From NCBI RefSeq assembly GCF_036013915.1, contig NZ_CP107901.1:1-64000 (forward strand): a DNA stretch of 64,000 bases, read 5' to 3'. This document shows, in pieces, positions 1 to 64,000 of this stretch. The stretch is from Streptomyces sp. NBC_00464. Its GTDB lineage: Bacteria; Actinomycetota; Actinomycetes; Streptomycetales; Streptomycetaceae. The position numbers were made by a program, and so were the translations under genes. Every line of letters begins with the position of its first letter. The first letter of the stretch is position 1. The notes beneath the pieces were generated by a model. That model searched no databases and was not told the origin of the DNA. It was given only the letters and a program-made list of their open reading frames with translations.

Positions 1-105
1 CCGGAGGAACGACGCACGCCCCTACGGGGCGTAAAGATGATAAACCCTACGGGTTTATGCAATTCCTCCGGAATTTCAAAATGAATTCCTCCGGAATTCG
101 TGCAC
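1..105. repeat. Cluster of short three-base-loop hairpins
   Basis: Four perfect hairpins sit in the first 100 bases. Positions 16-32 have arms ACGCCCC/GGGGCGT with loop TAC. Positions 40-58 have arms ATAAACCC/GGGTTTAT with loop TAC. Positions 61-75 have arms AATTCC/GGAATT with loop TCC. Positions 83-99 have arms GAATTCC/GGAATTC with loop TCC. The window itself opens with CCGGAGGAA, the reverse complement of half of the last motif, so a further copy may start left of the edge. Streptomyces telomeres carry clusters of short palindromes with three-base loops, but these sequences do not match the common telomere consensus I know. A telomere role is a guess from this architecture and from the Tap/Tpg-like genes 3.7 kb away. 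Confidence 0.6.
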
Positions 106-517
106 TGCCGGAGATTGGTGAGGATTCGTCATGCCCTGTCACAAGAGAGTGGCTGACGTCATGCCTGGCAAAGATAGGGGCAAATGGTGGGGGTTCATGC
201 GGGCTCGCCCCCTGCTGGTCCGGCAGCCTGACGAGTCGTCGGCCCTTGCCGTTCTGAAGGGGGTCACCCCTCTGTCGGCTCTCCATTCTATCTCATCAAC
301 TCCCCCGGGCTGCACCCCTCTCAGTCCTCTGGTGCATCAGTTATGCATCGGGGTAGAGACTGGGCAAAACAGTGCTGCCTCGGGACGCTGCGCCCTTCGT
401 GGATGTCGTGAATCAGCGAACCTGCGCAGTGCACCCCTGCTCCCAGTTTTTACAGACGGCGACGCTGGCACCCTCATCCCCCCGACAGGCATGCGGTGCC
501 ACCTCAGACTTAGCAAA

Positions 518-538
518 GCCTGAGCGGGACGCTCAGGC
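518..538. repeat. Perfect 9-bp hairpin with GGA loop
   Basis: Arms GCCTGAGCG and CGCTCAGGC are separated by GGA. This is the same three-base-loop layout as the hairpins at the start of the window. No gene was found in 1-589: the open frames there lack ribosome-binding sites and resemble no family I recognise. Confidence 0.6.
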
Positions 539-554
539 AGTTCTTCACCCCATC

Positions 555-601
555 GTGTGGGCCGACCTACCTGCGCATTGCTCAGATAGGTCGGCCCACA
601 C
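555..601. repeat. 18-bp inverted repeat with 11-base loop
   Basis: The arms at 555-572 and 584-601 pair with one mismatch. The element lies immediately before the DUF3732 remnant. It could be a terminator or the end of an old insertion; no target duplication is obvious. Confidence 0.6.
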
Positions 602-984
602 ACCCCGAACGGCATCACCGAACTGCTCCGCATCGGCAGTGGCAAGAACCACGTCGGCTACCACCTGGCCGCCCAACTCGCCCTCCACCAGTACTTCACG
701 GCGAACAGCCGGCCGGTACCCCGCTTCCTCATGCTCGACCAGCCAACCCAGCCCTACTACCCCTCCGACATGGCCAAGGCCCGAGGCCGGCTGGAAAACC
801 TCGCCCTCGACGAAGACCGCGTGACAGTCACCGGCCTCTTCCAGCTCATGCACCAGATCGCCACAGAGCCCTCCCCCACTTCAAGATCAACGTCAGCAAA
901 CACACCGACCTGCCACACCCCTGGAACCAGGCACCCCTCCGCTACAACTGGCGCAACGGCGAAAAACTCACCCCCACCACCTAG
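590..984 (+). pseudogene. Remnant of a DUF3732-family protein (C-terminal part, frameshifted)
   Basis: An open frame from about 590 has no start and reads ITELLRIGSGKNHVGYHLA, then PRFLMLDQPTQPYYPSD. This matches the C-terminal region of DUF3732 proteins (a GSG..N.VGYHL segment followed by FL.LDQP.Q.Y.P). Around 870 the homology jumps to another frame, which continues HFKINVSKHTDLPHPWNQAP and ends YNWRNGEKLTPTT at a stop at 982-984. Only the last roughly 130 residues remain and the 5' part is gone. DUF3732 ATPases usually occur in multi-gene accessory systems whose function is thought to be defensive; none of the partner genes is present here. Family assignment is by recalled motif, not by search. 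Confidence 0.6.
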
Positions 985-1036
985 CTCGACACCAACCCCA
1001 CCCCATAGCCCCCGCCACCACATACCGGGGACCACC

Positions 1037-1305
1037 CCTGACGGAACGTGAGGAGAAGAACAGCATCGCCATCGCCTCGAACGAGTCGTTCGACGGCTGG
1101 ACCAACCTTCACCAACCCCCGCCTCTGCGCGGCCATCGCCGACCGCCTCACCTTCAACGGCACCAACCCCTACCGCCTCGCCAGCCCCCGCGCACGAGCC
1201 GAGGGGGCGGGCCAAGGCCGGCTGACCATCCCCACGCCAGTCCCATGGTCAAGTCGCCTCACGGGCGGTGGGCTGCCGACTCAGCGGGTCGCGTCTGGGC
1301 TCTGA
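1037..1305 (+). pseudogene. Remnant of IS21-type IstB ATPase
   Basis: The frame beginning near 1037 gives TEREEKNSIAIASNESFDGW. A frameshift near 1104 then continues FTNPRLCAAIADRLTFNGT and NPYRLASPRARAEG. This is the conserved C-terminus of IstB, the AAA+ helper ATPase of IS21-family elements. The N-terminal ATPase domain, IstA and both element ends are missing, so this is only a scar. It lies directly after the DUF3732 remnant, which suggests that successive insertions destroyed this segment. Confidence 0.6.
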
Positions 1306-1341
1306 AGGACCAGGCGTCGGGCTTAGCTCAGTTTGGCCACG

Positions 1342-1884
1342 CTAGTTGATATTGATGTTGAAGCTGGACACACTGCCGTCCTCAGCGGTCAAGGTGACTG
1401 GACCGAATGTGATGATCAAGGTGGAGTTGCTTCCCGGACTCCTGTAATAGCCGGTGGCGTTGGTGACGCGAACAGCCAAGGCCACAAGCTTCGAAACAGC
1501 CGTCATATCGGCGTCGATCTTCGGCTGGGCCAAGTGGGGATGTCCCTGAGCTTCTGCCCAGTCCCGAAAGACGCTGGCGTCACGGCTCATGGCGGGGAGG
1601 ATGCTCTCGTTGGCCCAGGCCCACAGCCAAGAGCCCGAGGCGGAACTGAAGCTGCCGAGGATCTGCGCTGGCGCCGACGCCGTCCTATCGGGGAAAGTCC
1701 AGCTGATGATGCCGGTCGTCTGATCGAGATCCCAGCGATCTGCCGAACCCAGCCCCCAAGACATGTGCGCACGAGCCAGCTGGTCGATCATCTCCTCGCC
1801 CTGCAGCAGCAACACCCTCAGATCGACCGGCTCCCCAGTCTGACCAGCGCTCTCCGCCACTTTGGCCCGCTTCAACAATCCCAT
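1342..1884 (-). CDS. DUF6882-like hypothetical protein
   Basis: This 180-residue protein starts at the ATG giving MGLLKRAKV. A longer frame to 1959 exists, but the upstream residues do not look coding. The middle contains a segment on the pattern 'W.LD..TG.ISWTF', then ILGSFSSASGSWLWAWANES, which is characteristic of DUF6882, a widespread small family of unknown function in which a tryptophan-rich WLWAWAN motif is followed by an AEAQG-type helix. There is no signal peptide or membrane segment. It stands alone between transposon debris and another hypothetical gene, so the context gives no functional clue. Confidence 0.65.
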   Translation of the reverse strand: MGLLKRAKVAESAGQTGEPVDLRVLLLQGEEMIDQLARAHMSWGLGSADRWDLDQTTGIISWTFPDRTASAPAQILGSFSSASGSWLWAWANESILPAMSRDASVFRDWAEAQGHPHLAQPKIDADMTAVSKLVALAVRVTNATGYYRSPGSNSTLIITFGPVTLTAEDGSVSSFNININ

Positions 1885-2088
1885 GCCGCGGAGTCTGCCA
1901 GAGGCCACTGACCAGTCGACGATGGCCCTCCCACCCGACACTTCCGACGTAATGGGCACGGCGTGACTAAACGACTGAGGGAATACGTGATCGTCGACAG
2001 AGTGTCGTCATCTCTCGGGTTCCGGCACACATTCCGTGAAGCGCATACGTTGAGTGACGGCTAACGCGTAGAGAACTGAGCCTCTGCG

Positions 2089-2895
2089 TCAGAACGGCGG
2101 GTCTTCGGCGTATTCGCCTGTCCCGTTGCTCGCCCACCACAGATCGTGATCTGCCATGCGAGTGCGAAGTTCACGGGCGGCGATGTCGTTCGCATTTTCC
2201 AGGGTGCTGCTGTCGTGAACCCAAGCATTCAGCGCGTCCAACGCGCGGTCGCGTTTGTATCGGTCTGTGCAGGTGTTGAGCAGGCGGTGGGCGTGGTCAG
2301 TCAGCTGGTTCCGGTGCCCGGTGAGGGCGTGGTGCTCGGTGAGGGGGATGGCGGCGACGAGGGCCGCGTTGCGTACCTTCGCGTTGTCATTGGTAAGAAA
2401 CGGTTGAACGGCGGAGTAGATCACCGGGCGCAGGTCCCGGAAAGCCCGCATGTCGGGGCATGCGTCGAGGAAGCCTTCTCCGAAATGGCGTTCGCCCATG
2501 GCGACGCGCTCGTCGTCGGCGTCGTAGGCGGTGTATCCGATCCAGTCCAGTAGCGTCTCGAGAGTGGGGTGGCGCAGTTGGAGGTCGGCCTCGTGAGCGT
2601 GTTCACTTGCGGCGGTAACCGGGTGGTTCAGGATGGCCGCCACGTAAAGAGCTACGGGCACGGTGGCTTCGTAGATGCTGTTCTGGTGGGTCACCGCGTC
2701 GAGTGCGTCCCTGGCGGCGGCCGCCCGCACGACCGGATCGAGGTCGAGGAGACGCCTAAGCGCGGCCGGCAGGGACTCGCCGGTCCCATACGGAGTGGCG
2801 AGCGACGCCCAGTCTGTCCCATCCAAGAGCTCCTGAAAGTGTGGGAGCTCGGGGTGAGGGCCATTCTCCGCCGTTCGGCTGCCGCTGTTGGTCAC
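2089..2895 (-). CDS. Hypothetical HEAT-repeat-like protein
   Basis: This 268-residue protein has an ATG start (MTNSGSRTAEN). It is almost entirely helical by composition. It carries HEAT-like phrases such as LLDLDPVVRAAAARDALDAV near residues 49-68 and NDNAKVRNAALVAAIPLTEH further on, where a D-x-x-V-R-x-A-A pattern marks the second helix of a repeat. I see no catalytic motif, signal peptide or transmembrane segment. HEAT-like proteins of this size are common in Streptomyces and some serve as immunity or scaffold proteins, but no toxin gene is adjacent. The family assignment is tentative; that the frame is coding is fairly safe. Confidence 0.6.
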   Translation of the reverse strand: MTNSGSRTAENGPHPELPHFQELLDGTDWASLATPYGTGESLPAALRRLLDLDPVVRAAAARDALDAVTHQNSIYEATVPVALYVAAILNHPVTAASEHAHEADLQLRHPTLETLLDWIGYTAYDADDERVAMGERHFGEGFLDACPDMRAFRDLRPVIYSAVQPFLTNDNAKVRNAALVAAIPLTEHHALTGHRNQLTDHAHRLLNTCTDRYKRDRALDALNAWVHDSSTLENANDIAARELRTRMADHDLWWASNGTGEYAEDPPF

Positions 2896-2936
2896 GGGCC
2901 GAGGCTATAGCGTGGGCGATCCTGCGCTGCCTTTGG

Positions 2937-3575
2937 TCATCCGTAGAGAAGGACGCGCTTTCGTAGGAGATTGAACTCGGCTCGGCCGAACATCTGGCAC
3001 TTGAGCATCTTGATCCGGTTGACATGTCCTTCGACGACGCCGGAGCTCCAGGGCAGGGTGAGGCCAGCGATGACAGCGTCGCGATCACGGTTGATGCCTG
3101 CAGCGAGGCTGGGGAGGTCGTCGCGCCGGACGGCATCGAGCACTGCGGCAGGCGTTCGCCCTGGAGCTCGGTGAGCATCTGACCGAAGGAGCGGGCGTGG
3201 CCGGTGAGGGCGTCCATCTCGGAGCTGGACCAGAACGGCCTTGAGCCGAAGGCGTTCCATCTCGGTGAGGATCTCCGGCCGGCGGAGGATCCATCCGGCG
3301 ACGCCCCGGGGTGACGGTGGCCGGGCAACGGGACCTGGTGAGAGCCGCTTCTGCCGAGAATAGGCGCGAACCCGCTGGTTAGCGGCTCTGATAGCCGAGC
3401 GGCACGATCTCCTCCCACCCCCTCCAGGCGTTAGTGCAGCCCTGGTTCCAGCGGTCATCCAGGTAGGGCTTGAACGCGTCGAGTTTGGCTGGCCGGCGCC
3501 CTCCGGCTGAGCCCGGATGCCAGCAGTTCATGGACGCTCGCATGGTTCACACGGGTTCGGTCAGCGAAGCGGTGT
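2937..3575 (-). pseudogene. ISL3-family transposase remnant
   Basis: The C-terminus reads LTLPWSSGVVEGHVNRIKML then MFGRAEFNLLRKRVLLYG, the signature end of ISL3-type DDE transposases. Upstream the homology is spread over three frames: LTGHARSFGQMLTELQGERL near 3150-3200, a WNQGC-type segment near 3430-3450, and HASVHELLASGLSRRAP near 3500-3560. Several frameshifts and the missing DDE core make it inactive. No intact terminal inverted repeats were recognised. Confidence 0.7.
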
Positions 3576-3746
3576 CCCCTTGGCCAAGGCGATCCGGAGC
3601 TGCGTGGAGCAGGCTGTTGAGCTGGTCGGAATCGCCCTCTTCCACGATGGTGGAGCATGAGCACGGTCGGGTCCAGCGCGCCCGTGACGGCGGCGGGCCC
3701 GGAGTCAGTTCAAGTGGTTCCGGGCCCGTTCGTCGCGGTGGGGTGG

Positions 3747-4322
3747 TCAGGCGGCCCAGCCGATGGAGGAGACGTGGGAGTACGCATCCCAGTCGCTGCC
3801 GAGGCTGGTGATGATGTCGTCCCAGATGGCGTCGAGTTCCCCGCTGTCGTCCTCGATCCAGGCGTCCACGGCTCGGTCCCAGACTCCGCGGACGCTGACG
3901 TTGCGGCTGGGCAGGTCCCGCTGGTGTTTGCGGTCGACACTTGACTGGTCGACGGGGTTGATCTCGATTCGGGTGCCGCGGCCGTTGTTGTTGAGGCGGT
4001 GTTTGAGGTCGGTGGCGACGTTGCGGCGGCGCAGGTCCCAGTAGGCGGTGTCGATGCGGGTGAGGTTGGTCTTGTTGGGGGTCTGTTCTTCGGCGAGCCA
4101 TGCCATGAGGGTGCGGGGGGATACATGGATGCCTGCGCGGTCCATGGCTTCGTAGCCGGCGTCGGTCTTGGTGAGGTAGCGCAGGCGGGCGGCGAGTCCT
4201 CGTTCGCTGTCGACCGGTGATGAGATGCCGGTGACCATGTGCTCGATGGCTGCGCCGAGGGCGTCGGCGCCCGGGACGCCGCGGGCGTTGTACAGCCCGA
4301 GGTGCATCCAGCGGCCGGCCAT
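3747..4322 (-). CDS. Tpg-like candidate telomere terminal protein
   Basis: This 191-residue basic protein has a helix-turn-helix-like segment near residues 48-80 (RYLTKTDAGYEAMDRAGIHV then SPRTLMAWLAEE), a linker, and a short strand segment GRGTRIEINPVDQ near 115-126. This is the order seen in Streptomyces terminal proteins of the Tpg class: HTH, basic linker, short beta segment, total about 185 residues. Terminal proteins attach covalently to replicon 5' ends and prime end patching. The start ATG shares one base with the stop of the upstream polymerase-like gene (TGATG), so the two are translationally coupled, as in tap-tpg operons. Direct sequence similarity to classical Tpg is weak. The assignment rests on size, HTH, operon order and the partner's polymerase motifs. 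Candidate attachment residues (Tyr, Ser, Thr) cannot be chosen by eye. Confidence 0.5.
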   Translation of the reverse strand: MAGRWMHLGLYNARGVPGADALGAAIEHMVTGISSPVDSERGLAARLRYLTKTDAGYEAMDRAGIHVSPRTLMAWLAEEQTPNKTNLTRIDTAYWDLRRRNVATDLKHRLNNNGRGTRIEINPVDQSSVDRKHQRDLPSRNVSVRGVWDRAVDAWIEDDSGELDAIWDDIITSLGSDWDAYSHVSSIGWAA

Positions 4323-5854
4323 CAGCGGGTCGCCTTTCCGATGGTGTATTCACCGGACGCCTTGGCGTCGCCGTGCTTGATCTTCATCTCGGACACGCCG
4401 CGGCCTTCGGTGAAGACCTGGCGCCAGTCGCCGGTGACGTGGAGCTCGTCGGTGCCCATCATGCTGATGATGTCGAGGCCTGCCTGGTGGGCCTTGTAGG
4501 CCTTGCCCCAGAGGTTGGCGTACGCCTGGCTGTGGATGATGTGCATCCAGTCCGGCCGGACCATCTCGCGGTTGTGGATCGACTCCCCCATTGTGGAGAT
4601 GAACTTGGAGTACATCGCCTTGATGTACTCCAGGGTGAGGGTGTCGTCCTCGGCAAGCGCGGTCTCGCGTGCGGCGGTGAGGGTTTTGCGTAGGGCGTCG
4701 AGGAAGTTCTCCGTTGCCCCGGAGGTCCAGGATTCATGGATGGCCGGGGCTTCGACCAGGCCGTGCTTGGGGCCGGAGAGCCGCTGCAAGAGGCGCAGCG
4801 TGGCGTTGGTGACCCACAGGGCGCCGGGTTCGTCGCGGTCGCCGATGGGGTCGGGCAGGTGCGGGTGAACCCACTCCGCGGGGGTGATCAGGTGGACTCC
4901 GGAGCGCTTGGGGTCCACGCCGTCGGTGCCGGTGCTGTGTTCCAACTTGCCGATCGGCAGCCAGCACTTGAGGGCGGACAAGTAGGCGGCATTGACGTCG
5001 AGGGCGGTGACCTTGGTGTCGCCGGGTGCCCGGAGCGAGTAGTCGGGGTGGCGGAAGCTGGGGCGGGCCTCCCAGATCTGGTCCGGCTCCTTCTTCGAGG
5101 GCTTCTTCAGGATGTCGGGCAGCGCGGGATAGGCCGTGAACTGGTAGCGGGCAGTGGCACGCGTCTCGTCGAACAGTCGCATCACGTCGTTGATGGCGCG
5201 CTTGACGAGGGCGTTGAGTGCGATGTCGACGTCGCCTGCGGCCTTCTCCAGCTCTTCGTGGACGGCACGGCCGATGAGCCCGGTGGTCTCGTCCTGGGCG
5301 CGGGCGGCCGAGCGGGCACGGCGCTGCGGCCGCGTCGGGACGGGTGCCGGAGTCGGTGAGACCGGATTCGGGGCCGGGGTGCTGGGTGCTGTGGTGACGG
5401 GCGCTGTGGTGGCAGGCCGGCACATGGCTCCGACGTGCAGCGGGTAGCCCTCGATGGACTGGTGGGTGGTGATGACGCCGCAGCGGATACACGGGCCTGG
5501 CTCACCTTCGACGGCCAGTCCGTTGGGGCCGCGCAGGGTTTCGAGCGCGGGGGTGAACGCTTCCGGGGCTGCCGGGGCCGGGGCGGGGGCGGGGGCGGCT
5601 GGTGCCGGGGCGGGGTAGATCTCGGCGAGGCCCTTGAGCAGGCGCAGGTACTTCAGGCGGCCGGGCGGCGTTGGTTCGGAGGATCCGGCTTCCCAGTTGG
5701 CGACGGTGGTGCGTCCGACGCCTACAGCGGCGGCAACCTGAGCGCGTGACAGGTTTGCCGCCTGGCGCAGTCGCAGGCGTTCGGCGGCGGGCGGCATCCA
5801 GGCGGTGAGGCGTGCTTCCTCCAGGAGCGCTTCCACGCTGGCTTCTTCACTCAT
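4322..5854 (-). CDS. Tap-like telomere protein: XRE HTH joined to a protein-primed PolB-like domain
   Basis: The protein has 510 residues. Residues 26-60 form an XRE helix-turn-helix (LSRAQVAAAVGVGRTTVANW). Residues 80-100 are an Ala-Pro linker. C122, C125, H140 and C145 could bind zinc. The C-terminal half matches protein-primed family B DNA polymerases such as that of phage phi29. Motif A is ALDVNAAYLSA at 284-294 with candidate catalytic D286, followed by LPIG. A motif B-like K-AMYSKFISTM-G lies at 412-423. Motif C is MMGTDELHVTG at 465-475 with D469; the first Asp of the usual D-T-D is Gly. No exonuclease domain is present. Known Tap proteins bind telomeres and assist Tpg priming, so a polymerase that nucleotidylates the small partner fits. 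The gene diverges from a helicase and is co-translated with the Tpg-like gene. Confidence 0.6.
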   Translation of the reverse strand: MSEEASVEALLEEARLTAWMPPAAERLRLRQAANLSRAQVAAAVGVGRTTVANWEAGSSEPTPPGRLKYLRLLKGLAEIYPAPAPAAPAPAPAPAAPEAFTPALETLRGPNGLAVEGEPGPCIRCGVITTHQSIEGYPLHVGAMCRPATTAPVTTAPSTPAPNPVSPTPAPVPTRPQRRARSAARAQDETTGLIGRAVHEELEKAAGDVDIALNALVKRAINDVMRLFDETRATARYQFTAYPALPDILKKPSKKEPDQIWEARPSFRHPDYSLRAPGDTKVTALDVNAAYLSALKCWLPIGKLEHSTGTDGVDPKRSGVHLITPAEWVHPHLPDPIGDRDEPGALWVTNATLRLLQRLSGPKHGLVEAPAIHESWTSGATENFLDALRKTLTAARETALAEDDTLTLEYIKAMYSKFISTMGESIHNREMVRPDWMHIIHSQAYANLWGKAYKAHQAGLDIISMMGTDELHVTGDWRQVFTEGRGVSEMKIKHGDAKASGEYTIGKATR

Positions 5855-5871
5855 GCACCCACCTTACAACG

Positions 5872-5895
5872 ATTTAGCTTATTCTGGTGCTAAAT
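5872..5895. promoter_or_regulatory. Candidate operator in the tap-like/helicase divergent promoter
   Basis: The inverted repeat ATTTAGC-N10-GCTAAAT lies 18-41 bases upstream of the tap-like ATG in an AT-rich patch. It would be a natural autoregulatory site for the XRE domain of the tap-like protein. Just to the right, ATTGGAC occurs twice as a direct repeat. Confidence 0.4.
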
Positions 5896-6031
5896 TGGAC
5901 AGTCATTGGACGGATGTTGGCAATTGAGTGGGGGCGGCACTGGCGCCTTCAGTGGAGGAAGGCCGTCCATGGACGCGGGTACTCTCCGGCTTCCGGCAGC
6001 ATCGGATTACGTTGATCGTGGGGAGTGAGGA

Positions 6032-8686
6032 GTGGTGGAGTTGAGTGGAATTTCCCTTCGGTCGCATCAGGTTGAGGCCGTTGACTCGATTGTCCGAGGG
6101 CTGTCCCTCCCCGCATCGGGGTTCGTTCCTGCCCGGGGCCGACGTGGACAGCTCCGGATGGCGACCGGTTCAGGCAAGACAATCACCGCTGGGGTGGCCG
6201 CCCTGCGGATGGTTCCGCACGGGCTCATCGGAATCCTCGTGCCGACGCTGGAACTGCTGACCCAGACGGTCGAGGCGTGGCGGGCGGTAGGACACAAGGG
6301 GCCGGCGGTCGCGGTGTGCAGCCTGGGCTCCGATCCGCTGCTGGAAGCGCTCGACGTACGGTGCACGACCAATCCCACCCAGCTTGCGCTGTGGGCCGGA
6401 AACGGGCCGATGGCGGTGTTCGCTACGTACGCCAGCCTCTCGCCGCAGGGTCTGGAGGACGACCAGGGCGATGCGTACGGCGCTTTGGCGCCGGGTGTCC
6501 TGGAGCGGGCGATGCGTGGGTCGTTCGGTCAGAGGATGGGGCCGTTCGACCTCCTGGTCATTGATGAGGCCCACCGGACATCAGGTGATCTCGGGAAGGC
6601 CTGGGCGGCCGTGCACGACCAGGAGCGGATCCCCTCGGTGCGACGCCTGTACATGACGGCCACACCGCGCCTGTGGGAGGCCTCACCGGCCCGCGGTATG
6701 ACGACGACGGACGCGCAGAGCGCCGCGGAAGCGGTCGGCGGGCGTCTGGTGGCCTCGATGGACGATGTCGAGCTCTACGGGCCCGTGCTGTACGAGTTCG
6801 GACTGATGGAAAGCGTCGAGCGCGGCGTCCTGGCCCGTTTCGAGATCGACGTGCTGGAGATCCAGGACCCTGAATCCACGGGAACGGACTCGTCGGCGGA
6901 GGAACAGCGGGGGCGGCGCCTGGCCGCGCTGCAGGCGGCGCTGCTCAAGCACGCGGACGCCACTGGTGTCCGGTCGTTCATGACCTTTCACTCCCGCACG
7001 CTGGACGCGATGGCCTTCGCCCGCGCCCTGCCGGAGACCGCCGCCGAGCTGTACGAGATGGACCCGCTCACCTACCCGAAGCGGGTGGGCGCGGAGTGGC
7101 TGTGCGGTGAGCATCCGGCCGGCCACCGGCGGGAAGTCCTGGGCCGGTTCGCCGACGGCCTGGACGCGGACGGATGGGTGACCGACCTCGGTGTGCTGTG
7201 CAGCTGTCGGGTACTCGGCGAAGGCGTCGACATCCGCGGGAAGCGGGGTGTCGGCGGCGTCGTCTTCGCCGACACCCGCAGCTCGCCCGTGGAGATCGTG
7301 CAGATCACGGGCCGGGGGCTGCGCCAGGAACCGGGCGAGGGCAAGGTCGCGCGGCTGATCGTGCCCGTTTTCCTCGACCCTGGTGAGAGCCCGGAAGACA
7401 TGATGGCCTCCGCCAGTTACCGCCCCCTCGTAGCCGTGCTTCAAGGACTCAGGGCACACGACGAACGGGTCATCGAGCGGATGATTCTCCGGACCACCAC
7501 CGCCCGCGGGCAGGCAGGCACTGTGGTCGGACTGGACCCGCTGCACAGGGACGCCGACGCAACCGCCGCCTACGAGGAAGACCGCCCCCCTACACCGGTC
7601 GTCGACGCGGACGAGGACACCGAAGAGCCCGCCTCCAGTAGCGGCACCGGCGCCGAACCCGAGACCGCGCTGCTGCCGAGCATGGCCTCAGTTCCGCTCC
7701 TGCGGTTCTCCCTGCCCCGGAACCCCGATGTCATCGCCGCTTTCCTGCGCACCCGTGTCCTGCGCCCCGACTCCGAGATCTGGCTGACCGGTCTGAACGC
7801 CCTGCGCCGCTGGGTGGACGAACACGGCAACGCGGACGTCCCCCTCGACGCAACCGCTCCGCAGGGCGGCGAAGGAGGGGACGGGGACTCCTACGCGCTG
7901 GGATCCTGGGTCAGCGAGCAGCGGCGCGGTTTCCGTCTCGGAACGCTGAAGGCCTGGCGCACCGAGCTCCTGAACGAACTCGGCATGACCTGGTCGGTCG
8001 CGGACGCCCGGTTCCTCAAGAACCTGTCCGCGGCCCGCGCCTACCACGCAGCCCACGGCACCCTCGCCGCCCCGAAGGGCGCCTCGATCCAGGGGTTTGC
8101 CGTCGGTCAGTGGCTCGCCAACGTCCGCAAGACCGGCGGCCTGGGCAAGGATCCGGAGCGGGCGGTCGAGCGACGTGCCGCGCTGGAGGCGATCGATCCC
8201 GACTGGGACCCGCAGTGGCCCGTCGACTGGCAACGCCACTACGCCGCCGCCCTCGAGCTCCTTGCCGAGGAGAACGGACTCACCGAAGTCCTGCCCGGCG
8301 TCACCGTCCACGGCGTCGACGTCGGCAGCTGGATCAACAGGCAACGCGACCCCGCCGTATGGCAGAACCTCACGACCGAACAGCGCGAACGCCTCGAACA
8401 CCTTGGTCTCCACCCCCGCCCCACAGCGAAGCCGGACACCATGTCGGCCGGGAACACCACCACAGCTTTCGACCGGGGCCTGCAAGCCCTCGCCCAGTGG
8501 ATCCAACGAGAAGGCCCGGACAGGCCGGTCCCCCGCGCACACCTCGAAGAGATCCTCATCGACGGCCAATCCGAGCCGACACCCGTCAAGCTCGGAGTAT
8601 GGGTGTCCAACACCCGGGCACGGCGCAACAAGCTCACGGCGCAACAGCACACCGCCCTCACCGAACTCGGCGTGCGCTGGGCCTGA
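6032..8686 (+). CDS. Superfamily 2 DEAH helicase with C-terminal helicase-associated repeats (terminal-type)
   Basis: The protein has 884 residues and a GTG start after a GGGAGTGAGGAG leader. The Walker A motif MATGSGKT is near residues 43-50, the DEAH box at 178-181, motif III in LYMTATPRLW, and motif VI is QITGRGLRQE. The C-terminal third (from about residue 590) consists of repeated 'W...HGN..VP' and 'LG.WV..QR' units, typical of helicase-associated domains. ATP-dependent DNA translocation or unwinding is expected in the cytoplasm. Helicases of this layout are often found close to the ends of Streptomyces linear replicons (TtrA-like genes, linked to conjugal transfer), which suits the neighbouring Tap/Tpg-like genes. 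Whether this one is a true TtrA homologue cannot be decided by eye; it could instead be a defence helicase. Confidence 0.8.
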   Translation: MVELSGISLRSHQVEAVDSIVRGLSLPASGFVPARGRRGQLRMATGSGKTITAGVAALRMVPHGLIGILVPTLELLTQTVEAWRAVGHKGPAVAVCSLGSDPLLEALDVRCTTNPTQLALWAGNGPMAVFATYASLSPQGLEDDQGDAYGALAPGVLERAMRGSFGQRMGPFDLLVIDEAHRTSGDLGKAWAAVHDQERIPSVRRLYMTATPRLWEASPARGMTTTDAQSAAEAVGGRLVASMDDVELYGPVLYEFGLMESVERGVLARFEIDVLEIQDPESTGTDSSAEEQRGRRLAALQAALLKHADATGVRSFMTFHSRTLDAMAFARALPETAAELYEMDPLTYPKRVGAEWLCGEHPAGHRREVLGRFADGLDADGWVTDLGVLCSCRVLGEGVDIRGKRGVGGVVFADTRSSPVEIVQITGRGLRQEPGEGKVARLIVPVFLDPGESPEDMMASASYRPLVAVLQGLRAHDERVIERMILRTTTARGQAGTVVGLDPLHRDADATAAYEEDRPPTPVVDADEDTEEPASSSGTGAEPETALLPSMASVPLLRFSLPRNPDVIAAFLRTRVLRPDSEIWLTGLNALRRWVDEHGNADVPLDATAPQGGEGGDGDSYALGSWVSEQRRGFRLGTLKAWRTELLNELGMTWSVADARFLKNLSAARAYHAAHGTLAAPKGASIQGFAVGQWLANVRKTGGLGKDPERAVERRAALEAIDPDWDPQWPVDWQRHYAAALELLAEENGLTEVLPGVTVHGVDVGSWINRQRDPAVWQNLTTEQRERLEHLGLHPRPTAKPDTMSAGNTTTAFDRGLQALAQWIQREGPDRPVPRAHLEEILIDGQSEPTPVKLGVWVSNTRARRNKLTAQQHTALTELGVRWA

Positions 8687-8767
8687 CGCGGGCGGCGGCC
8701 AGGGCCCGGCTTGGCGGCGCGAGGCGCACATCTGCTCAGCGTCTCCGCCTCAATGGTCGATACGGCG

Positions 8768-8890
8768 GCCCTCGGATGTTGTACGCGTACAACATCCGAG
8801 GGCGGGCCTCCCCCGGACCGTGCATGTTGTACGCGTACAACATCCGGGAGGACTCCCTCAGACCGTCGATGTTGTACGCGTACAACATCG
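8768..8890. repeat. Palindrome cluster A (three copies of ATGTTGTACGCGTACAACAT)
   Basis: Core copies lie at 8776-8795, 8824-8843 and 8869-8888, with centres 48 and 45 bp apart. The first is extended into a perfect 36-bp palindrome (8768-8803) and the third to 24 bp (8867-8890). Together with clusters B and C they surround the downstream side of parB-parA. This arrangement suggests ParB-binding centromere (parS-like) sites; the long first palindrome may also terminate the helicase transcript, which ends 81 bases earlier. The palindrome reads as MLYAYNI in one frame, but no gene is implied. Positions 8687-8767 hold nothing I recognise. Confidence 0.75.
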
Positions 8891-8990
8891 TGAGGCCAGT
8901 CCGACGCTTCTCGGACGGAGGGCAAAGCCCTTCAGCGAGCTAGTGCTGTGACTGCATCCGCTGGGCGGACAAGCACGACTGGCAGCCTGA

Positions 8991-9233
8991 TCAGTCGCTG
9001 ACCTTCAAGGTTGCGTACTTCGCGATTCCCAGTTCGGACAGCACGCCCCGGAGCCGCTCCAGGGCCGCGGTTGCGTCCAAGCCACCCGTGATTTCAAGGT
9101 CAAGATGGCAACGGCCCATGCCGCTGCCTGCACCCGTGACCTCGCCGTCGAACTCGAACGCCGTTTCCAACGCCTCCTCGACCTCGTCACGGTCGATCGG
9201 CAGCCCCACGAAGACGATCTCCACGAACACCAC
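8991..9233 (-). CDS. Small conserved-looking hypothetical protein between palindrome clusters
   Basis: This 80-residue acidic protein begins with GTG preceded by the strong ribosome-binding site GGGAGGACC. The sequence VFVEIVFVGLPIDRDEVEEA followed by a DLEITGGLDATAALERLRGV segment predicts an alpha-beta (ferredoxin-like) fold. I do not recognise a family. It lies on the same strand as parA-parB, downstream of them, and is bracketed by palindrome clusters A and B, so it may be part of the partition locus or simply an unrelated small gene. Confidence 0.55.
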   Translation of the reverse strand: MVFVEIVFVGLPIDRDEVEEALETAFEFDGEVTGAGSGMGRCHLDLEITGGLDATAALERLRGVLSELGIAKYATLKVSD

Positions 9234-9360
9234 GGTCCTCCCTCACAACCCGGCAAACCATAGCGGTCACAGCACCAGAAGGGCGTCGATCCGGGACGGT
9301 GTCACTGTCCTTGACGAGGAAGCGTCGTTCCCAGTTCGCGTGCTGGCTCGTCTCCGGTGG

Positions 9361-9439
9361 CCTCTCCCGATGTTGTACGCGTACAACATCGGGAGAGGGA
9401 GAGCCTCCCTGATCCGTGAATGTTGTACGCGTACAACAT
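9361..9439. repeat. Palindrome cluster B (two copies of ATGTTGTACGCGTACAACAT)
   Basis: Cores lie at 9370-9389 and 9420-9439, with centres 50 bp apart. The first is extended to a perfect 38-bp palindrome (9361-9398); the second is only the 20-bp core. This repeats the pattern of cluster A: one long and one short palindrome about 50 bp apart. Confidence 0.75.
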
Positions 9440-9737
9440 CGGGGTGGACTCCCCCGGGCCGTGTGTCACTTTGCAGCGGGGAGAAACGCTGCCTGACGCG
9501 ACACTGGAGCGGCTGCCCCGGTCGGTGCGAGTGTGGGCAGTCTCGGTGGCGCGCCGCGAGTACGTGCGCTGCGGGCCGGCCGGCTGGGTGAGGACTCGCC
9601 GTGGCCGCGATGCTCTCGTGGAATTGCTCGTGGGCCTGAGGCCGTGACCTCCTTCTCCCCGCTGACCTGAGCGGTGACCGTTGGCCGCTTCAGGATGCTG
9701 GTGGTCACCACTGTGGCGACGCCTTCATTGCGGGGGA
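9440..9737. other. Spacer between palindrome clusters
   Basis: About 300 bases lie between clusters B and C. A plus-strand open frame to 9647 contains a coding-like stretch (VRVWAVSVARREYVRCGPAG), but its only ATG is inside a palindrome and it has no ribosome-binding site. It may be a gene fragment; I make no gene call. Confidence 0.4.
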
Positions 9738-9826
9738 GCGGATGTTGTACGCGTACAACATCCGCCCGACGCTGCTGATGCGAGGGGGCGGGATGTTGTA
9801 CGCGTACAACATCCCGCCCCCTCGCA
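9738..9826. repeat. Palindrome cluster C (two copies, one a 48-bp perfect palindrome)
   Basis: Cores lie at 9742-9761 and 9793-9812, with centres 51 bp apart. The first is extended to 28 bp (9738-9765), the second to a perfect 48 bp (9779-9826). The long one ends 17 bases from the parB stop, so it could double as the parA-parB terminator. Confidence 0.75.
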
Positions 9827-9843
9827 CGTGAGCCAAACCTCTT

Positions 9844-11010
9844 CTATTTGCTGTCCGCCCGCTCCAGCAGCAGTCTCGCCAGCTTCGTCAGCTCCTCCGC
9901 AGGCATGTGATCAGCCAGAGCATCGGCAACCTGCTCCACCTGGCCGAACTCGATGACCGCCCGAGCTGCCGGCACAGTGGGATGCCGTTCTGCGCTCTGT
10001 ATCGGGACCGCGGTCGCCGGTCGGTCCACTGCTTTCACTGCCCGCGATGTCGGGGAGTGCTCGGTCTCGGCGGCTTCAGGAACGGACTGTGCTGCGGGCG
10101 TCTCGGTTGCCGGCGTTGCCGGAGCCGGAGAGTCAGCCGTCGGGCCTGTGGATTCCGGGACGGCTGAACTGGGGGAGGGGTGGTCGGGCTGCGCCGGTTC
10201 CACGGGGTTCTGCGTGCGGCCCCTTGCCTCTGCGAGCAGGGCGCGTTCGGCTTCCCGCTCAGCGGAGCGTGCTGCCTTCTCGTCCTTCAGGACTTGCAGC
10301 AGCTCTGCGGCGGTCATCAGGCCCTGGTGGTCTTTCAAGTGCCGGACGAGGAGGCGTCCGTCACGCTCCGGAAGGTCACCGGAGCTGAGCATCCGCTGAA
10401 TCTCTTCGGGCAGCTCAAGCAGCGACAGCTGGTGCGTGACCCAGGACCGGTCCTTGCCCAGGTTCTCTGCGGCCCGGGTGCGAGCTCCACGCACCGATTC
10501 CTCGGCACAGACCTCGACGAGTTCGTTGATGCCGCGGGCCCGTTCGATGATGTCGAAGTCCGCGCGGTCCAGGTTCTCCTTGAGGAGATGGTTGATGAAC
10601 GTCTCGCGAGAGGCTGCCAGCTCGTCACGGACAACGAAGTCCAGGGCCTCCAGACCGACCTGAGAGGCACTGCGATAGCGGCGTTCACCGTTGACGAGGA
10701 TGTGGCCGGCGTCGCCGATGTCGTCCTCGTGCTCCGGCCACAGGTTCAGATACGCGTCGCGGGAGACGGCCACACAGGCGGCAAGCTGCGCCGTGCGCAG
10801 TTCCTCACCGAAGCGGGTCAGTTCTTCCTTGGTGCCGAAGTTGCGCCGCGGGTTGAGCGGGGTGGGAGCCACCTCGTTCAGGCGCAGGCGGACGAGTTCG
10901 TACGCCGGCACATCGCCTTGCGTGACGGCCTTTGCACGGCCGCGTGCGCTGCGGCCGCGGGGGACGTTCCCGAAGGATGAGCCCGTTCCGAGCCGGTCGG
11001 CGGCCTTCAT
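9844..11010 (-). CDS. parB: ParB-family plasmid partition protein
   Basis: This 388-residue protein binds centromere DNA. The ParB N-terminal domain spans about residues 38-130 and includes the nucleotide-binding box GERRYR at 108-113. A helix-turn-helix follows around 170-200 (AAENLGKDRSWVTHQLSLLE). Then come a charged helix, a Pro/Ala/Thr-rich linker and a C-terminal dimerisation-like helix ending LTKLARLLLERADSK. Its ATG overlaps the parA stop (ATGA), so the pair is an operon with parA first. The seven 20-bp palindromes immediately downstream are the obvious candidate binding sites; they differ from the chromosomal parS consensus, which indicates a plasmid-specific system. Confidence 0.85.
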   Translation of the reverse strand: MKAADRLGTGSSFGNVPRGRSARGRAKAVTQGDVPAYELVRLRLNEVAPTPLNPRRNFGTKEELTRFGEELRTAQLAACVAVSRDAYLNLWPEHEDDIGDAGHILVNGERRYRSASQVGLEALDFVVRDELAASRETFINHLLKENLDRADFDIIERARGINELVEVCAEESVRGARTRAAENLGKDRSWVTHQLSLLELPEEIQRMLSSGDLPERDGRLLVRHLKDHQGLMTAAELLQVLKDEKAARSAEREAERALLAEARGRTQNPVEPAQPDHPSPSSAVPESTGPTADSPAPATPATETPAAQSVPEAAETEHSPTSRAVKAVDRPATAVPIQSAERHPTVPAARAVIEFGQVEQVADALADHMPAEELTKLARLLLERADSK

Positions 11011-12161
11011 CCGTTCACCGCCATCGCGATGGTGCGCAAGACCTCGGACTGTTCGCAGTCGGGGGCCGACGTGAGCAGCGGCTGCTTCAGTCGGGCTGCC
11101 TCGCGCTGTTCCTTGCGTTCGGGAATCACGCCCAGAACGGGCGGATCCCCGATGGCCTTCCAGCTCTCGAGGGAGGAGGTGGCGATGTATCCCTTACGGC
11201 TGTCGTACATGTTGACGATGAAACCGATCTTGCTGATCTCTACGTCGAGGTCGGCCGTCAGGTCTTCGATCTGATCGAAAAGCATGTCGTAGGCGTCCGC
11301 GGAGGAGTCTTCGGCCAGCACGGGAATCACGACGCCTGAGGCCTCGGGCTCCTCGCCGTCGCGGGTGCGCCCGTAGTACAGGGCGGTGTCCATGGAGTAG
11401 CCCAGGCTGGGCGGGCAGTCGATGACGATGTAGTCGAACTCGCTCTCAAGCGGCTCCAGTGCCTTCTCCAGAGCCGTCTCCTTGATGCGCACGTGCCGGG
11501 TGGTTGCCAGCTTGGCGTCCAGCAGGAACGCGTCCTTGCAGCCGGGCAGCAGGAACAGACGGCCGCCGAAGCTTCCCTCCTCTATCGGGACGAGCAGCTC
11601 GCGGAGCTTGCCCTTTCCTTCACCCAGCATGTGCTTGGCCAGGCTCGGGTTGTCGATGGCCAGCATCGGGTAGCCGAGCTGCTTCGTCAGATGGCACTGG
11701 GGGTCGAAGTCGATGAGCAGGACGCGCTGTCCGGCTTCCGCGAGTGCCTCGGCGATTCCGGCAGACGTCGCGGTCTTGCCGACTCCGCCCTTCTGATTGC
11801 CGAAGATCAGGCGTCGGGCGCCGGTCGTGCGGGGGACACGGCGGGGGGAGGGGTTGCTGTCGAGCCAGAGCCGGATCGACTGGGCGATGCCTTGGTTGAA
11901 GGCGATGCCGCGGTCCTTGCACACGTTCTTGAACTGGCCGTACAGCCCGTTGGGAAGGTAGGTGGCGAACGAGGTTCCGCCGGAGGTGTCGACCTGTGTG
12001 CGCGGGGAATCCCCGGTTCTCCAGGCGTGGACGCCTTCGGTGACGGCGTCCTTGATGTCCACACCCAACTCGGCTGCGCGGACCTTGAGTTCTTGGCGTA
12101 GGGCTGCCGGCAGCTTCGCAACTACCTTTTCCCGATCATCGGGACTGTAAGGGACGGTCAT
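11007..12161 (-). CDS. parA: ParA-family partition ATPase
   Basis: This 384-residue protein has two parts. Residues 1-110 are basic and carry two helical DNA-binding-like segments (LPAALRQELKVRAAELGVDI and YGQFKNVCKDRGIAFNQGIA), presumably for autoregulation or nucleoid binding. The ATPase domain follows: deviant Walker A NQKGGVGKTATS near residues 122-133, LLIDFDPQCHLTKQ, and Walker B-like YIVIDCPPSLG. ParA forms ATP-dependent gradients that move ParB-centromere complexes. Stop and parB start overlap by four bases. Upstream lies a 658-base region without a clear gene, which should hold the promoter. Confidence 0.9.
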   Translation of the reverse strand: MTVPYSPDDREKVVAKLPAALRQELKVRAAELGVDIKDAVTEGVHAWRTGDSPRTQVDTSGGTSFATYLPNGLYGQFKNVCKDRGIAFNQGIAQSIRLWLDSNPSPRRVPRTTGARRLIFGNQKGGVGKTATSAGIAEALAEAGQRVLLIDFDPQCHLTKQLGYPMLAIDNPSLAKHMLGEGKGKLRELLVPIEEGSFGGRLFLLPGCKDAFLLDAKLATTRHVRIKETALEKALEPLESEFDYIVIDCPPSLGYSMDTALYYGRTRDGEEPEASGVVIPVLAEDSSADAYDMLFDQIEDLTADLDVEISKIGFIVNMYDSRKGYIATSSLESWKAIGDPPVLGVIPERKEQREAARLKQPLLTSAPDCEQSEVLRTIAMAVNG

Positions 12162-12819
12162 GCGGGTACCTTACTCACCTCGCAGTCAATGGCAAGGCAA
12201 CACCCCGCGACAGGGGAAAGCGATCCGTCTCACCGCACCCCAAGCCAACAGCCCTGCCGTCGCCGGTCGCTGACGATCCAGGATGGGCGTCTTCGAATGT
12301 TTGTGTGTCGATCACTCATCGCGAGAGTACGAACAGATGAGGCGGCTCACGCGGACGCACCGGATTACTGCCGGACGAGGGGCAGTGGTGCCCCGCCCTT
12401 CGATCCGGCGGAGTATGGGCCGGACCACAGGCTCCCGGAGGTGGCGCTGCATTCGGCGGGTGATCCCCGGGGGAGCCGCGGGCCCGGACGAAGGTGTAGG
12501 GGGGCAGGCAACTCCCGGCCCGGCCGGCGGCCCGGTTGCCCGCGGTGGGGGAGTGCCGCAGCAGGCCGCGCTCGATGTGCCGGCACCGCGGCCCCCGGAA
12601 GGACCCTCCGGGGGCCGGGTTCTCGGTTCGTCCGGCGGGAAGGCTGGACCTCGTCGAAGAGGGCGAGGGCGGGAGCGGTCCAGCCGTCGGCGAGGCCCAG
12701 CAGGCTTGACCGCACGGCCGGGGAACCGTCGCCCAACAAGCGCGCGAGGCCGAAGTGGCGAGCGTCGACGTCGTCCGGGGCGGTCTCGGCCAAGGTGACG
12801 CCGGTCAGGAGCCGGCAGC
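12162..12819. other. Region without a supportable gene
   Basis: A minus-strand stretch around 12650-12830 reads like degraded coding sequence (LLTGVTLAETAPDDVDARHF then ARLLGDGSPAVRSSLLGLAD) but soon dissolves into low-complexity Arg/Pro/Gly. Frames disagree and no family is recognised. The parA promoter must lie at the left side of this stretch. Confidence 0.4.
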
Positions 12820-13653
12820 TCAGTGGAAGGCCCTGGCGTTCTCCGACACCCATTGCTGGAACGTCCTGGCCGGAGCACCGGTGATCCGGGCAACCGTGTC
12901 ACGCACCATGAGCAGCTCGTCGTTGACGTCGCCACCCGTCAGGTCCAGCACCGCGTCCGCTGCTTCGGCGCCCAGGAAGTCAGCCATCTGCCGATGGGCT
13001 TCCTCCCGGCCGATCGCGGCGAACGGCACTTTCCGCCCCAGTGCTGCCGCGACGGCCCCGACCTGCTGCCGGGCCGTGACCCTCTCCGGACCAGTCAGCG
13101 CATACGTCCGCTCGTGGTGGCCGGATTCGGTAAGGGCCATGCGAGCCACCGATGCGATATCCGCAGGGTGGATCGTGGGGAGACCGATGTCCGCATAGGG
13201 CACGCGGACCGTTTCGTGCGCACGGATCGCTCCCGCCCACCACAGGGCGTTCGAGGCGAACTGCGTCGGCCGCAGGATCGTCCATGCCATGCCGCTGTCC
13301 TGCAGCAGCCGCTCGACGGCCAGGTTCTCCCGGGCGGGGCCCAGGTGCGGATGGGTCTGGACGGTGATGGACGAGACCAGCACTACGTGTTCCACGCCCG
13401 CCTGCTGGGCCGCCTCGATGATCTCGGCGTCCGACCCCATGCGTGACACAAGGAACAGCGATCGGGCCCCCTCCAGCGCAGGCTTCAGGGTGGCTGTCTC
13501 GGCGAGGTCACCCGTGACGGCTTCGACTCCCTCCGGGAGCGCGGCCCGTGCAATGTCGCGGGTGAGGCCTCTCAGCGGTCCGGCGCCGAGCGCCTGGAGC
13601 TCCGTCAAGAGGGCGCTTCCGATATTTCCGGTGGCTCCGGTCACGAGGATCAT
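12820..13653 (-). CDS. NmrA-family NAD(P)-binding protein
   Basis: This 277-residue atypical short-chain dehydrogenase-like protein begins MILVTGATGNIGSALLTELQ, so the Rossmann motif G-x-x-G-x-x-G is at residues 6-12. Further features are VVLVSSITVQ, the ILRPTQFASN segment typical of NmrA/HSCARG sensors and azoreductase-like reductases, and TYALTGPERVTARQQ in the C-terminal part. The classical catalytic Tyr-x-x-x-Lys is not evident. It may act as a redox sensor or as a small-molecule reductase. It is separated by 136 bases from the convergently arranged LysR gene region and no operon partner is clear. It is a paralogue of the gene at 25245. Confidence 0.75.
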   Translation of the reverse strand: MILVTGATGNIGSALLTELQALGAGPLRGLTRDIARAALPEGVEAVTGDLAETATLKPALEGARSLFLVSRMGSDAEIIEAAQQAGVEHVVLVSSITVQTHPHLGPARENLAVERLLQDSGMAWTILRPTQFASNALWWAGAIRAHETVRVPYADIGLPTIHPADIASVARMALTESGHHERTYALTGPERVTARQQVGAVAAALGRKVPFAAIGREEAHRQMADFLGAEAADAVLDLTGGDVNDELLMVRDTVARITGAPARTFQQWVSENARAFH

Positions 13654-13789
13654 GAGGTCGTCTCCTGTCGTCAGGCAGTGATCAACATGCGTGACGCTAG
13701 GAGCTCAACCAAACTTCAGGTCAAGAGAGTCGGCAGCTCTCGCGAGCCGGTCACGTTCATCGCGCACTTCATGGTGACCACGGTGCCGC

Positions 13790-14743
13790 TTACCGCTGTG
13801 TCCATGCGGGTGTCCAGGCAGGTGTCCACGTCTCGCGGTCGGGGTGGTCCGGGCGGTCGGGCTGTGTGGAGGCGAGGTATGTGCGGAGCGTGGTGAGTGC
13901 GGGGTGCGGGTTGTCGCGGCGCCAGATCAGTGAGTGCGGGTAGACGGGCGTCGGGTCGGTCACCGGGATGCGGCGCAGGCCGTGGCCGGCGGGCCAGATG
14001 AGGCGGGTGTGCTCGCCCATGAAGGTGGCCAGGGCCGGAGTGTCGGCGATGGTGTCGAGGAGAGCGTCGGAGCCGAAGTTGGGGCCGGTCGCCTCGATGG
14101 TGAGGCCGAACTCTGCGACGAGGTCGTCGTAGTAGGCGGCCCACTCGGTGCCGGGCACGATGCCGGGCATCCAGATCCGTTGCCCGGCGAGCTGGGCGAC
14201 GGTGACCGACCTGGCGTCCGCCAGCGCGTGGGCGGGGCCGGTGAGGAGCTGGAGCGGCTCGTCGAGCACCCGGACGGACTCGATGTCCTCGGGAAGGGGC
14301 CGGCCAGGCACGCCGACGGCACGGACGGACGCGTCGATCGAACCGGACCGGACTGCGGCGACGGCCGTCTCGATGTCGAACAGCATCAGCACGTCGAGCT
14401 CGATCTCGGGGTGCGCGCGGTGGAAGCCGCGCAGCAGGCCCGCCTGTGCGCCACGTGAAGCGAGCACATCGACGCGCAGCGGGCGGCGGCCGGGACGAAC
14501 GGAGGCGACCGCGCGCTCGGCGACGCGCAGCAGCTCACGCGCCTGGGGCAGGAACGCCTGCCCGTCGATGGTGAGCTCGGCACCGCGCGCCGTACGGGTG
14601 AACAGGCGCACACCGAGGTTCTTCTCCAGCACGGCGATGCGTTTGGAGACGGCCTGCTGGGTGACTGCCAGATCGGCAGCGGCTTCCTGGAACTGGCCCG
14701 CGTCCGCGACGGCGACGAAGGTACGTACGGCTTCGAGATCCAT
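13790..14743 (-). CDS. LysR-family transcriptional regulator
   Basis: This 317-residue protein starts at MDLEAVRTFVAVADAGQFQE. The frame extends 90 bases upstream, but that part does not resemble the family. The N-terminal winged helix (residues 1-60) contains AVTQQAVSKRIAVLEKNLGV and LFTRTARG, both diagnostic of LysR proteins. The C-terminal two-lobed effector domain begins around residue 90. The gene is divergent from an MFS exporter with a 135-base shared promoter, the usual layout in which a LysR protein controls the neighbouring transporter. The extreme C-terminus contains a TWTPAWTPAWT repeat of no obvious meaning. Confidence 0.85.
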   Translation of the reverse strand: MDLEAVRTFVAVADAGQFQEAAADLAVTQQAVSKRIAVLEKNLGVRLFTRTARGAELTIDGQAFLPQARELLRVAERAVASVRPGRRPLRVDVLASRGAQAGLLRGFHRAHPEIELDVLMLFDIETAVAAVRSGSIDASVRAVGVPGRPLPEDIESVRVLDEPLQLLTGPAHALADARSVTVAQLAGQRIWMPGIVPGTEWAAYYDDLVAEFGLTIEATGPNFGSDALLDTIADTPALATFMGEHTRLIWPAGHGLRRIPVTDPTPVYPHSLIWRRDNPHPALTTLRTYLASTQPDRPDHPDRETWTPAWTPAWTQR

Positions 14744-14760
14744 GCCGAACCACGTTAGGG

Positions 14761-14777
14761 CACAACGCATGGTTGTG
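14761..14777. promoter_or_regulatory. Candidate LysR-type operator
   Basis: The inverted repeat CACAAC-GCATG-GTTGTG lies between the divergent LysR and MFS genes, 18 bases upstream of the LysR start. A possible MFS promoter is TTGACC at 14799-14804 with TTTAGC 17 bases later. Confidence 0.35.
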
Positions 14778-14878
14778 GGCTGCCGACAAGTCGGTTGTTT
14801 GACCTGCTGCAGTACTGCTCGTTTAGCTCTCACCGGTCAACGTCAGTTTGTACGGGTGAGACACAGGGGGCGCTGAAC

Positions 14879-16123
14879 GTGAGGGGCAGGAGACCGTTGG
14901 GGCGGCAGTTCGGCTGGCTGTGGACGGCGTATGCGGTGAGCGCCTATGGGTCAGGGCTGGGGTTCGGGGCCTTGCCGCTGATCGCAGTGCTGGTCCTGGA
15001 CGCCAGTCCTGCCGAGGTGTCCGCGCTGTCGGCTGTGGGGCCCGCGGTGGGCGCGCTGATCGCGGTGCCCCTCGCACCTTGGGTGGAGTTCCGGCGCAAG
15101 CGCTCGGTCATGATCGCGATGGACCTGGCCCGGTTCACGGCCATGGCGACGATCCCGGTCGCCTACGCCTTCGGGCTGCTCGGTTTCGTCCAGTTGCTCG
15201 TGATCTCGGCCGTCGTTGCCGCGGCCAAGATCGCCTTCAACGCGGCCGGTGGCGCCTATCTCAAGGCCCTCGTCCGGCCGGACGACCTGCTCGTCGCCAA
15301 TGCGCGGTTCGAGTCCACGAACTGGAGCTCCATCGCTGTCGGACCACCCCTGGGCGGGGTGGCGATCGGCCTGTTCGGGCCGGTCGCCACCGTGGTGGCC
15401 GACGGACTCAGTTACCTGCTCTCCGCACTCGGCATCACCGCGATCCGCGGCCGGGAAGAAGTGCCGCAAAGCACCGGCAAGAGCCCGGTCCGGGCGGGCG
15501 CCGTCCTTGACGGCTGGCGACACATCCTGGGGCACCCCGTCCTGCGGGCGCTCTATTTCAACCAGATGCTCGTCGCCGGTCTGATCATGGCCACCGAGCC
15601 GCTGTTGGCCGTGCTCCTCCTGCGCCAACTAGGTTTTCCGCCCTGGCAGTACGGCCTCGCCTTCGCCGCCCCCTGTCTCGGCGGGCTCATCGGCTCGCGG
15701 CTGGCCCGCCGCGTCGTGGCCCGCTACGGCCGGCACTGGGTCTTCCGGACCATCGGCACACTGCGCGCCATCTGGCTGATCGGCCTGGCCTTCGTCGGCC
15801 CCGGCGTCGGCGGTCTCGTCACCGTGATGGCGATCGAGCTGTTGATCATCATCAACATGAGCCTGTACACCCCGGTACTCGCCACCTACCGACTCGAACA
15901 CACCCCCCACCATCTGATCGCCCGCACCCTGTCGGCCTGGTCGGTGGGCCAGCAGGCTGCCATCGCCGTCCTCACCGCGCTCGGTGGGCTGCTCGCCGGT
16001 GTCACCGGCCCACGCACCGCTCTCGCAGTCGCGGGACTGCTCATCCTGACCACCCCGCTCCTGCTTCCCCGGCGGGACCGTCCGTCGCAGCCCGCGCCGG
16101 AACCGGCGCGCAGCCATTCATGA
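14879..16123 (+). CDS. MFS transporter (12-TM exporter)
   Basis: This 414-residue membrane protein begins at GTG 14879, preceded eight bases upstream by AGGGGG; an in-frame ATG at 14795 would overlap the promoter. About twelve hydrophobic segments are visible, starting LWTAYAVSAYGSGLGFGALP. The cytoplasmic loop after TM2 contains VEFRRKRSVMIAMDLARF, the MFS motif A position. It resembles the EntS/macrolide-exporter branch of the family, where substrates are siderophores or antibiotics. Control by the divergent LysR gene is likely. Confidence 0.8.
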   Translation: MRGRRPLGRQFGWLWTAYAVSAYGSGLGFGALPLIAVLVLDASPAEVSALSAVGPAVGALIAVPLAPWVEFRRKRSVMIAMDLARFTAMATIPVAYAFGLLGFVQLLVISAVVAAAKIAFNAAGGAYLKALVRPDDLLVANARFESTNWSSIAVGPPLGGVAIGLFGPVATVVADGLSYLLSALGITAIRGREEVPQSTGKSPVRAGAVLDGWRHILGHPVLRALYFNQMLVAGLIMATEPLLAVLLLRQLGFPPWQYGLAFAAPCLGGLIGSRLARRVVARYGRHWVFRTIGTLRAIWLIGLAFVGPGVGGLVTVMAIELLIIINMSLYTPVLATYRLEHTPHHLIARTLSAWSVGQQAAIAVLTALGGLLAGVTGPRTALAVAGLLILTTPLLLPRRDRPSQPAPEPARSHS

Positions 16124-16170
16124 GGGCTCCAAAACACCACTTTCTTGGGTGAATTGGTCTTTCCGGGCAA

Positions 16171-16475
16171 GGGACTGAACGGTTGGACCCTTTTCGGTCC
16201 CTCTTCAGTCCCTTCGGTAAAAGCGCAGGTCAGCGGGCATATGGAACAGCTTCGAGGGACTGAAGGGACTGAGAAGTCGCAGTTATCAGCGCTTCAGGAA
16301 TAAGTACTCTTTGTTACGCGCGGGTACATACACACGCACGCATGTCAGAGGGAACAGGGAAGTTCGGTCCCTTCAGTCCCTTCGGTCCCTTGATTTTGTC
16401 AGGCGCAAGCTTCTGACCTGCGCTTTTGCCAGAGGGACTGAAGAGGGACCGAAAGGGGCCCAACCGTTCAGTCCC
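16171..16475. repeat. 63-bp inverted repeat with internal GGGACTGAA iterons
   Basis: Arms 16171-16233 and 16413-16475 are reverse complements at 58 of 63 positions, separated by 179 bases. Inside are tandem short motifs in both orientations: GGGACTGAAGGGACTGA near 16255-16271 and TTCGGTCCCTTCAGTCCC near 16367. A further element, TGACCTGCGCTTTTGCC, ends both arms (16216-16232 inverted, 16414-16430). This lies upstream of the first primase-polymerase cassette and looks like a replication origin with iterons or an operator array. Confidence 0.7.
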
Positions 16476-16755
16476 TCCCCGCCGGGCCAGGACCACGAGC
16501 GGCCGACACGCCCGGCGTCCTGGCCCGGCTTTTCCCCGCCGCCAGGCCGGACCAGCCCAACTTCCCAGGTGGCAAAGGGACTGAAGGGACCAAGTCCGAA
16601 AACAGCCACACCTCCGTGCGAGTGGCTCCTGTAGGCTCTGTCGCAATTGGAAAACTCAGTCCCTTCGGTCCCTTATTCCACAGTGGCAGCGCTGTGACCT
16701 GCATGTTTGCCGGAGGGGCTGAGCAAGTTGTTGGCCCTCGGCAAGGACGATCAGC
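16476..16755. repeat. Additional iteron-like repeats upstream of the first primase gene
   Basis: Further copies of the same short units occur at 16577-16591 (GGGACTGAAGGGACC) and 16657-16672 (CAGTCCCTTCGGTCCC). A diverged copy of the TGACCTGC...TTTGCC element lies at 16695-16711, about 45 bases upstream of the primase start. No gene is present between 16124 and 16755. Confidence 0.6.
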
Positions 16756-17832
16756 GTGCCGCGTCACAGTGAGACCAGTGGGCCCCGCAGGGCGGGAACC
16801 ACGAGTCCCTACGCTGTTGCGCGCTGGTGTGCCGGAAACGGCTGGCCCGTCCACCCCCTGGCAGCCGGGCGCAAGACCCCCGCCGGAAACTGCCCGCTGT
16901 GCCGCGAGGAACCGCACCAACCGCGGGAATGCCCCTGCCACTCCGCAGGCAGGTGGTGCCACGGCTTCCACGCAGCGACCACGAACCCGGCGCTCCTGGA
17001 AGCCTGGTGGGGCAGGCACCCTCACCTGGGAGTCGCAGTGTCCTGCGGCCCGGCAGGCCTCGTCGTCCTCGACATCGATGCCCACAGTGCTGAAGTGCCC
17101 GACCGCAGCAGGCTTCTCCCCGGCATCTCCATTCACGAGAGCGTCAACCTGGCAGGCCTCGCCTCCGGGTTCGACACTCTCGCTCTGCTGGCCGCGCTGC
17201 GCGGCCAGCAGAGCCCGGCAGACGACGACAGCACCCTTCGTGTACGAACCCCGTCGGGCGGGCTGCACGTCTGGTACCGGACGCCCGACGAAGGGCCGCG
17301 CTACCGGTCCTCCGTGGGTTCCAGCCCCAAAGTCGCCCTCGCCTGGCAGGTCGACGTCCGATCCACCGGCGGCTACATCGTCACCCCGGCCACCCGCACG
17401 CCCGCCGGGACGTACACCGCCGTCGGCCCCGCCCGGCTTCCCGCGGTCCTCCCCGACTGGCTCGCGGCAGAACTCCGGCGCACCGGACACCCGGTGACCC
17501 AGGAATCCGCCCCGGTCCCGCCGCAGAGGCCCAGTTCACACCGACCGGCCGGGCAACGCGCCCACCAGCTTCTGGAAACGCTGCTGGCACAGGTGGAAGC
17601 ATGCGCAGCAGCCACGGAGGGAACCGCCTTCACCGAAAAGCTGAACCGAGCCGCCTACACCGCCGGGGGCCTGATCGCCACCGGCCACCTCACCGAAACG
17701 CAGGCACGCGCCCTGCTGACCACAGCAGCTGATGCCGCACGGCCCCACCGCAGCCGGCACAGCCTCTCCGTCATCGCCTCTGCCCTGTCCGCCGGCGCAA
17801 GCCGGCCGCTTCACCTCAAAGGACGCCCATGA
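16756..17832 (+). CDS. Bifunctional DNA primase/polymerase (prim-pol domain), cassette 1
   Basis: The protein has 358 residues and a GTG start. The prim-pol fold shows GWPVHPLAAGRKTP near 29-42, the catalytic D-x-D in LVVLDIDAH (D106, D108), the GGLHVWY segment with H171, and the late TGGYIVTP motif. A Cys/His insertion (C46, C49, C59, C61, C68, H69) probably binds zinc. Such proteins make primers for plasmid and phage replication. The stop overlaps the start of the following helicase (ATGA), so the two are coupled and probably act together at the origin formed by the upstream repeats. It is homologous to the inverted gene at 22284. Similar primase genes occur on actinobacterial linear plasmids and integrative elements. 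Confidence 0.85.
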   Translation: MPRHSETSGPRRAGTTSPYAVARWCAGNGWPVHPLAAGRKTPAGNCPLCREEPHQPRECPCHSAGRWCHGFHAATTNPALLEAWWGRHPHLGVAVSCGPAGLVVLDIDAHSAEVPDRSRLLPGISIHESVNLAGLASGFDTLALLAALRGQQSPADDDSTLRVRTPSGGLHVWYRTPDEGPRYRSSVGSSPKVALAWQVDVRSTGGYIVTPATRTPAGTYTAVGPARLPAVLPDWLAAELRRTGHPVTQESAPVPPQRPSSHRPAGQRAHQLLETLLAQVEACAAATEGTAFTEKLNRAAYTAGGLIATGHLTETQARALLTTAADAARPHRSRHSLSVIASALSAGASRPLHLKGRP

Positions 17833-19451
17833 GCAGCGCCGACAGCCCACGCTTCGACGCCACTGCCGCAGCGCAGCAGATGCTCGATCTCGAAGTCCAG
17901 GCAGAAGCCGAGTCAAGAACCGAGTCGAAGGTCCGGTCCGAGGGCGAGTCAGAAGTCCGGGCAGGCCAGCCGAGCCTGCCCGCCCAGCAGAGCACCTCAG
18001 TTGTCTTCGAACAGTCGCCGCCGTCGGGCCGGCTGCCCGCGCTGCTCACGGACCGCGGCAACGCCAAGCTGTTCGCGGTGATGTTCGGTGATCAGTTCCG
18101 ACACGTCGAGGGCCTGGGCTGGTACCACTGGGACCAGTACCGCTGGAAGCGTACGGGCGGTGAAAAGGCAGCAGTCTGGGCAGCCGGCGACCTGGCCGAG
18201 CAGATGCCCGCGAAGGACTCCACCGGCCAGTTCACCGACCGGGAACTCGCCTCCCACCGCCGACGCTCCATGTCGACCCCCGGAATCAAGGCCATGCTCA
18301 CCCAGGCCAAGGCATCCCCGGCCCTGGCCCTGGACCCCGACGTCCTGGACGGTGATCCCTATGTCCTGTGCACGCCCGCAGGCGTCGTCGATCTCCACAC
18401 CGGCAACCTCCACAAGCCCGACCCCGAAACGGACATGCACTCCCGGGCCACCAGCGTCGCCCCCGAGACCATGCCCACACCCCGCTGGCACCGCTTCCTC
18501 CACGACACCTTCGGCGACGACGCCAAGGGCGAGGAGACCATCCACTTCCTCCACCTGCTGCTCGGCTACTCCGTCACCGGCGACGTCGGCGCCCAGGTCC
18601 TGCCCTTCCTCTACGGCACCGGCGCCAACGGCAAGTCCGTCCTGCTGGACGTCATGACCCAGATCCTCGGCGACTACGCCCAGGCCGCCCCGCCCGGCTT
18701 CCTGATGGAGAAGGGCAAGTTCTCCGAGCACTCCACCGAACTCACCGAACTGCACGGCCGCCGGATCGTCGTCTGCTCGGAACTCAAACCGAACGACAAG
18801 TTCGACGAATCCCGGGTCAAGCTCCTGACCGGCGGCGACCGCATCATGGCCCGTCGCATGCGACAGGACTTCTTCAGCTTCAACCCCACCCACAAGCTCT
18901 GGCTGCTGGGCAACCACCGCCCGGAGGTCGGCACCGGTGGCCACGCCTTCTGGCGGCGGATCCGACTGATCCCCTTCGAGCGCGTCGTCCCGGCCATGCG
19001 CAAGATCGACAACCTGGCCAAGGAACTCGTACAGAGCGAAGGCCCCGGCATCCTGCAGTGGCTCATCGAAGGAGCCAAGCTCTATCTCGCCACCCGCGAC
19101 CCCCTGACCGGGCCCGCCACGGTCCGTACCGCCACCGAGGCCTACGCGACCACCGAAGACCACATCGGCCGCTTTCTCGCCGAATGCTGCACCACTGGTG
19201 CTCACGAGCGCGGCACCGACCGTCTCCCGGGTGATCTCCGGGTCGAACAAGGCCTGTTGTACGCCTCCTACAGCAGCTGGTGCAGTGCCGGAGAAGGCAT
19301 CCGGCCCGCCACCGCCCGTGCCTTCGCCACCCGGGTACGCCAGGAACTCTCCCTCGCCTCACCTGCCGACATGATGAAATCCAGCGGCAAGAAGTACTAC
19401 CCGGGCCTCGGGCTCCTCTCCGACGACGAAACCCGGGTTGACCATGCCTGA
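17829..19451 (+). CDS. D5/P4-type SF3 replicative helicase, cassette 1
   Basis: The protein has 540 residues. The N-terminal 60 residues are acidic and variable. A D5-N-like region follows (NAKLFAVMFGDQFRHVEGLG, WYHWDQYRW). The superfamily 3 ATPase core starts with Walker A GTGANGKS at residues 263-270, then RRIVVCSEL (Walker B region) and KLWLLGNHRPEVGTGG with FWRRIRLIPF (sensor and arginine finger). A C-terminal winged-helix-like part ends in KKYYPGLGLL. This type of helicase unwinds origins together with a primase; here the primase gene overlaps it by four bases. The downstream gene starts inside its stop (ATGCCTGA), giving a tightly coupled operon. Confidence 0.85.
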   Translation: MSSADSPRFDATAAAQQMLDLEVQAEAESRTESKVRSEGESEVRAGQPSLPAQQSTSVVFEQSPPSGRLPALLTDRGNAKLFAVMFGDQFRHVEGLGWYHWDQYRWKRTGGEKAAVWAAGDLAEQMPAKDSTGQFTDRELASHRRRSMSTPGIKAMLTQAKASPALALDPDVLDGDPYVLCTPAGVVDLHTGNLHKPDPETDMHSRATSVAPETMPTPRWHRFLHDTFGDDAKGEETIHFLHLLLGYSVTGDVGAQVLPFLYGTGANGKSVLLDVMTQILGDYAQAAPPGFLMEKGKFSEHSTELTELHGRRIVVCSELKPNDKFDESRVKLLTGGDRIMARRMRQDFFSFNPTHKLWLLGNHRPEVGTGGHAFWRRIRLIPFERVVPAMRKIDNLAKELVQSEGPGILQWLIEGAKLYLATRDPLTGPATVRTATEAYATTEDHIGRFLAECCTTGAHERGTDRLPGDLRVEQGLLYASYSSWCSAGEGIRPATARAFATRVRQELSLASPADMMKSSGKKYYPGLGLLSDDETRVDHA

Positions 19452-19581
19452 GCTGTGCGACGCCTGCCCGCGCGCCGACGGCGCCTATCCTGGACACGGT
19501 GCCCCCACCCGGGAACGTGCTCATCACACCCATTGCGGCCCGCAACCGGCCGACGACATCGAAAAGGGGCTGCGGTCATGA
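19444..19581 (+). CDS. 45-residue Cys/His-rich small protein
   Basis: This short frame starts with ATG inside the helicase 3' end and its stop overlaps the next gene start (ATGA). The translation begins MPELCDACPRADGAYPGHGA and ends DDIEKGLRS. C5, C8, H27-H30 and C31 could form a single zinc site. The eight-base and four-base overlaps, the lack of rare codons and the exact fit between two genes argue for real translation. It is absent from the paralogous cassette at 20339-23354, where the helicase stop overlaps the small gene directly. Function unknown; a zinc ribbon or accessory replication peptide is possible. Confidence 0.5.
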   Translation: MPELCDACPRADGAYPGHGAPTRERAHHTHCGPQPADDIEKGLRS

Positions 19582-19961
19582 GTTCGCTGCTGAACGAGAG
19601 CGACCTCCGCCATGAGAACGCCGTGGTGTGGCTGGAGAACCCCGAAGACCTCGACTACGTGCGCCAGGCCCTCGACAAGACCCCGCGCCGCCGCGGCAGA
19701 CCCCGCTACGAACGGGACGGCCGCATGGTCGGCTACACCGAACTCGATGCCCACGCCGAAGCCGACCCCGACAGCGGGCTCCAGCGCCGCCGGGTCTTCT
19801 TCCTCCTCCCGCACGACCGCGACGCGAAACCTGACGGCCCGTACCACGAAGGTGCCCCCGGCGAGGCCGTCGACCCCCGCACCATCGAGCCCTGCCGGGT
19901 GGGGGACAAGACCCCCCGGTCCCAGCGTGGTCCCGCCGCGGGGATAGCAGCGAGTCAGTGA
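19578..19961 (+). CDS. Small conserved replication-cassette protein, copy 1
   Basis: The protein has 127 residues; its start is the ATG overlapping the previous stop, with AAAAGGGG upstream. Shared blocks with the inverted copy at 20339 are WLE(N/D)...YVRQALD, GR.VGY, RRVF.L.PHDRD..PDG.Y, and GAP.EAVDPRT. Two homologues at the same position of two cassettes imply a function tied to primase and helicase. No known domain is recognised; it is soluble and charged. Confidence 0.65.
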   Translation: MSSLLNESDLRHENAVVWLENPEDLDYVRQALDKTPRRRGRPRYERDGRMVGYTELDAHAEADPDSGLQRRRVFFLLPHDRDAKPDGPYHEGAPGEAVDPRTIEPCRVGDKTPRSQRGPAAGIAASQ

Positions 19962-20285
19962 GCAAGAGGGTCTGAGTCCGGGCGCCCAGCGACTGGGGGC
20001 GGAGCGCAAAGCGGTGAGCTGTGTGCGGATCACCGCTGGTCAAAGGGCATACCGGCACAGGAACAGCGACTCAAGCGACTCAAGGTACGCATCTGTGACG
20101 CATCCGAGGGCAAGAGCGTAGGAGCCTGTAGTGCGAAGTTGAGTCGCTTCAGTCCCTGTGCGGTTGTCCATACCTCTTTGACCTGCGGTTTCGGCCAGTT
20201 CCGAGCCAGCGATCGAAGGGACCGAAGCAGAGTCTCAACGGTTCCGGTCCCTTCGATCGCTGGGGACACCAGCGACGGAACCGAA
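19962..20285. repeat. Iteron-like region between convergent replication cassettes
   Basis: This stretch has no gene. It contains GCGACTCAA-type repeats near 20066-20085 and inverted as TTGAGTCGC near 20140. A copy of the TGACCTGCG..TTTCGGCC element lies at 20179-20196. A perfect 19-bp inverted repeat has arms at 20206-20224 and 20245-20263, beginning CCAGCGATCGAAGGGACCG. The units are related to those upstream of cassette 1, so this may be a second origin or a replication-control region. Confidence 0.6.
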
Positions 20286-20323
20286 AGAGGGCCCGCGCGG
20301 GAAAGATCCCGCGCGGGCCCTCT
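20286..20323. terminator. Bidirectional terminator hairpin
   Basis: A perfect 17-bp stem (AGAGGGCCCGCGCGGGA and its complement) with loop AAGA lies between the two convergent replication cassettes, 16 bases beyond the stop of copy 2 of the small gene. Confidence 0.7.
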
Positions 20324-20338
20324 CGGGGCAGTCAGCAA

Positions 20339-20743
20339 TCAGGCCTTGGGCAGGGTGATGCCCAGTTCGCGCATGGCGTCCGACGCCGGACCGCCTTCGG
20401 ACCGTTCCGTCTTGTAGCCCTTCACCCCGGGGCTCACTGTGCGGGGGTCGACGGCCTCGGACGGGGCACCGCTGCTGTAGAGCCCGTCGGGCTGCTGGTC
20501 GCGGTCGTGGGGGGCGAGCCAGAACACCCGGCGGACGTAGGTGCCGGATGCGCGTGACGGCCGGGCGTCGGGGCCGAGCGTGGCGTACCCGACGAGGCGG
20601 CCGGCCCGGTGATAGGGGGGTTTGCGGGTGCGGCCCGCGATGCGGTCGAGGGCCTGCCGGACGTAACCCAGGGAGCTGGTGTCCTCCAGCCACACGAGGT
20701 CGTGCTCGTGGGTGAGGTCCTCGGGGTCGATCAGGGCGCTCAC
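20339..20743 (-). CDS. Small conserved replication-cassette protein, copy 2
   Basis: The protein has 134 residues and a GTG start whose last bases overlap the helicase stop (GTGA). It begins SALIDPEDLTHEHDLVWLED after the start and shares the YVRQALD, GRLVGY, RRVFWLAPHDRD and GAPSEAVDPRTV blocks with copy 1 at 19578. Its tail (SDAMRELGITLPKA) differs from copy 1. It is the last gene of the inverted cassette. Unknown function, probably linked to the helicase or primase. Confidence 0.65.
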   Translation of the reverse strand: MSALIDPEDLTHEHDLVWLEDTSSLGYVRQALDRIAGRTRKPPYHRAGRLVGYATLGPDARPSRASGTYVRRVFWLAPHDRDQQPDGLYSSGAPSEAVDPRTVSPGVKGYKTERSEGGPASDAMRELGITLPKA

Positions 20744-22287
20744 GCACGCTCCTCGGTGTTGTCGGTGAGCAGGGCGATGCCTGGGTAGTACTTTCTGGAG
20801 TTCGAGGTAGCCATCTCCTTGGGCGAGCTGATGCCGATGACCTCGCGGACACGGGCGGCGAAGGCGCGTGAGGAGACCGGTGAGGCGCCCTCGCTCTCGC
20901 ACCAGCGGGTGTAGGCGAGGTGCACCGTCTTCTGCTCGGCCCGCGCTCCGGGGCGGACCTTGCAGGACTCGGCGAGAAAGCGCCCGAGGTGGTCCTCGGT
21001 CTCCGCGTACGCGGTCGTGGCCATCCGTACCCTCTCCGGCCCGGTGAGATCCTTGTCGCCGCCCAGGTAGCGGCGGGCGCCGGTGATCAGCCAGGCCAGA
21101 ATGCCCGGGCCCTCCTCGGTGACCAGGATGTCGGCCAGGTTGTCGACCTTGCGGATGTCGGGGACGACACGGTCGAAGGGCAGCAGGCGCATCCGGCGCC
21201 AGAACGCGAAGCCGCCGGTGCCGACCTCGGGTCTGTGGTTGCCCAGCAGGAAGAGCTTGTGGGTGGGGACGAAGGAGAAGAAGTCCTGCCGCATCCGGCG
21301 GGCCTTGATGATGTCGCCACCGGTGAGCAGCTTGACGCGGGCCTCGTCGAAGCGGTCGCCCGCTTTGAGTTCGGAACACACGATGACACGGCGGCCGTGC
21401 AATTCGGTGAGGTCCGTGGGGTGGCTCTCGAAGGGCTTGGCCATCAGGAAACCGGGCGGGGCCGCGTCGGCGTAGTCGCCCAGCAGCTTGACCAGCACGT
21501 CGAGCAGGACGCTCTTGCCGTTCTTGCCCATGCCGTAGAGGAACGCCAGGATCTGCGCGCCGACGTCGCCGGTGATGGAGTAGCCGAGCAGCAGATGCAG
21601 GAAGGAGATCATCTCCCTTCCCTCGGCGTCCGATCCGAAGGTGTCGGTCAGGAAGCGGTCCCAGCGGGGGGTGGGCATCTGCTGCGGTGAGACCGACGTG
21701 GCGCGCGAGTGGAATCCGGCGAGCGGGTCGGGTGGGCCGAGCGCCCCGGTGCGCAGGTCGACGACTCCGCCGGGTGTGCACAGGGCGTACGGGTCGGCGT
21801 CCAGGCGCGAGGCGTCCAGCAGCATGCCCTCGGCGGACTTGGCCTGGGTGAGCATGGACTTGATGCCGGGGGTCGACATGGCACGGCGGCGCTCGCGGCG
21901 CAGTTCCACGGTGTTGTACTCGCCGGTGGGGTCGGTGGTGGCCAGGGACTCGGCCATGTCACCGGCGCTCCAGACAACGGTGTCGTGCTCGTCCGGCTCC
22001 CAGCGGTAGCCGGTCCACTTGTACCAGCCGAGGCCGTTGACGTGCCGGTAGTCCCGTGCGTACAGGTGGGCGAAGGTCTTCGCCATGCCCCGGTCGGTGA
22101 GGGAGTCGGGCAGCAGCCCCGAATCCGTCGTCCGGAACGGCCCGGCGGGACCGCTGCGCCGGGCCGCGTCCGCGGCGACCCGCGGGTGCGGCCCGGTGGG
22201 CGCGCGTAACCAGGGCGCCTGGTCCTGTGGTGTCCTGGCCAGGATCTGCAGCGCTGTCGTGGCCGGGTCGAAGACGGTAGAACTCAC
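20740..22287 (-). CDS. D5/P4-type SF3 replicative helicase, cassette 2
   Basis: The protein has 515 residues; a GTG start overlaps the primase stop (GTGA), although an open frame runs further upstream through the primase gene. Walker A is GMGKNGKS, followed by RRVIVCSEL, KLFLLGNHRPEVGTGG and FWRRMRLLPF. The N-terminal region shows SLTDRGMAKTFAHLYARDYR and GWYKWTGYRWEPDE, parallel to cassette 1. It is a clear paralogue of the helicase at 17829, diverged mainly in the N-terminal 60 residues and near the C-terminus, so the duplication is not recent. Confidence 0.85.
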   Translation of the reverse strand: MSSTVFDPATTALQILARTPQDQAPWLRAPTGPHPRVAADAARRSGPAGPFRTTDSGLLPDSLTDRGMAKTFAHLYARDYRHVNGLGWYKWTGYRWEPDEHDTVVWSAGDMAESLATTDPTGEYNTVELRRERRRAMSTPGIKSMLTQAKSAEGMLLDASRLDADPYALCTPGGVVDLRTGALGPPDPLAGFHSRATSVSPQQMPTPRWDRFLTDTFGSDAEGREMISFLHLLLGYSITGDVGAQILAFLYGMGKNGKSVLLDVLVKLLGDYADAAPPGFLMAKPFESHPTDLTELHGRRVIVCSELKAGDRFDEARVKLLTGGDIIKARRMRQDFFSFVPTHKLFLLGNHRPEVGTGGFAFWRRMRLLPFDRVVPDIRKVDNLADILVTEEGPGILAWLITGARRYLGGDKDLTGPERVRMATTAYAETEDHLGRFLAESCKVRPGARAEQKTVHLAYTRWCESEGASPVSSRAFAARVREVIGISSPKEMATSNSRKYYPGIALLTDNTEERA

Positions 22288-23354
22288 GAGCGTCCTCCCG
22301 GGTAGAGGGGGCGTCGGGTACCTGCGTCGAGTCCATTGCGCACGATGGCGGCCGCGCGGATGTGCCGGCCGGGCCGGACATGTTCCGCCACGGCCAGCAG
22401 CGTGTCGTATGCGGTGTGGTGGGCGAGGTGGCCCGCAGCCACCAGACCCCCCAGGGTGAACGCCGCACGGTTGAGCCTGGCGGTGAATCCCGCACCCTGT
22501 GCGACGGCCGAGCAACTGGCGACATCCGCCAGAACGCTCTCCAGCACACGTGCTGCGGCGGTGCGTCCGCCGCCCCCCGCGGCGACTGCCTGGCGGGCGC
22601 GGGACGGCGGGGGCAGGCGGGAACGGGCCGCGGGCGAGGGGGTGTTCAGATGGCCTGTGCGGGTGAGCTCGGCGTCCAGCCAGGCGGGCAGGGGGGCGGG
22701 CGTCCGGCAGTCGCCCACGGGTGTGTAGGTGCCGGCTGTCGTGGTGGTGCCCGGAGCGACGATGTATCCGCCCGTGGCACGTACGTCGACCTGCCAGGCC
22801 AGTGCCCTGCCACGCCCCGAACCTGTCGAACACAGCCAGCTCCGGCCGGCTCCGGCGCGGTACCACACGTGCATGCCGCCCGACGGGGTACGGACCCGCA
22901 GGGTCGTCGGATCGGTTGCGGGGTCGGGCTCCCGGCGGAGGGCTGCCAGCAGGGCGAGGGTGTGAAAGCCGTTCTCCAGACCGGTCAGGTCCACGCCGTC
23001 GTGCACGGGGATTCCCGGCAGCAGCCGTTCACGCTCCGGAAGGGGGACAGCATGGGCATCGATGTCGATCACGACGAGCCCGGCCGGACCGCAGGAGACC
23101 CCGACGCCGGAGCGTTTGTCATTCGCCCACCGGGCGCTGATCCGGCCGGGGTCCGTGGTCGCGGCGTGGAACCCGTGACACCACCGGCCGGCGGAAACGC
23201 AGGGGCAGCCGAGGTGTACGTGTCCGGACTCGGCGCACGTGGGGCAGTTCCGTACGGGAGTCTTGCGGCCCGCGGCGAGCGGGTGCACCGGCCAGCCGGC
23301 CGCCGCGCACCACCGCGCGATGGCCAGCATGTCCGGACGGAACGTGGAGTGCAC
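22284..23354 (-). CDS. Bifunctional DNA primase/polymerase (prim-pol domain), cassette 2
   Basis: This 356-residue paralogue of the gene at 16756 starts at GTG 23354 with AGAAGG about ten bases upstream. It has GWPVHPLAAGRKTP, a Cys/His insertion (CPTC, then CPC and WCHGFH), the catalytic D-x-D in LVVIDIDAH, the GGMHVWY motif and TGGYIVAP. An ATG 24 bases further in is an alternative start. It heads the inverted three-gene cassette. The iterons seen upstream of cassette 1 are not evident upstream of this gene; instead an 11-bp inverted repeat GCCGCTTCCGG/CCGGAAGCGGC lies near 23407-23452. Confidence 0.8.
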   Translation of the reverse strand: MHSTFRPDMLAIARWCAAAGWPVHPLAAGRKTPVRNCPTCAESGHVHLGCPCVSAGRWCHGFHAATTDPGRISARWANDKRSGVGVSCGPAGLVVIDIDAHAVPLPERERLLPGIPVHDGVDLTGLENGFHTLALLAALRREPDPATDPTTLRVRTPSGGMHVWYRAGAGRSWLCSTGSGRGRALAWQVDVRATGGYIVAPGTTTTAGTYTPVGDCRTPAPLPAWLDAELTRTGHLNTPSPAARSRLPPPSRARQAVAAGGGGRTAAARVLESVLADVASCSAVAQGAGFTARLNRAAFTLGGLVAAGHLAHHTAYDTLLAVAEHVRPGRHIRAAAIVRNGLDAGTRRPLYPGGRS

Positions 23355-23494
23355 GATGATGACGCCTTCTGACGATTCGGATGGGTGCGCTGCCGCGGGT
23401 GCGAGCCGCTTCCGGCGGAGGTCCGGCAGGAAGAATTCCCCGGAAGCGGCAGCGTCCTGAGTGGCTCCGGTGCGCGATGAGGACGCGGGCGGGC

Positions 23495-24493
23495 CTACGA
23501 CACGAGCTGGGCCGTCGTCCGGACGGACGAGGGGATGATGCTGGTCAGTGGCTGTTCGGAGCGGCTGCCGGAAGCAGGTGACAGCGTGACGGTGGCCGCG
23601 AAGTTCTCGACACCCTCCTGCCGCATCGTGATGCCCAGGTGGGCGCGGCCCAGCGGATCGTCCAGGAGCTGCTGCACCTCGATCAGGCAGGGAGCGTCGA
23701 GTTCGACGTAGTGCTTGAAGCGGGTCTCCATTCCCACCGGGGTCATGCGCCGCGGGTGGGCCACGGACTGCGCCGCCTGCAGAGCCGCTTCGATCAGCAG
23801 CAGCCCGGGGACGTGGTCGACCGGGTGGTCGAAGAACAGCGGGTGTCCGGTGTCGACGCGTAACTGCCAGAGGCAGGGGGCGCCGGTGCCGGTGGGGGAG
23901 AGGACCATGTCGTTCAGCGAACTCCTGCCGATGTGCTGGGGCAGTATCCCTGCCGCGGGTCTGCTCGGCGGGAGCGGACGGACGAGGCCGGGTGCTCCCC
24001 GGCCGTGGCGCAGGCGTTGGTAGATCGCCGGAGCCTGGACGGTCAGCCGGGTGCTGGCGGTGGCCAGTTCGACGCCGTCGCGCGTGACGGTGATCAGGAG
24101 CGACAGGGCGGTCAGACGGGTCCCGCGGTAGAGCGCTCCCAGGCACCGGACGTGCAGCTCGACGGACCCGGAGAGTTCCTCGGCCAGGAGAGCCGCAGGG
24201 GTGATCTCGTACTCGTAGGTGTCCCACAGCAGATGGTGGCCGAGCGGTACGTCGTAAGCCTCGTGGCAGAGCAGCGGGAAGACCTGACGGACCGTCTCGT
24301 TGAGGAGCATCAGGTCGACGTGCTTCCGGCGCGTCACGTAGTAGCTGTGGGCTGTGGGCCAGTGGGCCGACACGGTGAACGTGTCGTCGGCCCTACTGGT
24401 CCAACCGGTGAGAAGGACCTCGTCGGCGTTCGCCTTGTGGACGAGCTCCTTCTGTACGAACTCGGGGTGCGGCGCAGCGGCAATGAGGTGCAT
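23495..24493 (-). CDS. AfsA/ScbA-family gamma-butyrolactone synthase
   Basis: The protein has 332 residues and an ATG start (MHLIAAAPHPEFVQKELVHK) with CGGGAG six bases upstream. Two A-factor hotdog domains are visible: EVLLTGW..ADDTFTVSAHW then PTAHSYY in the first, and FFDHPVDHVPGLLLIEAALQ in the second. AfsA-type enzymes condense dihydroxyacetone phosphate with a beta-ketoacyl thioester to begin GBL signal synthesis. The gene diverges from a TetR-type receptor, with an operator-like site in between: the classic synthase/receptor pair. A TTA codon occurs at 23863-23861 (LWQ-L-RVD), so translation should depend on the bldA tRNA. The GBL-finishing reductases are probably among the two genes after the receptor. 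Confidence 0.85.
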   Translation of the reverse strand: MHLIAAAPHPEFVQKELVHKANADEVLLTGWTSRADDTFTVSAHWPTAHSYYVTRRKHVDLMLLNETVRQVFPLLCHEAYDVPLGHHLLWDTYEYEITPAALLAEELSGSVELHVRCLGALYRGTRLTALSLLITVTRDGVELATASTRLTVQAPAIYQRLRHGRGAPGLVRPLPPSRPAAGILPQHIGRSSLNDMVLSPTGTGAPCLWQLRVDTGHPLFFDHPVDHVPGLLLIEAALQAAQSVAHPRRMTPVGMETRFKHYVELDAPCLIEVQQLLDDPLGRAHLGITMRQEGVENFAATVTLSPASGSRSEQPLTSIIPSSVRTTAQLVS

Positions 24494-24578
24494 ACGGAAC
24501 TCCCGGGAGGCGTTGGGGCAGATCCAGGTGCGGAAGACGCTGTCGGCTTGCAGTGGACTGTGCAGGCAACGATGGATA

Positions 24579-24597
24579 ACATAGAGGTCGTTCTTTT
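24579..24597. promoter_or_regulatory. GBL-receptor operator-like site (ARE-like) 1
   Basis: The sequence AACATAGAGGTCGTTCTTT lies 29 bases upstream of the receptor start, between the divergent synthase and receptor. It matches two other sites (30017, 45802) at AACATA, a central G, and TTC with fixed spacing. Autoregulatory elements bound by GBL receptors have this AACATA-type half-site layout. Confidence 0.6.
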
Positions 24598-24625
24598 TTT
24601 TGTCGAGCTGTACATGGGAGCCGAG

Positions 24626-25267
24626 ATGGCACGACCGACACAGGAAAGGGCTCTGAGGACCCGCGAGTTGATTCTTCTTGCGGCTGCCGAGGAGTTCGAG
24701 ACGAAGGGGTACGCGGGGGCTGCCATCACCAAGATCCTGGAGCGCGCGGGGGTGACTGCGGGTGCGCTGTACTTCCACTTCAAGTCGAAGCAGGACCTGG
24801 CGCTCGCGGTCATGAACGCACAGCCTCAGAGCGTCATGCCGCACCTGGCTTCGCAGGGACTGCAGCGGTTGGTGGATCTCACCTTGGTCTGGTCACGGCA
24901 ACTGCGTGAGGACGTGTTGCTGCGGGCGGGTGTGCGGCTGGCGGTGGAGCAGGGAGGTTTTGGCGTCGAGAGTCTCAGTTCCTATCAGAACTGGCATGGC
25001 ATTATGGCGGATTGTCTGCAAACAGCCCAGAAAAATGGCGAGTTGCGCTCGGGTGTGGACCCGGACCGGACGGCCACCTTTGTGGTCGGTGCGTGTACGG
25101 GCGTGCAGCTGTATTCGGAGATCCGCACAGGCAGGGACGACCTCACCGAACAGGTGGTGCAGATGTGGCGGCTGCTGTTGCCGGGCATCGCTGTACCGGG
25201 CCTGGTGGACAGCATCGACCTGGACCCGGAGCGAGGGAACAGCCGTGCGAACCCTGTCCAGGGGTGA
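24626..25267 (+). CDS. TetR-family gamma-butyrolactone receptor
   Basis: The protein has 213 residues. The start is the second ATG (MARPTQERAL), which has GGGAG at proper spacing; the ATG at 24614 lacks one. The N-terminal TetR helix-turn-helix spans residues 10-55 (TKILERAGVTAGALYFHFKS). In the ligand domain, W123 in YQNWHGIM occupies the position of the tryptophan conserved in ArpA/CprB-type receptors that stacks on the butyrolactone. It should repress its targets, including itself, until the signal binds. It is divergent from the synthase gene. The 3' end overlaps the next gene by 23 bases, making it part of a receptor-reductase operon. Confidence 0.85.
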   Translation: MARPTQERALRTRELILLAAAEEFETKGYAGAAITKILERAGVTAGALYFHFKSKQDLALAVMNAQPQSVMPHLASQGLQRLVDLTLVWSRQLREDVLLRAGVRLAVEQGGFGVESLSSYQNWHGIMADCLQTAQKNGELRSGVDPDRTATFVVGACTGVQLYSEIRTGRDDLTEQVVQMWRLLLPGIAVPGLVDSIDLDPERGNSRANPVQG

Positions 25268-26336
25268 TGTCGCGGAGGGGGAGCGGCTCCTCGCTTCCCC
25301 GGCCGGCCGCACGAGTGGAGTGCCGGGCCGCCCCCTGAGGATCGCTGTCACCGGCGCGAGCGGAACGGTCGGCGCGCTGGTGACACGCATGCTGGCCGGC
25401 CGGTACGCGGTGACCGCGCTGTCCAGGGACCCGGCGCGCGCCGCACGCGGGGGAGTGGCGGGCACGATCGTCGGGGCGGACTTCGCCGAACGGCGCGACC
25501 TGTCACGGGCACTGGCGGGGGCGGATGCCGTTCTGGCGGTCACCTTCGACCCCCTGCGGCCCACACACGACGCGAACATCCTTGCGGCGGCGCGCAGGGA
25601 AGGCGTACGGCATGTGGTCAAGTTGTCCGCACTCGCCGTGACGGACCCGGACGCCCAGGACATGATCACCCGCTGGCAGCGGGAGTCCGAGGAGCTGCTG
25701 AAGGCGTCGGGCCTGGCCTGGACGATCCTGCGGCCGCGCGCCTTCATGTCGAACACGCTCGACTGGGCGCCGTCGGTGCGCGGGCAGGGCGTGGTGCGGG
25801 GGCTGTACGGCACGTCGCGCAATTCCTGCGTCGATCCACGCGACGTTGCCGAGGCCGCGGCCTGCGCCCTGTCCATGCCGGGTCACGACGGGCGCACCTA
25901 TGCGCTGACCGGTCCGCAGGCCCTGTCGGTGCGCGAGCAGACCGAGCAGCTGGGCAGAGCCCTCGGACGGGCCCTGACATACGAGGAACTGACGGAGGAA
26001 CAGGCCCTTCAGGCATGGCGGCGACGCCACCCGGAACCGGTCGCGCAAGCCATCCTGGACACCGCCAGGCGGCAGCGGGATGGTGCGAAAACACTGCTCG
26101 CCGACGGTGTCAGGGAGGTGACCGGCCACGCGCCGGCGGCATTTCGCACCTGGGCCGAACGCCACGCCGGGCTCTTCCGAGGGGCAGGGCCGGGCGGGCC
26201 TGCGCGGCACAGCGCCTGCGTGGAGGCCGGTTCCGTAGCGACACCCGGCAGCCTCCGGACAGGCCCCGTGCAGGCCGGGCGCGGCGAATACTTCGAATGC
26301 CATGGCCATCGTGGCAGCGAGAAGGTTCACTACTGA
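25245..26336 (+). CDS. NmrA-family NAD(P)-binding reductase-like protein
   Basis: This 363-residue frame begins at GTG 25245 after GAGGGAACAGCC; a later GTG at 25318 is possible. The Rossmann motif is RIAVTGASGTVGALVTRMLA. It also has VVKLSALAVTDPDAQ, ILRPRAFMSNTLDWAP and TYALTGPQALSVREQTEQ, close in layout to the NmrA protein at 12820. The C-terminal 55 residues are low-complexity and may be read through. Its overlap with the receptor gene suggests a role in GBL biosynthesis or modification, for example reducing a butenolide or the 6-keto group, but this is inference from position only. Confidence 0.7.
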   Translation: MRTLSRGDVAEGERLLASPAGRTSGVPGRPLRIAVTGASGTVGALVTRMLAGRYAVTALSRDPARAARGGVAGTIVGADFAERRDLSRALAGADAVLAVTFDPLRPTHDANILAAARREGVRHVVKLSALAVTDPDAQDMITRWQRESEELLKASGLAWTILRPRAFMSNTLDWAPSVRGQGVVRGLYGTSRNSCVDPRDVAEAAACALSMPGHDGRTYALTGPQALSVREQTEQLGRALGRALTYEELTEEQALQAWRRRHPEPVAQAILDTARRQRDGAKTLLADGVREVTGHAPAAFRTWAERHAGLFRGAGPGGPARHSACVEAGSVATPGSLRTGPVQAGRGEYFECHGHRGSEKVHY

Positions 26337-26370
26337 CGGGCGGGGAGCCCGTCAGCTGGGGGGAGACATC

Positions 26371-27144
26371 ATGAGCGAGGTACGGCGTTTACTGGATGGC
26401 CGGCGGATCATGATCACCGGGTCGTCCAGTGGGATCGGGGCCGCGGCGGCGAGGCTGTTCGCCGCGGAGGGGGCGCAGGTGGTGCTGATGGCCCGCCGCA
26501 AGGACCGGCTGGAGGCGCTCGTCGAGGAGATCGCCGCCGCCGGTGGGCGGGCGGTGGCCGCGCCGGGGGATGTGACCAGTGACGTGGACGTCGAGCGTGC
26601 CGTCGCGGTCGCGGTCGACACCTTCGGCGGGCTGGACGGGGCGTTCAACAACGCCGGCTACGCGGTGGCGGGGTCCCTGATCCATGAGACGGACCGGGCG
26701 GTGTTCGACCGGATCATGGACGTGAACGTGCGGGGCGTGTGGAACTGCCTGCACAGCCAGATCCCGGTCATGCTCGCCACCGGCCGGGGCGGAGCTGTGG
26801 TCAACACCTCCAGTGTCGCCGGAATCAGGGCGACCGGAGCCGCCGCGGCATACGTGGCGGCCAAGCATGCGGTCCTCGGTCTGACCAAGGCAGCCGCCCT
26901 TGAGTACGGTGACCGGGCCCTTCGCGTCAACGCCCTGGTGGTCGGCAGCACCCGTACCGAGATGATGGAAGAAGTCCTGGAGCAGGCCCCGGAGCTGGAA
27001 ACGTCCTTCGTCGAGAAGTCGGCCCAGAAGCGCATGGCGGAACCGGCGGAAGTGGCCCAGGCCGCCGCCTGGCTGTGCAGCGTACGGGCGTCTTTCGTCA
27101 CGGGCGCCGCCATTTCGGTGGACGGCGGCTGGAGCGCCCTGTAG
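26371..27144 (+). CDS. Short-chain dehydrogenase/reductase
   Basis: This 257-residue classical SDR has GGGGGGAG upstream of its ATG. The cofactor motif is ITGSSSGIGAAAARLFA. NNAG occurs in GAFNNAGYAV, the catalytic Ser is in VVNTSSVAG, and Tyr-x-x-x-Lys is in YVAAKHAVLG; the sequence ends VDGGWSAL. Position after the GBL receptor and NmrA gene suggests the ketoreductase of signal synthesis (the ScbB or BarS1 role) or a tailoring enzyme. Codon 7 is TTA (26389-26391), so its translation should require bldA, like the synthase. Confidence 0.85.
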   Translation: MSEVRRLLDGRRIMITGSSSGIGAAAARLFAAEGAQVVLMARRKDRLEALVEEIAAAGGRAVAAPGDVTSDVDVERAVAVAVDTFGGLDGAFNNAGYAVAGSLIHETDRAVFDRIMDVNVRGVWNCLHSQIPVMLATGRGGAVVNTSSVAGIRATGAAAAYVAAKHAVLGLTKAAALEYGDRALRVNALVVGSTRTEMMEEVLEQAPELETSFVEKSAQKRMAEPAEVAQAAAWLCSVRASFVTGAAISVDGGWSAL

Positions 27145-27356
27145 GACCTGGCCGTGGCCCGGTTCGCCGCCGGAGCAGGCGCGGCATCCCGCGCGCGGGA
27201 CCCGTAGAGGACGGGGGGGATCTGCGGAAGAGGCCACTTGCCGAAGCCTCATCCGATCCTTCCTCCGTCCTGCGGTGTCCCGCGAGGGGGCCCGTAGGTT
27301 CGGATACCGGCTCGCGAAAGGCGCGGTCGCCGAACTGACACCTGCGGAGGACCGCC

Positions 27357-28715
27357 GTGCCCGACCTGTCTGGAATCGTCAAGGCGTACGACGTTCGCGG
27401 TGTGGTGCCGGACGAGTGGGACGAGTCGCTGGCGGAACTGTTCGGTTCCGCCTTCGTCGAGGTGACGGGTGCACAGGCGGTCGTCGTCGGGCACGACATG
27501 CGGCCCTCGTCACCGGGGCTCTCCCACTCCTTCGCACAGGGTGTCGCGCTGCGTGGCGCGGATGTCGTCGAGATCGGGCTGTGCTCAACGGACGAGCTGT
27601 ACTACGCGAGCGGTGTCTGGGCCCTGCCGGGGGCGATGTTCACCGCTTCGCACAACCCGGCCCGGTACAACGGCATCAAGATGTGCCGGGCCGGAGCGGT
27701 CCCGGTCGGGCAGGACACCGGGCTGGCCCGGATCCGCGAACTCGTCGAGCGCTGGGCCGTGTCCGGGGCGCCGCCCCTGCTGAAGCCGGTCGGTGCGATC
27801 GAGCGACGCGATGTGCTCGGTGCGTACGCGGAGCACCTGCGGGGACTGGTCGATCTCTCCGGCATCCGCCGGCTGAAGGTGGTGGTGGACGCGGGCAACG
27901 GCATGGGCGGCCACACCGTGCCGACGGTCTTCGAGGGACTGCCCCTCGAACTCGTACCCCTCTACTTCGAGCTGGACGGTACGTTCCCGAACCACGAGGC
28001 CAACCCGCTGGACCCGAAGAACATCGTGGACCTGCAGGCCCGGGTCCGTGAGTGCGGCGCCGATCTGGGCATCGCCTTCGACGGGGACGCGGACCGCTGC
28101 TTCGTGATCGACGAGTGGGGCGAGCCGGTCTCCCCCTCGGTCATTACCGCGCTGGTCGCCGTCCGGGAGCTGGCCAAGGCCCCGGGCGCCACGGTCCTGC
28201 ACAACCTGATCACGTCCTGGGCGGTGCCGGAGGTCATCGAGGAGAGCGGAGGCAAGCCCGTCCGTACCCGGGTGGGGCACTCCTTCATCAAGGACGAAAT
28301 GGCCAGGACCGGGGCGGTCTTCGGCGGCGAGCACTCCGCCCACTACTACTTCCGCGACTTCTGGAACGCCGATACGGGGATGCTCGCCGCCCTGCATGTC
28401 CTCGCGGCCCTCGGCGGCCAGAGCAGGCCGCTGTCCGAGCTGGTCGCGCAGTACGACAGATACGCCGCGTCGGGCGAGATCAACAGCACCGTCGACGACC
28501 AGGACGCCCGTATGGCCGCCGTCCGGGCCGCATACGAGGACCGGCCGCAGACCGAACTCGACGAGCTGGACGGCCTGACCGTCATCACCCCGGACTGGTG
28601 GTTCAACCTGCGCGCCTCGAACACCGAACCGCTGCTGCGGCTCAACGTCGAGGCCCGGGACGCACAGGCCTGCGCCCGGGTGCGGGACGAGGTACTGGCT
28701 CTCATCCTCGCCTGA
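27357..28715 (+). CDS. manB: Phosphomannomutase/phosphoglucomutase
   Basis: This 452-residue alpha-D-phosphohexomutase starts at GTG with GGAGGACC upstream. All four family signatures are present: the phosphoserine loop FTASHNPARYNG, the Mg-binding loop FDGDADRCFV, the sugar-recognition loop GGEHSAHYYF, and the phosphate-binding loop RASNTEPLLR. It interconverts hexose 6- and 1-phosphates and should supply mannose-1-phosphate (or glucose-1-phosphate) to the pyrophosphorylases in this window (30811, 44745). Length is normal for ManB. It is alone on the plus strand, convergent with the IS701-like gene. Confidence 0.9.
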   Translation: MPDLSGIVKAYDVRGVVPDEWDESLAELFGSAFVEVTGAQAVVVGHDMRPSSPGLSHSFAQGVALRGADVVEIGLCSTDELYYASGVWALPGAMFTASHNPARYNGIKMCRAGAVPVGQDTGLARIRELVERWAVSGAPPLLKPVGAIERRDVLGAYAEHLRGLVDLSGIRRLKVVVDAGNGMGGHTVPTVFEGLPLELVPLYFELDGTFPNHEANPLDPKNIVDLQARVRECGADLGIAFDGDADRCFVIDEWGEPVSPSVITALVAVRELAKAPGATVLHNLITSWAVPEVIEESGGKPVRTRVGHSFIKDEMARTGAVFGGEHSAHYYFRDFWNADTGMLAALHVLAALGGQSRPLSELVAQYDRYAASGEINSTVDDQDARMAAVRAAYEDRPQTELDELDGLTVITPDWWFNLRASNTEPLLRLNVEARDAQACARVRDEVLALILA

Positions 28716-28747
28716 GACCGGTCGGTTACCGGCCGGACAGGTCCTGG

Positions 28748-29959
28748 TCAGGCGGAGGCGTCCATGAGCACCGGAGTCTCGGCGGGGCGGGCCAGCCGGC
28801 TGTAGGCGTAGGCGGCTGACACCAGCGTCATGTGATGGTGCCAGCCGGGGAAGGACCGGCCCTCGAAGTCCTGCAGCCCGAAGTCGCTCTCCAGAACGCG
28901 CATCACCGCGCCGGTCCCGGTGAGCAGGCGGGTGAGGGCGAGCAGTTCGTCCATGCGGCGGTGCGTCATGTTGGTGAGCCACACCGGGGACGGCCGGCGG
29001 CTGTCCGTGCGCAGCTCGGTGAACAGCCGGTAGGTGCGGTGGGGGCCGCCGGTCTCCGGCCGTACGCCGGGCAGCCGGACCAGTCCCGACACCACCCGTG
29101 ACTGCCGCAGCCGCCCGTCCGGATCCGCGACCACCGCGGTGTGCGGGTGCCGGGTCCGGTGCGGGTCGAGGGAACGCCGGGCGCTGAGGGTCGCGGCGGG
29201 CTCCGTGAGGTACCGGGTGTTCTGCGGGGAGAGGTGGCTGCCGGAGATCACGTTCATGTTCTCCTGGACGGCGATCACGAACTCCCTGCCCTGCGTGCTG
29301 AGCCCGGCGACCAGCCGGGGGAGGTTGGGCAGCTCGCTCATGTCCGCCACGACCGGGACCGGTGCTGTCGAGGAGCGCGCGGCCGTGGTGGCGACCAGGT
29401 CGAGTGCGTCCGCCCACAGCGGGCGGTGGCGGACCGGGGCCGGGATACGGGCCCGGTCGCGCAACCGGGGATCGTCGGTCCATTGGTCGGGCAGGAGCAG
29501 CCGCCAGTCGCTGGGCAGATGCTCACCCGCGGTGGAGTGGAACAGCCCCAGCCCGAGCTGGCAGTTCACGGTGCGCCCGAGGCCCGGTACGAACCGGCGG
29601 TGCACCCCCACCGAGTGGTCGCCGCGCTTGGGCAGCACGGCCGGGACGATGGTCCAGGCCCGGGCCGGCTGCCGGCTCTCGATCCAGCGCGTCAGTTCGT
29701 GCCGCGCCGGGCCCCAGTCCCACGGGCTGGCGTTGACGAACTGCTGTAACGACTGGCAGGCGGTGGGCGAGTTGGAGACCGCCGCTGCCAGTCGCCGCAT
29801 CGACTTCTTGCCCGGTGTGACGAGCAGCCCGTGCAGATACGACTCGGCCCACCTGCGCTGATCCGCCCTCGGCAAGTGGGCGAAGAGATCCTCGGCGAAG
29901 GCAGAGACCGTCGGCGGGCCGGACGGAGCCGGACCCTGAGCGATGCGATACGCGGCCAT
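28748..29959 (-). CDS. IS701-like transposase homologue, probably catalytically inactive
   Basis: The protein has 403 residues and an ATG start with GGAGGGAACGC upstream. The IS701 pattern is clear: PKRGDHSVGVHRRFVPGLGR, VNCQLGLGL, PSDWRLLLPDQW, VVADMSELPNLPRLVAGLST, and the C-terminal LESDFGLQDFEGRSFPGWHH. In active IS701 enzymes the first catalytic aspartate lies in a D-D-T-G-F segment just before PK-G-HSVGV; here that segment is IVPAVLPKRG with no acid. The second Asp (VAD) and the Glu are retained. A GBL-type operator-like site sits 58 bases upstream and a TTA codon occurs at 29749-29747 (CQS-L-QQF). These features suggest a domesticated DNA-binding regulator rather than a mobile element; no terminal inverted repeats were seen. 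Confidence 0.7.
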   Translation of the reverse strand: MAAYRIAQGPAPSGPPTVSAFAEDLFAHLPRADQRRWAESYLHGLLVTPGKKSMRRLAAAVSNSPTACQSLQQFVNASPWDWGPARHELTRWIESRQPARAWTIVPAVLPKRGDHSVGVHRRFVPGLGRTVNCQLGLGLFHSTAGEHLPSDWRLLLPDQWTDDPRLRDRARIPAPVRHRPLWADALDLVATTAARSSTAPVPVVADMSELPNLPRLVAGLSTQGREFVIAVQENMNVISGSHLSPQNTRYLTEPAATLSARRSLDPHRTRHPHTAVVADPDGRLRQSRVVSGLVRLPGVRPETGGPHRTYRLFTELRTDSRRPSPVWLTNMTHRRMDELLALTRLLTGTGAVMRVLESDFGLQDFEGRSFPGWHHHMTLVSAAYAYSRLARPAETPVLMDASA

Positions 29960-30016
29960 GATGCGTTCCTCCCTGGAGCCGTCCCCTGACAGTTCTGTGT
30001 CGACCTCCAAGAGAAT

Positions 30017-30035
30017 AGCGAATGTTCTTTATGTT
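30017..30035. promoter_or_regulatory. GBL-receptor operator-like site (ARE-like) 2
   Basis: On the minus strand the sequence reads AACATAAAGAACATTCGCT, matching the sites at 24579 and 45802. It lies 58 bases upstream of the IS701-like gene. The surrounding sequence is unusually AT-rich for this window. Confidence 0.55.
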
Positions 30036-30141
30036 TTCGCGCCAAGGGACGGAGCTCTTCGGTTACTTCGGGAAGTCCGGACGTCCGCAGGCGCTGCCTA
30101 CCGGCGGTTGCGGGCCCTTTCTGTGCAGCTCAGGGCCACTT

Positions 30142-30648
30142 TCAGCGGCTCTGCTGCTCCAGGACCGACGCGGCCTGCGCCAGCAGGGCGGACAGGGCGT
30201 CCACGACGCCGGGCGGGAGCAGATCCAGCATTCCGGCGTGTACGGCGTCCGCCGCGTCCTGGATGTTCTCGGCGATACGCAGTCCCTCTTCGGTGAGCAG
30301 GGCCCACGAACTGCGTCCGTCGTAGAGGTCCGCCTCGCGCACGACGTAGCCGGACTCGGTCATCCGCCGGACGACGTTGCTGGTGCCGCCGGACGACAGG
30401 CCGCACCGCTCGGAGAGGTCGGTGGGCTTCAGGCGCTGCTCCGGGCCGGAGAACCGCAACGCCGCCAGGACGTCGAAGTCCGCGCGGGTCAGGCCGCGCC
30501 GGGCGACCTCGGCGTTGGTCGTGGCGTCCATGACCGCGGTCAGCCGCGCCGCCTGGGCGGCCAGCTCGGCCGACGGGCTGCGCGGCGCGGTGGCGGGGGC
30601 GCAGAGCGCCAAGGGGCCCGGGGCTCCGTGTCCGGCGCCTGTCGTCAT
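30142..30648 (-). CDS. MarR-family transcriptional regulator
   Basis: This 168-residue winged-helix protein starts at the ATG giving MTTGAGHGAPG; upstream residues in the frame do not match the family. The DNA-binding core is RLKPTDLSERCGLSSGGTSN followed by VVRRMTESGYVVREADLYDG and RSSWALLTEEG, the typical MarR wing with D-x-R-S. Target unknown. It is transcribed away from the sugar-nucleotide operon, toward the IS701-like gene, and could respond to a phenolic or pathway intermediate. Confidence 0.8.
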   Translation of the reverse strand: MTTGAGHGAPGPLALCAPATAPRSPSAELAAQAARLTAVMDATTNAEVARRGLTRADFDVLAALRFSGPEQRLKPTDLSERCGLSSGGTSNVVRRMTESGYVVREADLYDGRSSWALLTEEGLRIAENIQDAADAVHAGMLDLLPPGVVDALSALLAQAASVLEQQSR

Positions 30649-30776
30649 GTGCTCTGTACCTCCCCGAGGGTCCCCGGCGAGTCGGATCGCCTGCGTGAGG
30701 GGTCGGAGCAGTCTAGGCACGTGGACACGGTGCGAGCCAGAACGCTGGGTCACGGCGCCCCCCGGCGGGGCCCTGC

Positions 30777-30806
30777 AAGTCCGGTCCCCGGCCGGGGACC
30801 GGACTT
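30777..30806. terminator. Terminator of the sugar-nucleotide operon
   Basis: A perfect 30-bp palindrome (AAGTCCGGTCCCCGG and its complement) lies four bases beyond the stop of the pyrophosphorylase-mutase gene, on the minus-strand exit side. Confidence 0.7.
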
Positions 30807-30810
30807 CGTG

Positions 30811-33315
30811 TCAGGCGGCGGAGCGCACGACTGCCTCGGCCCAGTGCTGCACCAGCTCGTCGGCCGCCGCGGCGTCCGGGCCCTCGGCCCACACCCGGGT
30901 CAGTGCCTGCGAGGCGTCGGGCAGGACCAGTGCCCACCGGCCGTCCGCCTCCAGCACCCGGACACCGTCGGTGGTGTCCACCTCGCGGCCGGCGGCCGCC
31001 TCCGTCACCCTGCGCATCACCGCGCCCTTGGTCTCCCACGGCGTGGCCAGTTCGAGCCGGCGCACATGGGCACCGGGCACGCCCGCCACCAGTTCGCTCA
31101 CCGGCAGGCCGCGCCGTGCAATGAGCCCGGCCAGGCGGACGAACGCGGCGATCCCGTCGAAGTACGGGCTGCTCTCGGGCATCGCGAACGCGCCCCGCCC
31201 GTCGGCGCCCAGAACGGTGTCCCGCTGGGTGGCGGCCCGGGTCAGCCGGTCCGGTGCGGTGGCCGCCCAGGTCACCTCGGCGCCATTGCGGATGGCGAGA
31301 CCCTCGGTGACGCGGCTGGCCGTGGCGGGCAGCACCACACGGCCGCCGGCCCGCTCGGCCGTCACCAACTGCACCATGACCAAAAGCAGTTGCTCGTTCG
31401 AGACGGAGGTGCCGTGCTCGTCGACCAGGGACATCCGCTCGCCCGAGGGATCGAGGCGAACGCCGAAGGCGGCGTGGTTGGCGGCCACCACATTGCCGAG
31501 GTAGCGCAGCGCCGAACGCCGCTCGACCTCGGTGTCCGTGGCCCGGGCGTCGTCGAGACCGCTGTTGATGGTCACGACGTTCATGCCGAGCCCCGCCAGC
31601 ACGGCGGGCAGCAGCAGTGAGCCGCTGCCGAACGCCGTGTCCACCACCACCTTGGGTCCGCCCTCGGCCAGTTGGCGGGTGTCGATGTTCTTCAGCAGAT
31701 GGGCCGCGTACGACTCGACGGCGGTGGCGCCGGACTCCTCGGTCGACACCATCGCGCCGAACTCCCCGGCCGGGGCGCGGCGGTACTCCCGGCCGCCCAG
31801 GACCCGCTCCAGCTTGCGCTGCGCGGCCTGGGAGAGGTCGATGCCGTGCTCGTCCAGGAAGCAGATGTCCACCGAGTCCGGAGCGTCGGCGGTGGCCGTC
31901 AGGGTGATGCCCCCGTCGGTCAGGGCCGTCTCCCAGCGGGCCACCGGCAGCGGCACATGGCCCAGATCGCGCACGTGCACCCCGCCGGCCTGCAGCGCCG
32001 AGACGACCGCCGCACTCAGCACCCGGGCGCCCTGCGAGTGGTCCCGGGCCACGGTGACGGTGGCGTCCTGGGGCATCGTCGTGGCGTAGGCACCGGCCAG
32101 TCGCACCGCCAGCTCCGGGGTGAGATCCACGTTCACGACACCCGAGACGCCGTGCGCCCCGAACAGGGAGCGCGCACCGAGCGTGTCCCAGATCAGGCTG
32201 GAGCTGATCACCGCCCCCGACTCGATGGTCTTCGCCGGGTACACGACCACCCCCTGCGAGACGACCGCGCCCTCCTCCACCCGGCACCTGTCGCCGAGGA
32301 CCGCGCCCTCCTCGATGCGTACGGACCGCTGGAGTGTGGTGTTGCGGCCGATGACGCAGCCGCGCAGCGAGGCGTTCGGGCCGACGTAGGTGTGCGGATG
32401 CAGCACCGTCCGGTGCAGATGGGCACCGGACTCGACGACGCTGTGCGCGCCGACCACGGAGTGCTCGTGGACGCGGGCCCCGGCGCTGATCCGCGCCCCG
32501 GAACCTATGTGGGCCGGGCCCTCGATCTCGGCATCGGGGTGGATGTCCGCGCCGTCGGCCACCCACACGCCGGGAGCGAGCTCGGCGCCCTCGGGGGTGG
32601 CGTCCAGCCGTCCCTCCAGCAGGTCGATCTGGGCCTGGCGGTAGCTGTCGTGGGTGCCGACATCCTGCCAGTAGCCCTCGGCGACGTAACCGTGGACGGC
32701 CGCGCCCTGCTCCATCAGACGGGGGAAGACGTCGCCCGACCAGTCGACGGGCACGCCCGCCTCCACATGGGCGAGGACCTCGGGCTCCATGACGTAGATA
32801 CCGGTGTTGACGGTGTCCGAGAACACCTCGCCCCAGGTGGGCTTCTCCAGGAACCGCTCGATCCGGCCGTCGGCGCCCACGACGGTGACACCGAAGTCCA
32901 GCGGGTTGGGCACCCGGGTGAGGCAGACGGTGACCATCGCCTTCCGCTCGCGGTGGCAGCGGATCAGCTCGCCCAGGTCGATGTCGGTGAGCGCGTCCCC
33001 GGAGATCACCACGAAGGGCTCGTCGCCCAGTTGCTCCTCGGCGTTCTTCACGCTGCCCGCGGTGCCCAGCGGCGTCCGTTCCTCGGCGTACTCGACGGAC
33101 ATGCCGAGCGCGGACCCGTCGCCGAACTGCTCCCGGACGAGGCCCGCGAGGTACTGGACGGTGACCACGGTGTCGTCGATGCCGTGCCTCTTCAGAAGCC
33201 GCAGGACGTGTTCCATGATCGGCCGGCCGCCGACGGGAAGCAGGGGCTTGGGCACCGAAGCAGTCATCGGGCGCAGGCGGGTGCCTTCGCCCCCGGCCAT
33301 CACAACAGCCTTCAC
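30811..33315 (-). CDS. Mannose-1-phosphate guanylyltransferase/phosphohexomutase fusion
   Basis: The protein has 834 residues; a GTG start overlaps the STAS gene stop (GTGA). Residues 1-235 are a sugar nucleotidyltransferase: VVMAGGEGTRLRPMTASVPK, TPLGTAGSVKNAEE, VVISGDALTDIDLG and WQDVGT. Residues about 250-370 form left-handed beta-helix repeats. The rest is a phosphohexomutase-like domain. In this domain the usual TASHNP and DGDADR signatures are not seen; it reads TVARDHSQGARVLSA and FGVRLDPSGERMSLVDEHG, so mutase activity is doubtful. Such fusions are common in actinomycetes and are annotated as GDP-mannose pyrophosphorylase or UDP-glucose-type enzymes. It closes a six-gene operon and has ManB at 27357 as a likely partner. 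Confidence 0.8.
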   Translation of the reverse strand: MKAVVMAGGEGTRLRPMTASVPKPLLPVGGRPIMEHVLRLLKRHGIDDTVVTVQYLAGLVREQFGDGSALGMSVEYAEERTPLGTAGSVKNAEEQLGDEPFVVISGDALTDIDLGELIRCHRERKAMVTVCLTRVPNPLDFGVTVVGADGRIERFLEKPTWGEVFSDTVNTGIYVMEPEVLAHVEAGVPVDWSGDVFPRLMEQGAAVHGYVAEGYWQDVGTHDSYRQAQIDLLEGRLDATPEGAELAPGVWVADGADIHPDAEIEGPAHIGSGARISAGARVHEHSVVGAHSVVESGAHLHRTVLHPHTYVGPNASLRGCVIGRNTTLQRSVRIEEGAVLGDRCRVEEGAVVSQGVVVYPAKTIESGAVISSSLIWDTLGARSLFGAHGVSGVVNVDLTPELAVRLAGAYATTMPQDATVTVARDHSQGARVLSAAVVSALQAGGVHVRDLGHVPLPVARWETALTDGGITLTATADAPDSVDICFLDEHGIDLSQAAQRKLERVLGGREYRRAPAGEFGAMVSTEESGATAVESYAAHLLKNIDTRQLAEGGPKVVVDTAFGSGSLLLPAVLAGLGMNVVTINSGLDDARATDTEVERRSALRYLGNVVAANHAAFGVRLDPSGERMSLVDEHGTSVSNEQLLLVMVQLVTAERAGGRVVLPATASRVTEGLAIRNGAEVTWAATAPDRLTRAATQRDTVLGADGRGAFAMPESSPYFDGIAAFVRLAGLIARRGLPVSELVAGVPGAHVRRLELATPWETKGAVMRRVTEAAAGREVDTTDGVRVLEADGRWALVLPDASQALTRVWAEGPDAAAADELVQHWAEAVVRSAA

Positions 33316-33692
33316 AGGAGGGTCCTTTCGGGGAACGAATCGAAGGTGGGGATCGCAGGGCGCGGCGCTTCGGCGAAGGCCTGCGGGTCCGTCGTGGTGA
33401 CGGCCGCGTCCAGGCCGCCGCTGCGCAGCACACCGAGCACGTCCTGGCGGGCGCCGACGATGATCAGCTCGGTGCCGGGCGGCAGGCCCTGCCGGGTCAC
33501 GGCGAGGGCGCGCACACCGCCCGCGGTCATCGACAGCAGGCCTTCCATCCGCAGGACGACACGGCTGACGGGCCGTGCGGCCGCCTGGCCCAGCAGGGCG
33601 CGCAGGGCGCCCACCCGGTTGTCGGTCAGCTCTCCGGACAGGTGGATGCTCGCGGTCTGTCCGCTGCAGCCGAGATAGGCCTCGAAGGTCAT
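33312..33692 (-). CDS. STAS-domain (anti-sigma factor antagonist-like) protein
   Basis: This 126-residue protein reads MTFEAYLGCSGQTASIHLSG with ELTDNRVGALRALLGQAAAR and VVLRMEGLLSMTAGGVRALA, the STAS fold of SpoIIAA/RsbV-like proteins. The phosphorylatable Ser is expected in the D-x-S-x-x-x-S position; here the segment is LLSMTAGG, so Ser or Thr remains nearby. It overlaps the upstream epimerase-family stop and the downstream pyrophosphorylase start by four bases each, an unusual place for a partner-switching regulator. It may tune the neighbouring enzymes or a distant anti-sigma factor. Confidence 0.7.
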   Translation of the reverse strand: MTFEAYLGCSGQTASIHLSGELTDNRVGALRALLGQAAARPVSRVVLRMEGLLSMTAGGVRALAVTRQGLPPGTELIIVGARQDVLGVLRSGGLDAAVTTTDPQAFAEAPRPAIPTFDSFPERTLL

Positions 33693-35560
33693 GGGCCGGG
33701 TCCTCCTTCATCGGGGCGCGGGGTGGAGGCGACGGGCCGGAGCCGGACCCGGACGGTCAGCCGGCGGTCGGTGGGGGGCAGCCGGACGGTCATGCCCTCG
33801 GGATCGAAGTCCGTCCAGGGCTCGCCGTCGATCAGGACCCGGTCCAGCACCACCCGCCCGGGGGGCAGCAGGTCGGGGGCGACCCGCAGGATCCGGTCCG
33901 CGAAGTCCGCGTCGGCCCGGGGCCGGAACCAGAGGTCCAGCGGTTCGCCCCGGATCAGCAGGCGGGTGTACGTCTCGGCCAGGAAGCACAGTTCGGCCTT
34001 GTGGTACATGGACATGGCGTGGCTGCCCTTGAGCTGCTCGTTGCCGACCGCGTACGGAATGCCCTGGGCCAGGACGGTGAAGTGGACGGCGCCCGCGTCG
34101 TGGTCGAGGAAGAAGGCGTTGTAGAACGCCGAAGCCTCCCGCGCGTGCCGCAGGTACTCACCCTCGCCGGTGTGTGCGGCCAGCAGCAGATAGGCGAGCA
34201 CCGCCTGTTCCTGCTGCCACCACGTCTTGCGGTCGTGCTGCGCGAAGGCGTGCCGTCCGTCCACGGCCCGGCGCTCCATCAGGTCGTACCAGCCGCCGCG
34301 CTGCGCGTCCCGGCCGATGCCGGGCATCGTGGCGCCGAGCTGTTCGGCCAGCGCCCGGTACTCCCGCTTGGGGCGCAGGGACTGCATGCGCATCAGGTTC
34401 CAGGCGATCTTGAGGTTGTGGCCGACCACCGCGTGGTCCTGCTGCCATCCCCAGCTCCGGTCGGGCGACCAGTCCGCGTGGAAACGTTCGTTGACGAAGG
34501 GGCTGGGATCGGGGGAGCGGTCGGGCATGTGTTCCACGATCATGTCGAAGGTGTGTTCGAGCATGCGCAGATGGCGTTCCTCGCCGGTGGCCAGGTACAG
34601 GTTGATCAGGTACGCGGGTGCGTGGTCGCCGACGGAGTTCCAGTTCTTCCGGGACCGGTTGGGCCCCAGGCTGTCGTCGTGCGGGCCCAGGGTGACCGGG
34701 TCGATGTGCGAGTAGTAGCCGCCGAGCCGGGGATCGGCGAAGTACTCCTCGAAGAGCCGCACGGTGTCTTCGAGGTCCTGGCGGATCACCGGGTCTCCGG
34801 TGATCCGGTAGGTCTGGGCGAGTCCGACGAGTGCGTAGATCTGCTCGTACGCGGGCAGCGAGCGGTGCTCGTCGCCGAACTCGGAGGCGAAGAGCTTGCG
34901 CTCGCCCAAAGGCTGCTTGTCGATGCCGTGGTACCAGTGGACGACGTCGGCGGCCTCGTCGTGGAAGCGCAGGTTCTCGTGGAGGTAGCGGGAGCCGGCC
35001 TCGGCGACGTCCAGGTACTCCTCCTCGCCGGTGAGCAGGTAGGCGGTGGCCATCCCGTACACCAGGCGCGAGATCGTGTCGGTCTCCTGGACCCCGTACA
35101 CCGCCTTCTCGCCGCTGCTGCGGATCTCGGTGCGGTAGGCGTCGAAGTCCGGTGCGCCGTCGCCGAACTGGGAGCGGCGGTAGAAACCGGCCAGGACCCG
35201 CAGCTGGTCGGTCCACCAGCCGGGCGTCTCCTGGGGGTGCGGGCACTGCGGATCGCCGACCACGGTGATCCGGTCGGCCTGGAAGTGCCGGCCCTGCTCA
35301 CCGGTGTAGACCGGGCCGTAGCTGAACAGCAGCATGCCGGGCACCAGTTGCCGGTCCAGTTCCCCGGTCACGTCGCGGTACGGCGCGCCGAGGTTGCGCA
35401 ACTGCTGTGCGCAGGTGGCCGGGGTCAGGTGCAGGGTCACCGGGCCGCCGTCCAGGGTGCGCAGCGCGATCCGGTCGCCGGTGTGCTCGACGACGTATCC
35501 GGCGACGGTGTCGGAGTAGGAGAAGCCGGGCCCGGCCGGTGGTGTCCAGGTCGCGGTCAC
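33689..35560 (-). CDS. AGE-family (N-acylglucosamine 2-epimerase-like) sugar isomerase/epimerase
   Basis: This 623-residue protein has an (alpha/alpha)6-barrel core from about residue 120 to 500: WWTDQLRVLAGFYRRSQFGD, RLVYGMATAYLLTGEEEYLD, WYHGIDKQPLGERKLFASEF, NWNSVGDHAPAYLINLY, DHAVVGHNLKIAWNLMR and KTWWQQEQAVLAYLLL. These helices with conserved His, Arg and Trp match AGE-type epimerases and cellobiose 2-epimerases. The 120-residue N-terminal and about 90-residue C-terminal beta-rich extensions make it longer than the roughly 400-residue family norm. It probably isomerises a free or oligomeric sugar in the cytoplasm. The substrate is unknown; the neighbouring trehalose and maltose genes suggest a glucose-type substrate. 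It is co-translated with the DJ-1 gene before it and the STAS gene after it. Confidence 0.7.
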   Translation of the reverse strand: MTATWTPPAGPGFSYSDTVAGYVVEHTGDRIALRTLDGGPVTLHLTPATCAQQLRNLGAPYRDVTGELDRQLVPGMLLFSYGPVYTGEQGRHFQADRITVVGDPQCPHPQETPGWWTDQLRVLAGFYRRSQFGDGAPDFDAYRTEIRSSGEKAVYGVQETDTISRLVYGMATAYLLTGEEEYLDVAEAGSRYLHENLRFHDEAADVVHWYHGIDKQPLGERKLFASEFGDEHRSLPAYEQIYALVGLAQTYRITGDPVIRQDLEDTVRLFEEYFADPRLGGYYSHIDPVTLGPHDDSLGPNRSRKNWNSVGDHAPAYLINLYLATGEERHLRMLEHTFDMIVEHMPDRSPDPSPFVNERFHADWSPDRSWGWQQDHAVVGHNLKIAWNLMRMQSLRPKREYRALAEQLGATMPGIGRDAQRGGWYDLMERRAVDGRHAFAQHDRKTWWQQEQAVLAYLLLAAHTGEGEYLRHAREASAFYNAFFLDHDAGAVHFTVLAQGIPYAVGNEQLKGSHAMSMYHKAELCFLAETYTRLLIRGEPLDLWFRPRADADFADRILRVAPDLLPPGRVVLDRVLIDGEPWTDFDPEGMTVRLPPTDRRLTVRVRLRPVASTPRPDEGGPGP

Positions 35561-36177
35561 GCGGCGGCCCCGTGGGGCCGTGCGGGCCGGTCGATGGCCT
35601 CGATCACCGTACGGGCCAGGAGATGGCAGTGCTCGACCGCCCGCGAGGTGATCAGGTCGCCGTCCTGGACCACGTCCTGGTCGCGGTAGACGGCGCCCAT
35701 GTTGCGCACGTCGGCGACCAGGTTGTTGTGGCAGGTCACCGGGCGGCCGTCCAGCAGGTCCTTGGCCGCCGACATCAGCAGCAGCCCGTGGCAGGAGAAG
35801 ACCTTCAGGAGGGTCGGTATGCCGAAGGCGCGTCGCATCAGGCGCACCGCGGGGGCGGGCAGCTCCACCTGGTCGCTGTAGCGCAGCCGGTCGGCGACCA
35901 TGCCGGCCGGCACCACGAGCGCGGACAGCTGGGTCAGTTCGTGGTAGCCCAGTTCCTCCAGGTCACCGTCGACCCGGGTGCGGCCGCGCTTGCCGTGGCC
36001 GGAGAACAACAGCGACTCCTGGCCCCACAGCCGGGTCAGCAGCTCCACCCGGGCGCCCTCCTCGGCGAAGCGCCGTTCGAGGTAGGAGATCTCCTCCTCG
36101 ACGAAGTCGTTCTCCATGAGGATGCCGATGCGCTTGCCGACGAGTCGGCCCGAGGGCAGTGGCTCGATGATTCCCAT
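35557..36177 (-). CDS. DJ-1/PfpI-family protein (first)
   Basis: This 206-residue protein has the flavodoxin-like DJ-1 fold. It begins RIGILMENDFVEEEISYLER (the first strand and conserved Glu region), contains LSALVVPAGMVADRLRYSDQ, and has the nucleophile elbow LKVFSCHGLLLM with the candidate catalytic Cys. Family members are glyoxalase III-type hydratases, proteases or chaperones. It is overlapped four bases by the epimerase-family gene and lies 88 bases after the ThDP enzyme. The role in the pathway is unknown; detoxification of reactive dicarbonyl sugars would suit the setting. Confidence 0.75.
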   Translation of the reverse strand: MGIIEPLPSGRLVGKRIGILMENDFVEEEISYLERRFAEEGARVELLTRLWGQESLLFSGHGKRGRTRVDGDLEELGYHELTQLSALVVPAGMVADRLRYSDQVELPAPAVRLMRRAFGIPTLLKVFSCHGLLLMSAAKDLLDGRPVTCHNNLVADVRNMGAVYRDQDVVQDGDLITSRAVEHCHLLARTVIEAIDRPARPHGAAA

Positions 36178-36265
36178 GTATGGATCCCCGCGTCGGTCGG
36201 TGGAGGTGGCGTGGACAGGAGCGTTGACGTGTGGCGTCCGGCCGGTGTCGCGGGCCGGCCGGGTG

Positions 36266-37918
36266 TCAGGCAGTCAGGAGGTCGATGAGGAGCGGGCCCC
36301 GGTGGCAGAGCAGTGCGCCCACCGCGGTGCAGACGTCGTCGGGCTTCTCCACCCGGATCCCCGGCACCCCGAGGGATTCGGCCAGTTCCGGGAAGTGGAT
36401 GTCGGGGCGGGTCAGGTCGAAGGCCTGGGGGGCGGGAAGGCCCGGTGCGCCAGGAGTACGGGGAAGCCCGGGGGCGCCCTGCTCCCGGCGGTACCGGTCG
36501 AGGTTGTCGTCCAGGAGCTGGTAGCGCCCGTTGTTGCAGACGACGAACGTCGCGTCGATGTCGTACCGGGCGGCCGTCCACAGCGCCTGGAGCGTGTACA
36601 TGCTGGCGCCGTCGCCGGTGAAGCCCACGACTTCCAGATCGGGCCGGGCCAGCTTCAGTCCGAGGGCGCCGGGGATGCCCACCCCGAGCGAACCGCCGCG
36701 GGTCTGGAAGTAGGTGCCGGGGATGCGGGGCGGCAGGTGGCGGGTGACCGTGCCCGACGCGGTGAGGGCCTCGTCGAACACGGCCAGCCGGTCCGGGACC
36801 CGCGCGGCGAGTTCCCTGACGAAGTGGTCCAGCAGCGAATCGGATTCCGCCGCGGCGACGGTGCGCGGGGGCACGGGACGCGGGACGCGCACCGTGCGGT
36901 GGAGGTCCGTGCGGCGCAGTTCCGTGGCGAGCGCGGCCAGGGACCGCTTCGGATCGGCCGCGATGCCCAGGTCGACGGGGAAGTTCTTGGCGATCTCGTA
37001 GGCGTCGGCGTCGATATGGACGATCCGCGCACCGTCCCGGAACGGGCTGTCCAGCCTCGGGAAGACCTCGGGGAACACATACGTGCCGACGATCAGCACG
37101 GCGTCGGCGCCGCCGGCCACGCCGGCGCTGTCGGCGCCGGACATGTGCCCGAGGGCGCCCCCGTACAACGGGTGTGCGGTGTCGAAGTTGACCTCGGAGG
37201 AGTTCACCCCCCACACCGGGGCGCCCAGCAGCTCGGCGACCTCGGTCAGTTCGGCCTGCGCGCCGGAGGCGGCGACGCCGTCGCCCATCAGGATCAGCGG
37301 CGCGGACCCCGCTGCGAGCAGGCCGGCCGCCCGGGTCACCTCGCCGGCGTCCGGCGTCGTACGGAAGGAGGGGAGGGGGGTGGCCACGGCGGGCTCGGTG
37401 GTGAGCTCCTCCATGACGTCGGCCGGCAGGACCACCGCGACCGGGCCCCTCGGCGGGGTCATGGCGATCTTCACCGCACGGCGCAGGACCCGCAGCAGTG
37501 ACCGGGCGTCGAGCACCCTGGTGGCGTACTTGGTGACGGGCCGCGCCATGGCCACCAGGTCCGCCGCCATCTGCGCGTCCATGGCGTCGTAGCGGACCCC
37601 GGCCTCGCCGACCAGGGCGACCAGGGGGGAGCCGCCCCGCCTGGCCTGGTAGAGCATGCCGACGGCGTTGCCCAGTCCCGTACTGCTGTGCAGCTGGACC
37701 AGGCCGGGGCGGCCGGACGCGCGCGCGTAACCGTCGGCCATCGCGACGGCCACGCTCTCGTGCAGCGCGAGGACGTACTCGGTACCGCTGCGGTCCACGA
37801 GGTCGAGGAAGCCCTGCTCGACCGTCCCGGGGTTGCCGAACATATGGGTGATGCCGTCCGCCGCCAGCTGCTCGAACAGTGCGGCCTTCGCCGGACGCCC
37901 CGCGGATTCACCAGCCAT
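36266..37918 (-). CDS. Thiamine diphosphate-dependent enzyme (acetolactate synthase/benzoylformate decarboxylase-like)
   Basis: The protein has 550 residues and the three domains of ThDP enzymes. The N-terminal PYR domain shows HMFGNPGTVEQGF and the activating Glu in LALHESVAVAMADGYARASG. The central domain contains PLILMGDGVAASGAQAELTE. The C-terminal PP domain carries GDGASMYTLQALWTA with NNG downstream, the GDG-x-N metal-ThDP motif. It belongs to the group that includes benzoylformate decarboxylase, acetolactate synthase and glyoxylate carboligase. It likely decarboxylates or carboligates a 2-keto acid; the substrate cannot be read from sequence. It overlaps the upstream DJ-1 gene by 11 bases. 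Confidence 0.8.
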   Translation of the reverse strand: MAGESAGRPAKAALFEQLAADGITHMFGNPGTVEQGFLDLVDRSGTEYVLALHESVAVAMADGYARASGRPGLVQLHSSTGLGNAVGMLYQARRGGSPLVALVGEAGVRYDAMDAQMAADLVAMARPVTKYATRVLDARSLLRVLRRAVKIAMTPPRGPVAVVLPADVMEELTTEPAVATPLPSFRTTPDAGEVTRAAGLLAAGSAPLILMGDGVAASGAQAELTEVAELLGAPVWGVNSSEVNFDTAHPLYGGALGHMSGADSAGVAGGADAVLIVGTYVFPEVFPRLDSPFRDGARIVHIDADAYEIAKNFPVDLGIAADPKRSLAALATELRRTDLHRTVRVPRPVPPRTVAAAESDSLLDHFVRELAARVPDRLAVFDEALTASGTVTRHLPPRIPGTYFQTRGGSLGVGIPGALGLKLARPDLEVVGFTGDGASMYTLQALWTAARYDIDATFVVCNNGRYQLLDDNLDRYRREQGAPGLPRTPGAPGLPAPQAFDLTRPDIHFPELAESLGVPGIRVEKPDDVCTAVGALLCHRGPLLIDLLTA

Positions 37919-38735
37919 GGCGGCGCAGCCCGTGGTCGAGGACCTCCGTGAGCAGCTTTCCGGCCGGTACGGAGTCGGCGGTCGAGCGGGCCGTGATGAA
38001 CGGGTGGTCGACGATCACCGACGTCTCCTTGCCCACGTTGCCGTGGAAGGCGCCCTCGGGACCGGTGGCGTCGCGCAGGATGTACTCCAGCGGATACGGC
38101 GGCGGACCGATGCAGAAGTCTGTGCCGAGGAAACCGGTGCCGTCCTTGTAGTCGTACTCCTTGGGATGCCCGGTCACGTGCTTGCCCCTCAGCAGGCTCG
38201 TCCGGTGCTCGGGGTCCCGGGCGAACGCGAGGGCGGCGACGCCGTAGCACTCGGCGAGGACGGGCTTGTCCTCGCCGGCGAACGCCAGCACGAGCTCGTG
38301 CAGCCGCTCGTTGTTCGCCAGGTCCACGATCGGGCCGCTGCCGCCGACGATCACCAGTGCGTCGAAGCCGGACAGCAGGTCCGAGGTGACCGCGGCCAGC
38401 TTCCGGTGGTACTCCTCCAGCTCCCTCAGATGGTTCAGGGCGCTGTAGTACGGACGCTCCGGCACCAGGCCGGCCAGTGACAGCGGGTGGTCCAGCCGGC
38501 TGGAGGCGTCGAGTTCCCCGGCCCGCTGGGCCATGTCCCGCGTGGTGACGGTGCGGCCCAGCGGCGGGTCGACGTACGACGGGTCGAGGCTGGGCGGCAG
38601 CGCCTGGGGCCGCTTCCCGGTGGGAGTCATGAACGTCGTGCGATAGCCGAGGGCATCGAACGCGTCGAGCGGACCGACCAGTTCCTCGCCCCAGTAGCCG
38701 TACTCGGACAGCGTCACCAGGATGCGTCTGGACAC
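37908..38735 (-). CDS. DJ-1/PfpI-family (class I glutamine amidotransferase-like) protein (second)
   Basis: The protein has 275 residues; a GTG start (VSRRILVTLSEYGYWGEELV) with GGGAG upstream was chosen because the longer frame is not coding-like. It shows GFDALVIVGGSGPIVDLANN and the nucleophile segment VLAECYGVAALAFARDPEHR with Cys after Glu, as in Hsp31/glyoxalase III-like proteins. The FHGNVGKETSVIVDHPFITA segment is typical of the 260-280-residue subgroup. It is the first gene of the minus-strand sugar operon. A methylglyoxal or sugar-dicarbonyl hydratase role is plausible. Confidence 0.75.
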   Translation of the reverse strand: MSRRILVTLSEYGYWGEELVGPLDAFDALGYRTTFMTPTGKRPQALPPSLDPSYVDPPLGRTVTTRDMAQRAGELDASSRLDHPLSLAGLVPERPYYSALNHLRELEEYHRKLAAVTSDLLSGFDALVIVGGSGPIVDLANNERLHELVLAFAGEDKPVLAECYGVAALAFARDPEHRTSLLRGKHVTGHPKEYDYKDGTGFLGTDFCIGPPPYPLEYILRDATGPEGAFHGNVGKETSVIVDHPFITARSTADSVPAGKLLTEVLDHGLRRHGW

Positions 38736-38961
38736 TCGAGAACTCCCTGCGGTGAATGCGCCCGGGGGGCGGTGCGGATGGATGGGGACCGGAGGAGAGC
38801 GAGTCAAGCCCCGGCGTCCGCCCCCCGGCAACACGCGGCCCGCCGTCCGCGGACACTGACCCAAGTTGCCGAGGTCGCAGCCGGTTTCCGCAGGGAGAAG
38901 AGGTCCGGGCGTCCCGTCGGTTCTGCTGGTCACAGTCCAGTGAGCCGAGGGAGGCAGGCAG
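38736..38961. promoter_or_regulatory. Divergent promoter region between two sugar operons
   Basis: This 226-base spacer must drive both the DJ-1/ThDP/AGE operon (left) and glgE-treS-mak (right). It contains AAGTTGCCGAGGTCG at 38863-38877, which recurs with one change at 45765-45779 upstream of the StrR-like gene, and a 10-bp palindrome GTCCGCGGAC near 38846. No operator-like AACATA site of the GBL type was seen here. Confidence 0.4.
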
Positions 38962-40956
38962 ATGAACAGCCGTCTTGCGATCGAGGACGTCTCACCGGTG
39001 GTAGACCTCGCGAACGCCCGTGCCAAGGCAGTGGTCGACGAGCGGCTGCCGGTCTCGGCCACGGTGTGGCGCGAGGGGCACGGAGCCCTCGGCGCCGCCG
39101 TCCTGTGGTCGGGCCCGGACGGCGCCCTCAGCGAGGTCCCGATGTCCGTGCTCGAAGCGGACAGCGACCGCTGGACGGCGGACGTGGTGGCCGACCGGAC
39201 GGGCGAGTGGACCTTCCGCATCATGGCGTGGGCCGACCCCTGGGCATCCTGGCTCGGGGCCGTCGAGGCCCGGGTCCGGGACGGCCAGGAGCTCGCCCCG
39301 GTGGACCGCGAGGACGGTGCCGCACTGCTGTACCGCGCCGCCGACGTGCTCACCGACACCCTCACCGGTACGGACGCCGCCGGCCCGCTGCCCGGCGCCC
39401 GCGTGCTGCGGGGCGCCGACACCCTCTACGCTGCCGCCGCCGCCCTGCGCGCCGCCCGCACCACGGACGCCGCACTGGCGGCACTGTCCGGGCCGGTCCG
39501 CGATGTGATGGCGGGCGCGCCGCTGCGCGAAGCGCTGACGCTGGGGCGCGGACACCGGGTGCGGGTCGAGCGGCACCGCGCACTGTTCGGCAGCTGGTAC
39601 GAGTTCTTCCCCCGCTCCACCGGGGGTCGGGACCTCGACGGCGTCCCCGTGCACGGCACCTTCCGTACCGCCGCACGGGAACTGCCGCGCATCGCGCGCA
39701 TGGGCTTCGACATCGTCTACCTGCCGCCGATCCACCCGATCGGTGAGGTGGCCCGCAAGGGGCCGAACAACGCCCTCACCGCACAGCCGCACGATGTCGG
39801 CTCGCCCTGGGCCGTCGGCTCCCGCAGCGGCGGGCACGACGCGGTCCATCCGCAGCTGGGCACCCTCGCCGACTTCGACGCCTTCGTGGCGGCGGCCGCC
39901 GACGCCGGCCTGGAGGTCGCGCTCGATCTCGCCCTGCAGTGCGCCCCGGACCACCCCTGGGTGGACGCGCACCCCGAATGGTTCACCCACCGGTCCGACG
40001 GAAGCATCGCCTGCGCCGAGAATCCCCCCAAGATGTACGAGGACATCTTCCCCCTCGACTTCGACAGCGACCCGGAGGGCCTGTTCGCCGAGGTCGTGCG
40101 GACCGTACTGTTCTGGGCCGGCCGGGGCGTGCGCGCGTTCCGGGTGGACAACCCGCACACCAAGCCGCCCGGCTTCTGGCACCGGCTGATCGAGACCCTC
40201 CAGCGGACCGACCCCGACCTGCTCTTTCTCGCGGAGGCGTTCACCCGCGCCACCGTGCAGCACGGGCTGTCCAAACGGGGCTTCAGCCAGACGTACACCT
40301 ACTTCACCTGGTGCGACACCCAGCGTGAGCTGACCGACTACCTCACCGAACTGACCGGGGACGCGGCCGCCTGGATGCGGCCGAACTTCTTCGTCAACAC
40401 CCCGGACATCCTCCCGGACAGCCTCCGGGACGCACCGCCCGCCGCGTTCGCGCTGCGTGCCGCACTGGCCGCCACCCTCTCACCCAGCTGGGGCATGTAC
40501 GCCGGCTTCGAGCTGTACGAGAACCAGGCGCTGGAGCCCGGCAGCGAGGAGTACCTGGACTCGGAGAAGTACGAACTGCGCCCCCGCGACTTCGCGGCGC
40601 ACCGGTCCCTGGAGCCATGGATCGGCACGCTCAACCGGCTCCGCCGCGCTCACCCGGCGCTTCAGCAACTGCGCCACCTGCACTTCCACCCGGTGGACAA
40701 CGACCAGATCCTCGCCTACTCCAAGAGCGATCCGGTCACGGGCGACACCGTGCTGTGCGTCGTCACCCTGAACCCCCTCCGCACCGAGCAGGCCACGGTC
40801 CGGCTCGACATGTCCGCCCTGGGACGGGACCCCACGGCGCGCATCAGGGCGACCGAGGAGATCACCGGCCAGACCGTCGAGCTGGGGCCCGCCCTCGACA
40901 TCAAGGTCGACCCGCAGCAGTCCGTCGCCCACGTCTTCACCTGGAGAGTCCGTTGA
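38962..40956 (+). CDS. glgE: GlgE: alpha-1,4-glucan:maltose-1-phosphate maltosyltransferase
   Basis: The protein has 664 residues and an ATG start with GAGGGAGGCAG upstream. Family marks in order are [58 protein letters not shown] and [12 protein letters not shown]. The GH13 nucleophile lies in [14 protein letters not shown], the acid in FLAEAFT, and the third acid in [11 protein letters not shown]. It extends linear alpha-1,4-glucan from maltose-1-phosphate. Start of a coupled operon: its stop overlaps the treS start (TTGA), and maltokinase follows. Chromosomal Streptomyces copies are usually followed by the branching enzyme glgB, which is absent here. Confidence 0.92.
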
Positions 40957-42701
40957 CCCCGTCACCTCTGCCGCCGCACGGCACCACGAAGCACACCGCA
41001 GCGCCCGCCCTCCGCAAGGCGAGCGTGCTGCCCGTCGAGCCGCAGTGGTACAAGCAGGCGGTGTTCTACGAAGTGCTGGTCGGCACCTTCCAGGACAGCA
41101 ACGGCGACGGTGTCGGCGACCTCTCCGGGCTGCGGCAGCGTCTGGACTACCTGCAGTGGCTGGGCGTGGACTGCCTCTGGCTGCCCCCGTTCTACTGCTC
41201 GCCGCTGCGCGACGGCGGGTACGACATCGCCGACTACCGTCTGCTGAGACCGGAGTTCGGCACCATCGACGACTTCGTCGGACTGCTCGACGCCGCCCAC
41301 CGGCGCGGCATTCGCGTCATCACCGACATGGTCATGAACCACACCAGCGACCAGCACCGGTGGTTCCAGGAGTCGCGGCGCGACCCGGACGGCCCCTACG
41401 GCGACTTCTACGTGTGGGCCGACGACGACACCCGCTATGCCGACGCCCGGATCATCTTCACGGACACCGAGACCTCCAACTGGGCCTTCGACCCGGTCCG
41501 CAAGCAGTACTACTGGCACCGGTTCTTCTCCCACCAGCCGGACCTCAACTACGAGAACCCCGCCGTGCGCGAAGCCATGCTCGACGCGCTGCGCTTCTGG
41601 CTCGACCTGGGCGTGGACGGATTCCGGCTGGACGCCGTGCCGTACCTGTACGCGAAGGAGGGCACCAACGGCGAGAACCTGCCCGAGACCCACGCGTTCC
41701 TCAAGACCGTGCGCAAGGTCGTGGACGACGAGTACCCCGGCCGGGTGCTGCTCGCCGAGGCCAACCAGCGCCCCGACGAGATCACCGACTACTTCGGTGA
41801 CTACTCCGCCGGCGGGGACGAATGCCAGATGGCGTTCCACTTCCCCCTCATGCCCCGCATCTTCATGGCGGTGAGCAACGAGTCGGCCCGGCCCCTGTCC
41901 GAGATCCTCGCGAAGACCCCGGCGATCCCGGACACCTGCCAGTGGGGCATCTTCCTGCGCAACCACGACGAGCTGACGCTCGAAATGGTCACGGACGAAG
42001 AGCGCGACTCCATGTACAAGCACTACGCCAAGGACCCGAGGATGCGGGCCAACGTCGGCATCCGGCGCCGGCTCGCCACGCTCCTGGACGGCGACCGCAA
42101 CCAGATCGAACTGTGCACCGCACTGCTGCTGTCCCTGCCCGGATCCCCCGTCCTGTACTACGGGGACGAGATCGGCATGGGCGACAACATCTGGCTGGGC
42201 GACCGGGACGCCGTACGCACCCCCATGCAGTGGACTCCGGACCGCAACGCCGGATTCTCCACCGCCGATCCCGGGCGGCTCCACCTGCCCGTACTGATGG
42301 ACCCGGTGTACGGACACCAGGCGGTCAACGTCGAGAGCCAGCAGCGGGCCGCGGCATCCCTGCTGCACTGGACCCACTCCATGCTGGCGGCCCGGCGCCG
42401 CCACCCGGCCTTCGGGCTCGGCGACTTCCAGGAGGTCGCCACCACCAACGAGGCGGCCTTCGCCTATGTGCGCAGCCACACCGCCGAGGACGGCAGCACG
42501 GACGTCGTGCTGTGCGTCAACAACCTCTCCCGCCACCCGCAGCCGGTGGGCCTCGACCTCAGCGCCTGGCAGGGAGCCGTGCCCGTCGAGCTGATCGGAG
42601 GGGTCGCCTTCCCCCGGGTCGACGGAACTCCCTACCCGCTCACGCTCAAGGGCCGGGGCGTCTACTGGCTTTCGCTCACGTCGGACGGAAGCACCGAGTG
42701 A
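40953..42701 (+). CDS. treS: Trehalose synthase (maltose alpha-D-glucosyltransferase)
   Basis: The protein has 582 residues. The start is TTG overlapping the glgE stop, with GGAGAG upstream; the frame is also open further 5' inside glgE but that is a shadow. The GH13 features are [52 protein letters not shown], nucleophile [16 protein letters not shown], acid [11 protein letters not shown] and [14 protein letters not shown]. It interconverts trehalose and maltose, feeding maltose to the kinase that follows. Its stop overlaps the maltokinase start (GTGA). No fused maltokinase domain is present, so kinase activity comes from the separate gene. Confidence 0.92.
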
Positions 42702-44041
42702 CCGTCGACCTCACCACGTTCCAGGAACGACTGGAACACGTGCTGACCGGGTGGCTGCCCTGGCAGCGGTGGTACGGCAGCAAGGGGCGCCCCCTGGACC
42801 GGGTCCGCATCGTGCGCACCACCGAATTCGCCGACGCCCTGCGCACCGGCGGGCCGCGCGGCGTCATCCTCCTGCTGCGCACCGGCTTCGCCGACGCGGG
42901 AGCCCCCGAGTACTACCAGGTCCCGCTCGGCATCAGGACCGTGATCGGGCAGGAGCTGGAGCCGTACGTCATCGCGGGCCTGGACGATCTGCTGGTCTAC
43001 GAGGCGGTCGGGGACAACGAACTGGTCGCCGGACTCCTGGACCTGGCCGGGGCGCGGCCCCGCCTGCCGGGGTCCGCCGCGCCCAGCAGGCCACTGGGCG
43101 TGGAGCAGAGCAACACCTCGGTCGTGGTCGACGAACGCTACCTCCTGAAGATCTTCCGGCGGATCGGCGCCGGGACCAACCCCGAGCTCGAAGTGCCCCA
43201 GGCCCTGGCGCCCACCGCGAACCGGCACATCACGGCGGTACGCGGAGCGGTCGAGGGCGAGCTCGACGGCGAGCCCGTCACCTATGCCACCGTGCAGGAC
43301 TTCCTGCCCGCGGCGACCGACGGCTGGGCCGCCGCGCTCGACGCCCGGCGCAGCCCGGCCGCCGACAGCTTCGCCCACGACGCCCGGGCCATGGGCGAGG
43401 CCCTGGCGCGCGTGCACCACGACCTCGCGGAGCAGCTCGGCACCCGGCCCACCGGGCCCACCGAGCTCGCCCTGCTGGCCGACCGGTTCACCGTGCTGCT
43501 GGACTCCGCGGTCCGGCGCGTCGACGCCCTGCGCCCCTTCCGGACACCGCTGCGCTCCGCCTTCGCCCGGCTGACCGGGGTGACTTCGGCGCCGCCCGCT
43601 CAGCGCGTGCACGGTGATCTGCACCTGGCGCAGATGCTGCGGTCGTCCGGGCGGTGGATGCTCGTGGACTTCGAGGGGGAGCCCCAGCTGCCGATGACCG
43701 AACGCGTCGCCCGCCATCTGCCCCTGCGTGACGTGGCGGGCATGCTCCGCTCGTTCGACTACGCGGCGCAGTCCTCCACCGGTTCCTCCAGCGGTTCCTC
43801 CACCGGGGCGTCGGCCTGGTCCGGCGTGTGCGGCGACGCCTTCTGCGCGGGATACGCGCGGGTGTCGGGCCAGGACCCCCGGCAGTACAGCGTGCTGCTG
43901 CGGGCCCACGTTCTGGCCAGGGCCATTCACGAATTGATGTACGAAATAGACAACCGGCCGGAGCGGGCCCCGCTTCCACTTCAATCAATAGGACGACTCG
44001 TGGCCGAATGCGGCACTACCGTCGGAGAACACACATGGTGA
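42698..44041 (+). CDS. mak: Maltokinase (Mak/Pep2)
   Basis: This 447-residue protein begins at GTG. It carries the N-terminal [18 protein letters not shown] cap and a bacterial kinase-like fold: [20 protein letters not shown] (nucleotide lobe), catalytic [12 protein letters not shown] with the Asp in HGD, and [12 protein letters not shown] with the metal Asp. It phosphorylates maltose to maltose-1-phosphate, the donor for GlgE, completing the trehalose-to-glucan route TreS-Mak-GlgE. A Ser/Gly-rich stretch ([14 protein letters not shown]) interrupts the C-terminal part. The last bases overlap the start of a TetR gene by seven bases, an unexpected coupling of metabolism and regulator. Confidence 0.88.
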
Positions 44042-44688
44042 AGCAGGAACGCGCCGTGCGGACCAGGAATACCGTAATCATGGCAGCGGCTGCGGAATTC
44101 TACGAGCACGGGTACCAGGGAACCTCGCTCTCCCGGATCTCCAAAGCCGCCGACATGTCCATGGGGGCGGTGACCTTCCACTTCGCGACCAAGGACGAAC
44201 TGGCGGACGCGGTCCGGGAGCGCGGGGCCGCAGCCACCGCGGCGGCGGTGACGGAGGTGTCGGGCCGGCCGACACCGGCCCTGTACCGGGGAGTCGGCCT
44301 GACGGTGGTCCTGGCCCGGCTCCTGGAGGACGACCTGGCCGTACGGGCCTCGGCCCGCCTCGAACGGGAGAACGCCGGGACCGTGCCCGCCTGGTCGTCG
44401 CTCTGGCAGCCCGAACTGCACAGACTGCTCGCCGGAGCGCAGGACCACGACGCGCTGCGGCACGGCACGGACCTGGGCACGGTCACCTCGCTGGCAGCCC
44501 ACCTGCTTGCCGGGGCGGAGGCGCACGTGCGCTGCCAGGGCGAGGCAGGGGCCGGGGCGCGGCAGGGCGCGGCCGTGCAGCTCGCCCAGATATGGGAGCT
44601 GGTGCTGCGCGGAATCTCCCTCCGTCCGGAGGAGGACGGCCGCGGCTCCGGCACGGCACGGGGGAGTTCCGCAGAATTGCCCAAGTAG
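44035..44688 (+). CDS. TetR-family regulator, GBL pseudo-receptor-like
   Basis: This 217-residue protein starts at ATG with CGGAGAAC upstream, inside the maltokinase end. The TetR helix-turn-helix is SLSRISKAADMSMGAVTFHF followed by ATKDELADAV. The layout and the VRTRNTVIMAAAAEFYEHGY start are those of GBL receptors and their ligand-blind homologues. The ligand domain has Trp residues in PAWSSLWQPEL but lacks the exact Y..WH segment of the receptor at 24626. In several Streptomyces a second such protein acts as a late repressor bound by antibiotics. Likely targets are the operator-like sites at 24579, 30017 and 45802. Confidence 0.75.
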   Translation: MVKQERAVRTRNTVIMAAAAEFYEHGYQGTSLSRISKAADMSMGAVTFHFATKDELADAVRERGAAATAAAVTEVSGRPTPALYRGVGLTVVLARLLEDDLAVRASARLERENAGTVPAWSSLWQPELHRLLAGAQDHDALRHGTDLGTVTSLAAHLLAGAEAHVRCQGEAGAGARQGAAVQLAQIWELVLRGISLRPEEDGRGSGTARGSSAELPK

Positions 44689-44744
44689 GTGAGGATCAAG
44701 CTTTCGGCACCCTGATTCCGGGTGGCGTTGCATATCTTCATCTC

Positions 44745-45695
44745 ATGAATTCCACTCCTGCCCGGATAACCAAAGCGGTCATTCCAGTGGCTGGTCTCGG
44801 TACGCGCTTCCTCCCGGCGACCAAGGCCACCCCCAAGGAAATGCTCCCGGTGGTGGACAAGCCGGCGATTCAGTACGTCGTCGAGGAAGCGGTCTCCGCC
44901 GGGATGAGCGACGTGCTCATGGTGACGGGGCGCAACAAGCGCCCGCTGGAAGACCACTTCGACCGGAACTACGAGCTCGAGGAGACGCTGCGCCGCAAGG
45001 GCGACAACGACAAACTCGAGCGCGCGTGCGCCCCCACCGACCTGGGTGACATCCACTACGTCCGCCAGGGGGACCCCCTCGGCCTGGGGCACGCGGTGCT
45101 CTGCGCCGCCCCGCACGTCGGGCACGAGCCCTTCGCCGTCCTGCTCGGCGACGACCTCATCGACCCCCGCGACCCGCTGCTGAGCCGGATGACCGAGATC
45201 CGCGCACAGTACGGCGGGAGCGTCGTGGCCCTGATGGAGGTCGACCCCGGCCAGATCCATCTGTACGGCTGCGCCGCGGTGGAGCGGACCGCGGACGGCG
45301 ACACCGTACGCATCACCGATCTGATCGAGAAGCCGGCTCCGGGGGAGGCCCCGAGCAACTACGCGGTCATCGGCCGCTATGTCCTGGACCCGGAGATCTT
45401 CGACGTGCTGCGCGGGACCGAGCCCGGACGCGGTGGTGAGATCCAGCTGACGGACGCGCTGCGCGAACTGAGTACGGGGACCATGGGCGGACCGGTGCAC
45501 GGTGTGGTGTTCTCCGGACGCCGTTACGACACCGGTGACCGGGCCGACTATCTGCGCGCCACCGTGCGGCTGGCCTGTGAACGCAAGGACCTCGGGCCCG
45601 AGTTCCGGTCGTGGCTGCACGCGTTCGTGGCCGCCGACACCGGTGGCAGGCCCGACATTGCTGCCGGCCCCGGTCTGCTCCGGCCGGCCGCCTGA
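44745..45695 (+). CDS. galU: UTP-glucose-1-phosphate uridylyltransferase
   Basis: The protein has 316 residues and an ATG start (MNSTPARITKAVIPVAGLGT). The signature GLGTRFLPATKATPKEMLPV and VDKPAIQYVVEEAVSAG are diagnostic of bacterial GalU, followed by VLLGDDLID and DLIEKPAPGEAPSNYAVIGR. It makes UDP-glucose for nucleotide sugars or trehalose synthesis. It lies 56 bases after the TetR gene and is probably the last gene of the glgE operon. Streptomyces has a chromosomal galU, so a second copy here points to a dedicated supply for a local pathway. Confidence 0.9.
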   Translation: MNSTPARITKAVIPVAGLGTRFLPATKATPKEMLPVVDKPAIQYVVEEAVSAGMSDVLMVTGRNKRPLEDHFDRNYELEETLRRKGDNDKLERACAPTDLGDIHYVRQGDPLGLGHAVLCAAPHVGHEPFAVLLGDDLIDPRDPLLSRMTEIRAQYGGSVVALMEVDPGQIHLYGCAAVERTADGDTVRITDLIEKPAPGEAPSNYAVIGRYVLDPEIFDVLRGTEPGRGGEIQLTDALRELSTGTMGGPVHGVVFSGRRYDTGDRADYLRATVRLACERKDLGPEFRSWLHAFVAADTGGRPDIAAGPGLLRPAA

Positions 45696-45705
45696 TCACG
45701 ACGGC

Positions 45706-45743
45706 CGGGTGTGCAACCGGGGAGATGCCCAGTTGCACACCCG
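45706..45743. promoter_or_regulatory. 12-bp perfect inverted repeat between galU and the StrR-like gene
   Basis: Arms CGGGTGTGCAAC and GTTGCACACCCG are separated by 14 bases, starting 10 bases after the galU stop. No T-run follows, so it may be an operator rather than a simple terminator. Confidence 0.45.
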
Positions 45744-45764
45744 CCGTACGGGTGCCTCTTCGGG

Positions 45765-45779
45765 AAGTTGCCAAGGTCG
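45765..45779. promoter_or_regulatory. Repeated box AAGTTGCCAAGGTCG
   Basis: It differs by one base from AAGTTGCCGAGGTCG at 38863-38877 in the divergent promoter of the sugar operons. A shared regulator, perhaps the StrR-like protein encoded just downstream, could bind both. Confidence 0.35.
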
Positions 45780-45801
45780 TCCCGGGCAGCCGTCGCAGTA
45801 G

Positions 45802-45820
45802 AACATACCGAACGTTCTTT
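45802..45820. promoter_or_regulatory. GBL-receptor operator-like site (ARE-like) 3
   Basis: AACATACCGAACGTTCTTT forms the inverted repeat AGAACAT-ACCGA-ACGTTCT (45800-45818, one mismatch). It lies 90 bases upstream of the StrR-like regulator and matches the sites at 24579 and 30017. This is the best-formed palindrome of the three. Confidence 0.6.
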
Positions 45821-45909
45821 ACGTAACGTGTTTCCCGTCGCACCGCCGTCGCTTCGGCAGGAGCGACGGCCGGCCTCACCGTTCTCCAGCCCTTGGGGGT
45901 GCATTCAGC

Positions 45910-47040
45910 ATGGCCACCACCACTCGTCCGGACACCCCGCCGCAGTCCTGCCCGGAGGTCCGGGCGCGGGCAGCGGTCTCGCCGCAAGCGCCTTCGTACC
46001 AGGTCCCGTTGGGTGTGCTGCTGGCTGCGGACTCGCCCCGGACGACGGGAGAGAACCTCGCGCACGCCCGCACCCTCGCGGCGAGTGAGACCGCGCTCCC
46101 GCCGATCCTCGTGCACCGCCCCACCATGCGGATCATCGACGGCACGCACCGGGTACGTGCGGCCATCCTGCGCCAGCAGGCCGTGATCGAGGCGCAGTTC
46201 TTCGACGGAACGCCCGAGGAGGCCTTCGTCCTTGCGGTCGAGTCCAACACCACCCATGGTCTGGCACTCACCCTCGCGGACCGGACGGCAGCCGCCGCCC
46301 GGATTCTGATCACCCACCCTCAGTGGTCGGACCGGGCCGTCGCCGCCCGGACCGGGCTCGCGGCCAAGACGGTCGGCGCACTTCGCCGGCCCCTGCCGCA
46401 GCAGGCCGCGCCCGCCTCACCCCCGCCCGTGACCGCGCCGGCCCCGCCACCGGCCCCGCCCGCGGTCGTGGTCGTGGATCAGGCCCCGGCTCCCGTCGCG
46501 GCCCCGGAACCGGCTCCGACCGCATCGGCCCCGCCCGCACCGGCCGCATCCGGAACCGCCCGCATAGGCCGGGACGGGCGGATCCGTCCGTTGAGTACCG
46601 CGGAGGGCCGGCGCGAGGCCGCCCGGCTGATCGCCGCAGACCCCGGCGCCTCGCTGCGTCAGATAGCGCGGCGGGCCGGAGTCTCGGCGGGCACGGTGCG
46701 CGACGTGCGTCGGCGGGCCGGGCTGGGCGAGGACCCGGTGCCGCCGAGGATGCGCGAGCGCGAACCGGCAGTGTCCGCACCGGACCCGCCCGCTGCCCCC
46801 GGCCCGCGGGTGGACCTCGACTCGCTCGTCAGGAACCTGTGCCGGGACCCCGCGCTGCGGCAGAGCGACAACGGACGTCTGCTGCTGCGGATGCTCGACC
46901 TGCACGTGGCCGGCACCCGTGACCTTCCGCGGATCCTTGCCGCGGTTCCCGCACACCGCGCCGGCCTGGTCGCGGCCGCCGCGACCGAGTGCGCGAGGGC
47001 CTGGCAGGAGATGGCGGCCCGGCTGCGCCCGCCGTCGTAG
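45910..47040 (+). CDS. StrR-like ParB-domain pathway regulator
   Basis: The protein has 376 residues. A ParB/Srx-type N-terminal domain is visible at residues 30-125: TTGENLAHARTLAASETALP then ILVHRPTMRIIDGTHRVRAA. An Ala/Pro linker follows. A helix-turn-helix lies in REAARLIAADPGASLRQIAR then RAGVSAGTVRDVRRRAG. This arrangement belongs to the StrR family of pathway-specific activators, which switch on antibiotic gene clusters and are often controlled by GBL signalling. The GBL-type operator-like site upstream fits this model closely. No TTA codon was seen. The MFS exporter 83 bases downstream is a likely direct target or operon partner. Confidence 0.75.
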   Translation: MATTTRPDTPPQSCPEVRARAAVSPQAPSYQVPLGVLLAADSPRTTGENLAHARTLAASETALPPILVHRPTMRIIDGTHRVRAAILRQQAVIEAQFFDGTPEEAFVLAVESNTTHGLALTLADRTAAAARILITHPQWSDRAVAARTGLAAKTVGALRRPLPQQAAPASPPPVTAPAPPPAPPAVVVVDQAPAPVAAPEPAPTASAPPAPAASGTARIGRDGRIRPLSTAEGRREAARLIAADPGASLRQIARRAGVSAGTVRDVRRRAGLGEDPVPPRMREREPAVSAPDPPAAPGPRVDLDSLVRNLCRDPALRQSDNGRLLLRMLDLHVAGTRDLPRILAAVPAHRAGLVAAAATECARAWQEMAARLRPPS

Positions 47041-47123
47041 CACTCCGCAGGCCGGGCCGGCCACCACGCTTCCCCCCATGGAAGAACCCCGAAGTAGAAG
47101 CACCACGAGAGGACTCTCAAAAC

Positions 47124-48569
47124 ATGTCGGTCGTCGACGAAGTACAGACTTCCTCTGCGCAAGGAGACCCAGCGCCCACACGGATGACCGGGCGCATGCG
47201 CCTGGTTCTCGTCGTGCTGCTGGTGGCGCAGTTCATGCTGGCAGTGGACTTCTCCATCCTGAACGTGGCTCTGCCCGTCATCGGTGAGGGGCTCGGCTTC
47301 TCCCTGTCGAATCTGCAGTGGATCGCGACGGCGTTCGCCCTCAGTGCAGCCGGATTCACGCTGCTCTTCGGGCGGGTCGCGGACCTGTTCGGCCGTCGCC
47401 GGCTGTTCATGCTCGGCCTCGGCCTGCTGGGCCTCTCCTCCCTGGTCGGTGGCCTTTCCACCTCCCCGGAGATGCTGCTGATCGCCCGTGTCGCCCAGGG
47501 CCTCGCCACCGCGATGGTGACGCCCGCGGGTCTGTCACTGCTGACCACGTCCTTCCCCGAAGGGCCGCTCCGCGACCGGGCGCTCGGCCTGAACGGCGCC
47601 CTGATGTCGGCCGGTTTCACCACCGGCGCGATCCTGGGCGGTGTGCTCACCGACCTGCTGTCGTGGCGCTGGGCGTTCTTCATCAACGTCCCCGTAGCCC
47701 TGGCGGTGCTGCTGATCGCGCCCAGCGTGATCAAGGAGTCGCGTCCCGCGGTGCGCCCGAAGCTCGATGTGCCCGGCGCCGTGTCCGTCACCGTCGGTCT
47801 GCTGGCCCTCGTCTTCGGCCTCACCCAGGCCGGTGAGCACGGCTGGGGCTCGCCGACCGCGCTCATCTCGATGGCCGTCGGCGTGGTGCTGCTGATCGTC
47901 TTCTACGCGGTGGAGAGGCGTTCCCCGTCGCCGCTGGTCCCGGTCAGCGTCCTCAAGCGCCGTACGGTCGCCTGGGGCAACATCGCGGGACTGCTCGCGT
48001 TCATCACCGAGACCTCCCTGGTCTTCCTGATGACGCTCTACCTCCAGGAAGTCCTCGACTTCACCCCGCTGACGGCCGGTCTGTCCTTCGGCGTGCTGGG
48101 TGTGGGCACGGTCATCGGTGGTTCGCTGGCCGCCAAGGTCATCGAGAGGATCGGCACCAAGGCCACCCTGATCACCGGTGGTCTGCTCCAGGCAGCCGCC
48201 ACGATCGCCCTGTTCTCGCTGGGCGACGACCGGGCCTGGGTGTGGATGCTGCTGGTCGGGACGTTCCTCGGCGGCATCGGCAACATGCTGGTCATCGTCG
48301 GCTTCATGGTCACCGCCACCTCCGGTCTGCCGGACCACGAGCAGGGCATGGCGACCGGCCTGGCCACCATGACCCAGCAGGTCGGCATCACGATGGGCAC
48401 GCCCATCATGTCCGCCGTCGCCACCGGCCACATGGGTGGCCGGACGGGGTCGGACGCCGTACTCAGCGGTGTCGGGATCGCCGTCCTCGTCAACGGGGCG
48501 CTCGTGCTGCTCGGGGTCGTACTCGCCGCCGTCTTCCTGCGCGGCAAGAAGGCAACGGCCCGCGTCTGA
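47124..48569 (+). CDS. DHA2-type MFS drug exporter (14 TM)
   Basis: The protein has 481 residues and an ATG start with GAGAGGA upstream; the open frame further 5' is not coding. Fourteen hydrophobic helices are seen, starting LVLVVLLVAQFMLAVDFSIL with the DHA2 motif D..I.NVALP. Motif A is GRVADLFGRRRLFMLG and motif C is LMSAGFTTGAILGGVLTDLL. These proteins export drugs and secondary metabolites by proton antiport. Placement after the StrR-like gene suggests product export and self-resistance. A strong hairpin terminator follows. Confidence 0.88.
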   Translation: MSVVDEVQTSSAQGDPAPTRMTGRMRLVLVVLLVAQFMLAVDFSILNVALPVIGEGLGFSLSNLQWIATAFALSAAGFTLLFGRVADLFGRRRLFMLGLGLLGLSSLVGGLSTSPEMLLIARVAQGLATAMVTPAGLSLLTTSFPEGPLRDRALGLNGALMSAGFTTGAILGGVLTDLLSWRWAFFINVPVALAVLLIAPSVIKESRPAVRPKLDVPGAVSVTVGLLALVFGLTQAGEHGWGSPTALISMAVGVVLLIVFYAVERRSPSPLVPVSVLKRRTVAWGNIAGLLAFITETSLVFLMTLYLQEVLDFTPLTAGLSFGVLGVGTVIGGSLAAKVIERIGTKATLITGGLLQAAATIALFSLGDDRAWVWMLLVGTFLGGIGNMLVIVGFMVTATSGLPDHEQGMATGLATMTQQVGITMGTPIMSAVATGHMGGRTGSDAVLSGVGIAVLVNGALVLLGVVLAAVFLRGKKATARV

Positions 48570-48610
48570 CCCGCCCCTGCCGTGCGGTGAGACCGCCGGC
48601 CCGACGGCCA

Positions 48611-48651
48611 CGGGACCGGCGGGGCGTTCCCCCCACGCCCCGCCGGTCCCG
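48611..48651. terminator. Terminator after the DHA2 exporter
   Basis: A perfect 16-bp stem, CGGGACCGGCGGGGCG and its complement, encloses a nine-base loop 42 bases after the exporter stop. Confidence 0.65.
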
Positions 48652-48688
48652 CCCGTTCCCGTACCAGCACGCACAGGAAAGAGCACCG

Positions 48689-49471
48689 ATGGATCTCCAG
48701 CTCGCCGGAAGGGTCTACCTCATCACCGGTGTCAGCGCCGGCATCGGCGAAGCCACCGCCAGGCTCCTGGCCGAGGAGGGCGCCCACGTCGTCGGGACCG
48801 CTCGCCGCACCGACGGCCTCGACCTCGGCCCCGGAGTGACCGCGGTCCGGGCCGACGCCCATGACCCCGACACGGGGCGGCGCGTGGTCGCCGAGGCGCT
48901 CGAACGGCACGGACGCCTGGACGGCCTCGTCAACAACGTCGGCGGGCTCAGCTCCCGCAGCGGCTTCCTGGACGTGACGGACACCCAGTGGCAGGAGGGG
49001 TTCGACCTCAACTTCCACTCCCATGTACGGATGACCAGGGCGGCCCTGCCCGCGCTACTGGCCTCGGGAGCGGGCAGCCTGGTCCATGTGGCCAGCGAGG
49101 CAGCCCGGTTCCCGGACGCCCCGCTCGTCGACTACGCCGCCGCGAAGACGGCGTTGTTGTCGCTCTCCAAGTCCCTGACCGCCGAGTTCGGCCCGCAGGG
49201 CGTCCGTTCCAACATCGTGTCGCCCGGCCCGACCCGTACCGCCCTGTTCGACGCTCCCGGCGGTTTCGCCGACCAGCTCGCCGAACGGTTCTCGCTCCCC
49301 GCCGACCAGGCCGTCGACCACTTCGTGCGGCAGGAGCGCAAGCTGCCCAGCGGCAGGATCGGCGCCCCGGACGACGTCGCCCGCGTCATCGCGTACCTGC
49401 TCTCGCCCCTCGCCTCCCAGGTGACCGGCTCGGAATGGGCCGTGGACGGCGGGGCACTGCGCCAGATCTGA
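48689..49471 (+). CDS. Short-chain dehydrogenase/reductase
   Basis: The protein has 260 residues and an ATG start with AGGAAAGAG upstream. The cofactor motif is LITGVSAGIGEATARLLAEE, NNVG occurs in LVNNVGGLSS, the catalytic Ser is in LVHVASEAARF, and Tyr-x-x-x-Lys is in DYAAAKTALLSLS; it ends WAVDGGALRQI. The PGPTRTALFD segment is typical of NADP-dependent oxidoreductases acting on small ketones or alcohols. It stands at the head of a plus-strand block with the sigma factor gene 39 bases later, and may be a tailoring enzyme. Confidence 0.85.
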   Translation: MDLQLAGRVYLITGVSAGIGEATARLLAEEGAHVVGTARRTDGLDLGPGVTAVRADAHDPDTGRRVVAEALERHGRLDGLVNNVGGLSSRSGFLDVTDTQWQEGFDLNFHSHVRMTRAALPALLASGAGSLVHVASEAARFPDAPLVDYAAAKTALLSLSKSLTAEFGPQGVRSNIVSPGPTRTALFDAPGGFADQLAERFSLPADQAVDHFVRQERKLPSGRIGAPDDVARVIAYLLSPLASQVTGSEWAVDGGALRQI

Positions 49472-49510
49472 TCCCATCCGCTGCTCAGCCCCCGGCAGGC
49501 AAGGACAACG

Positions 49511-50215
49511 ATGACAAAGACTCTCAGCCCGCCCGCCTCCGGCCGGGCCCCCGCAGCGACCGGCCACGCGCACACGGACACCGTGCGTACGGACACCGGG
49601 ATGGGGACCGAGACCGAGGCCGAGCGCAACGCGCGGTTCGAACGCGACATGCTGGGCCACCGCGACCAGATGTACGCGACGGCGCTGCGCCTGAGCCGCC
49701 ACCCGTGCGACGCCGAGGACCTGGTCCAGGAGACCTTCACCAAGGCGTTCCGCTCCTTCCACCAGTTCCGCGACGGCACCAATCCAGGGGCCTGGCTCTA
49801 CCGGATACTGACCAACACCTTCATGACCTCGTACCGCAAGAAGCAGTCGGAACCGGGGTGGGGCAGCGCCGACGCCGACGGCGACCGCTTGCTCGTCCGC
49901 GCCGCAAGTCACACGTCGGCCGGCCTGCCGTCCGCCGAGTCGGAGGTCCTGGACGCCATTCCGGACCCCGCCGTGCTGGCCGCGCTGCAGGCCATACCGG
50001 ACTACTTCCGCACGGTGGTGCTGCTCGCCGACGTCGAGTGCCTGACGTACCAGGAGATAGCCGAGCGGCTGAACATTCCGCACGGCACCGTCACCTCGCG
50101 CCTGCACCGGGGCCGCGGCCGGCTGCGCTCCCTGCTCACCCCCTATGCCCGGGAACGCGGTCTGCCGCCGGCGCGGCGCTCCGGCGCCGGCTCACCCCCG
50201 CGGAAGGAGAAGTAG
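49511..50215 (+). CDS. ECF sigma factor (SigR-like)
   Basis: The protein has 234 residues. A 55-residue disordered N-terminus precedes region 2 ([40 protein letters not shown]) and region 4 ([40 protein letters not shown]). The [20 protein letters not shown] segment is close to the SigR/SigH group, whose members answer to zinc anti-sigma factors under thiol stress. No RsrA-type gene lies next to it; the adjacent gene is an MFS exporter starting immediately after the stop. Control may be through a distant anti-sigma factor or transcription alone. Confidence 0.85.
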
Positions 50216-51415
50216 GTGCCGCTCGCCCTCTTGGCCCTGGCACTCGGCGCGTTCGGGATCGGGACCACCGAATTCGTCATCGTCGGCCTGCTGCCGGAAC
50301 TGGCAGCCGATTTCTCGGTGTCCGTCCCGAGCGCCGGAATGCTCGTCACCGGATACGCCCTCGGGGTGGTGGCCGGAGCTCCCCTGATGACCGCCCTGGG
50401 CTCGCGGCTGCCCCGCAAGACCATGCTCGTCCTGCTGATGGGTGTGTTCATCGCGGGCAACCTGCTCTGCGCGCTCGCGCCCACCTACGCACTGCTCATG
50501 ACGGGCCGTCTGGTGGCCGCCCTCACCCACGGCGCGTTCTTCGGCATCGGATCCGTCGTCGCGGCGAACCTGGTGGCACCGGCGAGGAAGGCCAGCGCCA
50601 TCGCCCTGATGTTCATCGGGCTGACCGTCGCCAACGTCATCGGCGTCCCCCTGGGCACCCTGCTGGGCCAGAGCTTCGGCTGGCGCTCCACGTTCTGGGC
50701 CGTCACCGCGTTCGGCGTCGTCGGGATCCTCGGCATCATCGCCCTGGTGCCTCCCCAGCCGCAGGACAGCACCGGAGGGATCCGCAGCGAGCTGGCGGTC
50801 TTCCGGCGGCCGCAGGTATGGCTGGCCCTCGGCATGACGACCCTCGGGTTCGGGGGTGTCTTCGCCTCGTTCACCTATCTCGCGCCGATGATGACGGACG
50901 TCGCGGGCTTCTCCTCGGGCGCGGTCGCCTGGCTGCTCGTCCTGTTCGGTGTGGGCCTGTGCGCCGGCAACCTGATCGGGGGAAGGGTCGCCGACCGGGC
51001 CCTGATGCCCAGTCTGTACGTGATCCTCACCCTGCTCGCGCTGGTGCTCGCGGCCTTCGTCTTCACCGCCCGCGCGCCCGTCCCGGCCGCGATCACCATC
51101 GCGGTGTTCGGGGCGGTGGGGTTCGCCACCGTGCCGCCGCTGCAGATGCGGGTCATGCAGAAGGCCGAGGGCGCCCCCGCCCTCGCCTCCGCCGCCAACA
51201 TCGCGGCGTTCAACCTGGGCAACGCCCTCGGCGCCTGGCTCGGCGGCCTCGCCGTCACGCACGGCCTGGGATACACCGCGCCGAACTGGATCGGTGCGGT
51301 GCTGGCCGCCGCGGGCCTGGTCCTTGCCGTGCTGTCGGGGCGGCTCGACCGCCGTACCGCACGCCGTACGCGCGAGTCCGAGGACGCCTCCTCCACCACG
51401 TACGCGACCGTCTGA
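50216..51415 (+). CDS. DHA1-type MFS transporter
   Basis: The protein has 399 residues; a GTG start follows the sigma gene stop directly, with GGAAGGAGAAG as ribosome-binding site inside that gene. It starts LALLALALGAFGIGTTEFVI, the AraJ/Cmx-like hallmark of small DHA1 exporters. About twelve helices and motif A-like SRLPRKTMLVLLM are visible. It may export chloramphenicol-like drugs, sugars or arabinose-type compounds. Coupling to a sigma factor suggests stress-induced export, possibly the second export route for the local product. Confidence 0.85.
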   Translation: MPLALLALALGAFGIGTTEFVIVGLLPELAADFSVSVPSAGMLVTGYALGVVAGAPLMTALGSRLPRKTMLVLLMGVFIAGNLLCALAPTYALLMTGRLVAALTHGAFFGIGSVVAANLVAPARKASAIALMFIGLTVANVIGVPLGTLLGQSFGWRSTFWAVTAFGVVGILGIIALVPPQPQDSTGGIRSELAVFRRPQVWLALGMTTLGFGGVFASFTYLAPMMTDVAGFSSGAVAWLLVLFGVGLCAGNLIGGRVADRALMPSLYVILTLLALVLAAFVFTARAPVPAAITIAVFGAVGFATVPPLQMRVMQKAEGAPALASAANIAAFNLGNALGAWLGGLAVTHGLGYTAPNWIGAVLAAAGLVLAVLSGRLDRRTARRTRESEDASSTTYATV

Positions 51416-51539
51416 CGGGCTGTCCGCAGGCCCGCGGTCATCCCGCAGGTCCTGCCCGCCCTGTTCATCGTCATCCGTAACGACTCGTCCTCCGTAACGA
51501 CTCTTCATCCGTAACGACTGAAACCCGAGGTATACGGCC

Positions 51540-53207
51540 ATGAGTGGTATCGATCGCCGGCGCATGCTGGGCAACAGCGCGGCCGTCGTCGGCGGAATCG
51601 CCGCGGCGTCCGTCCTGGTGGAACCGGCCTCGGCCGCCCCCGCCGCGAAGGGGCCCGCCGCGAAGGGGGCGAAGGTGGCCCCCACCGACCCGAGGTACCC
51701 GTTGCTGACCACCGGCAACAACCAGCGCTTCGTCGCACGTCCCGACTACGTGGCCCTCATCAGGTCGTCGGCCGACGCCGAGCAGGCCCTGCGCACCGCC
51801 TACCGGGACGGCAAACGGGTCTCGGTGCGCAGCGGCGGCCACTGCTTCGCCGACTTCGTCTGCAACCCCGAGATAGAAGTCATCCTGGACTTCTCCGAGA
51901 TGACGGACGTGGGGTACGACCCCGGGTTCCGCGCCTTCTACGTGGAGCCGGGCGCCCGGCTGATGAACGTGTACGAGGCCCTCTACAAGGGCTGGGGCGT
52001 CACCGTCCCCGGAGGCATCTGCTACAGCGTCGGAGCGGGCGGCCACATAGCCGGCGGCGGATACGGTCTGCTCTCCCGCGCCCACGGCCTGGTCACCGAC
52101 CATCTGTACGCCGTGGAGGTCGTCGTGGTCGACGACCGGGGCCGGGTCCGTACCGTCGTCGCCACCCGGGAGGAGGACGACCCCAACCGTGACCTGTGGT
52201 GGGCCCACACCGGCGGCGGCGGGGGCAACTTCGGCCTCGTCACCCGGTACTGGTTCCGCTCGCCGGGGGCCACCGGGTCCGAACCGTCCGACCAGCTGGT
52301 CTCACCGCCCTCGAAGGTGCTCGTCAGCGCCCTGGACTTCTCCTGGGACCAGCTGACCGAGACGAGGTTCGCCCGGCTGCTGAAGAACTTCGGCGCCTGG
52401 CACGAGCAGCACAGCTCGCCCGACTCCGAGTACCGCCACCTGAGCAGCCTCTTCAACGTCAGCTCCAAGGCGCACGGCAGCATCGGCATGTTCACCCAGG
52501 TCGACGCGGACCGTCCGAACGCGCGCAAGCTGCTCGACGACTACAACCGGGCGATCACCGCGGGTACCGGCATCAAACCCAAGGCCCTCACCCGGGCCAC
52601 CGGCGAACTCCCGCCGATGCCGCAGCTGGCCGAGCCGAAGGAGATGCCCTGGCTGCAGGCGACCCGGCTGGTCGGCACGAACAACCCGACGATCACCAAC
52701 CCGACGTCGCGGGGCGCGCACAAGTCCGCGTACATGCGCAAGAACTTCACCGACCAGCAGATCGCCGCGCTCTACAAGCACATGTCCCGCCCCGACTTCG
52801 ACAACCCGGACACCATGCTCGTGCTGTTCTCGTTCGGCGGTCAGGTCAACGCACTGGCCCCGGACGCCACGGCGAACGCGCAGCGCAGCTCCGTCTTCAA
52901 GATGTGCTTCCAGACGTTCTGGGAGGACGAGAGCGAGGACGACTTCTATCTCGGCTGGGTCCGCGACCTGTACGAGGAGTTCTTCGCCAGGACCGGCGGC
53001 GTGCCGGTCATCGGTGACTCCACCGACGGTTGCTACATCAACTACCCCGACCGGGACCTTTCCGACCCGCGGCACAACCGTTCGGGCGTGCCCTGGCAGA
53101 CCCTTTACTACAAGGAAAACTATCCGAGGCTGCAGCAGGTGAAGCGGCGCTGGGACCCGTCCGACTTCTTCCGCCACTCGTTGTCCATCAAGCCCGCAAA
53201 GGACTGA
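51540..53207 (+). CDS. Secreted bicovalent FAD-linked oxidase (BBE-like)
   Basis: This 555-residue protein has a twin-arginine signal (RRRMLGNSAAVVGG, likely cleaved near residue 32), so it is exported folded. The FAD-binding PCMH domain has VSVRSGGHCFADF, with H101 at the covalent-His position, and GGICYSVGAGGHIAGGGYG, with C161 at the second covalent position. A 60-residue His-Cys spacing is normal for bicovalent flavoproteins such as glucooligosaccharide oxidase and berberine bridge enzyme. The C-terminal BBE segment is CYINYPDRDL and ends VKRRWDPSDFFRHSLS. The substrate could be a sugar (oxidised to a lactone or keto sugar) or an alkaloid-like compound; the carbohydrate context favours a sugar. 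Confidence 0.85.
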   Translation: MSGIDRRRMLGNSAAVVGGIAAASVLVEPASAAPAAKGPAAKGAKVAPTDPRYPLLTTGNNQRFVARPDYVALIRSSADAEQALRTAYRDGKRVSVRSGGHCFADFVCNPEIEVILDFSEMTDVGYDPGFRAFYVEPGARLMNVYEALYKGWGVTVPGGICYSVGAGGHIAGGGYGLLSRAHGLVTDHLYAVEVVVVDDRGRVRTVVATREEDDPNRDLWWAHTGGGGGNFGLVTRYWFRSPGATGSEPSDQLVSPPSKVLVSALDFSWDQLTETRFARLLKNFGAWHEQHSSPDSEYRHLSSLFNVSSKAHGSIGMFTQVDADRPNARKLLDDYNRAITAGTGIKPKALTRATGELPPMPQLAEPKEMPWLQATRLVGTNNPTITNPTSRGAHKSAYMRKNFTDQQIAALYKHMSRPDFDNPDTMLVLFSFGGQVNALAPDATANAQRSSVFKMCFQTFWEDESEDDFYLGWVRDLYEEFFARTGGVPVIGDSTDGCYINYPDRDLSDPRHNRSGVPWQTLYYKENYPRLQQVKRRWDPSDFFRHSLSIKPAKD

Positions 53208-53227
53208 CCAGCAGGAACTCCGGCCCC

Positions 53228-53261
53228 AGGGGCGTCTGCCGCGCAAGCGGCAGGCGCCCCT
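53228..53261. terminator. Terminator after the FAD oxidase
   Basis: A 15-bp stem (one G-T pair) with loop GCAA begins 20 bases beyond the oxidase stop. Confidence 0.65.
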
Positions 53262-53551
53262 TCCGCATGTCCGGACCCGTCCCGGGCGGCCGCACTGTGC
53301 AAGTTGGGCCGGGCTCGGGTTGACCCAAAGATAGCTCACGGAAAAGATACTTCTCATCGGCAAGGGAACGCCGGAAGCGGAGCTCCCCACCGAACAATCA
53401 CTCAAGTCCCGCTGCGTACAAAGCAAGTGACGAGGCATCAGAACTCAGCCCCGCCGGCCGCAGCGAAAAGCGCTCCTCCGTGCCACCGCCGGCCCAGGGC
53501 CGGGCACGCCTGTTCTGCTCAGTGCTCCTCTCCTCAGCAAAGGAAGCCGTC
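53262..53551. other. Promoter-bearing spacer before wecB
   Basis: About 290 bases hold no gene. The stretch around 53325-53370 (ACCCAAAGATAGCTCACGGAAAAGAT) is relatively AT-rich and probably contains the promoter of the wecB-hydrolase block. I see no convincing operator. Confidence 0.3.
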
Positions 53552-54748
53552 ATGCGGTCTGTCGCAGTCGTTCTCGGTACCCGTCCCGAAGCCATCAAGC
53601 TGGCGCCGGTCATCCAGGCGCTCCAGGAGGATCCCCGCTTCGATCCAGTCGTCATCTCCACCGGTCAGCACCGGCAGATGCTCGACGACACGCTGGACGC
53701 CTTCGGGCTCAAGCCCGACCTCGACCTCGAGATCATGGCGCCCAAGCAGACGCTCTCCCAGGTCACCTACCGCTCGCTGCGCGGCCTCGGCGAGTACTTC
53801 CGGGAGTCCACGGTCGACGCGGTCCTGGTCCACGGCGACACCGCGACCACCCTCGCCGCGGCCCTCTCCGGCTTCCACCACCAGATTCCCGTCGTCCACA
53901 TCGAGGCCGGCCTGCGCAGCGGTGAGCTCGGCTCGCCGTTCCCCGAGGAGGGCAACCGCCGGATCGTCGGCCAGCTCGCCGGCCTCCACCTCGCACCGAC
54001 CCCGGGCAACCGGACCAACCTGCTCCGGGAAGGCATCGCCGAGGAAACCATCGTCGTCACCGGAAACACCGTCATCGACGCGCTCCAGTGGGCGAGCGGC
54101 AGATCGGAGAGCTACGGCGACCCCGCACTGGACGACCTCGACACCGACCCCCGGCGCGTGGTCCTCGCCTCGGCCCACCGCCGCGAGGCATGGCCGCACC
54201 TGACCCAGATCGGCAAGGCGCTGGTCGCCATAGCCGAGGAGCCCGACGTACGGGTGGTGGTGCCGCTGCACCGCAACCCGGCAGTCCGTGAGGCGCTCAT
54301 CCCGGTCATCGGCAACCACCCGAACATCACCGTCGTCGACCCGCTGCCCTACCTGAGCTTCTGCAAGCTCATGGGACGCGCCGACATCATCGTCTCGGAC
54401 AGCAGCGGCTCACAGGAGGAAGGGCCCGCACTCGGCAAGCCGACGCTGGTCCTCGGCAACGTCACCGAGCGCTCCGAAGCCGTCGTCGCCGGCACCGCGT
54501 GCCTGGTGGGCACCGCCACCGACGGCATCGTCAGCGCCGCCACCCGACTGCTGCGCGACAAGGACGAGTACCTGCGGATGGCCACCGCGGCCAACCCCTA
54601 CGGCGACGGCTGCGCCACGGCACGCACCGTGGGCGCCATCGCGCACTACTTCGGCGACGGCCCCGCGGTGGAGCCGTTCGTCCCCGGCACCGCCGTCGAC
54701 GACATCGCCGCGGAGCTCGCCCGTTCCATGGACCTGGCCGAGGTGTGA
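53552..54748 (+). CDS. wecB: UDP-N-acetylglucosamine 2-epimerase (non-hydrolysing)
   Basis: The protein has 398 residues; ATG was chosen at AAAGGAAGCCGTC spacing although the frame is open upstream. It shows the GT-B-like epimerase signatures VLGTRPEAIKLAPVIQALQ, VLVHGDTATTLAAAL, HIEAGLRSGELGSPFPEEGN, TGNTVIDALQ, SDSSGSQEEGPALGKPTLVL and RSEAV. It converts UDP-GlcNAc to UDP-ManNAc in the cytoplasm. No UDP-ManNAc dehydrogenase or glycosyltransferase is near, so the product may serve a dedicated pathway or the enzyme may act on a related nucleotide sugar. It is the first gene of a block with the aldos-2-ulose dehydratase-like pair. Confidence 0.9.
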   Translation: MRSVAVVLGTRPEAIKLAPVIQALQEDPRFDPVVISTGQHRQMLDDTLDAFGLKPDLDLEIMAPKQTLSQVTYRSLRGLGEYFRESTVDAVLVHGDTATTLAAALSGFHHQIPVVHIEAGLRSGELGSPFPEEGNRRIVGQLAGLHLAPTPGNRTNLLREGIAEETIVVTGNTVIDALQWASGRSESYGDPALDDLDTDPRRVVLASAHRREAWPHLTQIGKALVAIAEEPDVRVVVPLHRNPAVREALIPVIGNHPNITVVDPLPYLSFCKLMGRADIIVSDSSGSQEEGPALGKPTLVLGNVTERSEAVVAGTACLVGTATDGIVSAATRLLRDKDEYLRMATAANPYGDGCATARTVGAIAHYFGDGPAVEPFVPGTAVDDIAAELARSMDLAEV

Positions 54749-54861
54749 TGCCCGGCGCCCCACGAGGGCGCACCACCACCGCCACCACACCGCCACCGAC
54801 TGCTGCGACCCGACCCGACCCGACCCAATCCGATCCAATCCGATTCAGAAGGGGACTCCCC

Positions 54862-55632
54862 GTGCAGGACAGCGACCTCAACACCGTGAGCACACTGAAC
54901 TTCACGGGGAAGCACATCGAAGCGCTCCTCGTCCGCAACGCCAAGGACTTCCCCGTCCAGGGCCGGACCCTCGTCGTCAACATCGGAGCAACACCCGCCC
55001 CGCTCGCCCGGACACCGCGCACGAGCATTCCGCCGCTGTCCTCCACCGTCCTCGTCGACACCCGTGTTCAAGAGGCACAGGCACTCGTCCTGCTGCGGAT
55101 CAACGACGAGTCCGCAGCGGTGGAGGACATCGTGGGGGAGCCGGGCTGGCACCTGCTGGGCGACCTCCTCGGTGACGCCCCGGCCACGGACCCGGACCCC
55201 GGCACCGGCGGGCGGCCCTTCCCCAGGGACACCCCGCTGTGGAAGGGCCCCCAGGACGACGCCGGGGTGATCGCCCTCGACCCCGGCCGGCTGCTGGGGG
55301 AGAGCATCGCCCCGCCGCGCGAGACACCGTTCCAGGTGAAGGTCAACCTCTGGTACGCCCCCGCCGGCACCGACTGCGCCATCCACAACCAGCACGACTT
55401 CATCGAGGTCCACACCCAGGTACTGGGCACCGGCCGGATGCAGAAGTTCACGGATCAGGACCACAGCACCCTCTACGAGGACGTGCTGATGAGTCCGGGC
55501 TACACGACCCCCGACCCGTTCTGCGACACCGCCCCCGACGGCACGTTCCGCTACCCCTGGCACCAGTACCGCGCCGACACCGACTGCGTCTGGCTCGCGG
55601 TCGAGTACCACGCTCCCGCCCCGACGCACTGA
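54862..55632 (+). CDS. Cupin protein resembling the cupin half of aldos-2-ulose dehydratase
   Basis: The protein has 256 residues; GTG 54862 has GAAGGGGA at good spacing. An ATG at 54748 overlapping the wecB stop (TGATG) would add a Thr/Pro-rich leader encoded by a short GACCC/AATCC tandem repeat, and is less likely. A C-terminal cupin-like segment reads CAIHNQHDFIEVHTQVLGTG then RYPWHQYRADTDCVWLAVEY. The His/Glu pattern could bind a metal. From memory it resembles the cupin part of fungal aldos-2-ulose dehydratase, where a FHNH...CEIH...GTGRGGM segment and a YPWHAW segment occur in the same order. The next gene matches the propeller part. Confidence 0.55.
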   Translation: MQDSDLNTVSTLNFTGKHIEALLVRNAKDFPVQGRTLVVNIGATPAPLARTPRTSIPPLSSTVLVDTRVQEAQALVLLRINDESAAVEDIVGEPGWHLLGDLLGDAPATDPDPGTGGRPFPRDTPLWKGPQDDAGVIALDPGRLLGESIAPPRETPFQVKVNLWYAPAGTDCAIHNQHDFIEVHTQVLGTGRMQKFTDQDHSTLYEDVLMSPGYTTPDPFCDTAPDGTFRYPWHQYRADTDCVWLAVEYHAPAPTH

Positions 55633-55725
55633 CCCCGGCGCACCCCTCTTCTTCGCTTCTCGTACATCGCACACACCCACACCCCGGCCCTCCCGGGGCC
55701 GACCGAAACCTCTGAGGAGAACACC

Positions 55726-56979
55726 ATGACCGCCAACGACGCCTCCAGCCTCCGCGCCCCGAAGTTCACCCCGGAACTGGTGGCCGACCAACTGCGCGAC
55801 GGCTACTGGCTGGAGGCCCCGGACCTCGACAACGACAACAAGCCGGACCTGTTCGGCTACGGGCTGCGCCTGGGAGAGATCTACTGGTACCAGAACGACG
55901 ACAAGTGGACCCGCCGCCTGGTCGCCGACAAGATCAAGATGCCGGTCGGCGCCGACTTCGCCGACGTCAGCGGCAACGGCCACTCCGACATCATCGTCTG
56001 CTACGACCTCTACGGGCCCATCGGCACCATCCACGACGCCAACACGTCCGGCGGCAAGATCGACTGGCTGGAGAACCCCGGCAGCCCGGACAAGGACGAG
56101 TCCCGCTGGAAGCGGCACTACGTGGGGCGCGCGACCGGAATGCACCGGCTGCGGGCCGGCTACTTCACCCAGACCGAGCGGCTGGAGATCATAGGCCTGC
56201 CGATTGTCGCCAAGGAGGACGTCCACGCGGTCCTGCCGATCGTCCTGTTCACCCAGCCCGACGACGTACACACAGCCGAGGAATGGCCGATGACGGTCAT
56301 CGACGACAGCCACTTCCGCATGATTCACGGCGCGGAGAAGAAGAAGGGCCTGGTCCCCGGCTCCGAACTGGAGTCACTGCTGCTCGCCTCGGACGAGGGA
56401 GTCAGCTGGCTGCACTTCGACGAGGTCAAGAAGGAATGGGTCCGCAAGCTCATCGGCACCGGCGAGCTCACGCAGTTCGAGCAGACCGGCTTCCGCGGCA
56501 GCGGTGACCTCAACGCCGGGCGCATGGGCGACGACCCGATGGCGTACGTCGCCGCGGTCGAGCCGTTCCACGGCAACACGGTGGCCGTCTACACCAAGGC
56601 CACCGACGGGCCGGCCGGCGAGGTCGAGTGGAACCGCGTTCTGCTCGACGTGTACGGAGACCCCAACGAGAACGGCGAGGGCCCCGGGCACCAGATCGTC
56701 TGCGCCGACTTCGACGGCGACGGCGAGGACGAGTTCCTCGTGGCGCTGCGCGGGCCGTGGCCGTGGCAGGGCGTCATGTACTACAAGGCCATCGACCTCA
56801 AGAACGGCGTCTGGGCGAAGTGGCGGGTCTCCGACGACTCCGTCGCCCGGATCGCGACCGCCGACTTCAACGGTGACGGCCGGCTCGACTTCGCGACGAT
56901 CGCGTACTCGGTCCAGAACTACTACGTCGCCAAGGAAGCCAAGCTCATGGTCTACCGCAACGAGATCGACCCGCAGTAG
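55726..56979 (+). CDS. Beta-propeller protein resembling the propeller half of aldos-2-ulose dehydratase
   Basis: The protein has 417 residues with an ATG start after GAGGAG. Repeated FG-GAP/VCBS-like blades carry Asp-rich calcium loops: DLDNDNKPDLFGYGLRLGEI, DVSGNGHSDIIVCYD, DFDGDGEDEFLVALRG and DFNGDGRLDFATIAYS. Order and wording (DGYWLEAP, IDWLENPG, HRLRAGYFTQTERLEIIG, EPFHGNTVAVYTKATDG, HQIVCADFDGDGEDEF) parallel the seven-bladed propeller of fungal aldos-2-ulose dehydratase as I remember it. That enzyme converts 1,5-anhydrofructose or glucosone to pyranone antimicrobials. No signal peptide is seen. Together with the cupin gene 93 bases upstream it could form a two-subunit version. Confidence 0.6.
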   Translation: MTANDASSLRAPKFTPELVADQLRDGYWLEAPDLDNDNKPDLFGYGLRLGEIYWYQNDDKWTRRLVADKIKMPVGADFADVSGNGHSDIIVCYDLYGPIGTIHDANTSGGKIDWLENPGSPDKDESRWKRHYVGRATGMHRLRAGYFTQTERLEIIGLPIVAKEDVHAVLPIVLFTQPDDVHTAEEWPMTVIDDSHFRMIHGAEKKKGLVPGSELESLLLASDEGVSWLHFDEVKKEWVRKLIGTGELTQFEQTGFRGSGDLNAGRMGDDPMAYVAAVEPFHGNTVAVYTKATDGPAGEVEWNRVLLDVYGDPNENGEGPGHQIVCADFDGDGEDEFLVALRGPWPWQGVMYYKAIDLKNGVWAKWRVSDDSVARIATADFNGDGRLDFATIAYSVQNYYVAKEAKLMVYRNEIDPQ

Positions 56980-57111
56980 AGGCACCGGGGCGGCCGTCCC
57001 CGACGGCCGCCCCGCCCCTCCCTCTCCGCTCCACCCCAAGACTTCCTCTGCTTCACCCTCCGCCCCACCCTCCGCTTCCTCCCGTGCTGATCTCCGGAAG
57101 GCCATGCCGCC

Positions 57112-58407
57112 ATGACTTCGTACACTCCCACCCCGGCCCGTGCAGCAGCTTCGTCCAAGGCGAAACCAGCCAAGCCGCCCAAACTGCCCTCCCTGACCGG
57201 CCTGCGGTTCTTCGCGGCCCTGATGGTGTTCTTCTTCCACTCCTCGCTGATGGACTCCCCGATCCCGCCGAACAACCCGATCAACCCGTTCGCCGACCAC
57301 GGCATCGCCGACGCCTACGAGACGCTGTTCAGCAAGGCCGGCTATCTGGGGGTCTCCTTCTTCTTCGTACTCAGCGGATTCGTGCTCGCCTGGGCCGCCA
57401 AGCCGGGGGAGCGGACGACAGCCTTCCTGCGACGCCGGCTGATGAAGATCTTCCCCAACCACCTCGTGGTGGCCACCGTCTCACTGGTGCTGTTCGCCGG
57501 AGCCGCCATCTCCAGCGTCGGTGACTGGCTCCCCAACCTGCTGCTGATACACACGTTCTTCCCGCAGCCGGGCATCAACCTCAGCATCAGCCCGCCGAGC
57601 TGGTCCCTCGGCAGCGAGCTCCTGTTCTACATGCTCTTCCCGCTGCTGATCGTCCCGATCCGCAAGATCGCCGAGAAGCGACTGTGGACCTGGTCCGGCC
57701 TGATGATCCTGGGCATGGTGGGCGTCCAGCTGATCACCCAGTTCCTCATCCCCGCCACCCCGAAGTCCGCCATCACGCCCATCTCCGACATGCAGTTCTG
57801 GTTCGGCTACCTCTTCCCGCCCGGCCGCGTCTTCGAGTTCGTCCTCGGCATCCTGCTGGCACGCATCGTCGCCTCGGGCCGCTGGCCGCGTGCCATCGGC
57901 ATGCGCGTCTCGCTCGTCCTGACCGTCATCGGTTACGGTGCCGCGCTCCTGCTGCCCTTCCAGTACGGCTTCGTCGTCGCCACCATCATTCCGGTCAGCG
58001 CGCTCGTGTGCTCCGTCGCCGCCGCCGATGTGGCCGGCCGCGAGACCAGGCTCAAGGGCCGGGTCATGCAGTTCCTCGGCGAGGTCTCCTTCGGCTTCTA
58101 CCTCGTCCAGGGCGTCACGATCTTCTACCTGCGCTCGCTGCTGGGCGAGAGCACCTACAGCGTCCCCGCCGCGATCCTCCTGATCCTCGGGTTCCTCGCC
58201 GCCTCGCTGCTCGGCGGCTGGCTCCTCTACCGGTACGTCGAGATGCCCGCCATGCGCCGCTGGAGCCGCAGCCGCAAGCAGGCCCCCGCGGCCCCCACCG
58301 CATCGACGCCCCTCGCCGCACCCGCCACCCCGCTCTCCGCATCCGCATCCGCATCCGACGACGACAACCAGCCCCAGGACCTCGTCCTGACCGCGCCCCG
58401 CTCCTGA
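57112..58407 (+). CDS. OafA-type membrane O-acyltransferase
   Basis: This 431-residue integral membrane protein has an ATG start. After a Pro/Lys-rich tail comes SLTGLRFFAALMVFFFHSSL, with the conserved Arg and catalytic-type His of the acyltransferase-3 family, then LGVSFFFVLSGFVLAWA and a FLRRRLMKIFPNHLV loop. About ten transmembrane helices follow. The C-terminal 40 residues are Ala/Pro/Ser-rich and cytoplasmic. Such enzymes O-acylate sugars, glycans or macrolides. Its place between the propeller gene and a hydrolase suggests acylation of the sugar-derived product. Confidence 0.85.
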   Translation: MTSYTPTPARAAASSKAKPAKPPKLPSLTGLRFFAALMVFFFHSSLMDSPIPPNNPINPFADHGIADAYETLFSKAGYLGVSFFFVLSGFVLAWAAKPGERTTAFLRRRLMKIFPNHLVVATVSLVLFAGAAISSVGDWLPNLLLIHTFFPQPGINLSISPPSWSLGSELLFYMLFPLLIVPIRKIAEKRLWTWSGLMILGMVGVQLITQFLIPATPKSAITPISDMQFWFGYLFPPGRVFEFVLGILLARIVASGRWPRAIGMRVSLVLTVIGYGAALLLPFQYGFVVATIIPVSALVCSVAAADVAGRETRLKGRVMQFLGEVSFGFYLVQGVTIFYLRSLLGESTYSVPAAILLILGFLAASLLGGWLLYRYVEMPAMRRWSRSRKQAPAAPTASTPLAAPATPLSASASASDDDNQPQDLVLTAPRS

Positions 58408-58432
58408 CCATCCGCACCCCAGGAGGCACACC

Positions 58433-59212
58433 ATGCCGATCGTCCGCACAGAGGGAACCGAGGTGCACTACCGCACCGAAGGAACCGGCCCCGGCCTCCT
58501 TCTCGTCCACGGCTCCACGGCCGACTCCGAAGCCAACTTCGCCGCCCTGCGGCCCTACTTCACCGACCACCACACGGTCATCACCGCCGACTACTCGGGC
58601 AGCGGATCCACCGCGCTGCCCGAGGGCGGGGAGCTCGGCCTGGATCTGGTGAGCGCCCAGATGGCAGCCGCGGCCCGCGCCGCGACCGACGGCCCCGTCG
58701 ACGTCGTCGGCGTCTCCCTCGGCGCGGTGGTCGCCGCAGCCCTGGCCGCGGAGCACCCCGCTCTCGTACGCCGCCTGGTGCTGGTCGGCGGCTGGGCCCG
58801 CAACGACGACCCGCGCCAGCGGCTGATGTTCGGCCTCTGGCGCAGCCTCGCCGACCTCGACCGGGACGCCTACCAGCGGTTCATCACCCTGCTGGCACTC
58901 TCCCCCGAGACGCTGTCCGGCCTGGACGACGAGACGATCGCGACGCTCGCCGCAGCGGCCGAACCGTCCGAGGGAGCCCGCCGCCAGATCGACCTGGACC
59001 TCGTGGCCGACATCCGAGAACGCCTGGCCGAGATCCGGGCGCCAACACTGGTCATCGGCGCGACACAGGACCAGGTCGTCCCCGTCGCCCACGCCCGCGA
59101 ACTGCACGCCGGCATCGAGGGGAGCCGCTACGAGGAGATCGACAGCGGACACAACGTCCTGTACGAGAGAGGAAAGGAGCTCGCCGATCTGATCACCGAA
59201 TTCCTGGACTGA
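58433..59212 (+). CDS. Alpha/beta-hydrolase
   Basis: The protein has 259 residues; ATG follows CAGGAGGCACACC. The fold is plain: GLLLVHGSTADSEANF (oxyanion HG), nucleophile elbow VVGVSLGAVVAAALA (G-x-S-x-G), and DSGHNVLYER supplying the catalytic His. The acid is probably in GATQDQVV. It could be an esterase or a lactonase acting on the acylated or lactone product, or a thioesterase-like helper. It is the last gene of the block, ending before a very strong terminator. Confidence 0.85.
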   Translation: MPIVRTEGTEVHYRTEGTGPGLLLVHGSTADSEANFAALRPYFTDHHTVITADYSGSGSTALPEGGELGLDLVSAQMAAAARAATDGPVDVVGVSLGAVVAAALAAEHPALVRRLVLVGGWARNDDPRQRLMFGLWRSLADLDRDAYQRFITLLALSPETLSGLDDETIATLAAAAEPSEGARRQIDLDLVADIRERLAEIRAPTLVIGATQDQVVPVAHARELHAGIEGSRYEEIDSGHNVLYERGKELADLITEFLD

Positions 59213-59222
59213 CCGGGACACA

Positions 59223-59270
59223 CAGCCGGGAGGGTCCGGCGGCCTACGGGCCGCCGGACCCTCCCGGCTG
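59223..59270. terminator. Strong terminator after the hydrolase
   Basis: A perfect 22-bp stem with loop TACG lies 10 bases after the stop. It separates the accessory sugar region from the RepL-like region. Confidence 0.8.
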
Positions 59271-59805
59271 CTCTCGGTGCGGCGGTCCCGACCCCGGTCA
59301 GTGCTGAACGTCGCGCCTGTCCCTGAAGGCGGGCCGTGAGTTTGCCCGACCGCGACGGCCACCCACCACCAGGAACCAGCGGGGCCCGATCACCATGACG
59401 ACGTCGGGCATTTCGGGTGACAGGTCATGTGATTCGTTCAGGTACAGGCTGTTGCCTGGCCTGCGCGGTGTTGCCCAACAGTGTGGGTTGACCGGACCCG
59501 TGAGCGCCCACCGGTGACTGAGGGGACATCAGCCACCGAACGGAACCCCCGGGACAAGCTGGCGCCGAACAGCCCGCGGGGGCCACGGCAACCCCAACGC
59601 AGATCAGCCCCGGTCCTACTGCTTTCGACAGCAGGCGAGGACAACCGGCTGACTGAGGCCGAAGCGGGGCGAGTCCGCCGAGGACCGGAGCGCTTGCGCG
59701 AGGACCGCAGGCCCTCCCGAACGGCGTGCCGGTTGAGCGACTCCTTGCATTGCGTATAGAGGGCGCAGCCCCCGCAAGTCGTTGACCTGCGTAAACGAGT
59801 AGTAG
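59271..59805. other. Region without a supportable gene
   Basis: Short frames on both strands (for example 59438-59644 minus) lack ribosome-binding sites and recognisable families. Nothing convincing was found except the repeats immediately downstream. Confidence 0.4.
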
Positions 59806-59849
59806 ATCGGCATCCTACGATGCCTATATCGGCATCCTAGGATGCCGAT
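59806..59849. repeat. Two tandem 22-bp operator or iteron repeats
   Basis: ATCGGCATCCTACGATGCC (59806) is followed, with a 22-base period, by the perfect 22-bp palindrome at 59828-59849 (ATCGGCATCCT and its complement). They lie about 130-170 bases upstream of the RepL-like gene. Confidence 0.65.
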
Positions 59850-59877
59850 CCATGACGCCAGTGGTCATGTCGCCTAC

Positions 59878-59913
59878 GGTCATCGAAGGAACCGGAAGGT
59901 TCTTTCGATGACC
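59878..59913. repeat. 16-bp inverted repeat before the RepL-like gene
   Basis: Arms GGTCATCGAAGGAACC and GGTTCTTTCGATGACC (one mismatch) flank GGAA. A direct repeat of CATGTCG(C/T)CT(A/G)CGGT lies on either side (near 59867 and 59922). This could be part of a replication-control region or a leader hairpin. Confidence 0.55.
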
Positions 59914-59978
59914 ACACGCGACATGTCGTCTGCGGTAATGTCCGATTTCACAGGGGAGGCCCAGATCGGGGGGCGTAA

Positions 59979-60605
59979 GTGCCAAAGGAACGGCGCGGCA
60001 GGCGAAGCCGAGAGCTCTTGAACACCGCAACCGGTGAGGTTCACGAGTTATGGGAGCCCGAGGAGGGGGGCCCGAGTCGGGCATACAACCTTGGCGGCCG
60101 ACACGGACAGTTCTCGTTCGAGCGGGTGCTGGCCATACTGTCCGGCGACTCCGGCATCACGGGCGATGCGTTCCGCGTGTTCTTCTACTGCGGGATCATG
60201 ACCTACAAGCAGGGCGGCGCGACTGCGAAAGACGCAGCTGAGCACCTCGGACTGACAGTGCAGGCGACAAGAAGAATCGCCAAGGAACTCGCCGAGAACA
60301 AGCTCTTGCTGGTCGCTGACGTCATCGGCCGGACGATCAAGTACAGGGCGAGCCCGCACATTGTCTCGAGCCTCTCCGGGGCGGACCAGGCCGAAGAGGC
60401 TGCCGCATACCATTTGCCTACTCTGCCGGGGCCTCGCACCGGTCCAGGATCAAAGGACGCAACCCATGTCGGCCAACGGCCCGTACCCGGAACTCGCAGC
60501 ACTCCAGGAGCGCATAAGCGAGCTGTCGCACCTGAAGCAGAACCTGGTGATGACGTATGCGATTCTCGGCGGTTTGGAGCACGGCGTCGAGCGGACGGCA
60601 GCTGA
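59979..60605 (+). CDS. RepL-like replication initiator or winged-helix protein
   Basis: The frame has 208 residues and a GTG start. The N-terminal 130 residues follow the RepL pattern: LLNTATGEVHELWEPE, an aromatic helix RVFFYCGIMTYKQ, then a winged helix GATAKDAAEHLGLTVQATRR, IAKELAENKLLLVADVIGR and a YRASPHIV end. RepL proteins initiate rolling-circle replication of small plasmids. Tandem repeats and a hairpin upstream support a replication role, but a MarR-like regulator cannot be excluded. The last 50 residues look non-native and overlap the next gene by 140 bases, so the true product may end near 60440 after a frameshift. Confidence 0.5.
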   Translation: MPKERRGRRSRELLNTATGEVHELWEPEEGGPSRAYNLGGRHGQFSFERVLAILSGDSGITGDAFRVFFYCGIMTYKQGGATAKDAAEHLGLTVQATRRIAKELAENKLLLVADVIGRTIKYRASPHIVSSLSGADQAEEAAAYHLPTLPGPRTGPGSKDATHVGQRPVPGTRSTPGAHKRAVAPEAEPGDDVCDSRRFGARRRADGS

Positions 60606-60783
60606 CCTTGCCGAGCTCATGGGCATGCCGGCACCCCACTTTTCACGTGCTCGCCGTGAACTCGAGACAGAGGGATGGCTGGACTACACGCGCAGGGAAG
60701 GGCAGGTGAAGTTCTTCCGGCTCGGAGAGCGGGCCACCGGCCGCCAGGTTGTCGTGTCGCTGCACAGCCGACCGACAGTCTGA
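60466..60783 (+). CDS. Small winged-helix DNA-binding protein
   Basis: This 105-residue protein has an ATG start with AAAGGACGC upstream. A coiled segment (LAALQERISELSHLKQNLVM) precedes a winged helix, ERTAADLAELMGMPAPHFSR then ARRELETEGWLDYTRREGQV. It overlaps the RepL-like frame by 140 bases and is probably its co-transcribed partner, for instance a copy-control or accessory protein. Family not identified. Confidence 0.6.
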   Translation: MSANGPYPELAALQERISELSHLKQNLVMTYAILGGLEHGVERTAADLAELMGMPAPHFSRARRELETEGWLDYTRREGQVKFFRLGERATGRQVVVSLHSRPTV

Positions 60784-60963
60784 CCTGAGCCACCAGGGAC
60801 AGCGGCGGGGGCCGGCTCTTCACGTTCCGCGTGCCCTCATCGTGCCGCGCGGGTCGCTTGCGCCGTCACCCCCTCTCCTGCAGCAACCGATCACCGGGCC
60901 TTGATAGTTGCCTCAGCCCAGGGCAAGTCACCACTCGCGTGCAGGCATGGCAGGATCGCAGCC

Positions 60964-61821
60964 ATGCCCCTCAGCGTTCCCCGCCTCCGGATCGGCTCGA
61001 CCGAGATCATCGCTCTCACCGACGGCGAGGGCCCGTTCTTCTCCCCGCGCGCCGAGGCCTTCCCCGAGGCCACGCCCGCTCAGTGGGCCGAGGTCGATCG
61101 CTACGACCCGGGCGCGGTCGACGCCGAGGGTCGCTGGTGGCTCCAATTCCGCGCATACGCGATCCGCAGCGACAAGGGCCTCACCGTCGTGGACGCCGGG
61201 ATCGGACCGGCGGACAGCCCGGCCGCGTCATGGGCGCCCGTGCCCGGCACGCTCCCCGAGTCGCTCGCTGCCGCGGGCATCGAACCGGCCGAAGTCGACA
61301 CCGTGGTGCTCACGCATCTGCACACCGACCACATCGGGTGGGCGGTCGTCACCGAGGAAGCCGCCCCCTCAACGGGCGGCAACGCTTCGCCCGGGAGTGC
61401 GACCAGCAGCCGCCACCCCTATTTCCCGAACGCCGAATATCTGCTCCAGCGGGCCGAGTTCGACGCCCTCGACACGCTCAACCCGCAACTGCGCGAAACC
61501 CTCACCGACCCGCTCACGGCTGCCGGCCGGCTCCGGCTCCTCGACGGCGACACACCACTGCGCACCGGGCACGCGATCGCCACGCCCGGTCACACACCCG
61601 GACACCAGAGCGTGCTGGTCGCCGACGGGGGCGAGCTGGTGCTCGTCACCGGCGACCTCCTGGTGCACGCACTCCAGCTGCTCCACCCCGAACTCACCTA
61701 CGCGCACGAAATCGACCCCGAGGCGGCCAGGCACTCAAGGGAGCGCATGCTCCGCCGCGCAACCGCCACGCCCCTGCACCTGGCGACGCCGCATCTGACG
61801 GAGCCCTTCAACCCGGCGTGA
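60964..61821 (+). CDS. Metallo-beta-lactamase-fold hydrolase
   Basis: This 285-residue protein starts at ATG. The zinc motif H-x-H-x-D-H is VVLTHLHTDHIGW; further ligands are in TPGHTPGH and LVTGDLL. The early GIGPADSP region follows the first strands (VVDAGIG). This is the lactonase/hydrolase branch of the superfamily, which includes AHL lactonases and glyoxalase II-like enzymes. An uncharacteristic insertion (EEAAPSTGGNASPGSA) lies after the zinc motif. It stands alone; no partner suggests the substrate. Confidence 0.85.
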   Translation: MPLSVPRLRIGSTEIIALTDGEGPFFSPRAEAFPEATPAQWAEVDRYDPGAVDAEGRWWLQFRAYAIRSDKGLTVVDAGIGPADSPAASWAPVPGTLPESLAAAGIEPAEVDTVVLTHLHTDHIGWAVVTEEAAPSTGGNASPGSATSSRHPYFPNAEYLLQRAEFDALDTLNPQLRETLTDPLTAAGRLRLLDGDTPLRTGHAIATPGHTPGHQSVLVADGGELVLVTGDLLVHALQLLHPELTYAHEIDPEAARHSRERMLRRATATPLHLATPHLTEPFNPA

Positions 61822-62185
61822 TCGCGCCCGCCCGGCGCGGGCCAGGCCGCGGGGGAATACAGACGAACGGACCGCCTTGTGCTCGACGATCTCGGTCGAC
61901 AGAGTGTCCGGGGCCTCATGTGTGTGCTGGACCGGTGCCGCATGGCGTGACGTTCCCGCCGACGCTGTCGGCTGTTCCGGGGTGACTGCGTGGCGTCGGC
62001 TTCGGGACCGACCGAGGCCGGCGTCTGGACGCGGACGGTCGCGGCCGAGCCATCCCTCCGCCGGTGTGGCACTCCTGCTGACCGGTTGGGTGGTATGGGC
62101 ACGGGCCCAGTGCGGCGGGCCGCATTCCGGCTCGGCCCGGGAGATCATCCGAGCTGTCTTGCCACCGAGAGAAGGAATTGGCCCC
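61822..62185. other. Region without a supportable gene
   Basis: Several overlapping frames exist but none shows a family or ribosome-binding site. It includes the upstream region of the small secreted gene that follows. Confidence 0.35.
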
Positions 62186-62424
62186 ATGGCTGTCCCCCGC
62201 ACACGTCTCGGAGGGCTGCGGTAGTCCTGCTGGCCCTGTCTTTTGGAATGCTCACCGTGCCTGCCGGCAGTGCTTTTGCCGCACCCGGTCTCCCGGCGAA
62301 AGCGCTGCCCCAGGGCATGCTGGTGAACTCCTCCAGCGGTCAGTGCCTGGCCGGCTGGGGCAACTTCGTCGGCACGACAGCGTGCGACCCTGACAGCGAC
62401 TATCAGCAGTGGACCTTCAAGTAG
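62186..62424 (+). pseudogene. Small secreted ricin-type lectin-like protein, frameshifted
   Basis: ATG 62186, preceded by GAGAAGGAATTGGCCCC, gives MAVPRTRLGGLR then a stop. In the adjacent frame the signal peptide continues as AAVVLLALSFGMLTVPAGSA, followed by GMLVNSSSGQCLAGWGNF and YQQWTFK. This is the start of a ricin-type beta-trefoil (Q-x-W) unit. The joined protein would have about 80 residues with an N-terminal secretion signal. One base lost or gained near 62215-62222 breaks the frame. It is either a real mutation or a sequencing error. Confidence 0.5.
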
Positions 62425-62693
62425 ATCCGCCTGTCTGAACAGCGATGGCCACAGCCCATTTCGGCGGGCCCGAGCAGGAGTTCGTCACCCGCCGCTCTAC
62501 ACGCTGAACCGGATTCGGTCCACCGGCTGACCTTCTGACCGGCCGAACGAACCGGCTGGACCCCAGTATCCCACCGCTCCCGACGGCCCGTCAGCGGATA
62601 TGCCCGCGCTGCGGTCAGCACCTGACTGCTGACGTTGTCCGTCCGGGACCGCGGCGAGCGGACAGCCGGGCTCGTGGGGAAGGGGATCTTGGG
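62425..62693. other. Spacer
   Basis: Nothing recognisable between the lectin-like remnant and the DUF1254 gene. Confidence 0.35.
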
Positions 62694-64000
62694 TCAGGTG
62701 TCGGTGCGGGTGACGGCGGGGGGTGTGTAGCGGCCGGTGAGGATGTCGGGATGGGGCAGGTACTGGCGCAGGATGAGGCGGAACAGGGTGCCGGGTTCCG
62801 TGCTGGGCAGCCAGTTGGCCTCCTTGTCGGGGCCGGGGTTCTCGCGCTGGAGGTAGAGGGTCAGGGAGCCGTCGGGGCCGTACTGCAGGCCCTTGGTGAG
62901 GGAGCCGAGGTGGTAGCGGCCGATCGGGTTCTCGACCAGGAACCCTTCGGGGTTGAGGTACATGGTCACCGACCAGAACGCGCCCACCGGCGGGAAGTCG
63001 CCGGGGGTGAAGCGGATCTCGTAGGTGTGGTCGCCGGACATCGGCCGGCCGTCGGCGTCGAGCATGGCGCCGACGTAGTACGCCTCCTGGGCCTTGTTGG
63101 CGAGCAGCCCGAGCTGGGCGATCTCCAGTCGGGAGTAGTAGTCGGTGCCCCAGTCGCCGATGGTGTCGGGGTTGACCATGACCCAGCCGTTGTGGGCGGG
63201 GCCGGCGAAGGGCATCTCGGCGTACAGGTCGCGCAGGCTGTCGGCGACCGCGCGCCGCAGGCCGTCGAGTGCGGCCGGGTGCAGGGCGTCCGGGTCGAAG
63301 GACCGGTGCGGGGCGATGCCCAGTGGCGCGAGCAGGCCCAGGACGCCGGCGTCGGCGGAGGGCGGGGCGCTGGCGGTGAGGCAGTCGGCAAGCATGCGGT
63401 AGAAGTCGAGCGGGTCGCCGGTGCGGAAATCGCGGGCGGGCGGGTTGCTCGCCGGGTCGGGGGCGGGCGACTGCGGGTCGGCTTGGCGCAGGGCGATCTG
63501 TCCCTGGAGGGCGACAGCGGCGGGGACGTCGTCGTCCAGGATGGTGACGCGGGCCAGCAGGCAGATCAGCGCGGTCGGTGCGGTGATGACGCGGGTGATG
63601 CCGGGGGGTGTGGTGCCGCACCAGCCGGGGCCGGTGAGCAGGTAGTCGCCGCCGACCGTGTCGCCGGTGCGGGTGCCGACGTAGGCGAAGCTGTTGGTGT
63701 ACATGTCCAGCAGTTGCACCGTGAAGTACCGGTCCGTGACCGGCGGCACCGACAGCACCACCGCCCCGGCACTCAGGTCCACGAACGTCCGTGAGTACGG
63801 CGCGTCGACGATCGGGGTGACGAAGTAGGTGTCCTTCGGCTCCGCCCGGCGCGGGGTGTGGTGCATCTGGTTGATCGCCCCCATGTGGGTGGGCGCGCTC
63901 GTGTCGACGTGCCACTCCCAGAGGCTGCGGTGCATCTCCACCAGCGGGTAGCCGTAGCGGAACGCCGCCATTCCCGCCCAGTACCCCTCGTCCCCGCGTG
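62694..64000 (-). CDS. DUF1254/DUF1214 protein, partial at the right edge
   Basis: At least 425 residues are visible. An ATG at 63971 exists, but the frame stays open to the window edge (GDEGYWAG before it), and homologues have more sequence before the AFRYGYPLVEMHRS segment, so the true start probably lies outside. The N-terminal DUF1254 part shows VDAPYSRTFVDLSAGAVVLS and YFTVQLLDMYTNSFAYVG. The C-terminal DUF1214 part shows RFTPGDFPPVGAFWSVTMYL, VENPIGRYHLGSLTKGLQYG and LYLQRENPGPDKEANWLPS. Members of this family are usually exported or periplasmic and of unknown function. No signal peptide can be judged. Confidence 0.8.
   Translation of the reverse strand, partial: RGDEGYWAGMAAFRYGYPLVEMHRSLWEWHVDTSAPTHMGAINQMHHTPRRAEPKDTYFVTPIVDAPYSRTFVDLSAGAVVLSVPPVTDRYFTVQLLDMYTNSFAYVGTRTGDTVGGDYLLTGPGWCGTTPPGITRVITAPTALICLLARVTILDDDVPAAVALQGQIALRQADPQSPAPDPASNPPARDFRTGDPLDFYRMLADCLTASAPPSADAGVLGLLAPLGIAPHRSFDPDALHPAALDGLRRAVADSLRDLYAEMPFAGPAHNGWVMVNPDTIGDWGTDYYSRLEIAQLGLLANKAQEAYYVGAMLDADGRPMSGDHTYEIRFTPGDFPPVGAFWSVTMYLNPEGFLVENPIGRYHLGSLTKGLQYGPDGSLTLYLQRENPGPDKEANWLPSTEPGTLFRLILRQYLPHPDILTGRYTPPAVTRTDT

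Follow-up and report, generated by a model that had tools for sequence, protein, structure and literature searches.

A two-gene bacterial counterpart of fungal aldos-2-ulose dehydratase, clustered with a WecB-type enzyme that may supply 1,5-anhydrofructose

Aldos-2-ulose dehydratase (AUDH) of Phanerochaete chrysosporium (PDB 4a7k, 4a7y and 4a7z) is a single chain of 900 residues, whereas the bacterial counterpart described here is encoded by two genes. Upstream of ascopyrone and microthecin, which fungi form from 1,5-anhydrofructose, stands alpha-1,4-glucan lyase, whose enol product becomes 1,5-anhydrofructose (PMC12441222). The catalytic base of the lyase is D553, helped by N459, a position that is Ile in glycosidases (PMC12441222). 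A second family that bears on the locus is that of the WecB-type epimerases, in which anti-elimination of UDP gives a glycal and is followed by re-addition (PMC10622841, PMC8869731). Release of the glycal has been reported for KasQ of kasugamycin (23.8% 2-acetamidoglucal and 64.4% UDP at 12 h) and for the E. coli WecB mutants K15A, D95Q, E117Q, E131Q and H213N (PMC8869731).

The window analysed is a stretch of 64,000 bp, positions 1 to 64,000 of contig NZ_CP107901.1 from Streptomyces sp. NBC_00464. Judged by its sequence matches, it appears to be one end of a linear plasmid of Streptomyces: between 40 and 60 kb it aligns at 98.7% with NZ_CP108675.1, a linear record of 228,798 bp from Streptomyces sp. 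NBC_01022, and of the part from 1 to 20 kb 95% aligns with the same record at 97.2%, reaching its last bases. The first-pass annotation had taken two adjacent genes for the two parts of fungal AUDH, a split version of that enzyme lying in a sugar region. This is confirmed, the propeller being recognised by sequence (4a7k and PF22301) and the cupin by the fold of its model, and the pair lies among sugar and export genes, with galU and two MFS exporters nearby (Table 1). Position, codon use (GC at third positions is 0.95 in the propeller gene), spacing and independent NCBI annotation mark both as real genes. GalU makes UDP-glucose, and the galU of the cluster is an extra copy, two more being present on the chromosome at 76% and 73% identity. 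Elsewhere in the window, a homologue of AfsA, the gamma-butyrolactone synthase, is encoded some 30 kb away from the pair, at 23495–24844 (PF03756, E=3.2e-37), and a GlgE-domain protein without a PF00128 match at E≤0.001 lies at 38962–42701, its reading frame overlapping the TreS frame as called.

Table 1. Features of the cluster, with window coordinates and the basis of each assignment.
Feature	Coordinates	Strand	Basis or proposed role
galU, UTP-glucose-1-phosphate uridylyltransferase	44745..45695	+	NCBIfam galU 328.7 bits, over cut-off
Pathway regulator, StrR-type	45910..47040	+	weak HTH matches; NCBI on NZ_CP108675.1: streptomycin biosynthesis regulator
EmrB-type MFS exporter	47124..48569	+	TIGR00711 231.7 bits; start from NCBI annotation
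SDR family oxidoreductase	48689..49471	+	PF13561 E=2.9e-50; NCBI annotation
Sigma-70 family factor (SigH-like)	49601..50215	+	TIGR02947 248.5 bits, just below cut-off; NCBI start
Cmx/AraJ-type MFS exporter	50216..51415	+	NF033135 371 bits, below cut-off 400
BBE-type flavin oxidase, twin-arginine motif	51540..53207	+	PF01565 and PF08031
WecB-type non-hydrolysing UDP-sugar 2-epimerase	53552..54748	+	proposed UDP-glucose lyase giving 1,5-anhydrofructose; TIGR00236 403.6 bits; PDB 1f6d E=4.7e-102; NCBI start
AUDH-type bicupin	54862..55632	+	proposed ascopyrone M isomerase (microthecin-forming); fold from the model
AUDH-type seven-bladed propeller	55726..56979	+	proposed 1,5-anhydrofructose dehydratase; 4a7k E=1.4e-76; PF22301 E=2.2e-56
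Membrane acyltransferase (Acyl_transf_3)	57118..58407	+	PF01757 E=7.3e-31; NCBI start
Alpha/beta hydrolase	58433..59212	+	PF00561 E=1.7e-21

The window propeller, above the PF22301 cut-off in a Pfam profile search, is 40% identical to its homologue, AUDH residues 19–429. The fungal enzyme also has 58 of the 76 invariant propeller residues, and in the alignment D328, D330, D332, D335 and E336, as well as H140, H201, H282 and H322, match fungal residues. Propeller lengths were 389–463 aa among the 120 matches listed of 471. The label is already present in Pfam, and some UniRef or JGI homologues are named ‘Aldos-2-ulose dehydratase, beta-propeller’. A 43% propeller homologue was seen at 781864–783078 of CP012860.1, a replicon of Persicobacter sp. 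JZB09.

The cupin protein is a double cupin, and the best solved match of its model is AUDH 453–734, others being far behind. Identity to AUDH is only 18%, and phmmer and two profiles, with the cupin as query, did not retrieve AUDH from the PDB, so the AUDH identity of the cupin rests on the model; confident recognition as AUDH-type would fail by sequence alone. Residues H175, H178, E182, H184 and H234 are invariant in the alignment of cupin homologues, and the homologue and NCBI names seen give no function for the protein. Its last residue aligns with position 734 or so of the 900-residue AUDH. The profile and structure comparison that the first-pass annotation had proposed thus places the two proteins side by side on the fungal chain, together spanning AUDH 19 to about 735, and the last ~165 of 900 residues have no counterpart in the bacterial pair. 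A two-gene bacterial AUDH is well supported. The two proteins presumably divide the work as the corresponding parts of the fungal enzyme do.

Gene order is reversed relative to AUDH in most bacteria, the cupin coming first in 37 of the 39 close pairs (400 bp or less). A single bifunctional polypeptide was not found, the window having two genes and the loci in which cupin and propeller share a frame having a stop between them. Several apparent fusions were rejected: P0295 (355 aa) lacks half of each part, seems to result from misassembly or from a deletion and was not counted. The fused-looking ORFs of family c13, and the cupin ORFs of excessive length in L012, L018 and L055, reflect starts called too early or, in the case of L055, a stop codon that the tblastn match ran across. 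A mixed alignment of propeller and cupin was of poor quality, with the window propeller reaching only 31% to the fused row, and was set aside. In L012 (around 10001) and L018 (around 9989) the cupin stop overlaps the propeller start, as in translational coupling. Among cupin homologues, P0274 and P0279, the latter cyanobacterial, have a DUF6209 (PF19714) part fused to the cupin, and P0294, 57% identical to the L051 cupin, bears the name of a sea anemone gene, LOC116290232 of Actinia tenebrosa, which points to either horizontal transfer or contamination.

Conservation of the neighbourhood was assessed in 67 loci that a scan of genome contigs retrieved by exact matches to short words from the window protein, a procedure that biases the sample towards relatives of that protein. 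Counts refer to 63 loci with a propeller of at least 380 aa (excluding L065 and L066, with shorter propellers, L067 and L068, with no propeller ORF, and L001, the window itself), and neighbours are tblastn matches at E≤1e-8 in flanks of up to 10 kb, often less. A cupin lay within 5 kb in 57/63 loci, on the propeller strand in 55 of those 57, and a WecB-type gene lay within 5 kb on the propeller strand in 54/63 (L035 included). The six cupin-less loci were L024, cut by a contig end, and five with distant propellers of 44–48% identity and no cupin or WecB match (L056, L057, L059, L060 and L062); these six and three cyanobacterial loci make up the nine without a WecB-type gene. Every cupin-bearing locus therefore had a partner enzyme (57/57: WecB-type in 54, GH31 in the 3 cyanobacteria). 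Further matches, of 63, were to the Cmx-type MFS exporter (49), BBE oxidase (44), acyltransferase (44), EmrB-type MFS exporter (35), galU (17), StrR-type regulator (12) and alpha/beta hydrolase (6), and the SDR family c8, a mixed one, occurred in 28; the window carries every one of these recurrent neighbours. The 17 galU matches (two, in Xenorhabdus, at 40–42% identity, three cut by the locus end and one in pieces) compare with about 0.4 expected, on our own estimate, from 3 copies per 9 Mb, related loci not being independent, and in 46/63 loci the examined flank had no galU match.

Among the hosts were Streptomyces, Kitasatospora, Saccharothrix, Cryobacterium, Curtobacterium, Brevibacterium, Xenorhabdus, Serratia, Pseudomonas, Paraburkholderia and cyanobacteria. 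Distribution within the order was patchy: the propeller was found in 7/147 genomes, the window's own included, and in 0/14 control genomes. In four of the seven a PF02350 gene lay no further than about 1.5 kb away, and the other three had none genome-wide. Open-access PMC literature, beyond which lie many subscription papers, listed no paper on bacterial AUDH clusters, and our search there found no earlier description of the cupin-propeller pairing or of the cluster. A second kind of AUDH-type propeller was represented by four of the distant loci (L056, L059, L060 and L062), adjoining a GatZ/KbaZ-like protein, a TCAD9-like protein and an MFS transporter, with a luciferase-like monooxygenase in 3/4; by their neighbours these propellers would belong to a different pathway.

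A clue to the substrate came from the cyanobacterial loci (L050–L052), in which the order is propeller, cupin and then a GH31 protein of 999–1040 aa. When only its catalytic stretch is compared, the L051 protein is closest, among solved structures, to alpha-1,4-glucan lyase 2x2h (E=5.3e-35), although the lyase is outscored by maltase-glucoamylase and other alpha-glucosidases when the whole protein is used. All three proteins read VWQDMTTPA at the D553 motif, where the glucosidases shown have W.DMNEPA, and C.TNIT at the N459 motif; placement on 2x2h is by the L051 alignment, the N459 segment scoring only 1.7 bits and being located by its offset from D553. Since a GH31 protein with glucan-lyase residues stands beside the same pair, 1,5-anhydrofructose is the likely substrate of propeller and cupin, as the first-pass annotation had offered as one of two candidates. 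In the remaining 54 of 57 cupin-bearing loci a WecB-type enzyme takes the place of the GH31 protein.

The other candidate substrate, glucosone, fared less well. An oxidase would make it and the pair would convert it to cortalcerone; the cluster does contain an oxidase, and Koths 1992 (cited in PMC11650716), by its title, reportedly used pyranose 2-oxidase together with AUDH to make cortalcerone out of glucose. However, pyranose 2-oxidase is GMC-type, whereas the one oxidase that recurs belongs to the BBE type, with TamL, AknOx and 2wdw as its nearest relatives. The cyanobacterial loci have no match to it, and none of the 28 families found in at least three loci (one representative of each) resembled a GMC-type pyranose oxidase. 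The glucosone route is accordingly very improbable.

We think that the WecB-type neighbour is the main point of the locus. The cluster proteins, aligned as 54 rows (the window and 53 loci; L035 and L065, whose WecB readings are broken or cut, were left out), were compared with 30 others, namely the 29 best-scoring PF02350 matches made into loci and E. coli WecB. They share with WecB/MnaA and KasQ the family and all tested catalytic residues, R10, K15, D95, E117, E131 and H213 being kept in 54/54, and KasQ likewise comes from a Streptomyces antibiotic cluster. They differ in standing as a separate clade, one side of a 100/100 branch (54 rows), where long branches meet according to a warning from the tree program, and in the diphosphate loop, which reads DSSG in 54/54 and DSGG in 30/30 comparison proteins; T288S and G291S are found in 54/54 against 0/30. 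P314 is often lost, being kept in 18/54 as opposed to 30/30. A further difference, on our proposal, would be a stop at elimination. S290 corresponds by motif to Ser 284 of the T. thermophilus enzyme, which binds the alpha-phosphate (PMC10622841), and G291S, next to this serine, may alter the substrate or favour release of the intermediate.

Loss of UDP from UDP-glucose is not a reaction the family has by default, since KasQ binds UDP-glucose (Kd 9.5 uM) yet yields no 2-hydroxyglucal or UDP-mannose (PMC8869731). A UDP-glucose lyase would therefore need a change of specificity, which the DSSG loop may or may not bring. Were the enzyme to act on UDP-GlcNAc instead, it would pass 2-acetamidoglucal, or the hydrolysis product 1,5-anhydrofructose, to the pair, and the product may contain nitrogen. 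Its catalytic residues are indeed those of UDP-GlcNAc 2-epimerases, NCBI and TIGR00236 name it as one, and 2-acetamidoglucal is what KasQ releases (PMC8869731); but the gene that recurs is galU rather than an amino-sugar gene, and cyanobacteria seem to supply the same pair through glucan lyase, that is, from glucose, so that we hold this to be distinctly unlikely.

It is also conceivable, if unlikely, that the WecB-type enzyme is an ordinary epimerase forming UDP-ManNAc or UDP-mannose for another branch, and that 1,5-anhydrofructose derives from the turnover of glycogen or trehalose. The window does encode TreS and a GlgE-like protein immediately upstream of the cluster, and as the genome has no PF02350 member besides the cluster WecB, a housekeeping role is possible for it. 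On the other hand, none of the 28 families in at least three loci resembled a glycosyltransferase (one representative each; c14 without a Pfam match), leaving a nucleotide-sugar product without an evident user; the loop change is diagnostic of the cluster proteins, and 29/29 other PF02350 loci examined in the order have DSGG and no propeller within about 4 kb.

Our hypothesis for the route to the AUDH substrate, which has good indirect support, is that this clade acts as a nucleotide-sugar lyase. GalU would provide UDP-glucose, and the WecB-type enzyme would carry the 2-epimerase reaction only as far as its midpoint, eliminating UDP in anti fashion and releasing the glycal. From UDP-glucose this glycal would be 2-hydroxyglucal, which is the enol form of 1,5-anhydrofructose and identical to the enol formed by glucan lyase. 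That the clade thus converts UDP-glucose to 1,5-anhydrofructose, replacing glucan lyase and feeding the split AUDH in an antibiotic pathway spread horizontally through Actinomycetota and Pseudomonadota, we regard as almost evenly balanced, tilting slightly towards doubt. Open-access PMC, many subscription papers lying outside it, listed no paper on conversion of UDP-glucose to 1,5-anhydrofructose. In the steps that would follow, the propeller would remove water from 1,5-anhydrofructose to give ascopyrone M, and the bicupin would isomerise this to microthecin or a relative.

Acyltransferase and SDR would then tailor the pyranone and the MFS pumps would carry it out of the cell, where the BBE oxidase may complete it. 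The nearest solved relatives of that oxidase include the BBE-type oxidases of sugar-bearing antibiotics TamL, AknOx and the putative hexose oxidase 2wdw (PDB E 4.2e-160 to 8.6e-154), which act on antibiotics; here the substrate would presumably be the free pyranone. A twin-arginine (RR) motif lies near the oxidase start in 37/45 rows, the window's included (TIGR01409 Tat model on the window oxidase: 14.3 bits, below the cut-off of 16.7), and because of this motif and of the action of its relatives on antibiotics the enzyme may act outside the cell. In three proteobacterial loci (L048, L049 and L058; Pfam on the L049 member) a glutathione-transferase-like gene stands between cupin and propeller, as one would expect were the product an electrophile such as an enone. 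Pentenomycin, a C6 isomer, was considered as product and dropped for want of evidence; by title, no paper on its biosynthesis was found in open-access PMC.

A sugar-derived secondary metabolite, as first proposed, is the best reading of the cluster, given the StrR-type regulator, two MFS exporters, BBE oxidase and acyltransferase. The pair might otherwise be a catabolic or clean-up system for 1,5-anhydrofructose, which is a side product of alpha-glucosidases (PMC12441222); yet the exporters, StrR-type regulator, acyltransferase and patchy spread (7/147 genomes) resemble a secondary-metabolite cluster, and we consider a clean-up role quite improbable. We lean, by a modest degree, towards a biosynthetic cluster in which a two-polypeptide AUDH is central to building a small electrophilic sugar-derived pyranone and the WecB-type enzyme supplies its 1,5-anhydrofructose.

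The genes of these clusters are now annotated by NCBI as ‘VCBS repeat’, ‘hypothetical’ and ‘wecB’. E. coli forms 1,5-anhydrofructose by a pathway that PMC12441222 describes as undefined. If the proposal is true, UDP-glucose lyases of the WecB type would open another route to this sugar, unrelated to the first, the wecB annotation, with its implication of cell-surface sugar synthesis, would be corrected, and the clusters would be a genetic basis for AUDH-type pyranones in bacteria.
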